Shown here one piece after another: positions 1-40,165 of a DNA stretch of 40,165 bases (positions within the stretch are counted from its first letter, which is position 1; each line of letters opens with the position of its first letter). The stretch lies in assembly GCA_027021615.1 (NCBI GenBank), contig JALUTY010000051.1, positions 1 to 40,165 on the forward strand. Direction: 5' to 3'. The stretch comes from a bacterium (lineage in GTDB: Bacteria; Desulfobacterota; Deferrisomatia; Deferrisomatales; Deferrisomataceae). Position numbers and translations under genes: made by a program. The notes beneath the pieces are model-generated. The model saw only the letters and a list, made by a program, of their open reading frames with translations, had not been told where the DNA came from and made no database searches.

Positions 1-127
1 GGCCGGGTTTACAAGCGCGGACGACCGGTTGCCGGACTGGATGTACCGGGAGCCGCTGCCCCCCCACAACACGGTGTTCATGGTGCCCGACGAGGAGCTC
101 GACCAAGTGTTCAACTTCGTCGAGTAG
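1..127 (+). CDS. C-terminal end of a probable aldehyde:ferredoxin oxidoreductase family protein (partial)
   Basis: Only the last 41 codons are in the window, read in the frame that starts at base 2 and ends at TAG 125-127. The peptide contains GFTSADDRLPDWMYREPLPP, which resembles the closing segment of tungsten-dependent aldehyde:ferredoxin oxidoreductases (usually G-F-T-R-E-D-D-x-L-P followed by E-P-L). These enzymes oxidise aldehydes or related substrates with ferredoxin in anaerobes. No cofactor-binding residues are visible because the rest of the gene lies outside. It converges with the MBL-hydrolase gene and shares the hairpin at 150-183. The family call rests on one short motif remembered from the family, so it is tentative. 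Confidence 0.5.
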   Translation, partial: AGFTSADDRLPDWMYREPLPPHNTVFMVPDEELDQVFNFVE

Positions 128-149
128 ACCGTCCTGCAGGGACGAATTT

Positions 150-183
150 CGAAGGGCGGAGCCTTCGCGGGCTCCGCCCTTCG
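150..183. terminator. Bidirectional hairpin terminator between convergent genes
   Basis: A perfect 14-bp G+C-rich stem (150-163 pairs with 170-183) closes a 6-base loop. It sits between the stop of the oxidoreductase tail and the stop of the minus-strand MBL gene, so it can serve both. There is no long T run on either side. Confidence 0.7.
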
Positions 184-202
184 ACCCCCAGCCCAGAACG
201 GC

Positions 203-1111
203 TCAGCCCTGCTTCTCCACCCATCCCCGCAGGCCTTTGAGGGTGTTGGCGAGGAAGTATCGCTCCCGGTTACGCACGTCGGCCGGCAGGTCGCGGAACC
301 GTCCGAACCGAGGATCCTCGGCCCGCAGACTCGCCAGCACCGCCTCCTCAAACTCCTCCCCGGTCATGCGGCGGTGGCGCCGAACCGCCTCGACCCACAG
401 GTCGAGCTGCTCGGATGCCTGGGCCAGCACCTCCTCGGCACCGGTCACGGCTCCGTAGTGCCCTAGACAACACAGGCCGCCCGCCCGACCCTTCACGGTC
501 TCCAACGACTCGCGGAACACGTCGTGCCGAAACGGCGGGGGCGTGGCGGGCCGCCAGTAGTCCCCGCCGGGCAGGGGGTAGCGCACCCCGCCGAGCTCGC
601 CCGCGAAGAACCACGCCCCGGCCCGGAACGCCAGGTGGTGGGGGGCGTGGCCCGGGGTGGGAAGGGCCGCGATCCCGCGGCCAGTCGCTTCCAGGGTCGG
701 GGAGAAGCCAACCCGGTCCGGGGGCACCGGCGTGATTGGACCGTAGGCCTCGGCCAGGGCCCCCAGGACCTTCCGGGATCCCTCCCACAGGGTCGAGGGG
801 TCCACCAGGTGGGGGATGGCCCTGGGGTGGCACACCACCCGCGCGCCGCGGTGACGATTCAAGAGCAGACCCGTGCCCCCGGCGTGGTCGATGTGGATGT
901 GGGTGAGGAGCACGACCTCGACCCCCGTGACCCCCAGCTCCTCAAGGCCCTCGAGGAGCTGGGGCAGGGTGGCCGCCGGGCCAGGGTCCACCACCACGGC
1001 GGCCGGGCCGTCCCGGATCACCCAAGCGCTCAGGAACCGCCGAAACCCTTCGGGCTCCGCCAGGTCCAGGTCCACCAGGAACAGTCCGTCGGCGATGCGG
1101 TGAGTTGCCAT
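203..1111 (-). CDS. MBL-fold metallo-hydrolase
   Basis: A 302-residue metallo-beta-lactamase-fold protein, probably a cytoplasmic dinuclear-metal hydrolase. The signature THIHIDHAGG supplies His71, His73, Asp75 and His76. Later conserved histidines lie in PTPGHAPHHLAF and in CLGHYGAV. The C-terminal third is helical and resembles that of generic MBL hydrolases that act on thioesters or lactones, but nothing fixes the substrate. I start at ATG 1111 because GGAGGAG lies five bases upstream; an in-frame start at 1177 would put the N-terminus inside the strong hairpin at 1133-1170. It follows tRNA-Asn on the same strand, separated by that hairpin, and ends against the shared terminator at 150-183. 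Confidence 0.85.
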   Translation of the reverse strand: MATHRIADGLFLVDLDLAEPEGFRRFLSAWVIRDGPAAVVVDPGPAATLPQLLEGLEELGVTGVEVVLLTHIHIDHAGGTGLLLNRHRGARVVCHPRAIPHLVDPSTLWEGSRKVLGALAEAYGPITPVPPDRVGFSPTLEATGRGIAALPTPGHAPHHLAFRAGAWFFAGELGGVRYPLPGGDYWRPATPPPFRHDVFRESLETVKGRAGGLCCLGHYGAVTGAEEVLAQASEQLDLWVEAVRRHRRMTGEEFEEAVLASLRAEDPRFGRFRDLPADVRNRERYFLANTLKGLRGWVEKQG

Positions 1112-1132
1112 CGGCTCCTCCGGTCCCCAGTC

Positions 1133-1170
1133 ACGAAGACCCCGCCGGGGTATCCCGGCGGGGTCTTCGT
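1133..1170 (-). terminator. Strong hairpin between tRNA-Asn and the MBL gene
   Basis: A 17-bp perfect stem (1133-1149 with 1154-1170) with a 4-base loop follows the tRNA gene in its reading direction. It probably ends or processes the tRNA-Asn transcript. No T run follows, so Rho-independent action is not certain. Confidence 0.65.
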
Positions 1171-1208
1171 ACACCATCCAGAACCGCCAAAGTTGGCGGG
1201 CGGCTTCC

Positions 1209-1284
1209 TGGCTCCCCGGGACGGACTCGAACCGCCAACCTAGTGGTTAACAGCCACCCGCTCTGCCGATTGAGCTACCGGGGA
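1209..1284 (-). tRNA. tRNA-Asn (anticodon GTT)
   Basis: The reverse strand folds as a 76-nt cloverleaf. The acceptor stem TCCCCGG pairs with CCGGGGA, the D-arm begins TAGCTCAA, the anticodon loop CTGTTAA carries GTT, and the T-arm contains GGTTCGAGTCC. The discriminator base is G and the 3' CCA is encoded (complement of 1209-1211). A near-consensus promoter lies at 1297-1325. Confidence 0.97.
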
Positions 1285-1296
1285 ACGAAGGCGCCT

Positions 1297-1325
1297 TTTA
1301 TACGGACCTCGTTCTCCGGTGTCAA
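1297..1325 (-). promoter_or_regulatory. Sigma-70 promoter of tRNA-Asn
   Basis: On the minus strand a perfect TTGACA (1320-1325) is followed after exactly 17 bases by TATAAA (1297-1302). The tRNA 5' end lies about 12 bases beyond the -10 box, leaving only a short leader. Confidence 0.85.
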
Positions 1326-1623
1326 GGGAAAACCTTCTTGACGGCGGTCGTTGGCGTTGGTGGTCGGTCGTCGGTCGAAAGGCCATGACGTTGGGCCTTC
1401 GGCGCGCTGGAAAGCTCGGCAGCTAGGCGGCCGGGCGGCTGCTGGGCCCCGACGTCGAGGCCCCGGGGGCACGCGGCTCTCCCGCAGACCCCATGCCCCC
1501 TGGACCGTGATGCTGTGACGCAGGCCTGTTTGAACCGCCAGGAGATGAAAGAGGGTTTTGGCCTTCCAGCCTCCCAGCCTCCTAGCGTCCCAGCGGGCCG
1601 AAGACCCGAGAAGGAACGGAGAA
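1326..1623. other. Gene-less stretch between the tRNA promoter and the sigma-factor terminator
   Basis: I see no gene with a ribosome binding site and no recognisable domain on either strand here. The only structure is the period-8 tandem repeat at 1563-1594. Confidence 0.6.
1563..1594. repeat. Period-8 tandem repeat, 4 units
   Basis: Four consecutive octamers, CTTCCAGC, CTCCCAGC, CTCCTAGC and GTCCCAGC, follow one another without gaps. The core TCCCAGC is close to the TCCCAAC core of the second octamer array at 9528-9570, so they look like one repeat family. Confidence 0.75.
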
Positions 1624-1645
1624 AGGAGCCCCCGGGAGGGCTCCT
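1624..1645 (-). terminator. Terminator of the sigma-factor gene
   Basis: An 8-bp stem AGGAGCCC/GGGCTCCT with a 6-base loop lies 23 bases past the sigma-factor stop on the minus strand. It is followed in that direction by TTTCTCC. Confidence 0.65.
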
Positions 1646-1668
1646 CTCCCCAACACGCCCCGGCCGGC

Positions 1669-2565
1669 TCAAGCCAGGTCGTGGAACCCGGTACCCTCGG
1701 CCTCGATGGCCTGCCGAAGCTTCGCCAGGGCCTCCACCTGGATCTGCCGGATCCGCTCCCGGGTCACCCCGAAAATCCTGCCGATCCGCTCCAGGGTCAT
1801 GGGTTCGCCCCCATCCAGGCCGAACCGCAGCACCAGGATCCTTTTCTCCCGCTCGTTGAGCACCGAGATCTTCGAGCGAACCAGCTGGGTGACCCTCTCG
1901 CGCAACAGGTTGTCCGCCGGGTTCGGGGCGTGGGGGTCCTCCAGCTTGTCCTGCAGGGTGAAGTCTCCGTCCACGTCCAGGGCTTGGTCCATGCTCAGGA
2001 CCCGCCGCTGGATCTTGAACAGTCGGGCCACGTACCCGAGCTTGAACCCGGTCTCCGCGGCCAGCTCCTCCTCGGTGGGGGGGCGGCGCAAAGAGCGGGT
2101 GAGATGCTCGGTCACCCGCCTAAGCCGGTCCAGGTCGTCGGACACGTGCACCGGGAGCCGGATCGTGCGCACCTGGTTCGTCAGGGCCCGTTCGATGGAC
2201 TGACGGATCCACCAGGTGGCATAGGTAGAGAACCGGCATCCCTTCGAGGCCTTGAACCGCTCCACCGCCTTGATCAGACCCACGTTGCCCTCCTCGATCA
2301 GGTCCAGGAACGGCAGGCCGCGGTTGACGTAACGTTTGGCAATTTTGACGACCAACCTGAGGTTTGACTCGATCATGCGCCGCCGCGCGGCCTCGTCCCC
2401 CTTCTCGATCCGGAGCGCCAGCTCGATCTCCTCCTGGGGCGTCAGAAGCCGGGTCTTGCGGATGTCCCGGAGGTACAGGGCCATGGGACTTGCGGAGACC
2501 ACAGGATCCCGCCGTTGGACAGGGGTGGGGGGAGGGCATGGGCCGGGCTGGGCTTGCGGACTCAT
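1669..2565 (-). CDS. rpoS: RpoS-like group 2 RNA polymerase sigma factor
   Basis: A 298-residue sigma-70 family factor lacking region 1.1, as expected of RpoS-type general stress and stationary-phase sigmas. Region 1.2 includes [19 protein letters not shown]. Region 2 includes [20 protein letters not shown], then the -10 recognition helix with [16 protein letters not shown]. Region 3 follows, and region 4 ends in the -35 recognition helix [21 protein letters not shown] start at ATG 2565, seven bases after AAAGGAG; a further 15 codons upstream are open but lack such a site. The N-terminal 25 residues are rich in Pro and Gln and look disordered. The gene stands alone with its own terminator at 1624-1645. 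Another group 2 sigma cannot be excluded without a tree. Confidence 0.9.
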
Positions 2566-2674
2566 CGATGCGCTCCTTTCCAGGAAAAAGCGATACGATC
2601 GAGTCCGCAATATAGCGGGGGGCTGCGAAACGGCCCAGGGGGGGAGACGTCGTTTTACCCGTCCGGGTCTTAAA

Positions 2675-2703
2675 GATACCCGATTGGTCTACAATCAGGT
2701 ATC
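2675..2703 (-). terminator. Terminator overlapping the panE stop codon
   Basis: On the minus strand GATACC..GATTG pairs with CAATC..GGTATC around a 5-base loop, with one internal C-A mismatch, and TTT follows. The panE stop (2695-2697) lies inside the stem. It closes the nadE-DUF2062-nth-panE operon. Confidence 0.6.
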
Positions 2704-3690
2704 CGTTCGGGCGGGCGGACGCCTCGGCGGGTCAGGAAGGCGGGCTTCCTCCAGGGCTCGTACCAGCAAGGTCAAAGCCCGATGGGCCGGACAATCGAGG
2801 CCCAGCTGCTCGGCCTCGACTACAAGGGCCTCGTTAAGGTTGCCGATCTCGGTGGGTCTTCGGGCCTGCACGTCCTGGAGCATCGAGATCCGATTGTCGC
2901 CCACGCCCTCCAGGGCCCACCGGCTGAACCCGCCGGGGTCGATCAGCTCAGGGAACCGCAGCCCCTTCGCCCGGGCCACGGCAGCCGCCTCCTCGGCCAG
3001 CAGGTCGATCAGTCGGCATAGGGAAGGGCTGGCAAGCATCTCGCGGCCGGTCCGGCCCGTGAGGGCTGCCACCGGGTTGGTGGCCACGTTGGCGATGAGC
3101 TTCTTCCAGCGCACGGACTCCACGTCGTCCACCGGCTCCACCTGGTACCCGCGGCCCCCCAAGACGGCATTCAGAGTCTGGATAACCGGGAGCACGGGAG
3201 GGCGGGGTGTGCCGAAGGGCCCCACGGCAAGCAGGGGCCCCCGGCCGCCCCGGTAGCGCACGGTTCCGTCGGAAAGCGTCTCGGCGCTGTGGGCGGTGAC
3301 GCCTCCCAACACCCGGTCGCCCCCCCACCGGGCGGCCAGAGCCTCCAGGCTGCCCAGGCCGTTCTGTACCGACAGGATGACCGAGGCCTTCCCCACCAGG
3401 GGCGCCAGGTCCTCGGCCGCCCGGGGCGTATCATAGCCCTTGACCGAGACGTGGATCAGGTCGAACGCGCCGGGCTCCCCCAGGGGGTATCCTGTGACCT
3501 CGGGGTACGGGCGCAGGGTGCCGTCGGGAAACCACACGCCGAGGCTCGGGTCCCGAAGCTGGCGGAGCCGGTTCGGGTCCCGCTCCAGCCCCAGCACCCG
3601 GAGCCCGGCCTCCTCGTACACGGCGGCGAACACGGACCCCAGTGCACCCATGCCCACCACGGCCACGCGCAAGGGGCCCCCCCTCGTCAC
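2695..3690 (-). CDS. panE: 2-dehydropantoate 2-reductase
   Basis: A 331-residue NADPH-dependent ketopantoate reductase of the PanE/ApbA family, which makes pantoate for coenzyme A synthesis in the cytoplasm. The N-terminus has the Rossmann motif VAVVGMGALGSVFA (Gly13, Gly15, Gly18). SVQNGLGS matches the conserved Asn loop, and WKKLIANVATNPVAALTG carries the catalytic Lys and substrate-binding Asn of the C-terminal helical domain. I start at GTG 3690 because it overlaps the nth stop as GTGA, which indicates translational coupling; an in-frame ATG at 3741 would overlap nth by more than 50 bases. It is the last gene of the operon. The residues past about 310 are Arg/Pro-rich and probably unstructured. 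Confidence 0.9.
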   Translation of the reverse strand: MTRGGPLRVAVVGMGALGSVFAAVYEEAGLRVLGLERDPNRLRQLRDPSLGVWFPDGTLRPYPEVTGYPLGEPGAFDLIHVSVKGYDTPRAAEDLAPLVGKASVILSVQNGLGSLEALAARWGGDRVLGGVTAHSAETLSDGTVRYRGGRGPLLAVGPFGTPRPPVLPVIQTLNAVLGGRGYQVEPVDDVESVRWKKLIANVATNPVAALTGRTGREMLASPSLCRLIDLLAEEAAAVARAKGLRFPELIDPGGFSRWALEGVGDNRISMLQDVQARRPTEIGNLNEALVVEAEQLGLDCPAHRALTLLVRALEEARLPDPPRRPPARTDT

Positions 3691-4319
3691 GGCTGCACCC
3701 CGATCCTCGGGCAAAGGGACTCCACGGGACATGCCTCGCACCTCGGTTTTCGGGCCTTGCAGAGCTCGCGGCCCAGGTGGGTCAGGAGGTTTGAGAACGC
3801 CACCTGCCGCTCCGGGGGAACGATCCGTTCCAGGTCGGCCTCAATCCGGTCGGGGTCGGTGTGGGAGGTGAGGCCCAGGCGGGCCGACACCCGTCTCACG
3901 TGGGTGTCCACGAACACCCCCGGAACCCCGAGGCTGTTGCCCAGCACCAGGTTCGCGGTCTTCCGGCCCACGCCCGGCAGAGTCACCATCTGCTCCACGC
4001 TCCCGGGCACCCGGCCGCCGAACCGCTCCACCAGCTCCCGGCAGCAGGCCTGGAGGGTGCGGGCCTTCTGGCGGTAGTAACCGGTCGGCCGGACCGCCTG
4101 CTCGATCTCCTCCAGGGGGGCCAGGGCGAACGCCTCCGGGGTGGGGAACCGCTCGAACAGGGTCTCGGTGACCCGGTTCACCCGCTCGTCGGTACACTGG
4201 GCCGCCAAAATCGCTGCCACCAGCAGGGTGAACGGGTCGCGGAACCTCAACGCCGTGGTCTCCGGGTACCGGGCCCGGAGGATCCGATCGATCTCGGCGG
4301 CGCGCTCACGATCATCCAT
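3687..4319 (-). CDS. nth: Endonuclease III (DNA glycosylase/AP lyase)
   Basis: A 210-residue base-excision repair enzyme that removes oxidised pyrimidines and nicks abasic sites. The helix-hairpin-helix LPGVGRKTANLVL carries the catalytic Lys120, and VDTHVRRV carries Asp138; both sit at the same positions as in the E. coli enzyme. The C-terminal iron-sulphur loop has Cys187, Cys194, Cys197 and Cys203 (C-x6-C-x2-C-x5-C), so the [4Fe-4S] cluster should form. Its start ATG 4317-4319 overlaps the end of the DUF2062 gene by 8 bases and its stop overlaps the panE GTG, so it lies within a compact operon. It is full length with no oddities. Confidence 0.97.
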   Translation of the reverse strand: MDDRERAAEIDRILRARYPETTALRFRDPFTLLVAAILAAQCTDERVNRVTETLFERFPTPEAFALAPLEEIEQAVRPTGYYRQKARTLQACCRELVERFGGRVPGSVEQMVTLPGVGRKTANLVLGNSLGVPGVFVDTHVRRVSARLGLTSHTDPDRIEADLERIVPPERQVAFSNLLTHLGRELCKARKPRCEACPVESLCPRIGVQP

Positions 4320-4935
4320 GCTTGCCTCCGGTGCCGGCGGCTGGCTCGTCGGGGGGAGAGCCGCCCGGGCCCGAGGACGGGTCCGGCCGGTTCAGCGAGA
4401 CCCGGTGCCACCCGTGCTGGGGGCTCCACTTCCACTTGTGCATCCGGTTCGCCTTCCGGTGCTTGATCTTCAAACGGTAGGCGATCACCGCCTCGTAGGT
4501 GAGCCACCAGCCGAGCCCGGCCGCGGGTACCCCGAGCACGAGGCCCCCGAGCCAAAGGGGGACGAAGATGTGGTGGGTCAGGCCGCTGAGATGCGTGAAG
4601 GCCTGCCAGAACCCCTCGGGCGGCCGAAGGGGCATTCCCAGTATCCAGGCTCCCAGGGCGTAGGTCATGGAGTAGATGGGCGGGGCGGTCAGGGGGTTTG
4701 TGATCCACGCACCCAGGGCGGCGGCCAGCTTGTTCTGGCCGAGCAGCGCGGCCAAGGCCACGGCAATAATCATCTGGACCCCCATGGTGGGGGTGAACCC
4801 TACGAACAGCCCGATCGCCATGCCCAAGGCGACCTCTCGGGGTCGGCCGTGGATCCGTACACACCGGTAGTAGAAGTACCGGGCGGTCTTCTCCCACCCA
4901 GGGCGAACGCGCCTCCGGTGCTGCGGACGCCCCAT
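4312..4935 (-). CDS. DUF2062 family membrane protein
   Basis: A 207-residue protein with the DUF2062 core: ALGMAIGLFVGFTPTMGVQM, followed by AAALGAWITNPLTAPPIYS. It has two or three membrane segments (about residues 38-65, 75-105 and 130-165). The family is common but its role is unresolved; some members sit next to lipid or cell-envelope genes. The C-terminal 40 residues are hydrophilic and rich in Pro, Gly and Ser. It lies between nadE (7 bases upstream) and nth (8-base overlap), so it is co-transcribed with them; that context does not reveal its job. Confidence 0.88.
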   Translation of the reverse strand: MGRPQHRRRVRPGWEKTARYFYYRCVRIHGRPREVALGMAIGLFVGFTPTMGVQMIIAVALAALLGQNKLAAALGAWITNPLTAPPIYSMTYALGAWILGMPLRPPEGFWQAFTHLSGLTHHIFVPLWLGGLVLGVPAAGLGWWLTYEAVIAYRLKIKHRKANRMHKWKWSPQHGWHRVSLNRPDPSSGPGGSPPDEPAAGTGGKHG

Positions 4936-4942
4936 GCCCCCT

Positions 4943-6697
4943 CTACCTCCCGGCCTTGCCGCCGGCCGGGTGGGACCAGGGGCGAAACCCGTTGGTGATG
5001 GGAAACCGACGGTCCTTCCCGAAGGCTCGCGGCGTGATCTTCACCCCGGGCGGGGCCTGGCGGCGCTTGTACTCGTTGCGGTCCACCATGGCCACCACCC
5101 GCCGGACCACCTCGGCCCCGAACTCGGCCTCCAGCCCCTCCACGGGCCGGTCGTCCTCCACGTATCCCTGTAGGATCGGGTCGAGCAGGTCGTAGGGGGG
5201 CAGGGTGTCCGTGTCCTTCTGGCCGGGCCGGAGCTCGGCGCTGGGCTCCTTGATCAGGATCTCCTCCGGGATCCAGGGTCTGCGGGCCTCGGCATTTCTC
5301 CACCGGGCCAGCCGGTACACCCAGGTCTTGGTTACATCCTTGAGAACCGCGAACCCGCCGGCCATGTCCCCGTACAGGGTGCAGTACCCCACCGAGGTTT
5401 CGCTCTTGTTACCGGTGCTCAGCACCAGCCACCCGAACTTGTTCGACAGCGCCATGAGCAGGGTGCCCCGGATACGGGCCTGGATGTTCTCCTCGGCCAC
5501 GTCAGGGTCCCGGCCTGCGAACGGCTCGGCCAGGGTCTCGAGGAACCTGTCGTACACCCGGCCGATCGGGATCTGGAGGAACGCGATCCCCAGGTTCTCG
5601 GCCAGGGCTCGGCTGTCCTCCACGCTGCCCCGGCTCGAGTGGGGCGAGGGCATGGTCACTCCGGTGACCCGGTCGGCGCCGAGGGCGTCCACCGCGATCG
5701 AGGCGGTCAGGGCCGAGTCGATGCCCCCGCTCAGCCCCAGCACCACCCTGGAGAACCCGTTCTTCTCCACGTAGTCCCGGCACCCCAGCACCAGGGCCCG
5801 GTACACCTCCTCCTCGGGGCCGGGGGGCTCCACGATGCGTCGGGGCAGGGGAGGGCGACCCTGGTGGGCCACAGGCGGCAGGTCCAGGACGCCGGCCAGG
5901 GGCACGGCCGGCGTCTCCCTGCGCACGGCCACCCGGCGGCGGGGGTCCCGGAGCCGTTGGTGAAGCACCTCGGCCGGATCCAGGTCCACCACCAGGTAGT
6001 CCTCCTCGAAGGGGACCCCCCGGGCGATCGGCTCGCCCCAGGGAGAGAAGACCAGGGAGTTGCCGTCGAACACCAGCTCGTCCTGGCCCCCCACCAGGTT
6101 GCAGAAGGCTAGCACGGCCGCGTTGTCCGAGGCCCGGGTCGAGAGCATGGTCTCCCGGTACTCCACCTTGCCCGCGTAGTAGGGGGAGGCCGAGATGTTC
6201 ACCAGCAGTTGGGCGCCACCGGCCAGGGCCTGGGTCCGGGCCGGCCCGCCCGGGTACCAGATGTCCTCGCAGATGGTCACACCGAACACGCATCCGTCGA
6301 GCCGGAACACCACCGTGTGGTCGCCCCGCTGGAAGTAGCGGTGCTCGTCGAACACCCCGTAGTTGGGCAGGATGCATTTTTTCACCACGGCCCGCACCTC
6401 GCCGTTGTGGAGGACGGCCGCGGCGTTGTACAGGTCGTCGTCCCGGTGGACAAACCCCACCACCGCGGTGATGCCCCGAGTGGCCCCGGCCAGGTCGTCG
6501 AGGGCTTGGAGGTTCTGAGCGACGAACGAGGGCTTGAACAGGAGGTCCTCTGCCGGGTAGCCCACCAGGGCCCCCTCGGGGAACACGGCCAGGTCGGCGC
6601 CCAGGCGCTTGGCGTGCTCGATGCCGTCGCGCACCTTCCGGGCGTTGCCGTCGATGTCTCCGACGGTGGCGTTCATCTGGCAAAGGAACAACCGCAT
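4943..6697 (-). CDS. nadE: Glutamine-dependent NAD+ synthase
   Basis: A 584-residue two-domain enzyme that makes NAD+ from deamido-NAD+, ATP and glutamine, the last step of NAD synthesis. The N-terminal nitrilase-like glutaminase domain has the triad Glu41 (VFPEGAL), Lys107 (before LPNYGVFDE) and Cys143 (TICEDIW). The C-terminal synthetase domain has the PP-loop SGGIDS at residues 323-328 and the later LSTGNKSETSVGYCTLYGD. The length matches bacterial glutamine-dependent NadE. ATG 6697 is preceded by GGAAAGGG. It is the first gene of the operon and is divergent from degP; a possible promoter lies at 6749-6778. Confidence 0.96.
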   Translation of the reverse strand: MRLFLCQMNATVGDIDGNARKVRDGIEHAKRLGADLAVFPEGALVGYPAEDLLFKPSFVAQNLQALDDLAGATRGITAVVGFVHRDDDLYNAAAVLHNGEVRAVVKKCILPNYGVFDEHRYFQRGDHTVVFRLDGCVFGVTICEDIWYPGGPARTQALAGGAQLLVNISASPYYAGKVEYRETMLSTRASDNAAVLAFCNLVGGQDELVFDGNSLVFSPWGEPIARGVPFEEDYLVVDLDPAEVLHQRLRDPRRRVAVRRETPAVPLAGVLDLPPVAHQGRPPLPRRIVEPPGPEEEVYRALVLGCRDYVEKNGFSRVVLGLSGGIDSALTASIAVDALGADRVTGVTMPSPHSSRGSVEDSRALAENLGIAFLQIPIGRVYDRFLETLAEPFAGRDPDVAEENIQARIRGTLLMALSNKFGWLVLSTGNKSETSVGYCTLYGDMAGGFAVLKDVTKTWVYRLARWRNAEARRPWIPEEILIKEPSAELRPGQKDTDTLPPYDLLDPILQGYVEDDRPVEGLEAEFGAEVVRRVVAMVDRNEYKRRQAPPGVKITPRAFGKDRRFPITNGFRPWSHPAGGKAGR

Positions 6698-6748
6698 CGG
6701 ACCGACCCTTTCCGCCCCCCGGTCGGGGGAACGCGAGGAGAGCGATTA

Positions 6749-6778
6749 ACAGTACGAAAAAGGGCCGCCCGGATGCAA
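6749..6778 (-). promoter_or_regulatory. Possible promoter of the nadE operon
   Basis: On the minus strand TTGCAT (6773-6778) and TACTGT (6749-6754) are 18 bases apart. They lie about 50 bases upstream of the nadE start in the 200-bp divergent region. The match is only fair. Confidence 0.35.
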
Positions 6779-6897
6779 CAACCTCCCCGCCGGGAACGGG
6801 GTCAGCCGTTCTTTTCGTAGGGAGGGGGGGTGGGGTAGGGTAGGGGGCGTCGAAGCGGAGGGCTGGAGCTGATCTGGAGCACCAGGAACGAAGGAGC

Positions 6898-8385
6898 ATG
6901 GGAGTGATGGCAACGGGCTGGTTCTTCTCGCGGGCTTTTTTTCCTGGAAACCGATCGGGTGCACGCCCCGGTCGCCGAGCCTCCCAGTGGGCCCCGGGGA
7001 GCCTGCGACACGGAGCAGGGCGCCCCGTCCGGATCGGGGGCGTGGCGTTGCTCGCCATGGTCATGACCGCCCTGCCCGGCGGGAACGCCGCGGCCGGCAA
7101 CCCCCGGGAGACCCCGGTGGTGCGGGCCGTGCGCAAAGCCAGCCCGGCCGTGGTGAACATCTCCACCGAGATCGTGAGCCGCGAGAGGCCGTTCGTGGGC
7201 CTGAATCCCTTTTTCGAGGAGTTCTTCCGCGACTTCTTTGGCGAGCTGCCCGAGGCCGCCCGCCGAGTCCGCAGCCTTGGGTCGGGGGTGATCATCCGGT
7301 CGGACGGCACCATCCTGACTAACGAGCACGTGATCGCCAACGCCACCCGGATCACCGTGACCCGGGTCAACGGCGAGACGTACGAGGCCCAGCTGGTGGG
7401 GGCCGACGGCCAGACGGACCTGGCGGTGCTGCGAGTGAAGGCCGAGGGGACGCTACCTTACCTGGAGATGGGCACCTCAGGGGACCTGATGATCGGGGAA
7501 ACCGTGATCGCCATCGGCAACCCCTTCGGCCTGTCCCACACCGTGACCACGGGGGTGGTCAGCGCCGTGAACCGCACGATCCGGGGCGACAACGACCGAG
7601 TGTACACCGACTTCATCCAGACCGACGCCTCGATCAACCCGGGCAACTCCGGCGGCCCCCTGCTCGACATCCTAGGCGAGCTCGTGGGCATCAACACAGC
7701 CATCTACCAGAAGGCCCAGGGGATCGGGTTCGCGATCCCCATCGACAAGGCCCGGCGCATCGTGGAGAGCCTGCTGACCTACGGCACGGTACACCGGGCG
7801 TGGCTGGGTATCCACATCCAGGACCTGAACCCGGACCTGGCCCGTTACTTCGGCGTGAAGAAAGGCGTGGTGATCACCCGGGTGTTCGAGAACAGCCCGG
7901 GGGCCCAGGCCGGCCTGGAGCGGGGCGACGTGATCGTGGCCATGGACGGCCGGCCGGTGGAGGATCGGGAGACGTTCTTCCAGCGTCTGGCGGGGTACAC
8001 GGCCGGTAACCGGGTTCGGCTCCGGGTGCTTCGCCGTGGCAAGGAGGCGGAGCGCACCGTCGAAACCCGAGAGATCCCGGACGAATACGTGGAGTACCTG
8101 GCCAAGGAGTGGCTGGGCCTGGAGGTGACCCCCAACTCCCGGGCCCTGGCCAGGAAGTACGGCCTGTTCACGGATCGGGGAATGGTGATCGTGCGGGTAA
8201 CGCCCCGCTCGGCCGCGGCGCGGGCCGGCATCGAGCGGGGGGACGTGTTGCGCCAGATCAACGACCAGCGGGTGGACAGCGCGCCCGCCTTCCGGGAGGC
8301 CGTGCTGGCGGCCAGCCAGAGGGAAACCGTGGTGCTGGTCGTCCAACGGGGCCGGGTCGCCTACTACGTGACCCTGACTCCGTGA
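6898..8385 (+). CDS. degP: DegP/HtrA-family periplasmic serine protease with two PDZ domains
   Basis: A 495-residue envelope protease/chaperone that degrades misfolded periplasmic proteins. Residues 46-66 form a hydrophobic export segment (RIGGVALLAMVMTALPGG) ending in NAAA, preceded by an unusually long basic N-terminus. The trypsin-like domain has His144 (TNEHVI), Asp174 (QTDLAVL) and Ser251 (INPGNSGGPL). PDZ1 covers about residues 300-390 and PDZ2 about 405-495. The Glu before the catalytic-His segment (more often Asn) is a small variation. The start is uncertain: ATG 6898 lies too close to AAGGAG, whereas GTG 6904 is seven bases from it and ATG 6907 ten. The gene converges with the superoxide reductase gene at the terminator 8396-8432. 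Confidence 0.93.
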   Translation: MGVMATGWFFSRAFFPGNRSGARPGRRASQWAPGSLRHGAGRPVRIGGVALLAMVMTALPGGNAAAGNPRETPVVRAVRKASPAVVNISTEIVSRERPFVGLNPFFEEFFRDFFGELPEAARRVRSLGSGVIIRSDGTILTNEHVIANATRITVTRVNGETYEAQLVGADGQTDLAVLRVKAEGTLPYLEMGTSGDLMIGETVIAIGNPFGLSHTVTTGVVSAVNRTIRGDNDRVYTDFIQTDASINPGNSGGPLLDILGELVGINTAIYQKAQGIGFAIPIDKARRIVESLLTYGTVHRAWLGIHIQDLNPDLARYFGVKKGVVITRVFENSPGAQAGLERGDVIVAMDGRPVEDRETFFQRLAGYTAGNRVRLRVLRRGKEAERTVETREIPDEYVEYLAKEWLGLEVTPNSRALARKYGLFTDRGMVIVRVTPRSAAARAGIERGDVLRQINDQRVDSAPAFREAVLAASQRETVVLVVQRGRVAYYVTLTP

Positions 8386-8395
8386 ACCGACAAGA

Positions 8396-8432
8396 CCGCG
8401 GCCGGGGCAAGTGTGCGTCGCCCCGGCCGCGG
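8396..8432. terminator. Bidirectional terminator between degP and the superoxide reductase gene
   Basis: A perfect 13-bp stem (8396-8408 with 8420-8432), almost all G and C, with an 11-base loop lies between two convergent genes. Confidence 0.75.
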
Positions 8433-8442
8433 GAGGTCGGGA

Positions 8443-8838
8443 TCAGCCGACCCGAACGTCCTTCGTGCTCTCCCACAGGCCATGGATGTTGCAGTAGCTG
8501 GTGGCGATCAGCTTGCCCGAGGTCTTGAGCTTCAGGAACGCGCTGGCGTGGTGGTGGGTGGACACCGGGCCGGCGTTCGCCCCCTCGGCCGACTCCCCGT
8601 GGGCCGTAAACTCCAGGTTCGCCACCTCGAACGGGGCCTTGCCCCCCTCGGGCAGGAAGTAGAGCCGGATCCACCGGATATGATGCTCGGTGGTGTTCGG
8701 GTGGGCGATCTCCTTGCCCACGCACACCCTCACCTCGAGCGTCTCGTCGGCCGCCACCGTATCGGCGCACTCGATCACCGGCACGTGCTTCTCGGCCTTC
8801 CAGTCGGCTTGCTTGTACAGGTCTCCGATCGCGCTCAT
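8443..8838 (-). CDS. Superoxide reductase (neelaredoxin/desulfoferrodoxin family)
   Basis: A 131-residue non-haem iron protein that reduces superoxide to peroxide without making oxygen, typical of anaerobes. All expected iron ligands are visible: Glu16 and His18 in EKHVP, His46 in AHP, His52 in EHHI, Cys116 and His119 in YCNIHGLW. It lacks the N-terminal rubredoxin-like Cys4 domain of desulfoferrodoxin, so it is the short class (neelaredoxin type). ATG 8838 is preceded by AGGAGG. A plausible promoter lies at 8901-8928. It is a single-gene unit. Its presence supports an anaerobic or microaerophilic host. Confidence 0.95.
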   Translation of the reverse strand: MSAIGDLYKQADWKAEKHVPVIECADTVAADETLEVRVCVGKEIAHPNTTEHHIRWIRLYFLPEGGKAPFEVANLEFTAHGESAEGANAGPVSTHHHASAFLKLKTSGKLIATSYCNIHGLWESTKDVRVG

Positions 8839-8900
8839 GTCTTCCCTCCTGGTCGAGTGGGTGGATGGAACAACGCGCCCCCTAACGGAAGGCGGGCCAT

Positions 8901-8928
8901 AAGATATCATCCCGGCTGCCGGTGTCCA
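8901..8928 (-). promoter_or_regulatory. Probable promoter of the superoxide reductase gene
   Basis: On the minus strand TGGACA (8923-8928) and TATCTT (8901-8906) are separated by 16 bases, about 60 bases before the start codon. An A-rich tract lies upstream of the -35 box. Confidence 0.45.
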
Positions 8929-8975
8929 GAAAAAAAGATCTAACCGGTCATAATTTCCGTATGGGGTTTCCTTCC

Positions 8976-9003
8976 TTGACGGCAGTGGGGCCGGTGTTAG
9001 GGT
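8976..9003 (+). promoter_or_regulatory. Possible promoter of the comEA-like gene
   Basis: TTGACG (8976-8981) and TAGGGT (8998-9003) are 16 bases apart, 48 bases before the start codon. The -35 box is good and the -10 box is poor. Confidence 0.4.
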
Positions 9004-9050
9004 GGCCGCCGGAGGGGGGCAGGGGAGGCTGATCTCTAGGAGGAAACGAA

Positions 9051-9356
9051 ATGTCGAGTCGCGCCTTGAGAGCAGCGGTGCTCGGCGTCGCGCTTTCGCT
9101 CGCCACGGGTCCGGTGGCGGCGACCGCGGCCCAGGAGACGGGCACCCAGCAGGCGGCGATGGAGCGCCTCGATCTGAACACGGCAACCGTGGAACAGCTC
9201 ATGGGTCTGAAGGGAGTGGGCGAGGTGACGGCCCGGGCCATCGTGGACTATCGGGAGCAGAACGGTCCGTTTCGGTCGGTGGACGACCTGATCCGGGTCA
9301 GAGGCATCGGCGAGAAGAAGCTCGAAGCGCTGCGTCCGTTTGTCAAAGTGGAGTAG
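9051..9356 (+). CDS. ComEA-like exported helix-hairpin-helix DNA-binding protein
   Basis: A 101-residue protein with an N-terminal signal peptide (RALRAAVLGVALSLATG, likely cut after ATAA near residue 27) and a ComEA-type double helix-hairpin-helix. The motif contains LDLNTATVEQLMGLKGVGEV, later RSVDDLIRVRGIGEKKLEAL. Such proteins bind double-stranded DNA in the periplasm; in competent bacteria they act in DNA uptake. No other competence gene is present here, so its role in transformation is only inferred. The start ATG 9051 follows AGGAGGAAACGAA. It is monocistronic, with a good terminator at 9385-9413. Confidence 0.9.
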   Translation: MSSRALRAAVLGVALSLATGPVAATAAQETGTQQAAMERLDLNTATVEQLMGLKGVGEVTARAIVDYREQNGPFRSVDDLIRVRGIGEKKLEALRPFVKVE

Positions 9357-9384
9357 CCCCCAAAACCATCCTCCCCGCCCCTCC

Positions 9385-9413
9385 CGGGCCCGGGCGACCC
9401 CCGGGCCCGTTTT
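9385..9413 (+). terminator. Rho-independent terminator of the comEA-like gene
   Basis: A 10-bp all-G/C stem (9385-9394 with 9400-9409) with a 5-base loop is followed directly by TTTT. Confidence 0.85.
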
Positions 9414-9527
9414 CCGTCGTGGGGCCCCAACCCCATCGGAGAGCCCGGTGCTCCGCCGGATGCCCGGGCCCAGCCGAACATCCCTCTTGAAACCGGCAGA
9501 AGAACCGTGCTTCTCGTGTTACCCCGG

Positions 9528-9570
9528 CGTCCCAGCGTCCCGACATCCCAACGTCCTAACGTCCCAACGT
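9528..9570. repeat. Period-8 tandem repeat, 5 units
   Basis: Consecutive octamers CGTCCCAG, CGTCCCGA, CATCCCAA, CGTCCTAA and CGTCCCAA plus CGT end ten bases before the next gene. They share their core with the array at 1563-1594. The array occupies the place where a ribosome binding site would be expected. Confidence 0.8.
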
Positions 9571-9579
9571 GCGCCTGCC

Positions 9580-9963
9580 ATGCCCCGGTTCGTCGTCCAC
9601 GAGCACCACGCCCGCCGCCTCCACTGGGATCTTCGGCTCGAACACGGTGGGGCCCTCGTGAGCTTTGCCGTGCCCAAGGGCGTGCCCCTGCGGCCGGGCG
9701 AGCGGAGGCTCGCGGTGCGCACCGAGGATCACGCCCTCGAGTACGTCGGTTTCGAGGGCGAGATCCCCGAGGGGCAGTACGGGGCCGGAACCGTGGCGAT
9801 CTGGGACCGGGGAACCTACGAAACGGTCGAGGGCGGACCGGGCGGGCATTGGGCCGTCCGGTTGGAGGGAGCGCGGCTCCGGGGGCGCTGGGCCCTGATC
9901 CCGTTCCCCAAGGCAGGGGAGGGCGCCCACCTCCTCGTGCGGGCCAGGGATCGCGGGGCTTGA
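9580..9963 (+). CDS. Stand-alone LigD-type DNA 3'-phosphoesterase domain protein
   Basis: A 127-residue protein equal to the phosphoesterase (PE) domain of the bacterial end-joining ligase LigD. That domain trims 3'-phosphates and 3'-ribonucleotides at DNA ends. The signature VVHEHHARRLHWDLRLEHGG carries the metal-binding His and Asp residues, and FAVPKGVPL follows as in the family. No ligase or Ku gene adjoins it, so it may act alone or with partners elsewhere. I start at ATG 9580, where homology begins; no Shine-Dalgarno is visible and the octamer array occupies the upstream bases, so initiation may be leaderless or weak. The gene ends where a possible ssrA promoter begins. Confidence 0.85.
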   Translation: MPRFVVHEHHARRLHWDLRLEHGGALVSFAVPKGVPLRPGERRLAVRTEDHALEYVGFEGEIPEGQYGAGTVAIWDRGTYETVEGGPGGHWAVRLEGARLRGRWALIPFPKAGEGAHLLVRARDRGA

Positions 9964-9988
9964 CCCCGACGTCATCGGGGCCCATACT
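9960..9988 (+). promoter_or_regulatory. Possible ssrA promoter
   Basis: TTGACC (9960-9965) and CATACT (9983-9988) are 17 bases apart, about 50 bases before the mature tmRNA 5' end. A hairpin (10004-10011 with 10018-10025) lies in the precursor leader. Confidence 0.4.
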
Positions 9989-10045
9989 GAACGCGCTTCC
10001 ACCGGTTCCCGCCCCGTCGGGAACCCCCTGATCGCAACGAATCCT

Positions 10046-10407
10046 GGGGGCGATCTGGGTTCGACGGGGACACTGAAGCCGGATGCTGCGTGCCGAGGTC
10101 GCCGGTTGGCCTCGTAAAACAACCGGCAAACACACAACTGCCGACAACTACGAGTTGGCCCTCGCGGCCTAAGTAGGCCGCGACGCCCGCGCCGGCCCTG
10201 CCTGCAGGACGGCGCCGGGTGTCATTAACGCAGGCTAGTTCCGGCGCTCCGCCCCTTGGCGCCGGGGCGAAACTTCAAGGGGGCTCGCGGTCCCGGAATC
10301 CTGTCCGTGGGAGCCCGTGGCCGCTAAACCCAAAGCACGGACTACGCACGTAGAGGCTCCGAGCGGATGGTCTTCGGACGCGGGTTCGATTCCCGCCGCC
10401 TCCACCA
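10046..10407 (+). ncRNA. ssrA: Transfer-messenger RNA (tmRNA)
   Basis: A 362-nt tmRNA that rescues stalled ribosomes. The 5' end GGGGGCG pairs with the 3' CGCCTCC (one G-U), followed by ACCA. GGTTCGATTCC forms the T-arm. The tag frame starts at GCC 10140 and ends at TAA 10170-10172, encoding ADNYELALAA. This alignment follows the usual layout, in which CTCGTAAAA precedes the resume codon by about 25 bases. The 3' end is the likely attachment site of the downstream island, and the integrase lies less than 170 bases away. The gene is intact, as expected when integration restores the 3' end. Confidence 0.95.
10380..10407 (+). other. Probable island attachment site (attL) in the ssrA 3' end
   Basis: P4-type integrases commonly use the T-arm and acceptor part of ssrA or tRNA genes as the crossover core. 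An integrase of that family starts 165 bases downstream. I looked for a second copy of this segment to the right and found none before 40165, so the far junction should lie outside. Confidence 0.6.
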
Positions 10408-10430
10408 TTTTTTGATCCACCCAAACCCGG

Positions 10431-10476
10431 AAAAGCCCGGGATGTGCCTCGAATGAGGCATGTTTCCGGGCTTTTT
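10431..10476 (+). terminator. Terminator behind ssrA
   Basis: AAAAGCCCGG (10431-10440) pairs with CCGGGCTTTT (10466-10475), with an inner stem TGCCTC/GAGGCA, and the T run continues. It should end ssrA transcription and shield the integrase gene. Confidence 0.85.
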
Positions 10477-10504
10477 CGTGTCTACGATTTGCCGGCTACG
10501 TCCA

Positions 10505-10533
10505 TTGACATCCAGGTGTCCTGGGGGCAACAT
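10505..10533 (+). promoter_or_regulatory. Probable integrase promoter with spacer palindrome
   Basis: A perfect TTGACA (10505-10510) is 17 bases from CAACAT (10528-10533). The spacer contains the palindrome CCAGG-TGT-CCTGG (10512-10524), which could be an operator. Confidence 0.5.
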
Positions 10534-10535
10534 GC

Positions 10536-10570
10536 GGGGCAACTCTCCTCGGCGAGAAAGGAGTTGCCCC
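10536..10570 (+). promoter_or_regulatory. Hairpin sequestering the integrase Shine-Dalgarno
   Basis: GGGGCAACTC (10536-10545) is perfectly complementary to GAGTTGCCCC (10561-10570). Beyond a bulge, CCT (10547-10549) can also pair with AGG. The Shine-Dalgarno AAGGAG (10558-10563) is therefore largely within the stem, which ends two bases before the start codon. Confidence 0.55.
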
Positions 10571-10572
10571 CA

Positions 10573-11757
10573 ATGCCCCTCACGGACGCCGCGGTTCGCA
10601 ACGCCAAGCCCCGGGAGAGGCCGTTCAAGCTCTTCGATGGCCGCGGCCTCTATCTGGAAGTCGCCCCCAGCGGGGGCAAGTGGTGGAGGTTCAAGTACCG
10701 GATCGATGGCAAGGAGAAGCGGATTTCTCTCGGTGTCTACCCGGACGTGAGCCTGAAGGAGGCACGCGAGAGAAGGGAAGCCGCTCGGAAGTTGGTGGCG
10801 GCGGGGGTCGATCCGAGCGAGGCCCGAAAAGCCGAGAGGCTCGCTCGCCGGGAGGTGCGGGCGAACAGCTTCGAGACCGTAGCGAGGGAGTGGTTCGCGA
10901 AGCGGTCGTCGGTCTGGAGCGAGGGGCACGCAAGGCGCATCATCCGCCGGTTGGAGCGGGACGTCTTCCCCTACATCGGGCTGCGTCCCGTGGGCGAGAT
11001 CAGTGCCCCAGAGCTCCTCAAAGTTCTCAGACGGATCGAGAATCGCGGCGCCGTCGAGACCGCTCACCGCGCTCTTCAGGAGTGCGGCCAGATCTTCCGC
11101 TACGCCATCGCGACCGGTCGGGCCGAGCGCGACGTGGCAGCCGACCTGCGGGGCGCCTTGCAACCCGTGAAGGGACGCCACCACCCCAGCATTACGGATC
11201 CCAAGAAGCTCGGTGAACTTCTGCGGGCGATCGACGGATACGAGGGGTCCCCGATCACGCGGTGCGCCCTTCAACTCGCTGCCCTCACCTTCGTGCGCCC
11301 GGGAGAGCTCAGGCGAGCCGAATGGAGCGAGGTGAGCTTCGACGCCGCGGAGTGGAGGATCCCCGCCGAGAAGATGAAGGCCCGTCGTCCCCACATCGTC
11401 CCCCTGTCCCGCCAAGCACTGAAGGCCCTCGAGGAACTCCATCCGCTCACCGGTTACGGTCGGTTCTTGTTCCCCAGCGTTCGGACCGAGACGCGCCCGA
11501 TGAGCGAGAACACCGTCAATGCCGCATTGCGGCGCCTCGGCTATACCAAAGACGAAATGACCGGTCACGGTTTCCGGAGCATAGCCTCCACGCTCCTCCA
11601 CGAGCAGGGGTGGCCACCGGACGCGATCGAGCGACAGTTGGCCCACGCCGAACGAAACTCGGTGCGGGCCGCCTACAACTATGCGGAGTACCTCCCGGAA
11701 CGGAGGGAAATGATGCAGGCGTGGGCGGACTACCTGGACCGGCTGCGGGAGGGATAG
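10573..11757 (+). CDS. P4-type tyrosine integrase of the island
   Basis: A 394-residue site-specific recombinase. Residues 1-90 form the DUF4102 arm-binding domain (MPLTDAAVRNAKPRERPFKL; GLYLEVAPSGGKWW). A SAM-like core-binding domain follows, then the catalytic domain with Arg near residue 244 (RPGELRRAEW), HGFRSIASTLLH near 331-342 and Tyr368 in AAYNYAEYLPERR. This family typically inserts into tRNA or ssrA 3' ends, and ssrA lies just upstream in the same direction. I start at ATG 10573, where homology begins and an AAGGAG lies nine bases upstream; an open extension to 10444 would run through the ssrA terminator. Translation may be restrained by the hairpin at 10536-10570. Confidence 0.95.
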   Translation: MPLTDAAVRNAKPRERPFKLFDGRGLYLEVAPSGGKWWRFKYRIDGKEKRISLGVYPDVSLKEARERREAARKLVAAGVDPSEARKAERLARREVRANSFETVAREWFAKRSSVWSEGHARRIIRRLERDVFPYIGLRPVGEISAPELLKVLRRIENRGAVETAHRALQECGQIFRYAIATGRAERDVAADLRGALQPVKGRHHPSITDPKKLGELLRAIDGYEGSPITRCALQLAALTFVRPGELRRAEWSEVSFDAAEWRIPAEKMKARRPHIVPLSRQALKALEELHPLTGYGRFLFPSVRTETRPMSENTVNAALRRLGYTKDEMTGHGFRSIASTLLHEQGWPPDAIERQLAHAERNSVRAAYNYAEYLPERREMMQAWADYLDRLREG

Positions 11758-11761
11758 GGCG

Positions 11762-12448
11762 GTGAAGTTCCCCAAAGACGTGCTTTCCGTGATGGACGAG
11801 TTGAAGCGGGCCGGGCCGTCGCGGTCCTTGGACCTCATGAAACGGCTCACCGCCTACCCGGAACACGAAGCGATGTGGCGGTCCCTGGCCAAGCGGGCGA
11901 CCCCGCGGGACGACACCTGGGTCTGGGCCTTCCTCGAGGCCGTGGAGCATGCATCCGATCTGCCCCGCCACCAGTACCGCTCGAACAAGGACCGGCAGGA
12001 ACTCGGGGAGAGGATCCGCGCCCTCAGCACGGAACTGAAGGTGCTCTACGAGGCCGCAGGCCTCTCCCACCACGTGGTTCGGCTCGAGAGGGAGCGGATC
12101 CGGAAGGAGGTGTTCGACGGCGTGTACGTGCTGGAAGCCCTGCCGTGGGACGTTCGGGCGCGGATCGAGGAGCGGAAGATCCAGCGGATCGCGGTGCTCG
12201 AAGTGCTGGAACGCGCTGCCGCGGCCGCCCACGAGGAACTCTGTCACGCCACCGGCAAGGTCCGAGCAGGAAAAAACGTCCGCGCGATTCGTTTTTTGCG
12301 GGCCTTGGCCAAGCGGAACCGGGCGAAGTACGGGACGCCGCTGCTTGCCGTAATCGCCACTGTTACCAACACCTTATACGATACCGACTACGACCAGACG
12401 GACATCCGGCGCCTCGTGACGACGGACAGACTGGGAGAAGACGCCTGA
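11762..12448 (+). CDS. Island protein of unknown function
   Basis: A 228-residue, mostly helical and highly charged protein that I do not recognise. It begins at GTG 11762, four bases after the integrase stop, so it is probably co-transcribed and translationally coupled to the integrase. There are no membrane segments, signal peptide or catalytic motif. Residues 90-165 have long Glu/Arg/Leu-rich stretches that could form a coiled coil. Proteins of this size between an integrase and an AlpA regulator are common in integrative elements, often uncharacterised. The codon use matches its neighbours. Confidence 0.75.
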   Translation: MKFPKDVLSVMDELKRAGPSRSLDLMKRLTAYPEHEAMWRSLAKRATPRDDTWVWAFLEAVEHASDLPRHQYRSNKDRQELGERIRALSTELKVLYEAAGLSHHVVRLERERIRKEVFDGVYVLEALPWDVRARIEERKIQRIAVLEVLERAAAAAHEELCHATGKVRAGKNVRAIRFLRALAKRNRAKYGTPLLAVIATVTNTLYDTDYDQTDIRRLVTTDRLGEDA

Positions 12449-12533
12449 CTTTCTCCCACTTCTCCCAGTCCTTTTCCGGCTTGCCGTTGGCATCTTTCCC
12501 GCACCCTTCAACCCCATCCAGAGAGGTGCCGAG

Positions 12534-12737
12534 ATGCCGAAACGAATCCTCAGACTTCCCGCCCTGATGGACAAGGTCGGCCTGGGCCGGTCGTCGATCT
12601 ACGCGATGATGGCCGAGGGCACGTTCCCCACCCCGATCAAGCTCGGGGAACGCGCCGTCGGCTGGGTCGAGGAGGAGATCGACGCGTGGCTTGAGGCGCG
12701 GATCGCGGAACGGAAGGAGCCGGACGTCGCTGCCTGA
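12534..12737 (+). CDS. AlpA-like DNA-binding regulator
   Basis: A 67-residue winged-helix/MerR-like protein of the AlpA (prophage CP4-57 regulator) type. ILRLPALMDKVGLGRSSIYA holds the helix-turn-helix, FPTPIKLGERAVGW the wing, and VEEEIDAWLEARIAER the final helix. AlpA activates integrase or excision genes in related elements, so it probably controls mobility of this island. ATG 12534 is preceded by AGAGGTG. It is the small basic/acidic partner expected with a P4-type integrase. Confidence 0.92.
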   Translation: MPKRILRLPALMDKVGLGRSSIYAMMAEGTFPTPIKLGERAVGWVEEEIDAWLEARIAERKEPDVAA

Positions 12738-12752
12738 CTGAGGTGGTCCGAT

Positions 12753-12774
12753 GGCGGGCCCGGTAGGGCCCGCC
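12753..12774 (+). terminator. Hairpin behind the AlpA-like gene
   Basis: GGCGGGCCC and GGGCCCGCC form a 9-bp perfect stem with a GGTA loop 15 bases past the AlpA stop. No T run follows, so it may act as a weak or Rho-aided terminator. Confidence 0.5.
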
Positions 12775-12970
12775 GCCAAACCAGAAGTTCTTCCCGGGAA
12801 AACTTCGCGCCTCTGTTCTCAGGGGCGGAAACGGGCTCGTGATCGCGGCGGTCTCCCTGCCCGGAGAGAACCGCCCGTCCCGAGCCAAGGGGACAGGTGT
12901 GCGCACTGGACGGGGCCCCATGCCCTTGACGCCCCCGCTGTGCCGTAGCTCCGGGGGAAGGAGACCGACG

Positions 12971-13438
12971 ATGAACCTGAGACGGCCTACTCATGAACTC
13001 ACGACCGCTTTTCGGCGTTGGCTCATGGAGTACCCCTTCCAACTGATTTCCACGCTGACGTTCCCGAAAGGTGTCCGGCCGCCGCGCGACGAAAACGACT
13101 TCGGCCGGTTCCACGCCCGTATCGGGAAGGCATTGAAGACGCTCGGCCGGAAGTCACGAGTCCCGGTGTGCGCGCTGGGCATCGTGGTCGTCACCCACCA
13201 CCAACTGGTGCACGCCCACAACTTGGTCTGGGTCGGCGAAGGCCACGGAGACGTTCCCTTGAGTCGGATGGCGGCGCTGCTGGACCGAGCCTGGCCCCAC
13301 GTGTCCTTGACGGAACCCATTCGCTCGCCCGCCGACGTTGCCGCGTATATCGCCGCTCAGCAAGAGGTCCACGGGACCCGACTCACCGACCTGTTCTCCC
13401 ACGGTCCGGACTGGCTGGACCGGATCCGCGGGGCGTGA
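12971..13438 (+). CDS. Small HUH-endonuclease-like (Rep-type) protein
   Basis: A 155-residue protein with the order of motifs seen in rolling-circle Rep proteins and Y1 transposases. It has a hydrophobic strand followed by LTFP (residues 29-32), an H-hydrophobic-H motif in LVHAHNLVWV (His81, His83), and a later helix with a candidate nucleophile, Tyr126, in ADVAAYIAAQ. The usual Lys after the Tyr is absent. It is shorter than most Rep proteins (200-350 residues), so it may be a minimal or inactive version. I start at ATG 12971, seven bases after GAAGGAG. Three 28-bp repeats follow its stop, which fits a replication or nicking role. The assignment is from motif pattern only. Confidence 0.5.
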   Translation: MNLRRPTHELTTAFRRWLMEYPFQLISTLTFPKGVRPPRDENDFGRFHARIGKALKTLGRKSRVPVCALGIVVVTHHQLVHAHNLVWVGEGHGDVPLSRMAALLDRAWPHVSLTEPIRSPADVAAYIAAQQEVHGTRLTDLFSHGPDWLDRIRGA

Positions 13439-13444
13439 GCCGGG

Positions 13445-13528
13445 GATACCGAATGAGAGAACCGAAAAGGTTGATACCCCATGGAAGACCCCAAGAGGCG
13501 GATACCCCATGACAATCCCAAGCCGGGG
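13445..13528. repeat. Three 28-bp direct repeats behind the Rep-like gene
   Basis: GATACC recurs at 13445, 13473 and 13501, exactly 28 bases apart. Units 2 and 3 share GATACCCCATG and then similar A/C-rich bases; unit 1 reads GATACCGAATG and diverges later. The period is not a multiple of three, so coding origin is unlikely. Position suggests iterons or a Rep-binding site. The rest of the stretch up to 13715 holds nothing I recognise. Confidence 0.7.
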
Positions 13529-13715
13529 TAAGGGCACGGGCCGACGGGTTGCGTGGCCGAGAGTTCCGCCGAAAAGGGGGCGGCGCGGTTGGAGAACGCG
13601 GTGCTCTTCGGGCGTCCTCCTTCTTTGCGAACAGGTATGCGTAGGCGACCTCTGAAGGTGGACAGGATCTGACCGCCTTCCGTGGTACCCTCAGCGGGTT
13701 CTGGCGGCCCCGGCG

Positions 13716-13745
13716 TTGCCTTGCCGCCGTCGGTTGGGCTACCAT
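13716..13745 (+). promoter_or_regulatory. Candidate BREX operon promoter
   Basis: TTGCCT (13716-13721) and TACCAT (13740-13745) are 18 bases apart. They lie about 30 bases before the start of the leader ORF at 13778. Confidence 0.4.
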
Positions 13746-13777
13746 CCCGAACCGTTGTTTCCACGGAGGGGGATCGC

Positions 13778-13855
13778 ATGAGCACGGTCGGCACCGTGAC
13801 ACCCGAAACGGCCACCCACGGCGAAGCCATTCGCCGGGGTGGCCGTTTTTGGTGA
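13778..13855 (+). CDS. 25-codon leader ORF upstream of brxA
   Basis: An ATG with a good Shine-Dalgarno (GGAGGGGG, about six bases upstream) opens a 25-codon frame ending at TGA 13853-13855. The peptide is MSTVGTVTPETATHGEAIRR followed by GGRFW. Its second half is encoded by the terminator hairpin 13806-13850. The layout is that of a transcription-attenuation leader, in which ribosome position would decide whether the hairpin forms. It has no run of one amino acid, so what it would sense is unknown. It could also be a chance frame. Confidence 0.45.
   Translation: MSTVGTVTPETATHGEAIRRGGRFW
13806..13850 (+). terminator. Strong intrinsic terminator or attenuator before brxA
   Basis: AAACGGCCACCC (13806-13817) pairs perfectly with GGGTGGCCGTTT (13837-13848). 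An inner 6-bp stem GGCGAA/TTCGCC follows, and the 3' arm runs into TTTTT (13846-13850). It lies after the candidate promoter and inside the leader ORF, so it either insulates or attenuates the BREX operon. Confidence 0.85.
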
Positions 13856-14094
13856 GCGGGAACGTGGCCAGGGTCGAGGGGGCAGGGGGCAAACGGCCGT
13901 GGTCTGCGAGAGGCGGATCTCCGGGTTTTTGCTGGTTCCACCCTTCTTGCGCGGCCTTCGGTGATCGTTCTAGGTTTGGATCCGCGACCGGGGTGGGGCC
14001 CTGCCTCTGGCGCGTCGATGGGACGCCTGGCTCCCGGTACGAAGGGGCGTACGACGCGGCGGGGTTCACCCACCAAGCGAAAAGGATCCTGCAG

Positions 14095-14904
14095 GTGACG
14101 GAACCACGTTCCCATCCAGATCAATCCCCCCCGGCAACCCGCTGGGGGTTCCGGTGCGGCCGGGGGGGGGCGCACACGGCCCGGACCGCGATGCTCAAAG
14201 ACTTGGGTGCGCTGCTGGTCGCCGTGCCCGACGCCGGCTCGGGGCGCGCGGCGTACCGCCGCGCGGTCGTCGAGGAAAACCGCCTGGGCAAGCGCTCCCA
14301 AAAGACCCGCTGGCTGTCGTACCGGCATCTGGTCTCCCTCTACGGCCTCGACCCCGGGGTGGCTGTCTTCCGGGCGCTTCGGTTCTTCTGGCAGCGCGAT
14401 CCCGAGGGCCGGCCACTCCTGAGCCTCCTCTGCGCCTACGCCAGGGACCCGATCCTCCGGGCTTCAGCGCCGTTCGTGTTCGGCCTTCGCGAGGGCGAAC
14501 CCTGCGACCGAGCGAAACTCGAAGGGTTCCTCGACCGCCTCGACCCCGGGCGGTTCAGCAAGGCCACGCTCAGGTCCACGGCCCAGAATGTCGCGGCCAC
14601 CTGGACCCAGGCGGGGCACCTGAAGGGCAGGGCCCGCAAGGTCCGGGCGCGGGCCCGGCCCACGGCCGGCGCTGCCGCCTACGCCCTGCTTCTGGGCTAC
14701 TTAGGGGGCGGCCGCGGCCAGGCCTTGTTCCACACCGACTACGCCCGGTGCCTCGACGTGCCGGCCGAGCAGGCGGCCGAGCTGGCCGAAGAGGCTTCCC
14801 GGCGGGGCTGGATCGTGATGAAGCGGATCGGAGACGTGGTCGAGGTCGCGTTCCCGAAGATCCTCACCGCGCAGGAAACGGAGCGGGTCCGTGAGCAGAG
14901 TTGA
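14095..14904 (+). CDS. brxA: BREX protein BrxA
   Basis: BrxA (DUF1819/BrxA family) is a small helical DNA-binding protein required in type 1 BREX phage defence. The family region begins near TARTAMLKDLGALLVAVP and continues through ENRLGKRSQKTRWLSYRHLV, ending with a winged-helix-like segment near GWIVMKRIGDVVEVAFPKIL. The start is unsure. I chose GTG 14095, seven bases after AAAAGGAT, which gives 269 residues; ATG 14191 has no ribosome binding site and would cut the conserved start. Between the two lies a run of nine G (14162-14170), so slippage would alter the frame if 14095 is used. The stop overlaps brxB. The first of six BREX core genes in standard order. Confidence 0.85.
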   Translation: MTEPRSHPDQSPPATRWGFRCGRGGAHTARTAMLKDLGALLVAVPDAGSGRAAYRRAVVEENRLGKRSQKTRWLSYRHLVSLYGLDPGVAVFRALRFFWQRDPEGRPLLSLLCAYARDPILRASAPFVFGLREGEPCDRAKLEGFLDRLDPGRFSKATLRSTAQNVAATWTQAGHLKGRARKVRARARPTAGAAAYALLLGYLGGGRGQALFHTDYARCLDVPAEQAAELAEEASRRGWIVMKRIGDVVEVAFPKILTAQETERVREQS

Positions 14905-15442
14905 CCGTTTGGTGCGATCGTATGCCGCCCACATCGCCGTGCCGTGGCGGGACGATGCGGCCCCGGCCCAGCGGGTGATCTTCTGCGTGTACCCCGAGGC
15001 CGAGGAGCGCTCCCTGCGGGCCAAGGTGGACGAGTTCGAGCTGGCCACCCGCCAGGCCGGGCACGGCTGGGCCCTGTTCGACCTCACCGACACCTTTGCC
15101 GAGTGGATGGCGTCGCAGCGCTACGCCAAGAAGTACTTCGCGAAACCGCACCTGCTCGCGCCGCTCCTGCCCAAGTACCTGGGTTACATCCAGGAGCGGT
15201 TCGAGGCGTTTCTCGCCCAGACCGGGGCCGATGCCGACACCGTGGTAGCCGTGCTCGGCGTGGGCTCCCTGTTCGGATTCCTGAAAGTGAAAGAAATGGT
15301 GGACCGGCTGGCGCCCCTGGTGCCGGGCCGGTTCCTCGTATTCTTCCCCGGCAGCCACGAGGACAACAACTACCGGCTCCTCGACGCCTACGACGGCTGG
15401 AACTACCTGGCCGTGCCGATCACGGCCGACCGTGCCTTCTGA
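14891..15442 (+). CDS. brxB: BREX protein BrxB (DUF1788)
   Basis: A 183-residue BrxB protein, part of the type 1 BREX complex with no known enzymatic activity. The DUF1788 family features visible are VIFCVYPEAEERSLRAKVDE, then LGVGSLFGFLKVKEMVD and FPGSHEDNNYRLLDAYDGWN. It starts at GTG 14891, overlapping the brxA stop by 14 bases, so translation is coupled. brxC starts 15 bases after its stop. It is normal in length and has no odd features. Confidence 0.95.
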   Translation: MSRVDRLVRSYAAHIAVPWRDDAAPAQRVIFCVYPEAEERSLRAKVDEFELATRQAGHGWALFDLTDTFAEWMASQRYAKKYFAKPHLLAPLLPKYLGYIQERFEAFLAQTGADADTVVAVLGVGSLFGFLKVKEMVDRLAPLVPGRFLVFFPGSHEDNNYRLLDAYDGWNYLAVPITADRAF

Positions 15443-15457
15443 GAAAGGTGGGCTCGA

Positions 15458-18400
15458 ATGACGAACCGCGAGATCTACCAGAAGGACCCGTCCACCCGAA
15501 AGCTCGTCAACGAGGGCGTGGCCAACGTCAACGACGACACGAGCCGCCGGGCCCTCGAAGTGCTGCGCTACGAGCTCGAGACCTTCGTGTGCGACGGGCA
15601 GTACGAGAAAGGCCTGGCTCACATCCTCGACACCTACCTGCACAACATCGACCAGGCGCAGCAGCCCGCCGTGTGGGTGAGCGGCTTCTACGGATCGGGT
15701 AAGTCCCACCTGGTCAAGATGCTGCGGGCGCTGTGGGTGGACACCCGGTTCGACGACGGCGCCACGGCCCGGGGCATCGCCCACCTTCCCCAGCACATTC
15801 TCGACAGCCTCAAGGAGCTGAGCACCCAGGGCCGGCGCCACGGCGGGCTCCACGCGGCATCGGGCACCCTGGGCGCCGCAGCCAGCGGCAGCGTGCGGCT
15901 GGCGCTCCTTCGCATCGTGTTCAAGTCGGCGGGGCTTCCCGAATACTACCCCAGAGCCCGGTTCGTGATGTGGCTCCGCAGCGAGGGCATCTACGACGCG
16001 GTGCGGCGCCACGTGGAGCAGAACGGGTTCGACTGGGAGGAGGAGATCGACAACCTCTACGTGGCCGAGGGGCTCCACCAGGCCCTGGTGGCGGTCAAGC
16101 CCAACCTGTTCCGGTCGCCCGAACTGTGCGCCGAGGTCCTCTTGAACCTCTATCCCAACGTGGAGGACGTCTCCAGCGGCGAGATGGTCAAGGCCATCCA
16201 GCAGGCCCTGACCCGCGACGGCAGGTTCCCCCTGACCCTGATCGTGCTCGACGAGGTGCAGCAGTACATCGGCGAGAGCACCCAGCGCTCCATCGAGGTG
16301 CAGGAGGCGGTGGAGGCGTGCTGCAAGCGCATCGGGGGCAAGCTCCTGTTCATCGCCACAGGCCAGACCGCGGTCACCGCCACCAGCAACCTCAAGAAGC
16401 TGGAAGGCCGGTTCACCGTGCGCATCGAGCTGTCGGACGCCGACGTGGACGCCGTGATCCGCAAGGTGGTCCTGGCCAAGAAGCCCGGGGCCGAGGCCGC
16501 CATCGAGGCCGTCATGCAGGCCAACCTGGGCGAGATCTCGCGCCACCTGGCCGGCACGGGCCTCGGCCACCGGCAGGACGACATCCCGGTCTTCCCCCAG
16601 GACTACCCCATCCTGCCGGTGCGGCGGCGGTTCTGGGAGGCCACCCTGCGGGTGCTCGACCGGACCGGCACCGACAGCCAGCTCCGCAACCAGCTCAGCA
16701 TGATCCACAAGGCCATCCAGACCAATCTGGACGAGCCCCTGGGCCACGTGATTCCGGCCGACTACCTCTACTTCGACGCCGCGGACAAGCTGTTGCAGGC
16801 CCGCGTCCTGCCACGCAAGGTGCACGAGAAGACCCTGACCTGGATCCGGGGCACCGAGGACGAGCGGCTCATGGCCCGGGCCTGCGGCCTGGTGTTCCTG
16901 ATCAACAAGATGGCCGACGCCGACCGGGAGCTCGGGCTGCGGGCCACCGCCGACACCGTGGCCGACCTGATGGTCGAGGACCTGAACGACGGCGGCACCG
17001 CCCTGCGAGGCCGGCTGCCCGGGCTGCTGGACCGGTGCGAGCTGCTCATGAAGGTGGGCGACGAGTACCGCATCCAGACCGAGGAGAGCGCGGCCTGGAA
17101 CGACGAGTTCCTGAGCCAGCGCAACCGCCTGGCCAACGAGGCCCACCGCATCGAAGCCGAGCGCGACGACCGCATCCGGCAGCGGTTCGCCGGCCGGGTG
17201 CAGCCCCTCACCGTGACCCAGGGCGAGTCCAAGGTGAGCCGCCAGATCCACCTCACGTTCGACCCCCAGTTGCCGGCCGATGCCGACCGTCGGGTGTACG
17301 TGTGGGTGCGCGACGGCTGGAGCACCGAAGAGAACTCGGTGCGGGCCGACGCCCGCCAGGCGGGCAACCACTCGCCCACGGTGTTCGTGTTCGTGCCCAA
17401 GCGCTCGGCCGACGACCTACGCCACCACCTCATCGACTACAAGGCCGCCCTGGCCACCCTCGAGATCCGGGGCGTGCCCAACACCCCCGAGGGTCAGGAG
17501 GCCCGGGCGGCCATGGAGACCACCCGCCAGACCGCCGAGGCCCGCATCAACGAGCTGATCGACGAGGCCCTCTCCGGCGCCCGCGTGTTCCAGGGTGGGG
17601 GCACCGAGGTCCCCGGCGACGTGCAGGCCGCCGTACTCGAAGCCGCCCGCAGCGCGTTCCAGCGCCTGTACCCCCGGTTCCCCACGGCCGACCACCCCGG
17701 CTGGGCCAGGGTGTACGAACGGGCCCAGAAGGGCGTGCCCGACGCCCTCAAGGCCGTGGGCTACGAGGGTGAGCCGGCCCGCAACCCGGTGTGCAAGGCC
17801 GTGCTGGGCCACATCGCCGGTGGCAAGAAAGGCGCCGACATCCGCGAGCACTTCGAAGGCCCGCCCTACGGCTGGTCGCGCGACGCCGTGGACGGGGCGC
17901 TGCAGGTGCTCCTGGTGGCCGGCCTGGTGCGGGTCTACGACGAAAAGGGGCAGGCCATCGATCCGAGGCGCCTGGAGCGCCGGGCCATCGGAAAGGCCGT
18001 GTTCAAGGTCGAGTCCACCACGGTCACCACGGCCCAGCGGATCCAGGTGCGAAAGCTCCTGCAGAAGCTGGAGATCCCGGCCAGGCATGGCGAGGAGTCG
18101 GCCCAGGTGCCCGCGTTCCTGGAAAAGCTGGCTGACCTGGCCGGCCGGGCCGGGGGCGATCCGCCCAAGCCGGCCCTGCCCGACACCGCGTTCCTCGAGG
18201 ACATCCGCCGCAGCGCGGGCAACGAGCAGCTCCTGGCCCTGTACAACCAGCGCGACGAGATCCGCGCCTGCATCGACGAGTGGAAGGCCCGGGCCCGGGC
18301 CATCGACGAGCGCTGGCCCGGGTGGCAGACGCTCACCCGCCTCCTGGCCCACGCCGACGCCCTGCCGGATGCCGACGTGTACCGGGCCCAGGCAAGGGCT

Positions 18401-18892
18401 GTCGAGGAACACCGGCAGTTGCTCCAGCAGCCCGATCCCGTCGAGCCCCTGGTGAGCGAGCTGACCCAGCGGCTGCGCGACGAGCTCAACCGGCTCGACG
18501 CCGCCTACGAAGCCGGGTTCCAGAAGGGCATGGACCGCCTGCGGGCCGACCCCAACTGGGACCGGCTCGAGCCGGAGCAGCGCAACCAGCTCCTGGCCGA
18601 GCAGAAGCTCACCCTGGCCCACCGGCCCCAGGTCCAGGTGGGCACCACGGCCGAGGTGCTGGCCACCCTGGCGCAGTGGCCGCTCGCCACCTTTGCCGAC
18701 CGGGTGGCGGCCATGCCCGCCCGGTTCGACGCCGTGGCGAGGCGGGCGGCCGAGCTGTGCGAGCCCGAGATCCAGTTCGTGCGGCTGCCCCGCCGCACCC
18801 TCAAGACCCCCGACGAGATCGAGGCTTGGCTCGACGAGGTGCGCCAGAAGCTCCGCAACGCCCTGGAGCAAGGCCCCGTGTCCATCCAATAA
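15458..18892 (+). CDS. brxC: BREX ATPase BrxC
   Basis: A 1144-residue large P-loop ATPase, a core BREX factor thought to drive or gate the methylase complex on DNA. It starts MTNREIYQKDPSTRKLVNEG as in the family. Walker A is GFYGSGKSH (residues 76-84) and Walker B is LIVLDEVQQYIG near 260. The middle contains a long helical region, and residues from about 960 onward include coiled-coil stretches rich in Glu, Arg and Leu. ATG 15458 follows GAAAGGTGGG. Length is typical of BrxC (about 1100-1250). A palindromic element at 18898-18971 fills most of the gap to pglX. Confidence 0.96.
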   Translation: MTNREIYQKDPSTRKLVNEGVANVNDDTSRRALEVLRYELETFVCDGQYEKGLAHILDTYLHNIDQAQQPAVWVSGFYGSGKSHLVKMLRALWVDTRFDDGATARGIAHLPQHILDSLKELSTQGRRHGGLHAASGTLGAAASGSVRLALLRIVFKSAGLPEYYPRARFVMWLRSEGIYDAVRRHVEQNGFDWEEEIDNLYVAEGLHQALVAVKPNLFRSPELCAEVLLNLYPNVEDVSSGEMVKAIQQALTRDGRFPLTLIVLDEVQQYIGESTQRSIEVQEAVEACCKRIGGKLLFIATGQTAVTATSNLKKLEGRFTVRIELSDADVDAVIRKVVLAKKPGAEAAIEAVMQANLGEISRHLAGTGLGHRQDDIPVFPQDYPILPVRRRFWEATLRVLDRTGTDSQLRNQLSMIHKAIQTNLDEPLGHVIPADYLYFDAADKLLQARVLPRKVHEKTLTWIRGTEDERLMARACGLVFLINKMADADRELGLRATADTVADLMVEDLNDGGTALRGRLPGLLDRCELLMKVGDEYRIQTEESAAWNDEFLSQRNRLANEAHRIEAERDDRIRQRFAGRVQPLTVTQGESKVSRQIHLTFDPQLPADADRRVYVWVRDGWSTEENSVRADARQAGNHSPTVFVFVPKRSADDLRHHLIDYKAALATLEIRGVPNTPEGQEARAAMETTRQTAEARINELIDEALSGARVFQGGGTEVPGDVQAAVLEAARSAFQRLYPRFPTADHPGWARVYERAQKGVPDALKAVGYEGEPARNPVCKAVLGHIAGGKKGADIREHFEGPPYGWSRDAVDGALQVLLVAGLVRVYDEKGQAIDPRRLERRAIGKAVFKVESTTVTTAQRIQVRKLLQKLEIPARHGEESAQVPAFLEKLADLAGRAGGDPPKPALPDTAFLEDIRRSAGNEQLLALYNQRDEIRACIDEWKARARAIDERWPGWQTLTRLLAHADALPDADVYRAQARAVEEHRQLLQQPDPVEPLVSELTQRLRDELNRLDAAYEAGFQKGMDRLRADPNWDRLEPEQRNQLLAEQKLTLAHRPQVQVGTTAEVLATLAQWPLATFADRVAAMPARFDAVARRAAELCEPEIQFVRLPRRTLKTPDEIEAWLDEVRQKLRNALEQGPVSIQ

Positions 18893-18897
18893 AATTG

Positions 18898-18971
18898 TCT
18901 TCCTTGAATCCCCTCCCAGGCGCCCCTCACCCCCGGCCCCTCTCCCGGGAGGAGAGGGGAGTCAAGGAAGA
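18898..18971. repeat. 74-bp palindromic MITE/REP-like element between brxC and pglX
   Basis: Perfect 10-bp terminal inverted repeats, TCTTCCTTGA and TCAAGGAAGA, bound a C-rich then G-rich interior with the inner palindrome CCCCTCTCCC..GGAGAGGGG. The same CCTTGAATCCCC start occurs twice inside pglX. The element can fold into a hairpin and leaves the pglX Shine-Dalgarno intact. Confidence 0.8.
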
Positions 18972-18993
18972 GAGTTGGTTACAGGAGGAACGG

Positions 18994-21900
18994 ATGCAGC
19001 CGCTCGACCGATCCCTTCGCAACCGCCTGGAGCGCACCGTCAAGGAGGCCCGCGAGATCGCGGAGAGGGGCGCCCGGGCGGCCCTCGAGACCGTGGGCGT
19101 GGGCGAGCCTACCCGGTTTCCCCACCTGGGCGAGGCCCAGAGCGACCTGCGCCGCCGACTGCGGGCCCACGGCCGGCAGCTCGGCGACCGGCAAACGCCC
19201 CGGGGTGGGCAGGAGCTCGAACGGCTCGTGGAAGAGGTGGCCTACGAGCACTGGCACCGCATGCTGTTTGCCCGGTTCCTGGCCGAGAACGACCTGCTCA
19301 TGTACCCCGATCCGGACGCTCCGGTGTCCGTGACCCTGGAGGAGTGCGAGGACCTGGCCGCCGACGAGGGCGCCCGCAACGGCTGGGAGTTGGCGGCCCG
19401 GTTCGCGTCGCGCATGCTTCCCCAGATCTTCCGGCCCGACTCGCCGGTGTTCGAGCTGGACCTGCCCCCCGACCACCAGCAGGACCTGGAGCAGCTGCTG
19501 GCCGACCTGCCGTCTGAGGTGTTCCGTGCCTCCGACGCCCTGGGCTGGGTGTACCAGTTCTGGCAGTCCAAGCGGAAGGACGAGGTCAACAAGAGCGAGG
19601 TCAAGATCGGCGCCCGAGAGCTGCCGGCCGTGACCCAGCTCTTCACCGAGCCGTACATGGTGCAGTTCCTGCTCGACAACGCCCTGGGCGCCTGGTGGGC
19701 GGCCCGAAGGCTCGGCCCGGAGGATTGGCGCAGCGCGGCGGACGAGGAAGAGCTGCGCCGCAAGGCTTCCGTGGACGGCGTGCCGCTCACGTACCTGCGC
19801 CTAGTAAAAACCCCCCACCTTGAATCCCCCCTCCCCTCGCGCGAGGGGGGCCTGGGGGGAGGGAGCCTTGGGAACGGCGACGGCCCTGTGTCCCCCCCTC
19901 ACCCCGGCCCTCTACCCCCTCAGGGGGGAGAGGGAGAGGGCGCAGAGCACGGATATGTCTGGGCCCCCGCGGCCGGCACCTTCGACGCCTGGCCCCAAAG
20001 CCTGGCCGAGCTCAAGGTCCTGGACCCCTGCTGCGGCTCGGGGCACTTTTTGGTGGCCGCGCTGTTGATGCTCGTGCCCATGCGCATGGAGCTGGAGGGC
20101 CTTTCGGCCCGCGAGGCCGTGGACCGGGTGCTGGCCGAAAACCTCCACGGCCTCGACATCGACCAGCGGGTGACCGAGATCGCGGCCTTTGCCCTGGCCC
20201 TGGCCGCCTGGACCTACCCCAGCGCGGGCGGCTACCGGCCCCTGCCCGAGCTTCACATCGCCTGCTCGGGCCTGGCCGTGGCCGCGGCCAAGGAGGAGTG
20301 GAAGCGCCTGGGCCTGGGCCGGAAGAACCTGGCCCTGGCCCTCGACTGGATGCACGACGCCTTTCGCGACGCGCCCGTGCTAGGGAGCCTGTTGAACCCC
20401 GCCAGGACCGACGCGGCCGAACTGGTGGAGTGGTCCGAGTTGTCCGCCGCCCTGGATCAGGCGCTCGCCGCCTCGCCCGACGACAACGGGCATGAGCGCC
20501 GCGAGGCCGCGGTGGTGGCCCACGGCCTGGCCAAGGCCGCGGGCCTGCTCGCGGGCCGGTACCACTGGGTCATCACCAACGTGCCATACCTGGCCCGGGG
20601 CAAGCAGGCCGACCCCCTCAAGGCGTTCTGCCAGCGCCGCTACCCCAAGGCCAAGAACGACCTCGCCACCGTGTTCCTGGAGCGCTGCCTGGAGTTCTGC
20701 GTGGAGGGCGGCACCGTGAGCATCGTGCTGCCACAGAACTGGCTGTTCCTTACCACCTACCGCAAGCTCCGGGAGAAGCTGCTCCAGGACGAAACCTGGC
20801 ACCTGATCGCGCGGCTGGGGCCGCAGGCTTTTCAGACGCCGATGTGGGATTTCAACGTGCAGTTACTCACCCTGAGCCGCGGCCCGGCCGGCGGCCACGG
20901 CGGCGGGCTGCTGGGGGCGGGCGGGGCGGACAACCCCATCCGCGGCCTCGACGCCTCCGAACCCCGCACCGCCGCCGAAAAAGCCGCCCTGCTCCGCACC
21001 GCCGAGGTCAAGACCGTGGAGCAGGTGAAGCAGTTGGAGAATCCGGATGCAAGGGTGGCGTTGGAAGCACAAGAAAATGTCAAGTTGTTGAGTAAGTTGG
21101 CTTCGGCGTTGGTTGGTATTCAGACAGGGGATGACCCCTTTTTTGTGGTCAGATTCTGGGAGGTTTTCTGGCACAAAGAAGTTTGGTCCCTCTTGCAGAA
21201 TACCCCAACTGCCTGTGTAGAACATACAGGCCAGTCGTTCGTTTTGAGATGGTATAGTACAGGTTCTCTTTTAAATGAATCAAAGGGGTCAAGAGTACAA
21301 GGGCTCAAGGCTGTTGGCAAAGATGGTGTTGCAATACACAGAATGGACTCCCTTTTCGCGTACCACTACTGCAAGAGATTGTTTCATCAAAACGTGGTTG
21401 CAATTATCCCCAAAGACCGCGCCCACCTCCCCGCCATTTGGTGCTTCTGCTCCTCCCCGGAGTACAACGAGGCGGTCGGCCAAATCGACCAAAGTCTCAA
21501 GGTGACCAACGCCACCCTGGTCAAGGTCCCCTTCGACCTCGAACACTGGACCAGGGTCGCCCGGGAGAAGTACCCCCACGGCCTGCCCAAACCCTACTCC
21601 GACGACCCCACCCAGTGGATCTTCCACGGTCACCCGTGCGGGTCGGTGATCTGGGACGAGGAAAAGAAGTGGACGGCCCACGGCCCGCTGCGCACCGACC
21701 ACACCGTGCTCCAGGTGGCCGTGGCGCGGCTTCTGGGCTACCGCTGGCCGGCCGAACTGGACCCCGACATGGAGCTGGCCGACGAGCAACGGGAGTGGGT
21801 GCGGCGCTGCGAGGCGCTCCTGCCCTTTGCCGACGAAGACGGCATCGTGTGCATCCCGCCCGTGCGCGGCGAGCCGGCGGCGGCCGAGCGGCTCCTGAAC

Positions 21901-22653
21901 CTCCTGGCCGCGGCCTATAATCAATCCCCTACCTTGAATCCCCCCTCCCCTGGTGGGAGGGGGGCCTGGGGGGAGGGGGAAGTCAAGGAGGGGCAGGTCC
22001 CTGGAGGGGCCTGGTCGAACGACATCCTGGCCGAGCTCCTCCGAAACGCCGACCACGCGGGCAAAACCCTCGAGTCCTGGCTCCGCGACAAGTTCTTCGC
22101 CCAGCACTGCAAGCTGTTCCACCACCGCCCGTTCATCTGGCACATCTGGGACGGCCTGCGCGAGGGGTTCGCCGCGCTGGTGAACTACCACAAGCTCGAC
22201 CGCAAGAACCTGGAGACCCTGATCTACACCTACCTGGGCGACTGGATCGCCCGCCAGAAGCAGGACCTTGCCGACGGCGTGGACGGCGCGGCGGAGCGCC
22301 TGGCCGCGGCCGAGGGGCTCAAGAAGCGCCTGGAGCTGATCCTGGAGGGCGAGGCCCCCTACGACATCTTCGTGCGCTGGAAGCCCATCGAGCAACAACC
22401 CATCGGCTGGGACCCCGACCTCAACGACGGCGTCCGCCTGAACATCCGCCCCTTCATGACCGTGCCCGACGTCAAGAAAAAAGGCGCCGGCGTCCTCCGC
22501 GAAAAGCCGAACATCCACTGGAAAAAAGACCGGGGCAAAGACGTCGAATCCGCCCCCTGGTACCCCCTGTTCAAAGGCGACCGCATCAACGACCACCATT
22601 TGAGCCTGGCCGAGAAGCGGGCGGGACGGGAAAAAATGGAGGAGAGTGTGTGA
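18994..22653 (+). CDS. pglX: BREX adenine-specific DNA methyltransferase PglX
   Basis: A 1219-residue N6-adenine methyltransferase that marks host DNA at an asymmetric site so that BREX blocks only unmodified phage. SAM motif I is LDPCCGSGHFLVAALLML near residues 343-353. Motif IV reads TNVPYLARG near 528-536, where many relatives have NPPY. ATG 18994 follows AGGAGG. Two in-frame palindromic elements add about 42 residues near 275-317 and 19 near 980-998; both encode Pro/Gly-rich linkers. From about 21040 to 21420 (residues 682-809) base composition drops sharply (21 of 60 G+C in line 21241, against 45 of 60 in line 18541), which suggests recombination in the target-recognition region. The C-terminal LFKGDRINDHHLSLAEKRAG is echoed by a relic at 28130. 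Its stop overlaps the next ATG. Confidence 0.95.
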   Translation: MQPLDRSLRNRLERTVKEAREIAERGARAALETVGVGEPTRFPHLGEAQSDLRRRLRAHGRQLGDRQTPRGGQELERLVEEVAYEHWHRMLFARFLAENDLLMYPDPDAPVSVTLEECEDLAADEGARNGWELAARFASRMLPQIFRPDSPVFELDLPPDHQQDLEQLLADLPSEVFRASDALGWVYQFWQSKRKDEVNKSEVKIGARELPAVTQLFTEPYMVQFLLDNALGAWWAARRLGPEDWRSAADEEELRRKASVDGVPLTYLRLVKTPHLESPLPSREGGLGGGSLGNGDGPVSPPHPGPLPPQGGEGEGAEHGYVWAPAAGTFDAWPQSLAELKVLDPCCGSGHFLVAALLMLVPMRMELEGLSAREAVDRVLAENLHGLDIDQRVTEIAAFALALAAWTYPSAGGYRPLPELHIACSGLAVAAAKEEWKRLGLGRKNLALALDWMHDAFRDAPVLGSLLNPARTDAAELVEWSELSAALDQALAASPDDNGHERREAAVVAHGLAKAAGLLAGRYHWVITNVPYLARGKQADPLKAFCQRRYPKAKNDLATVFLERCLEFCVEGGTVSIVLPQNWLFLTTYRKLREKLLQDETWHLIARLGPQAFQTPMWDFNVQLLTLSRGPAGGHGGGLLGAGGADNPIRGLDASEPRTAAEKAALLRTAEVKTVEQVKQLENPDARVALEAQENVKLLSKLASALVGIQTGDDPFFVVRFWEVFWHKEVWSLLQNTPTACVEHTGQSFVLRWYSTGSLLNESKGSRVQGLKAVGKDGVAIHRMDSLFAYHYCKRLFHQNVVAIIPKDRAHLPAIWCFCSSPEYNEAVGQIDQSLKVTNATLVKVPFDLEHWTRVAREKYPHGLPKPYSDDPTQWIFHGHPCGSVIWDEEKKWTAHGPLRTDHTVLQVAVARLLGYRWPAELDPDMELADEQREWVRRCEALLPFADEDGIVCIPPVRGEPAAAERLLNLLAAAYNQSPTLNPPSPGGRGAWGEGEVKEGQVPGGAWSNDILAELLRNADHAGKTLESWLRDKFFAQHCKLFHHRPFIWHIWDGLREGFAALVNYHKLDRKNLETLIYTYLGDWIARQKQDLADGVDGAAERLAAAEGLKKRLELILEGEAPYDIFVRWKPIEQQPIGWDPDLNDGVRLNIRPFMTVPDVKKKGAGVLREKPNIHWKKDRGKDVESAPWYPLFKGDRINDHHLSLAEKRAGREKMEESV
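19818..19943. repeat. Composite palindromic element inserted in frame in pglX
   Basis: It starts with CCTTGAATCCCCCCTCCCCT as in the other copies, followed by AGGGGGG..GGGGGGAGGG. A second unit, CCCCTCACCCCGGCCCTCT..AGGGGGGAGAGGGAGAGGG, follows. It is translated as a Pro/Gly/Ser-rich segment just before methylase motif I, without breaking the frame. Confidence 0.75.
21932..21988. repeat. 57-bp palindromic element inserted in frame in pglX
   Basis: CCTTGA and TCAAGG bound the element, and the arms beyond them match imperfectly (CCTTGAATCCCCCCTCCCC against the complement CCTTGACTTCCCCCTCCCC). Its length, 57 bp, is exactly 19 codons. It encodes a Pro/Gly/Glu-rich linker. Confidence 0.75.
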
Positions 22654-23084
22654 TGAGAGATTCCAGTGCACCGAACACGTCATTTGAGTTGCGAATCACT
22701 CGTGCGAATCGTGATATTGATGTTTCAGTGCCAGCAGTCGAGAAGGAAGTGCTCGCGAGCGTGGCTCGGGTCCTCAAAGAAGCTGAAGATAACGGCGTTG
22801 AGCTGAAGCGAAGCGGGAACCAATTGTCGAGCAAAGACCTTCGGGCCATGTATAGAAAACTGGCATCGGCAGCATGGGAGAGCGGAGAGCTTGCAGGCGA
22901 GAGCCCACCGAATCCTCTGCATCGTGAGCACAGTGGCTGGGAACTGCCGCTTGAGAATGAACCAGGTCAGCTGGGAAGGGAGTACAAACTTCCGTGGCCG
23001 ATCCTAGCGATAGATGTGATCGACTTCCTCTCTAGCATGATGGGTGCGGTTGACGAGCTCGTCTGGGAGGAGGGTGCATCATGA
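22653..23084 (+). CDS. 143-residue protein of unknown function, first gene of the PIN/ATPase module
   Basis: I do not recognise this protein. It starts at ATG 22653, which overlaps the pglX stop as TGATG, and ends in ATGA overlap with the PIN gene, so it is translationally coupled on both sides. Residues 10-60 look like a mixed beta-alpha domain (FELRITRANRDIDVSV, then a long Glu/Lys-rich helix). Residues 112-140 are hydrophobic and helical (LPWPILAIDVIDFLSSMMGA) but too polar for a clear membrane segment. Composition is AT-richer than the flanking BREX genes, as in the next two genes. It could be an adaptor, immunity or regulatory subunit of the module; that is inference. Confidence 0.75.
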   Translation: MRDSSAPNTSFELRITRANRDIDVSVPAVEKEVLASVARVLKEAEDNGVELKRSGNQLSSKDLRAMYRKLASAAWESGELAGESPPNPLHREHSGWELPLENEPGQLGREYKLPWPILAIDVIDFLSSMMGAVDELVWEEGAS

Positions 23085-24967
23085 GGTTGCCAATCCCTGA
23101 GGGGTTTTCCGGCTGGTGGGACGAATGCCATTTGCCGCAAGAGGCACTCACAATAAGGCTCACATGGCGAAGTGGCGCCGAATTCACTCTTGGGGAACTC
23201 AATCCTGTGCTCGGAGCGTTTCGCTTCTCTCCCAATCCCGACAAGTTTACTGGAGAGGGGGCGGAGCGCGTGGGGCGAATGGTAGGCAAGGCCCTCACCA
23301 GAGCCGGATGGCTTCGCCCTCATCTGGACCCAGAGGCATTGCTCCGCCTCATCGTCGTCCGGTCGGAGCCCTCTCGCGTCGAGTTTATCCTCGACACCAA
23401 CGCCTTGGTGGAGGGCATTGGACACTGGCTTGCCGACCATTTCGCCGACCGATGCGATCTCGTGGTAACCGCAGTTACCCTTCGAGAACTCCAAGATTTG
23501 AAGGGGCAAGCCCGGTTTAACGAAAAGGTCCCAAAGGAGGACAACCAGGCGGAGAACCGGGCGAAGATGCTCGGTGCTCGCCAAGCTTACTTGTCGGCAA
23601 ACCGGTTCCGGGAACAAGTGGGGTATAAGCGAATACTGTGGCGCGAACTTGAGTTGGACGATACGGCGCTGCTTCTGTCGCGGGGATCAGCGGACACCAA
23701 GTCGTCGGAGTCCGATACCTTGCTCTTGCGTGCTGTGCGGCGAAGTATCCACGATCGTGTGAATAAGCTCGAGCGTTTCTTTGTCACCGGTGACAATGCG
23801 CTGGCCCGCCGCGCCGCGACCGAACTGCCCGAGGGAAGCCTGATTGCTGCTCAGGTGCGCGAGGTGAGAGCCGGTGACGTCCTGTTCCCTTGCAGTTGGT
23901 GGCCTGGACCCGACCAAGGATTCCGGGTGTCACGCCACCCCGCTCGGCTGATATGGGAGTTGTTGTGTATCGGCGATCAGGTGAAACTTGAGGCACATGA
24001 TGGGAAAACGTGGGCCTTCCGTGCCTTTGATAATCCCATGTGGCCATCGGATTATCTGAAGCCCTGGATCGACGTAGCAGAACCTGCTTTAGAGGATGTC
24101 CACGGCGGGGGCCCCGGAGAACTCATTGCACGTTCCTTGAGCGAGGCGGACAACTCCGTAACAGCGGAGAACAGAGCAGCCCCAGATACAAGGCAAGAAG
24201 CGCCAGGATCTATTTGGCGAGTTCCTTCGAAGAATATGCTCAAGCTGGATAGGAATCTCCGCCTTTCCGCAAAGACCACACTCGATGTGTTGGGTACTTT
24301 GGTTGCCAGTGAGAAGAATGAGGTCCATCTCCCGCAAGGCATTGCCGACGAAAAGGCGCGGCGCCACCTCTGTGCCTTTCTTAAGGAGCTTGACTTGGCA
24401 GACGTTGATTTAAACTCGTGGGTAGCGCGTCGCCTATCACGGCACGAAGATTTGGTAGCCGCCTGGTGTAGTAATGATCATGATGCCCTTTTCGATTTGC
24501 TTCGGGGGTGGTTGCCGCTTGAGGAATGGGCCACGAACAAAAATCCACCCCAAAGACCCGAAAAGACGCAGGGTAGCGCAAGAGCATTGGCAGCCCTTCT
24601 ATCGCAGGGGCTATACATTGATCAGCAGTGGCTTCCGGGGGGCTCCCGGCCGGGATTGACCGAAATGCGCCAGGCCATTCTTGATGCTGTCCCTAGAGGA
24701 CCCGAACCCGCGATTCCTGTTTATACACTTTTGGTCGATGTGTTTTTGCGGCGTCTCGGCGTGGCCCCTGCCCGCATAGTCCATGCGTGGGACAAACTTT
24801 GGAGCATGGGAGTGTTCGACGGATTCGAACCTAGGGAGGGGGGAACGTCGTCCGGTCAGAGGTTCCAGGAGATTGCGCGGCTCACCGAAGGCGGCTGGGA
24901 TCGGGAAAGGATAGATCTGGAGGCCATAGATGGCACACGAGATCTTCTGTACAGGAGAACGTCATGA
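23081..24967 (+). CDS. Large PIN-domain protein (putative RNase), second gene of the module
   Basis: A 628-residue protein with a PIN nuclease domain at about residues 100-245. The four acidic metal-binding residues are visible: Asp105 (FILDTNALV), Glu136 (TLRELQDL), Asp212 (ESDTLLLRAV) and Asp238 (VTGDNALARRA). A 140-residue insertion-rich PIN such as this resembles PhoH/PIN-4 types more than the small VapC toxins. The first 100 residues and the C-terminal 380 are unfamiliar; residues 400-620 are helical and may bind a partner. PIN domains cut RNA, so the expected outcome is RNA cleavage in infected cells. ATGA overlaps join it to both neighbours. Its composition points to recent transfer. 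Confidence 0.82.
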   Translation: MRLPIPEGFSGWWDECHLPQEALTIRLTWRSGAEFTLGELNPVLGAFRFSPNPDKFTGEGAERVGRMVGKALTRAGWLRPHLDPEALLRLIVVRSEPSRVEFILDTNALVEGIGHWLADHFADRCDLVVTAVTLRELQDLKGQARFNEKVPKEDNQAENRAKMLGARQAYLSANRFREQVGYKRILWRELELDDTALLLSRGSADTKSSESDTLLLRAVRRSIHDRVNKLERFFVTGDNALARRAATELPEGSLIAAQVREVRAGDVLFPCSWWPGPDQGFRVSRHPARLIWELLCIGDQVKLEAHDGKTWAFRAFDNPMWPSDYLKPWIDVAEPALEDVHGGGPGELIARSLSEADNSVTAENRAAPDTRQEAPGSIWRVPSKNMLKLDRNLRLSAKTTLDVLGTLVASEKNEVHLPQGIADEKARRHLCAFLKELDLADVDLNSWVARRLSRHEDLVAAWCSNDHDALFDLLRGWLPLEEWATNKNPPQRPEKTQGSARALAALLSQGLYIDQQWLPGGSRPGLTEMRQAILDAVPRGPEPAIPVYTLLVDVFLRRLGVAPARIVHAWDKLWSMGVFDGFEPREGGTSSGQRFQEIARLTEGGWDRERIDLEAIDGTRDLLYRRTS

Positions 24968-26163
24968 GTGATCTTTTTCAGATTCCTATCTACGGTGCGA
25001 GCGAAGATTCCACGAATCCGTTTGAACGTTTTGACCTCAGAGATAATCCGTTCCCAGCAGCAGGGGTGGACTCCGGAGTTCTATACCAAAGACATATGGA
25101 GAAAGAGATTGCGCAGATAAATAGATGGATTCAAGAAGTCGGAAACGCGACAGCATTGGATAAGGGCTCTCCTGGCCCAGTTCATCCGCTTGCTATCTAT
25201 GGATCCATCGGTGTAGGAAAGACTCATCTGCTTAGATATCTGCAGCGAGGATTGTCTCAAAATGAGTTCACACCAGTTTTAAGAAAGGGGCTCGCAGACG
25301 AGGGGATGACACGGCTGGTCCTCGCCAATCTATTCCTACGATACCTTCCGTTCCAAGAGACTGACGACGAACCTGGGACGGGGCTTATCAAAAAAATTAT
25401 CGAAGCAGCAAAACAGAACCACAAGCAGGACGAGATACTTAACACACTCCGTGACGGTAGCCCAATAGCGATTCCATTCAAGATTTTACTTAAGAAAGAC
25501 ATTGAGAATGATGCGGTCATATGGATGTCACGCTGGCTTCGTCGTGAATACACCACACCTGCACAACGCGCGAAACTGGGCATCGCTGGTGTATTGCAAA
25601 GTGAGGGCGAGGCTGTTCGTGCGGTTGCAGATCTGCTCAGGTTGTCGAGGGCCGCGAAGGTGCTACAGGTGTGGTTCGTAATGATCGACCAGCTTGAGGA
25701 GCTTTGGCGGCCCGGAGTCATCACGTCATCGCGGCGAGCCCGTTTTCTAACGGACCTCCGCCACCTTGTTGACCAAGCTCTTGAAGGGGCTCCAATTGCG
25801 CTTCTGCTGGCCTGGAATACAACGGTAACCGAGAGCGCGTTCGCGAGCGATGTCTCGCATCAGATGAAAAGGGACTATCGTGCGTTATGGCAGCGACTCG
25901 GTAATACTGTGAATCTCCCGCCATTGTCGGAAACAGACGTGTGGCCCTTTGCCAAGAAGTATCTGGAGAAGGCCGGTGTCAATGATGCGGCCGCAGAAAG
26001 GCGCAAGGATCTGTTCCATAAACTAAAGGCGGCTACGGAAGATGTTATTTCACAAATCCAGGGAGAAACAGCTCGGGGGGTTAAAGCACCATTGACACCT
26101 CGTTCAGTGCTACAGGCATGGCGAGACAAAGCTCTGGAGATTGCTACCGAAGCAAGACAATAG
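24964..26163 (+). CDS. P-loop ATPase, third gene of the PIN/ATPase module
   Basis: A 399-residue STAND/ORC-like ATPase. Walker A is GSIGVGKTH (residues 80-88) in LAIYGSIGVGKTHLLRYLQR; Walker B is VWFVMIDQLEELW with Asp242. The N-terminal FERFDLRDNPFPAAG, preceding a helix and the P-loop, resembles ExeA/MSP-type and Cdc6-like ATPases. The C-terminal 100 residues are helical and end without a further domain. It starts at ATG 24964 inside an ATGA overlap with the PIN gene. The local sequence is only 31 of 60 G+C in line 25021. It may be the sensor or activator of the PIN protein; nothing in the sequence proves this. A 245-bp gap without genes follows. Confidence 0.82.
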   Translation: MSDLFQIPIYGASEDSTNPFERFDLRDNPFPAAGVDSGVLYQRHMEKEIAQINRWIQEVGNATALDKGSPGPVHPLAIYGSIGVGKTHLLRYLQRGLSQNEFTPVLRKGLADEGMTRLVLANLFLRYLPFQETDDEPGTGLIKKIIEAAKQNHKQDEILNTLRDGSPIAIPFKILLKKDIENDAVIWMSRWLRREYTTPAQRAKLGIAGVLQSEGEAVRAVADLLRLSRAAKVLQVWFVMIDQLEELWRPGVITSSRRARFLTDLRHLVDQALEGAPIALLLAWNTTVTESAFASDVSHQMKRDYRALWQRLGNTVNLPPLSETDVWPFAKKYLEKAGVNDAAAERRKDLFHKLKAATEDVISQIQGETARGVKAPLTPRSVLQAWRDKALEIATEARQ

Positions 26164-26408
26164 GAACCTCACCGAATCGTGTAGCGGGAAGGAGTACCAT
26201 CGCATCAGCTGCAATCCTTGATGTCCTGCTGGCCTCGGTGGAGAGTACGACGGCCTACAACTAGTATAACCGGGTGGCTTCTGCCGTAGTGTGGTCGGCG
26301 GACCAGGGCAGACAGTGGGCCCGCCTTGTTCTGGGGCCACGCGCCATGTTACTGCGGGTTCTCGTGTTGGGTGAGCAAGGGCACGCAAACTTTGATGGGA
26401 GACACTCC

Positions 26409-27527
26409 ATGATCAGACGTCTCTATATCGACAACTACAAGTGCCTGGTGAACTTCGACCTGGAGCTGGACGAGCTGTCGCTCCTGTTAGGGCCCAACGG
26501 CGTAGGGAAGTCGTCGGTGCTGGATGTGCTCTACGCGATCCGCCAGCTCCTCAGCGGTGTGGCCAAGATCACAGATCCGGACATATTCCCGACCTCAACC
26601 CTCACCCGGTGGCAGTCGCGCGATGTGCAGGTGTTCGAGCTCACCTTCGAGTTCGATGACGAGCCCGAGCCCCTGACGTACCGGCTGGAGGTCCAGCACG
26701 AGCGCGTTAGGCACCGGGCACGTGTGTGGCTGGAGCGGCTCGCGGCAGGCGACCGCCCGTTGTTCGAGTTCCGGGAGGGCGAGGTCCAGCTCTACCGGGA
26801 CAAACACTCGGAAGGGCCTGTGTACACTGCGGACTGGTCCGAGTCGGCCATGGCTCGCGTGGCCGAGCGCCACGACAACCAGCGCCTGTGCCGGGCGCGC
26901 GAGTTCGTGCGGAGAATCGTGGTGTGCGGGCTGTATCCGGCCCGCTTCGAGGCCGAGTCCCGCCGGGAGGACCCGATGCTGAGCCGGGACGGCTCGAACT
27001 TCTCGGCATGGTACCGCCACATTTTCCAGGAGCGGCAGGACCTGATCCCGGACTACATCGAAGCGGTCCGCGAGGTGGTGGACGCGTTTCACAGCGTGCG
27101 CCTGGAGAGGGTGGGCCAGGACGCACGAGCCCTCATGGTGATGTTCGAGGAGCCGGCCGGGGGGCGGTACGAGCTTCGCCTGGACGAGATCTCCGACGGG
27201 CAGCGGGCGCTCCTTGCGCTGTACGCCCTCGTGATCGCCACCGCCGGGCAGGGCTACTCGCTGTTCCTGGACGAGCCCGACAACTACGTCGCCCTGCCGG
27301 AGATCCAGCCGTGGCTGATGGCCCTGAAAGACGCCTGTGGCGAGGCAGTGCCCCAGGCGCTGCTCTGCTCCCATCACCCGGAGTTGATCGACTACCTCGG
27401 CCCCGAGTGCGGGGTGATGCTGCGGAGGGAGGCTTCTGGCGTGATCGTGCCCGAGGCAGTGCAAGTGCCGCCCGAGGAGGGAGGGCTGAAGCTGTCGGAG
27501 CTGGTGGCCCGGGGGTGGGAGCGATGA
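26409..27527 (+). CDS. AAA (ABC-like, OLD-type) ATPase, pair 1
   Basis: A 372-residue ATPase of the AAA_15/AAA_21 group, found in OLD, RloA, PARIS and similar defence systems. It starts MIRRLYIDNYKCLVNFDLEL; Walker A is GPNGVGKSS (residues 28-36). The ABC-like signature is ISDGQRALLALYAL, Walker B is SLFLDEPDNYVALPEI (Asp288, Glu289), and a switch His follows in LLCSHHPELI. ATG 26409 lies seven bases after GGGAG. Its composition returns to high GC. A TATAAC (26265-26270) upstream is a possible -10 box without a clear -35. It is coupled by an ATGA overlap to the TOPRIM-like gene, so the two probably act as one unit. Confidence 0.9.
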   Translation: MIRRLYIDNYKCLVNFDLELDELSLLLGPNGVGKSSVLDVLYAIRQLLSGVAKITDPDIFPTSTLTRWQSRDVQVFELTFEFDDEPEPLTYRLEVQHERVRHRARVWLERLAAGDRPLFEFREGEVQLYRDKHSEGPVYTADWSESAMARVAERHDNQRLCRAREFVRRIVVCGLYPARFEAESRREDPMLSRDGSNFSAWYRHIFQERQDLIPDYIEAVREVVDAFHSVRLERVGQDARALMVMFEEPAGGRYELRLDEISDGQRALLALYALVIATAGQGYSLFLDEPDNYVALPEIQPWLMALKDACGEAVPQALLCSHHPELIDYLGPECGVMLRREASGVIVPEAVQVPPEEGGLKLSELVARGWER

Positions 27528-28075
27528 GCCGGAGGGCGCAACTGGTCCTCCTGTGCGAGGACTCCCAGCACGAGGCGTTTGCCCGACGCTTTCTCAAGAG
27601 GATGGGCTGGAACCGCCACAGGATCCGGGTGGAGAAAGCGCCGGGAGGGCGCGGCTCGGGCGAGCAGTTCGTGCGGGCTCGGTTTCCCCTGGAGTTGGGC
27701 GAGCACCGGCGGCGCCACGCGGCCCAGGCCCTCGTGGTGATGCTGGACGGCGATGCGGATGGGGTGGATGCACGTGTCCGCGGCCTGGACGACGCCTGCA
27801 CGGCCAAGGGCATCCCGGCCCGCCGGCCGGGAGAGCCGGTCGCGGCATTTGTGCCCACTTGGAACATCGAGACCTGGCTTGCCTATCTCGACGGGGAGAG
27901 CGTGGACGAGGCCAGAAAGGACTACCCCAGATTGCGTCCCGAGCGCGAGTGCGGAAGGCACGTGAAAGTTCTCGTGGCCATGTGCCGCGACGGCAAGCTG
28001 CGTCCCCCAGAACCGCCGTCGCTGGTGAGCGCGTGCGAGGAGTATGCTGCCCGGCTTCGCGAGGTTGGACGGTAA
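27524..28075 (+). CDS. TOPRIM-like (DUF4276/RloB-like) partner, pair 1
   Basis: A 183-residue protein with TOPRIM-like acidic residues: Glu12 in LVLLCEDSQHEAF, and Asp75/Asp77/Asp79 in VVMLDGDADG. VPTWNIETWLAYL also recurs in DUF4276-like partners of defence ATPases. Such pairs include RloA/RloB and the AriA/AriB pair of PARIS, in which the TOPRIM protein is the effector nuclease. Which subtype this is cannot be decided by eye. It starts at ATG 27524 inside the ATPase stop (ATGA). It is short compared with AriB (about 300 residues). The relic of a second pglX begins shortly after its stop. Confidence 0.75.
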   Translation: MSRRAQLVLLCEDSQHEAFARRFLKRMGWNRHRIRVEKAPGGRGSGEQFVRARFPLELGEHRRRHAAQALVVMLDGDADGVDARVRGLDDACTAKGIPARRPGEPVAAFVPTWNIETWLAYLDGESVDEARKDYPRLRPERECGRHVKVLVAMCRDGKLRPPEPPSLVSACEEYAARLREVGR

Positions 28076-28129
28076 CGGGAGGCGCTTGGGCCGGGGAAAA
28101 GTTCAGCGACAGTCCAGTTCCCAGACGAA

Positions 28130-28213
28130 GTGTTCAAAGACGACCGCATCAACGACCACCACCTGACCCTGGTCGAGAAACGAGCCGTCCGGGAGGCAAA
28201 GCATGTTGAATGA
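28130..28213 (+). pseudogene. Relic of a second pglX 3' end
   Basis: The frame ending at TGA 28211-28213 encodes VFKDDRINDHHLTLVEKRAV and then REAKHVE. This matches the last residues of the intact PglX (LFKGDRINDHHLSLAEKRAG) 5.5 kb upstream. At DNA level 28131-28194 matches 22568-22631 at about 54 of 64 positions by my count. Nothing upstream in this frame resembles PglX, so only the tail survives. The Shine-Dalgarno and start of the next AAA gene lie inside it, as expected if that gene originally followed another pglX directly. Confidence 0.85.
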
Positions 28214-29216
28214 AGTCGAGGTCAAGAACTTCGGCCCCCTTGTGGAGCTGGGTTGGCGGGATCTCGGGCCGATCAATCTGGTGATCGGTGACAACGGATC
28301 CGGGAAGACGTTCCTGTTGAAGGTCCTCTACACCGCCGTGCGGACGCTAGAGGAGTACAAGCGGGGCGACGAGCGACGAAGCGCGGCCGAGATTCTGGCC
28401 GAGAAGCTCTACTGGACCTTCCAGCCGGACAAGATCGGCGACCTGGTGACAAAGGGGGCGGACGGCGGCTTGTCGTGCAGGGTCCAGGTTGACGGGCGGG
28501 ACTTTCTGTACCGGTTTGGCAGAGATACGACGAAGCAGATCTCGTTCCTGGAGAACCATGTTCCTCCCAGGGCGAGCAATTCCATTTTCTTGCCAGCCAA
28601 GGAAGTGTTGTCCATCCACAACATCATTCTCAAGTCCCGCGAGCAGGACAAAGTATTCGGTTTCGACGATACGTACCTCGATCTTGCCCGGGCCCTGCGC
28701 CAGGTTCCTGTAAAAGGAAAGAATTATCGGGAATTCGCCGAGTCGAGGAGGCAGTTGGAGGGAATGCTGGGGGGGCGTGTGGAGTACGACGAGGCGTCCG
28801 GGCGTTGGCAGTTCAAGAAAGGCAACCAAAAGTTTCCCATCGGGGTGACCGCCGAAGGGGTCAAGAAGATCGCCATTCTGGATACGCTGCTTGGGAACCG
28901 CTATCTGGATCCGGGCTCGATCGTGTTCATCGACGAGCCGGAGGCCGCGCTGCATCCAGACGGGCTCTTGAGGCTGCTCGACATCATTGCGTTGCTCGCC
29001 AAGCGCGGGATGCAGTTCTTCCTGGCCAGCCATTCGTACTTCGTGGTCAAAAAGCTGTTCTTGATCGCCCAAAAGGAAGACCTGCACATCCCCGTGGCCT
29101 CATGCCACGAAAGCCAGTGGGCGTCCGCGGATCTCCGCGAAGGGATGCCGGAGAACCCCATCATCCAGGGGTCGATCCGGCTGTACAAAGAAGAAGTGGA
29201 GTTGGTGCTCGAATGA
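28203..29216 (+). CDS. AAA ATPase, with small partner, in BREX cargo
   Basis: A 337-residue AAA_15-like ATPase distinct from pair 1. It starts MLNEVEVKNFGPLVELGWRD; Walker A is GDNGSGKTF (residues 29-37), Walker B is GSIVFIDEPEAALHPDG, and the switch motif is FFLASHSYFVVKKL. The middle segment (about residues 95-230) is specific and contains FLPAKEVLSIHNIILKSREQ. ATG 28203 uses GGAGG within the pglX relic, so it was probably coupled to a former pglX. It overlaps its partner by ATGA. Such ATPases accompany many BREX loci as cargo, but the mechanism is not known. Confidence 0.9.
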   Translation: MLNEVEVKNFGPLVELGWRDLGPINLVIGDNGSGKTFLLKVLYTAVRTLEEYKRGDERRSAAEILAEKLYWTFQPDKIGDLVTKGADGGLSCRVQVDGRDFLYRFGRDTTKQISFLENHVPPRASNSIFLPAKEVLSIHNIILKSREQDKVFGFDDTYLDLARALRQVPVKGKNYREFAESRRQLEGMLGGRVEYDEASGRWQFKKGNQKFPIGVTAEGVKKIAILDTLLGNRYLDPGSIVFIDEPEAALHPDGLLRLLDIIALLAKRGMQFFLASHSYFVVKKLFLIAQKEDLHIPVASCHESQWASADLREGMPENPIIQGSIRLYKEEVELVLE

Positions 29217-29740
29217 CCACGAAGCCGATCGTCGAGTCCGGGATGACCTTTGGGCCGTATCCCGAGGGTAGGTGTTTTCACGTGGAGAACAGCCGCGCCT
29301 ACGCAGCCATCCAGGAAGGCGTGAAGGTCGCGGAGTTCGTGCTGCTGCGCGAGGGCAAGCGAAGGCCGGCTTCTCTCTGGGTGGTGGAGGCCAGGTCGAG
29401 CACGCCGAGGCCAGAAACACAGCCAAATTTCGACCTATTCATCGCCGAGATCCGGGAGAAACTGGTCAACGCCTTCTCGCTGGTGTGGGCGTGCTGCCTG
29501 AAGCGCCATCGGCGGGCCGATGCGGAGCTGCCGGATCGTTTCAAAGCAGTTGATCTCTCTCGAGCTGACGTGAAGTTCGTCCTGGTGATCCAGGGCCACC
29601 GGGAGGAGTGGTTGCCCCCTCTTCAGGAGGCGCTGTACGAGGCGCTGCGCCCGACCGTGAAAACGTGGGCGTTCTCACCCACGGCGGTGGCCGTCATGAA
29701 CGACGCGATGGCACGGGAGAGGGACTTGATCCGCGAGTGA
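29213..29740 (+). CDS. 175-residue partner of the AAA ATPase, unknown function
   Basis: I do not recognise a named family. The protein begins at ATG 29213 in ATGA overlap with the ATPase gene, so it is its obligate neighbour. Residues 32-62 form two strands around EFVLLREGKRRPASLWVVEA, recalling the core of a PD-(D/E)xK-like fold (a Glu on the second strand), but the usual Lys is replaced by Arg/Ser. The rest alternates helices and strands (DVKFVLVIQGHREEW). It could be a degenerate nuclease or a sensor that holds the ATPase in check. High-GC composition matches the ATPase. It is followed by palindromic repeats, not by a direct gene. Confidence 0.75.
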   Translation: MTTKPIVESGMTFGPYPEGRCFHVENSRAYAAIQEGVKVAEFVLLREGKRRPASLWVVEARSSTPRPETQPNFDLFIAEIREKLVNAFSLVWACCLKRHRRADAELPDRFKAVDLSRADVKFVLVIQGHREEWLPPLQEALYEALRPTVKTWAFSPTAVAVMNDAMARERDLIRE

Positions 29741-29760
29741 GCATCGGGGGCACCTTCCTC

Positions 29761-29850
29761 ATCCCCCTCCCCCCTGCCCCCTCCCACCAGGGGAGGGGGA
29801 GAAGATTGAAGGGTCCCCCACCGGGGGGAGAGGGCCGGGGTGAGGGGGGG
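29761..29850. repeat. Cluster of REP-like palindromes
   Basis: CCCCTCCC (29778-29785) pairs with GGGAGGGG (29791-29798). A second unit contains GGGGGGAGAGGGCCGGGGTG (29822-29841), the complement of the CACCCCGGCCCTCT unit found inside pglX. It belongs to the same repeat family as 18898, 19818 and 21932. Confidence 0.75.
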
Positions 29851-29917
29851 ATCGGTTGGTCCCGGCGGAAAAAAGTGGTGCGCCCCGGCGAGGGCGGCAG
29901 AACCGCCCAAAGCAGAA

Positions 29918-29958
29918 ACGCCCCTGGCGGGGCGTCGGGCCGGGGATGCTATCCCCGG
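29918..29958. other. Two adjacent short hairpins upstream of pglZ
   Basis: ACGCCCC/GGGGCGT (29918-29924 with 29929-29935) and CCGGGGAT/ATCCCCGG (29940-29947 with 29951-29958) are perfect stems with 4- and 3-base loops. They may terminate or process the transcript before the NYN stump. The gene-less stretch 29741-30012 otherwise holds only the palindromes. Confidence 0.5.
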
Positions 29959-30012
29959 CGGGGTGATAGTCGGTCCATAGGGCATCGGACCGGCAGCGTC
30001 AAGCGAGGATTC

Positions 30013-30096
30013 ATGGGCCAGGGGGTGATCGTGTACATCGACGGGTTCAACCCGTACTTCGGCCTCCGGTCGAAGGGGTGGGAGAAAGCCCCATGA
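30013..30096 (+). pseudogene. N-terminal stump of an NYN/PIN-like domain gene, coupled to pglZ
   Basis: ATG 30013 opens a 27-codon frame. It contains GVIVYIDGFNPYFGLRSKGW, the typical first strand of LabA-like NYN-domain nucleases (V-x-x-I/F-D-G-F/x-N-L/x-Y), including the first catalytic Asp. It ends at TGA 30094-30096, which overlaps the pglZ start as ATGA. A full NYN protein needs about 150-200 residues, so this is a truncated relic. GAGG lies four bases before the ATG, so the stump may still be translated and feed ribosomes into pglZ. Confidence 0.65.
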
Positions 30097-32441
30097 GAGT
30101 GGTGGAGCATCTGGTCACAGCGATCCGCCGGGCCGGAAGGCACAACCCGGACGTGCAGGTGGCGCCGGCGTGCATCCTGTGGCCCGACAGGGACCGGCAG
30201 TGGGAGGCCGTGATCCCGCGGTTGCAAAGCGAGCTGCCGGAGCTCCTGGTGCTCGGCGAGTACGCGCCCGAGCGGCACACCGGGCCGGCCATCTGGCTCC
30301 GGTGCGTGCTGGCCGGTACGGTGGACGACGTGGCTCTGCCCGGGGACCGGGTGCCGATCCTGTACCTGCCCGGGGTGGGCCGGGCGGACCTGCGGGCCGT
30401 GGAGGAGTGCCCCGACCGGCTGAAGCCCCTGGCGGAGCTCCAGTACCGGGGCGTGATCTGGTCGCAGGTCAACGCCAAGGACTGGACGGTGCTCGCCTTC
30501 CTCAAGTCGGACCAGGGGGGCCTGGGGCTCGACGTGGCCCAGAACCAGGAGACGAAAAGCGCCTTGTTGCTGGCCCTGCCGCTCCTCCTCGACGAAGAGG
30601 TGGAGCGGCTCCGGGGCAAGCGCCTCGACGCGGACGACCTCAACACGCTCCTGACCGGGGGCGACCCCATCCGGGACCTGCTTCGGTGGCTCGACCAGGG
30701 CGACGAATTCCAGGCTGGGTGCGACGAGGCCAAGTGGAAGGCGCTGGTGTCGGTGTGCCGGTCGCAGCTCGGGTTCGATCCGCAAAACGAGGGGGTGCTG
30801 GCCGGTTCCGCAAAGCTGGCGGCTCGGCAGGGGCCGTGGCAGGCGGTGTGGGAGCGGTTCTGCGAGGCGCCCCGCCGGTACCCGAACCTTCCGGACCGGA
30901 TCCGCCAGTGCAAACCTCCGGCGTTCGATCTGTTTGCAAACTGCGACACGGCCGGCGGCTGGCCCCAGTGGAACGAAACCCAGGAACAAAGCCTCCGGGG
31001 AAGCCTAACCCTTCTGGAGCGCCTGCCCCCCCACGGGGCCCGCAAACGGCTTCGAGAGTTGGAGCGGCGGCACGGCGAGCGGCGCTCCCTGGTGTGGGCG
31101 GAGCTGGGAGAGACCCCGCTCGCGTGTTCGTTGGAGCACCTGGCCGCGCTGGCCGAACACACCGAGTCGGCCCTGGCAGGGGGCACGGCCGAGGATCTGG
31201 TGGCAGCTTTCCGTACCGGCGGATGGAAGGCGGACGATGCCGCGGTGCAGGCCCTGGCCTGCGCGACGGCGGCGCAGGACCGGGAGGCGGTGACCGCCGC
31301 GATCCGTGCGGTGTACGCGCCCTGGCTCGAGGACTCGGCCCGCTACCTTCAGCAGGTGGCGGCCCGGGACGGGTACCCCGGTGGGGATTTCCGTTCGTGC
31401 GGGCCGGTGGGGGGAGAAGACGGGGACTGCGTGCTCTTTGTGGACGGCCTGCGGTTCGACCTGGCCAGGCGGCTCGCGGCTCTTCTGGAACGGGCCGGGC
31501 TCGCGGTGGACGAGGAGCCGTTCTGGGCCGCACTGCCCACCGTGACCGCCACGGGCAAGCCGGCGGTCTCGCCCGTGGCCGACCGCATCCGGGGGGCGGA
31601 GGGCACCGCGGATTTCGAGCCGGTGGTGGACGAGACCGGCCAGTCTCTCAAGGGCGGATACCACCTGCGCAGGCTCCTGACCGAGGCCGGGTGGACCGTG
31701 TTGGGCCCCGGGGAGAACGGCGACGGCCGGGGCCGTGCGTGGTGCGAGTTCGGCGACATCGACCACGAGGGCCACGACAAGGGCTGGAAAATGGTGCGCC
31801 ACTTGGACGGGCTGCTCGGGGAGGTCCGGGAGAAGGTCGAAGGCCTGCTGGCGTCCGGGTGGAGACGGGTGCGGGTGGTGACGGACCACGGCTGGCTGCT
31901 CCTGCCCGGGGGCCTTCCAAAGACGGAGCTCGCGAGCGGTCTGACCGAGCACAAGTGGGGCCGGTGCGCCAGCCTCAAGCCCGGCGCGTCCACGGACGAG
32001 CGGCTCTACCCCTGGCACTGGGACCCCACCCAGCACGTGGCCCTGGCCGACGGCATCGGGTGCTACCGGACCGGGCTGGAGTACGCCCACGGCGGCCTGA
32101 GCCTCCAAGAGTGTTGCCTGCTCCGGCTCACGGTATCTGCCGGCGCGGGCGGGGGTGCCTCGGCGGCCGTGGAGGTGACTGATGTGGTGTGGAAGGGCCT
32201 CCGGTGCAAGGTGGCGGTGGATGGGGAGTTCGCAGGGCTCCGGCTCGACGTTCGAACCCATGCGGGTGATCCCGGGGCGAGCGTCGCTCTCAGCATCAAG
32301 CCGATCGGCGAGCACGGCACCGCCTCGGTGGTCGTGGAGGACGAGGCCTTGGAAGGGAGACAGGCGTTCGTGGTGCTCCTGGACGAGAGGGGATGTCTGA
32401 TCGCCCAGGTGCCCACGGTGATCGGCGGGGAGGCGCGGTGA
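30093..32441 (+). CDS. pglZ: BREX phosphatase-like protein PglZ
   Basis: A 782-residue PglZ with an alkaline-phosphatase-like domain, the signature protein of BREX. LFVDGLRFDLARRL near residue 448 holds the first metal/nucleophile region, ATGKPAVSPVADR follows, and VRVVTDHGWLLLPGG near 595 has the conserved DHG. The first 400 residues are the helical N-terminal part of type 1 PglZ. ATG 30093 overlaps the stop of the NYN stump (ATGA), with no independent Shine-Dalgarno close by other than GGGAG about 9 bases upstream. Its TGA overlaps the brxL ATG. The gene lies 7.4 kb from pglX, whereas the two are adjacent in compact BREX loci. Confidence 0.95.
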   Translation: MRVVEHLVTAIRRAGRHNPDVQVAPACILWPDRDRQWEAVIPRLQSELPELLVLGEYAPERHTGPAIWLRCVLAGTVDDVALPGDRVPILYLPGVGRADLRAVEECPDRLKPLAELQYRGVIWSQVNAKDWTVLAFLKSDQGGLGLDVAQNQETKSALLLALPLLLDEEVERLRGKRLDADDLNTLLTGGDPIRDLLRWLDQGDEFQAGCDEAKWKALVSVCRSQLGFDPQNEGVLAGSAKLAARQGPWQAVWERFCEAPRRYPNLPDRIRQCKPPAFDLFANCDTAGGWPQWNETQEQSLRGSLTLLERLPPHGARKRLRELERRHGERRSLVWAELGETPLACSLEHLAALAEHTESALAGGTAEDLVAAFRTGGWKADDAAVQALACATAAQDREAVTAAIRAVYAPWLEDSARYLQQVAARDGYPGGDFRSCGPVGGEDGDCVLFVDGLRFDLARRLAALLERAGLAVDEEPFWAALPTVTATGKPAVSPVADRIRGAEGTADFEPVVDETGQSLKGGYHLRRLLTEAGWTVLGPGENGDGRGRAWCEFGDIDHEGHDKGWKMVRHLDGLLGEVREKVEGLLASGWRRVRVVTDHGWLLLPGGLPKTELASGLTEHKWGRCASLKPGASTDERLYPWHWDPTQHVALADGIGCYRTGLEYAHGGLSLQECCLLRLTVSAGAGGGASAAVEVTDVVWKGLRCKVAVDGEFAGLRLDVRTHAGDPGASVALSIKPIGEHGTASVVVEDEALEGRQAFVVLLDERGCLIAQVPTVIGGEAR

Positions 32442-34483
32442 TGGAGCTCGACCATCTGGACCGCAAGGCGGCGTCGGTGCTCGACGGATACCTGGTGCGC
32501 AAGGACCTGGTGCGCGCGTTCAGCCGGCAGTTCCCGGTGCCTACCTACGTGGTGGAGTTCATGCTCGGCCGGTACTGCGCCAGCACCGACCCGGACGAGA
32601 TCGAGGAGGGGCTGGAGATCGTCCAGCGGCAACTGGCCGAGCGCACCGTGAAGGCGGGCGAGGAGGAGCTCTTCAAGTCGCGGGCCCGGGAGCGCGGGCG
32701 GGTCAAGATCATCGACGTGGTCTCCGCGCGGCTGGACGCGAAAACCGACTCGTACCTGGCCACCATCCCGAGCCTCAGGCTCACGGACGTGCGGATCGAG
32801 GACGAGCTGGTCCGGCGGCACGAGCGGATGCTGACCGGCGGATTCTACGCCGAGATCACGTTGTGCTACGACGCGATCATCGCCCAGGAGAGAAACGGCC
32901 GGCCGTTCGGCGTGGAGGCGCTTCGGGAGATCCAGCTCTCCAAGCGGGACGTGCTCGAGACCCTGGCCGAGGCCCGGGAGGCGTTCACCACGGAGGAGTG
33001 GAAGGACTTCCTGCTGCGCTCCATCGGCATCGAGCCCGCAGGGCTGACTGAGCGACAGAAGAACGCGTTCCTCCTGCGCATGGTCCCCTTCGTGGAAAGA
33101 AACTACAACCTGGTGGAGCTGGGGCCCCGGGGCACCGGCAAGAGCCACTTGTTCCAGCAGGTGTCGCCCTACGCCCACCTGATCTCGGGGGGCAAGGCCA
33201 CCGTGGCCCGGATGTTCGTGAACAACGCCACGGGCCAGCGGGGCCTGGTGTGCCAGTACGACGTGGTGTGCTTCGACGAGGTATCGGGCATCTCGTTCGA
33301 TCAGAAGGACGGGGTGAACATCCTCAAGGGCTACATGGAGTCGGGGGAGTTCAGCCGGGGCCGCGAGAGCATCCGGGCCGACGGGAGCATCGTGCTGGTG
33401 GGGAACTTCGACGTGGACGTGGAGCACCAGCAGCGGATCGGGCACCTGTTCGGCCCCCTGCCGCCGGAGATGCGAAACGACACCGCGTTCATGGACCGGA
33501 TCCACGCCTACCTGCCGGGGTGGGACGTGCCCAAGATCGGGCGGGAGCTGCTGACCGACCACTTCGGCCTGGTGAGCGACTTTCTGTCGGAGTGCTGGAG
33601 CCAACTGCGCAGGCAGAGCCGCGTGGGCGTGCTGCAGAACCGGGTGTTCTACGGCGGCGCCCTCTCGGGACGCGACACGAACGCGGTGAACAAGACCGCG
33701 AGCGGGCTCCTGAAGCTCCTGCACCCGGGCGGCGGCGAGGTTCCGGACGACGAGCTGGAGTGGGCCGTGCGGATCGCCATGGAAGCTCGACGCCGGGTCA
33801 AGGAGCAGCAGAAGCGCATCGGCGCGGCCGAGTTCCGGAACACCCACTTCAGCTACGTGATGGGGGCCGACGGGGTGGAGAAGTTCGTCTCGACCCCGGA
33901 GCTCCAGAACGAGAACCGTATCGGCGCAGACCCGCTGGAGCCGGGTCAGGTGTGGACCATCTCGCCCGGCGGGGAAGGGGAGCACCCGGGGCTGTTCCGG
34001 ATTGAGGTGAACGAGGGGCCCGGCTCCGGGGTGAAGATCCTGAACAAGCCGGTGCCGCCCCCGTTCCGGGAGAGCACGGGCTATGCCGAGCAGAACCTAT
34101 ACGCCCGCGCCCTGCAGTTGGTGGGCGACAAGGACCCCCGACACCATGAGTTCACCGTGCAGCTCCGGGCCTTTGACGCGGCCAAGACCGGGGCCAAGAC
34201 CGGCGTGGCCGCCCTGATCGCCCTGTGCACCGCCCTGCTGAAGAAGAGCGTGCGCGGCGGGCTGGTGATCGTGGGCGAGGTGAACCTGGGCGGCTCCATC
34301 GAGCCCGTGCACAACGCCGTGACCATGGCCGAGATCGCCCTGGAGAAAGGCGCCACGGCCCTCCTCATGCCGGTGGCCTGCCGGCGGCAACTGTTCGATC
34401 TGTCGGACGACATGGCCACCAGGATCGACATCCAGTTCTACTCGGACGCCCGGGATGCGCTGCTGAAGGCGATCGCGGAGTAG
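32441..34483 (+). CDS. brxL: BREX Lon-like AAA+ protein BrxL
   Basis: A 680-residue BrxL, an AAA+ ring protein that binds DNA and is needed for defence but not for methylation in type 1 BREX. Walker A is GPRGTGKSH near residues 228-236; Walker B is VVCFDEVSG near 275-283. The C-terminal 100 residues are a Lon-protease-like domain, but where Lon has GPSAG this protein has GAKTG, and the Lys of the dyad is also missing, so proteolysis is unlikely. ATG 32441 overlaps the pglZ stop by one base (TGATG). Length is typical. A relic of a different BrxL lies at 36505-36801. Confidence 0.94.
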   Translation: MELDHLDRKAASVLDGYLVRKDLVRAFSRQFPVPTYVVEFMLGRYCASTDPDEIEEGLEIVQRQLAERTVKAGEEELFKSRARERGRVKIIDVVSARLDAKTDSYLATIPSLRLTDVRIEDELVRRHERMLTGGFYAEITLCYDAIIAQERNGRPFGVEALREIQLSKRDVLETLAEAREAFTTEEWKDFLLRSIGIEPAGLTERQKNAFLLRMVPFVERNYNLVELGPRGTGKSHLFQQVSPYAHLISGGKATVARMFVNNATGQRGLVCQYDVVCFDEVSGISFDQKDGVNILKGYMESGEFSRGRESIRADGSIVLVGNFDVDVEHQQRIGHLFGPLPPEMRNDTAFMDRIHAYLPGWDVPKIGRELLTDHFGLVSDFLSECWSQLRRQSRVGVLQNRVFYGGALSGRDTNAVNKTASGLLKLLHPGGGEVPDDELEWAVRIAMEARRRVKEQQKRIGAAEFRNTHFSYVMGADGVEKFVSTPELQNENRIGADPLEPGQVWTISPGGEGEHPGLFRIEVNEGPGSGVKILNKPVPPPFRESTGYAEQNLYARALQLVGDKDPRHHEFTVQLRAFDAAKTGAKTGVAALIALCTALLKKSVRGGLVIVGEVNLGGSIEPVHNAVTMAEIALEKGATALLMPVACRRQLFDLSDDMATRIDIQFYSDARDALLKAIAE

Positions 34484-34527
34484 GGGGGAAGGATGGCGAC
34501 GCTAGCGCCCCGTCTGGAGGTGGTGTG

Positions 34528-35829
34528 ATGAAAGAAGGAGAAAGCCGTGCGGCAGCGACGGGGGTGAGCCGGATCGAAGCGCTCCATTACCGAAGCCTCC
34601 GGTACGTGGCCACCGAACTGCGGCCGTTCCAGCTTCTGGTGGGGCCCAACGCGAGCGGCAAGTCCACGTTCCTCGACGTGGTGGGCTTCCTGGGCGATCT
34701 CCTGCGAACCGACCTGGAAACCGCGGTGGGCGGCGACCCGAGACTCGAGATTCCCTTGAGGGCGCCCGACCCCAAACAGCTCACTTGGCTTCGCGGGCAG
34801 GACGCCTTCGAGCTCGCGGTGGAGCTCGTCATCCCGGCTGCGCTGTGTTCCAACGACTCCTATGCGCGCGTTCGCTACGAGGTGCGCATCGGCGTCTCGG
34901 ACACGCCGTGCATCCAGGTGGAAAACGTGTGGCTGCGGACCGGACGCGATCCTGTTCGGCAGGCCCGGCAGGTGTCTTTTTTCCCCGCACCGCTCAAACC
35001 CCCGGAGCGCATCGTGCGCAAACCGGGAACGCAGACCCCGAAGGGATGGCGGAAGATCGTGGCTCGGGGCGAGCCGGGCCGGGTGTACTTCCGGTCGGAA
35101 ACCACCAACTGGAACTCCCCGTTCGGGCTGAATCCGCAGAAGGCGGCACTGGCAACCGTGCCCGAGGAGAGGGATCGCTTTCCCGTGACGTTATGGCTGC
35201 GCGACGTACTCGCCTCCGGTGTGCGTCGCCTGGCGCTCTCGGGCGAGGCCATGCGCAGGCCGTGCCCGCCAACGCGCAAGAAGGGCTACCTCCCCGACGG
35301 GTCGAACCTTCCATACGTGGTGGACCGATTGGCCCGGACCGCCCCGGACCGGCTGAAGCGCTGGGTCGGTCATGTCAGGGAGGCCCTGCCCGATCTCGAG
35401 ACCATCACGACGGAGGAGCGGGAGGAGGACCGGCACCGGTACCTGGTGATCCGGTACCGGAGCGGGCTCGAAGCCCCTTCCTGGCTCGTGTCCGACGGAA
35501 CCCTGCGCATGCTCGCGCTCACGCTGCTGGCCTACACCGCTGACGTGGAGGGGGGCATCTACCTGGTGGAGGAGCCCGAGAACGGGGTCCATCCCCGCGC
35601 TGTGGAGACCGTGTTCCAGTCGCTTTCGTCCGTGTACGGGGCCCAGGTGCTCCTGGCGACCCACTCCCCCGTGATCCTGGGCATGGCGGACCCGGCGGAT
35701 CTGCTGTGTTTCGGAAGGAACGCCGAGGGCGCCACCGACGTGGTCCCGGGGCCCGAGCATCCGGGGCTCAGGCAGTGGAAGGGTGCGCTCGATCTCTCGA
35801 GCCTGTTCGCCGCGGGGGTGCTGGGATGA
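34528..35829 (+). CDS. AAA ATPase, pair 2, behind brxL
   Basis: A 433-residue AAA_15/AAA_21 ATPase. Residues 14-50 read RIEALHYRSLRYVATELRPF and then Walker A GPNASGKST (39-47). Walker B is GGIYLVEEPENGVHPRAVET with a doubled Glu, and VLLATHSPVIL supplies the switch His. The middle (about residues 90-290) is specific to the family. ATG 34528 has GGAGG eight bases upstream, 44 bases after the brxL stop, so it can be read from the BREX operon. It is coupled by ATGA to the next gene. It may belong to the type called MAD3 in methylation-associated defence loci; I recall that only vaguely. Confidence 0.88.
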   Translation: MKEGESRAAATGVSRIEALHYRSLRYVATELRPFQLLVGPNASGKSTFLDVVGFLGDLLRTDLETAVGGDPRLEIPLRAPDPKQLTWLRGQDAFELAVELVIPAALCSNDSYARVRYEVRIGVSDTPCIQVENVWLRTGRDPVRQARQVSFFPAPLKPPERIVRKPGTQTPKGWRKIVARGEPGRVYFRSETTNWNSPFGLNPQKAALATVPEERDRFPVTLWLRDVLASGVRRLALSGEAMRRPCPPTRKKGYLPDGSNLPYVVDRLARTAPDRLKRWVGHVREALPDLETITTEEREEDRHRYLVIRYRSGLEAPSWLVSDGTLRMLALTLLAYTADVEGGIYLVEEPENGVHPRAVETVFQSLSSVYGAQVLLATHSPVILGMADPADLLCFGRNAEGATDVVPGPEHPGLRQWKGALDLSSLFAAGVLG

Positions 35830-36446
35830 ACCCAGGTCTCGTCTGCGTGGTGGCCGACAAGAACATCGAGGCCGTGATCTCGACGTTGGTGCGCGAACGC
35901 AGGCGGTCCATCCGTCTCAGGGAGTTTTCGGTCGAAGTCCACGTTCACCCCTTGCGAGACCCCGGCTGCTACCGCGGAGGGCCGGAGTTCTTGCGCGGGC
36001 TGTTGGGGGACACTCCCGCGCGGGGCCTCTTGGTGTTCGATCAGGCGTGGGAAGGGAACCCCCACCCCAGCGCGGCGGACACCGAACGGGCCGTGCGCGA
36101 GCAGTTCGCCGCCCTGGGCATCGCCGACCGCGCCGAGGTGGTGGTGATCGAGCCCGAGATCGAAGCGTGGGTGTGGAGCCGGTCGCCCCACGTGGAGCGG
36201 GTGTTGGGCTGGGCAGGGGCCCGGCCGCCGCTGCGTGAGTGGCTGAAGATCCGGGGCCTGTGGCCTGAGGATCGTGCAAAGCCGGCGGACCCGAAGGCGG
36301 CCGTGGAAGACGCATTGCGGGAAAAGCGCATCCCCCGGTCTTCGGCTCTCTACCGAGAACTGGCCGAGAAGGTCACCCTGCGGGGCTGCCAGGATGCCGC
36401 CTTCGGGCGGCTGTGCGATGTGCTCCGGCGCTGGTTCCAGGCCTGA
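35826..36446 (+). CDS. TOPRIM-like partner, pair 2
   Basis: A 206-residue protein starting in ATGA overlap with the ATPase. VCVVADKNIEAVISTLV carries the Glu (residue 15) expected in the first TOPRIM strand. LLVFDQAWEGNPHPS has Asp72, and VVIEPEIEAWVWSRSP matches the helix-capping segment of DUF4276-like partners. It differs throughout from the partner at 27524, so the two pairs are not recent duplicates. VHPLRDPGC is another distinctive motif. It is likely the effector or sensor of an ATPase-controlled two-gene defence unit; which one is unresolved (a MAD4-like protein is one candidate from memory). Confidence 0.72.
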   Translation: MNPGLVCVVADKNIEAVISTLVRERRRSIRLREFSVEVHVHPLRDPGCYRGGPEFLRGLLGDTPARGLLVFDQAWEGNPHPSAADTERAVREQFAALGIADRAEVVVIEPEIEAWVWSRSPHVERVLGWAGARPPLREWLKIRGLWPEDRAKPADPKAAVEDALREKRIPRSSALYRELAEKVTLRGCQDAAFGRLCDVLRRWFQA

Positions 36447-36504
36447 CTGTCAAGGTGGGGGTGCCCATTCAAAACGAGGCGTCCCTGCGAGCCATGACAG
36501 ACTC

Positions 36505-36801
36505 ATGACAGGAATCGGTGTGGCGTTCTTCGTGGCCGTCTACTCGGTGCTGCGCAAAGCCTCGGCCCAGCCGGGGCTCCTGGTCCTCGGGGGCCTGAGC
36601 ATCCAGGGCAACATCAAGCCCGTACGGTCGCTGATGGACCAGCTGCAGGTCGCCATGGACAACGGCGCCAAGCTCGCCCTCCTCCCCATCGAGAACGAGC
36701 GCAGCTTCTCAGACGTCTCCGCCGAGGTGCTCGAGAACGTGGACCCGGTGTTCTACGGCGACCTGCGCCAGACGGCGTTCAAGGCGCTGAGGTTGACGTA
36801 A
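36505..36801 (+). pseudogene. Relic of a second brxL (C-terminal Lon-like domain)
   Basis: About 98 codons encode only the C-terminal domain of a BrxL: GVAFFVAVYSVLRKASAQPG, then LSIQGNIKPVRSLMDQLQVA, and ENVDPVFYGDLRQTAFKALR at the end. The IQGN-KP and DPxFYGD motifs are those of standard type 1 BrxL and differ from the intact BrxL at 32441, whose domain aligns but has GGSIEPV and FYSDARDALL instead. The AAA+ part is missing and no ribosome binding site is obvious, so the relic is probably not expressed. It marks an earlier BREX copy or a replacement. The 87 bases after its stop hold nothing I recognise. Confidence 0.82.
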
Positions 36802-36888
36802 CGCCGGATCCGGTCCGACCCGCTGGCGTCGCTCGCTGGCCGTCTTCCTCCACGCCTTCGCGCGGACGCCGGCGGTGGGAGAACCCTT

Positions 36889-37833
36889 TTGGATTACGGA
36901 GCGTTCTACCACTTGGAGGAGTACCTGTTCTCCGAGGTGCATACCCGGTTTCACCGGGACCGCCGGCTGGGTGCGTTCGACTTCTTCTGCATCGTCGTCT
37001 GGAAAGCGAACCGGGCCAAGTCGAAGGTGGCGAAAAAGCTGCTCTCCCGGGGCCACGCGTCCCTGGACGCGGCCGTGGCGGAGCTGACCGGCCGGATCGC
37101 GGCGGCCCCGGACGCGAAGGCGCGGCTCCGGGTCCTGGTGGTGGACTGGGGTTTTCGGATGCCCGTGGCCACAGCGATCCTGGCGGTGCTGTACCCGGAC
37201 GCGTTCACGATCTGCGACGCGCGGGTGGCGCAGGTGGTCGGTACCCGGGTCCCCGAGATGTACGGGAACTTCGACACCCTGTGGCAGCGCTACCAGGAGT
37301 TCCAGGCCCGGGTGGAGCGGTCCGCGCCGGAGGGGCTGTCGCTCCGGGACAAGGACCGGTACCTGTGGGGCAAGTCGTTCCGGGACGGGCTGGTGACGGA
37401 CCTGAGAGCCTGGCAGGCACCGCTCGACGGCACGGCCCCGGACGCGTTCTCGGCCCGGATCGGCGGGTTCACCGGCCCGAACTGGGAGGTGGTGTGGCGG
37501 GGCGGCGTGCTTCGGTACCGGAGGCATTGGGGCAACCTGGACGACGGCGAAGTCCATGAGGTGTGCCCGACCCCGGAGGCGTGGCGCCGGTTCTGGCAGG
37601 GCTGCGACGAGATCGGCGTATGGCGGTGGGACGCGCGGTACGACAACCTGCTGGTGCTCGACGGCATCCAGTGGGAGCTGGAGATGCGCGTGGGCGCGCG
37701 GGCCGTGCGCTCGTCCGGCAGCAACGCCTACCCGCACCCGGTGCCGGGTGCGGACCCCATGGAAAGGACGCCCGCGTTCCGGAGGTTCTTGGCGCTCGTG
37801 CGGGAGTTGTTGGACGGATTGGAGTTCGGGTAG
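36889..37833 (+). CDS. Two-part protein of unknown function
   Basis: A 314-residue protein starting at TTG 36889, with GGGAG 11 bases upstream. I do not recognise a named family. Residues 1-110 are helical (YHLEEYLFSEVHTRFHRDRR; FRMPVATAILAVLYPDAFTI) and resemble a helical DNA-glycosylase-like or restriction-associated fold. Residues 185-300 form a separate domain ending in LVLDGIQWELEMRVGARAVR and SSGSNAYPHP. The SSGSNAYP block, with a Trp/Asp-rich lead, recurs at the ends of various bacterial proteins, but its function is unknown to me. It belongs to the downstream accessory cargo, with normal high GC. Confidence 0.7.
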   Translation: MDYGAFYHLEEYLFSEVHTRFHRDRRLGAFDFFCIVVWKANRAKSKVAKKLLSRGHASLDAAVAELTGRIAAAPDAKARLRVLVVDWGFRMPVATAILAVLYPDAFTICDARVAQVVGTRVPEMYGNFDTLWQRYQEFQARVERSAPEGLSLRDKDRYLWGKSFRDGLVTDLRAWQAPLDGTAPDAFSARIGGFTGPNWEVVWRGGVLRYRRHWGNLDDGEVHEVCPTPEAWRRFWQGCDEIGVWRWDARYDNLLVLDGIQWELEMRVGARAVRSSGSNAYPHPVPGADPMERTPAFRRFLALVRELLDGLEFG

Positions 37834-37866
37834 AGAGCCGGATATGTCGAAGATGCGAGACCTGAC

Positions 37867-38625
37867 GTGGATCTGAGACAGGCCTTTGAGGCGTGGCGGC
37901 AGCGCAGCGGAGGGGACGGCTGGGGGCTGGCATGGTACCTCGCGGCGGAGTTCTGCGAGCGTTTCTATTGTTCACACGGGATCGTCCCCCACGTCATCAT
38001 GAGGGAGGGGCTCGGCTACTACGGCATCCAACTCGACCGACTCCCCTGCGCCGTTCATGGTGCCCCCTGTCATCGCAATCCGACGACCATCGGCCGCTTC
38101 ACGATGGCGGGGAATGTCGAGAACTGGATCACGGGGTCTGCCGGTGACCACGGGCTCAAGACCGGAGACCGGGCCGCGAAGGGCGAGCCGGTGGCCCCGA
38201 TGCTTGCCGAGGCCGTTCGGCACCTCGGTCTCTCCCCTTACCCCGAGAAGTCCCACATCCACTGTCGCCATCACCGTTGGGGAGGCTCCTATGTCCTCCT
38301 GTTCCGCTTGGCTGCCTTCGTCGCGTTGAATCACGAGCACAGTGCCCGGGTGTGGAACCACCCCTATTTGCTCGAACGTGAATGCCGCCCTTTGGACCCT
38401 GCCGCAGACCAACGGGAACACCCGGGTTATTTCTCGATTTGTTCCGACAAAGGGCGAAAGGTGCTGCTGCGAGGCGACGGGCAGGTTTTGCAACCCGCGG
38501 GCGCCGACTCGCTGTGGGAACGCTACATGAGGGGAGAGTCGGCGGGGGATCTTTATCGTTGGACGCTCACTGAACTCGCTTTGGGGGAACCTCAAACGGG
38601 ACCGATGGGGATCGGCATTGGGTAG
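37867..38625 (+). CDS. Unknown protein in the accessory cargo
   Basis: A 252-residue protein from GTG 37867, 33 bases after the previous stop; the start has no good ribosome binding site and is uncertain. There is no recognisable domain. Distinctive parts are GLGYYGIQLDRLPC, RFTMAGNVENWITGSAGDHG and SHIHCRHHRWGGSYVLLFRL, the last rich in His and Cys and possibly metal-binding. It may be co-transcribed with the gene before it. Codon use matches its neighbours. Restriction or defence roles are plausible only by location. Confidence 0.65.
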   Translation: MDLRQAFEAWRQRSGGDGWGLAWYLAAEFCERFYCSHGIVPHVIMREGLGYYGIQLDRLPCAVHGAPCHRNPTTIGRFTMAGNVENWITGSAGDHGLKTGDRAAKGEPVAPMLAEAVRHLGLSPYPEKSHIHCRHHRWGGSYVLLFRLAAFVALNHEHSARVWNHPYLLERECRPLDPAADQREHPGYFSICSDKGRKVLLRGDGQVLQPAGADSLWERYMRGESAGDLYRWTLTELALGEPQTGPMGIGIG

Positions 38626-38670
38626 CGCTTCGTAAGGGGCGCGCGATCCGGCCATAGAAAGGGGTGTCGC

Positions 38671-38900
38671 ATGGGGTTTCGTTTCTGGCGGCGGGTGAAG
38701 ATCGCGCCGGGGCTCTCATTGAACCTGAGCAAGTCGGGCGGTTCGCTTTCGTTCGGGCCACGGCTCCTCAATGCCCTCGGTACGAACGCGCCTTGGTCTA
38801 CGAGGACCTTGGCCACCGTCGGCGGGCCCGCAGTGAACTCGAGAAACTCTACGTGGAAGACCGCCGGTACGAAGACGTGACGGAACGGCTGGGGCTATGA
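38671..38900 (+). pseudogene. Broken DUF4236-TPR gene
   Basis: The start is a normal DUF4236 N-terminus, MGFRFWRRVKIAPGLSLNLS followed by KSGGSLSFGP, with AAAGGGG before ATG 38671. After about 30 codons the frame becomes meaningless. In the +1 frame, however, 38781-38900 encodes RYERALVYEDLGHRRRARSE and then LEKLYVEDRRYEDVTERLGL, a TPR-like end that DUF4236 proteins often carry. An internal deletion plus frameshift therefore joined the two ends of one gene. Translation as read would give 69 residues with a nonsense tail. Confidence 0.75.
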
Positions 38901-38979
38901 CGGGCGGAACGGATCCAAACGGTGGAACGGAGCAACGGGGGGACCAAGCATATGGAGAGCGAGAGGAGGGCAGTTCCAG

Positions 38980-39990
38980 ATGAAAATCGAGATGGGCGAG
39001 TCGCTGGTTCGTTCTTGGCTTCGCCACTGCAAGGCGTGCCAGGTGGCCGAACTGAACTGGAAGCCCTCCCCGACGTGGGAGGTCGTGCCGTCCGCTCACC
39101 TTGCAGGTGTGTTCCGGGATGCACGGAGCCGGTTTCCCGACGCGATCAAGCAGACCCTTTCGATCGGTCAGTTCTTGCGGCAGGCCGAGATCGACGTCCT
39201 GGGCGTGAGGCTTGGGGCCGGGGGCAGGGTCGAGCGGTTGTTCGGGGTGGACACCGCGTTCCATTCGAACGGGCTGTCGTACGGAGGCAACGAAGACACG
39301 AAGAACCGGCTGCAGAAGAAGTTCCTGCGGACCGCGTTGGTGCTGGAGAGCTGCTTCCCGGAGGTGCCGATCGAGGTGCTTTTCGTGGCGCCGGTCGTCA
39401 CCCCCCGGCGGCTCGAGTTCGCGCGGGAAGCTGCCCAGGAAGTCAAGGATTTCTATCCCGACAGGGGAAAAGTGACCTTCGATCTGCTGGGCCCGGAGGC
39501 CTTTCGGGAGAAGATCCTCGAGCCGGTCTTGAAGCTGCATCACAAGGTCGCAGACACTTCGGAGCTGTTTCTCCGCGCCTGGCAGTTGGTGGCTCCGCAC
39601 ATGGCCCGGGAGCCTGGACCGCAGGGGGATGGGCCCGGGCGAAACCCGAAGGTGGTTCGCCCCTCGCCTCGTGGCAGGGCGGCTGGCCCCCGGGACCGCT
39701 CGGACAAACACGATGCCCATATCGTGGCGTACTACCTGTCGAAGTTCGACCACGAGCGCCTGCAGTTAGGCAACCAGGGGGAGACGTTCGCGTATGCAGC
39801 CAAGGTGTTGGGGGTGAAGGCCAACACGATCAAGAACGCCCGGGACTATTTCGACTCCCACACGGGGAGCCACAGGCAAGGGTGGAAGGCGCCCCTTCCG
39901 CCCCGATACATGGAGGTCCACCAGGCGTTCCGGACCACCCCGGAGCCCGAGTTGCGGGAGCTGGTGAAAGGGATCCTCAAGGTGAAATAG
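38980..39990 (+). CDS. Putative PD-(D/E)xK-type nuclease-family protein
   Basis: A 336-residue protein. The N-terminal 180 residues look like a restriction-endonuclease-like fold: MGESLVRSWLRHCKACQVAE with Glu6, then FLRQAEIDVLGVRL with the acidic E-x-D on a strand, and VDTAFHSNGLSYGGNEDTKN. I recall widespread uncharacterised proteins with this same start. Residues 195-240 are a Pro/Gly/Arg-rich linker and residues 245-336 a helical domain (DKHDAHIVAYYLSKFDHERL; LGVKANTIKNARDYFDSHTG). That C-terminal part may recognise DNA. ATG 38980 follows GGAGG by ten bases. The nuclease call is a fold impression, not a proven match. Confidence 0.6.
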   Translation: MKIEMGESLVRSWLRHCKACQVAELNWKPSPTWEVVPSAHLAGVFRDARSRFPDAIKQTLSIGQFLRQAEIDVLGVRLGAGGRVERLFGVDTAFHSNGLSYGGNEDTKNRLQKKFLRTALVLESCFPEVPIEVLFVAPVVTPRRLEFAREAAQEVKDFYPDRGKVTFDLLGPEAFREKILEPVLKLHHKVADTSELFLRAWQLVAPHMAREPGPQGDGPGRNPKVVRPSPRGRAAGPRDRSDKHDAHIVAYYLSKFDHERLQLGNQGETFAYAAKVLGVKANTIKNARDYFDSHTGSHRQGWKAPLPPRYMEVHQAFRTTPEPELRELVKGILKVK

Positions 39991-40005
39991 GGAGAGGGAG
40001 ACGAC

Positions 40006-40165
40006 ATGGAAATCTGCACGAAATGCGGAGCACCGGTGGGTCACGTCCGTCAAGGTGGTGTAAGAAACCGACCGCGTCATCCTCGGTTGGTAGATCAGGC
40101 AGCCACCGGCAGCTCCGGGTTCGTTGGGAGTGGGTTGGTCCGTTTCAGCACTTCGTCCATCGACG
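40006..40165 (+). CDS. Start of a zinc-ribbon ORF, running off the window
   Basis: ATG 40006 follows GGGAGAGGGAGA and encodes MEICTKCGAPVGHVRQGG, a zinc-ribbon start with C-x2-C. The frame stays open to the window edge, but after codon 18 the peptide turns Arg/Ser-rich and loses all zinc-ribbon character. On the other strand the last 100 bases encode MDEVLKRTNPLPTNPELPVA and a stop, possibly the end of a transposase gene. The zinc-ribbon gene may therefore be interrupted by an insertion sequence near 40052. Only the sequence beyond the edge can decide. Confidence 0.4.
   Translation, partial: MEICTKCGAPVGHVRQGGVRNRPRHPRLVDQAATGSSGFVGSGLVRFSTSSID

Follow-up and report, generated by a model that had tools for sequence, protein, structure and literature searches.

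The DNA analysed here, called the window throughout, is the whole of contig C51 (40,165 nt) of a 4.25-Mb draft genome. It carries an operon in which brxA, brxB, brxC, pglX, pglZ and brxL are all present in this order, each matched by PADLOC, and which is predicted on this basis to be a BREX-1 class system. Irregular pglX genotypes were reportedly described in the 2015 paper which defined BREX. brxA starts at 14188, brxB at 14891 and brxC at 15458. The intact pglX (18907-22653, 5' end approximate; PADLOC PglX E=0, 1783.7 bits) encodes a BREX-1 class adenine methyltransferase and is the only pglX in the whole genome; it lies on the plus strand, as do the genes and features listed behind it. pglZ (30093-32441; 1072.7 bits) and brxL (32393-34483; 1000.4 bits) follow. 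Inside pglX a palindromic, GC-rich repeat occurs in frame in two copies (19799-19863 and 21913-21977, 86% identical), and similar repeat-coded peptides are apparent elsewhere in the gene. Upstream of brxA a tmRNA gene (10046-10407) is directly followed by an apparent P4-type integrase gene (10444-11757). Because of this neighbourhood the 3' end of the tmRNA gene may be the integration site of the whole BREX island; the window was checked for a second copy of the tmRNA end, which would mark the right border of such an island, and has none.

pglX and pglZ are separated by 7.4 kb of other genes. A small gene of 144 codons (22653-23084; GC3 0.56), the start of which overlaps the pglX stop (TGATG), is followed by a large gene of 628 codons (23081-24967; GC3 0.61) and an AAA ATPase gene (24964-26163; GC3 0.50) with a weak AAA_22 match below cut-off. 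The PIN identity originally assigned to the large gene was not confirmed by any family match, and 'PIN' is kept here as a label only. Next comes an AAA_21 ATPase gene, MAD3/HEC-01A-like by its family matches (26409-27527), with a partner (27524-28075). Relatives of the AAA_21 gene lie directly behind intact pglX in the loci L085 and L114, where homologues of the partner are 53% and 45% identical. Neither PADLOC nor the family profiles matched the 22653-23084, 23081-24967 and 27524-28075 genes; the TOPRIM identity proposed for the AAA_21 partner thus has a motif in its favour and no family match. The genes at 28203-29216 and 29213-29740 are HEC-02A, an ATPase, and HEC-02B, its partner (PADLOC E=2.6e-158 and E=2.4e-66). 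Being adjacent, they constitute a HEC-02 candidate system according to PADLOC. Just before pglZ a fragment at 30010-30090, VIVYIDGFNPYFGLRSKGWEKAP, by eye resembles the start of a NYN/LabA-type nuclease; it is probably another lost cargo gene.

Between the AAA_21 pair and HEC-02A lies a relic of pglX (28131-28213). An unprompted repeat search of the window aligned 28131-28194 in direct orientation with 22568-22631 near the end of the intact pglX (64 nt, 84% identical). The longest exact run between the two tails is 21 nt, CGACCGCATCAACGACCACCA. Translated in the frame of the pglX tail, the relic ends with VFKDDRINDHHLTLVEKRAVREAKHVE and the stop TGA at 28211-28213. A profile HMM of intact PglX tails (six frames, 91 loci) matched it with 38.2 bits and E=2.4e-9. 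The second pglX tail which the original prediction had placed about 5.5 kb downstream of the intact gene was thus recovered by two approaches, and the 'last 27 codons', stop included, were read correctly. In-frame similarity to the PglX C-terminus, absence of the upstream part and the single pglX of the genome together qualify this stretch as a relic. Upstream of it nothing recognisable of a pglX body is present, and the 55 nt directly before it were not traced to any parent sequence. As had also been proposed, the next AAA gene takes its Shine-Dalgarno sequence from the relic: GGGAGG at 28191-28196 is located 6 nt ahead of the HEC-02A start codon (ATG 28203), and the relic stop falls within the first codons of HEC-02A (ATGTTGAATGA).

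From which pglX was the relic derived? In a comparison of 91 loci the neighbouring pglX of the window ranked only 12th (54/64 nt, 84%). Eleven intact tails of other bacteria were closer, the best being that of a Syntrophus locus (60/67 nt, 90%). Because these eleven match better, the relic is not a recent copy of the neighbouring pglX, and the sequence similarities support a derivation from another pglX allele. A relic as close to the intact gene as a recent duplicate, the pattern which had been named at the outset as speaking against a displaced older gene, was not what was found. The alignment with related PglX tails, suggested as a means to assign the relic to a clade, therefore distinguished the allele from the resident one; a relic of 27 codons is too short to be placed firmly in a phylogeny, and no clade can be named.

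Genes located right behind such relics are in relatives very often found directly behind an intact pglX, mostly with an ATGA overlap. Identities between the gene behind the relic and the gene behind the intact pglX of the relative were 96.7% for L120/L121, 94% for L079/L088, 86% for L117 compared with L098 and L097, and 77-80% for L089 and L145 compared with L084; many further pairs show the same arrangement. Because post-relic genes adjoin intact pglX in these relatives, the proposed older order, i.e. pglX followed by cargo, is supported in general. In none of the genomes searched did the window-type HEC-02A itself directly follow an intact pglX of this BREX class. The only HEC-02A behind an intact pglX was a 37% homologue on a BREX-2 plasmid of Polaromonas. 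Among the loci listed, a second BREX-borne HEC-02A of the type seen in the window is present in L117 only (71% identical), where it likewise follows a pglX tail. Searches of about 400 genomes each from the phylum of the window and from that of Marinobacter yielded no HEC-02A locus with BREX neighbours. Viral contigs contained no HEC-02A relatives; they contained six PglX loci, one of which has a relic of a pglZ head (L153). Two presumed further cases, HEC-02A directly behind the intact pglX of L110 and behind the relic of L148, were discarded, as both positions are occupied by a different ATPase of the L120 type.

How common are such seams? GTDB genomes were scanned with a PglX C-terminal alignment, and 80 loci out of 570 PglX relatives were inspected together with flanks of up to 10 kb on either side; the set was enlarged by seven plasmid loci and by three from the phylum of the window. 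Extra tails were counted above a score of 9 bits in the 67 loci with a whole pglX-pglZ interval, using the opposite strand as a control. An extra pglX tail or a whole second pglX was present in 13 of the 67 complete intervals, the two complete second genes included. All 13 were on the coding strand and none was on the minus strand. Clear cases were L102, L117 (with two tails), L093, L148, the window, L094, L145, L111 and L038. The tails of L120, L089 and L079/L080 score weakly in the profile and were settled by alignment; L135 and L079, the pglZ start of which was unmapped in the 67-interval count, are further cases. The relics form a graded series. It extends from a complete second pglX in L094 and L111 (48% and 55% identical to the first) via a fragment of 118 amino acids in L102 to about 17-45 codons in the remaining loci. 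In most seams the relic stop overlaps the start codon of the next gene. The tail of L079/L080 forms an in-frame fusion with the preceding ATPase, and the relics of L120 and L145 are very degraded. In five loci (L038, L089, L102, L135 and L148) the relic is closest to the pglX of the same locus (90-96%), therefore duplication, or an exchange among closely related alleles, takes place as well. Tail duplication was essentially absent from E. coli BREX (398 places in 397 records); because of this the seam may be particular to the present BREX class with its large cargo slot.

In two instances both parents of a seam were identified. Two Desulfotignum loci, L087 (pglX-AAA-pglZ) and L088 (pglX-426aa gene-pglZ), represent the two parental types of L079. 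Positions 5121-7282 of L079 are 93% identical to L087 and positions 7282-8445 are 93% identical to L088. The switch to L088-like sequence occurs at one base, 56 nt before the L088 pglX stop; L080 has the same structure. In Marinobacter L120, positions 9614-15634 are 92% identical to Methylonatrum L083 and comprise the pglX end, the cargo and the first 18 nt of pglZ. Positions 15627-20639 are 95% identical to Marinobacter L121 over 5 kb, beginning 63 nt before the L121 pglX stop. This cross has its left end within pglX, about 1 kb upstream of the stop. In both triads the left ends are in homologous pglX and the right ends lack extended homology between the joined sequences. Parents of the window's own seam were not found among the loci compared, and the pattern of one junction with and one without extended homology is that of the L079 and L120 triads.

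What is directly seen is the relic, with an allele that differs from the resident pglX and an overlap with HEC-02A, and, in other genera, seams of the same kind for which both parents are available. From this, displacement of an older pglX by an incoming pglX together with cargo is probably the explanation for the relic in the window. An older, different pglX would once have stood directly ahead of HEC-02A/B. Incoming BREX DNA with another pglX and cargo would have recombined with the resident locus, pairing by homology on the left side, within pglX or upstream of it; its non-homologous right end, just past the cargo, would have been joined illegitimately within the old pglX near the stop of that gene. 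The body of the old pglX would have been lost and its last 27 codons kept, presumably because the old cargo needed the ribosome-binding site and the stop-start overlap. We infer that the window locus was made in the same way as the triads, and, on account of the stop-start overlap and the Shine-Dalgarno sequence, that the tail was retained for translation. The seams are located 53, 56, 63, 80, 83 (window), 108, 134, 151 and 327 nt before the pglX stop or a full gene away from it, with the lower limit of 53 nt being partly a matter of detection, as very short or absent tails would escape notice. Because seam positions scatter, no site-specific recombinase is implied. A short sequence common to the pglX end and the pglZ start, hinted at by the L120 junction, was considered as a general crossover site and rejected: in 77 loci the best 24-nt match averaged 13.45 compared with 13.50 for other parts of pglX.

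Other origins of the tail were weighed. Site-specific integration at the pglX 3' end, comparable to islands in tRNA or gene ends, would also leave a gene end duplicated at the far side of the insert, as the far attachment site, and an intact near copy, exactly the arrangement seen. Yet the offsets vary from 53 nt to a whole gene instead of indicating a fixed crossover, PADLOC and family profiles detected no recombinase family in this cargo, and the left end in L120 is about 1 kb before the pglX stop rather than at the tail; integration of this kind is extremely improbable. That the end of the resident pglX, or a pglX-cargo unit, was duplicated in tandem and then decayed might be read from the five other loci in which the extra tail is closest to the own pglX at 90-96%. 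A recent duplicate should then be closest to its own neighbour, and in the window eleven tails are closer than the 12th-ranking own pglX. The second genes of L094 and L111 are only 48% and 55% identical to the first, and the triads have two different parents. Duplication is thus quite unlikely as the origin of the window's relic.

Alternatively, the tail could belong to HEC-02 as a leader brought along from another BREX locus, which would be silent on an older pglX at this place. A pglX tail is indeed ahead of both BREX-borne HEC-02A genes of this type (window and L117), and in L173 a weak tail-like stretch (E=0.17) immediately precedes a HEC-02A that belongs to a sugar cluster. However, the remaining non-BREX HEC-02A loci have no tail, and the tails of window and L117 differ, those of L117 matching other pglX alleles. 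We consider a HEC-02-borne leader very unlikely. The L173 stretch (10178-10260), VDGNRMNVLHLNQADRHVAREEPC ended by a stop, overlaps the start codon of HEC-02A within a non-BREX nucleotide-sugar cluster and at E=0.17 is suggestive only. Finally, the tail might be a functional docking or translation-coupling element under selection itself and not a mere scar. The stop-start overlap and the Shine-Dalgarno sequence retained in most seams and the in-frame fusion to the preceding ATPase in L079/L080 would agree with this. Nevertheless, upstream relic sequence is frameshifted or lost, lengths vary widely and several tails, e.g. in L120 and L145, are very degraded. Such a role is unlikely, slightly less so than the other alternatives.

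Returning to displacement, the cargo ahead of the relic was probably added in more than one step, as judged from base composition and gene order. GC3 is 0.50-0.61 in the PIN trio, 0.82-0.89 in the ATPase/small-gene pair, 0.80 in HEC-02 and 0.86-0.95 in the BREX core, and the ATPase pair is present without the PIN trio directly behind pglX in L085 and L114. Because of this split at least two additions are suggested. The original prediction that a new pglX with the PIN module and the ATPase/TOPRIM pair had replaced the older gene therefore holds with respect to displacement, for which the two triads elsewhere speak; arrival as a single block is less favoured, given the GC3 split and L085 and L114. 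The idea that the cargo might be lost again by recombination between the two tails is weak, as exact identity is limited to 21 nt over a distance of 5.5 kb and no such deletion was seen.

Stacking is most evident in L117. Here, two almost identical seams lie between three cargos, the 71% HEC-02A among them; each seam starts with a pglZ head (about 75 codons), followed by a spacer and a pglX tail. The L117 repeat was also considered as a mobile RNA element; Rfam was empty there and the repeat is the pglZ head. The spacer (14126-14290 and 16182-16346) has a perfect palindrome of the type GGTAGCCAGACCA-TCC-TGGTCTGGCTACC. L149 and the viral contig L153 contain pglZ heads only. L093 and L135, both from Chlorobiaceae, have a 1.9-kb cargo unit plus relic tail in common at 92% and different genes behind it, a pattern which would fit an exchange of whole cargo units through the tails. 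Possibly, though we put this forward with some reserve, this BREX class uses its pglX-pglZ interval as a cargo stacker that operates without a recombinase. New alleles and defence genes would enter together and push older cargo downstream; the tails, and sometimes pglZ heads, would act as leaders for ribosome loading and also provide the homology through which whole cargo units are exchanged later. If so, the switch of BREX specificity and the gain of accessory defence would be one event.

Similar processes have been reported elsewhere. For the effector-immunity arrays of the Vibrio cholerae T6SS an origin by homology-facilitated illegitimate recombination was proposed (PMC5361080). As in the BREX seam, the core gene in front gives way to a new module and the old downstream gene is kept, the 3' end of the old gene can shift back, and arrays stack. 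The scatter of the seam offsets would fit the same combination, in which one side is joined by homology and the other illegitimately (PMC5361080). The difference is that immunity genes are kept in the T6SS arrays, whereas the BREX core gene is a methyltransferase and the genes kept are extra anti-phage cargo. C-terminal displacement in Rhs (Jackson et al., 2009, as cited in PMC5361080) likewise leaves a string of orphaned 3' regions downstream of an intact gene whose 5' part is conserved; the Rhs tips are variable toxins, whereas the 3' remnant in BREX is inert coding sequence, the gain consisting of whole cargo genes. Cargo embedded between pglX and pglZ is known from StySA compared with E. 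coli HS (PMC9009780), and auxiliary nucleases in BREX were surveyed (PMC12839542). According to the passages searched, the same slot is concerned, with variable ATPase/nuclease cargo; both papers report the cargo, and in these passages give no account of scars or of cargo entry. Phase variation of pglX (PMC11341690, PMC6326788) similarly points to pglX as the variable part of BREX; there, a repeat tract does the switching, whereas here one allele takes the place of another, in direct orientation and along with cargo. In the literature passages searched, no report described cargo scars that consist of displaced pglX ends. The scars are a readable record of the last-added gene, of the previous pglX and, in two cases, of both parents. 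They tie a change of pglX, the specificity gene, to the gain of cargo, and their recurrence in many unrelated bacteria shows how BREX defence clusters pile up genes.

A second, separate relic is located further downstream in the window. At 36502-36801, behind a MAD3/MAD4-like pair, the last ~95 codons of a foreign brxL are preserved (PADLOC BrxL E=3.8e-25, profile positions 585-678 of 680; TIGR02653 E=5.9e-25). Only 29 of 91 residues are identical to the resident BrxL; the best matches, at about 40%, are archaeal and cyanobacterial plasmid BrxL proteins. By its sequence this relic would represent a parallel displacement behind brxL, with another BREX lineage as the source. In L116 (17582-17746; E=7e-16) part of a brxL Lon domain lies about 0.7 kb behind the intact brxL. 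In L041 (7965-10372, minus strand) pglX codons 30-638 are joined directly to brxL codons 477-696; cargo and pglZ are gone, an apparent deletion.
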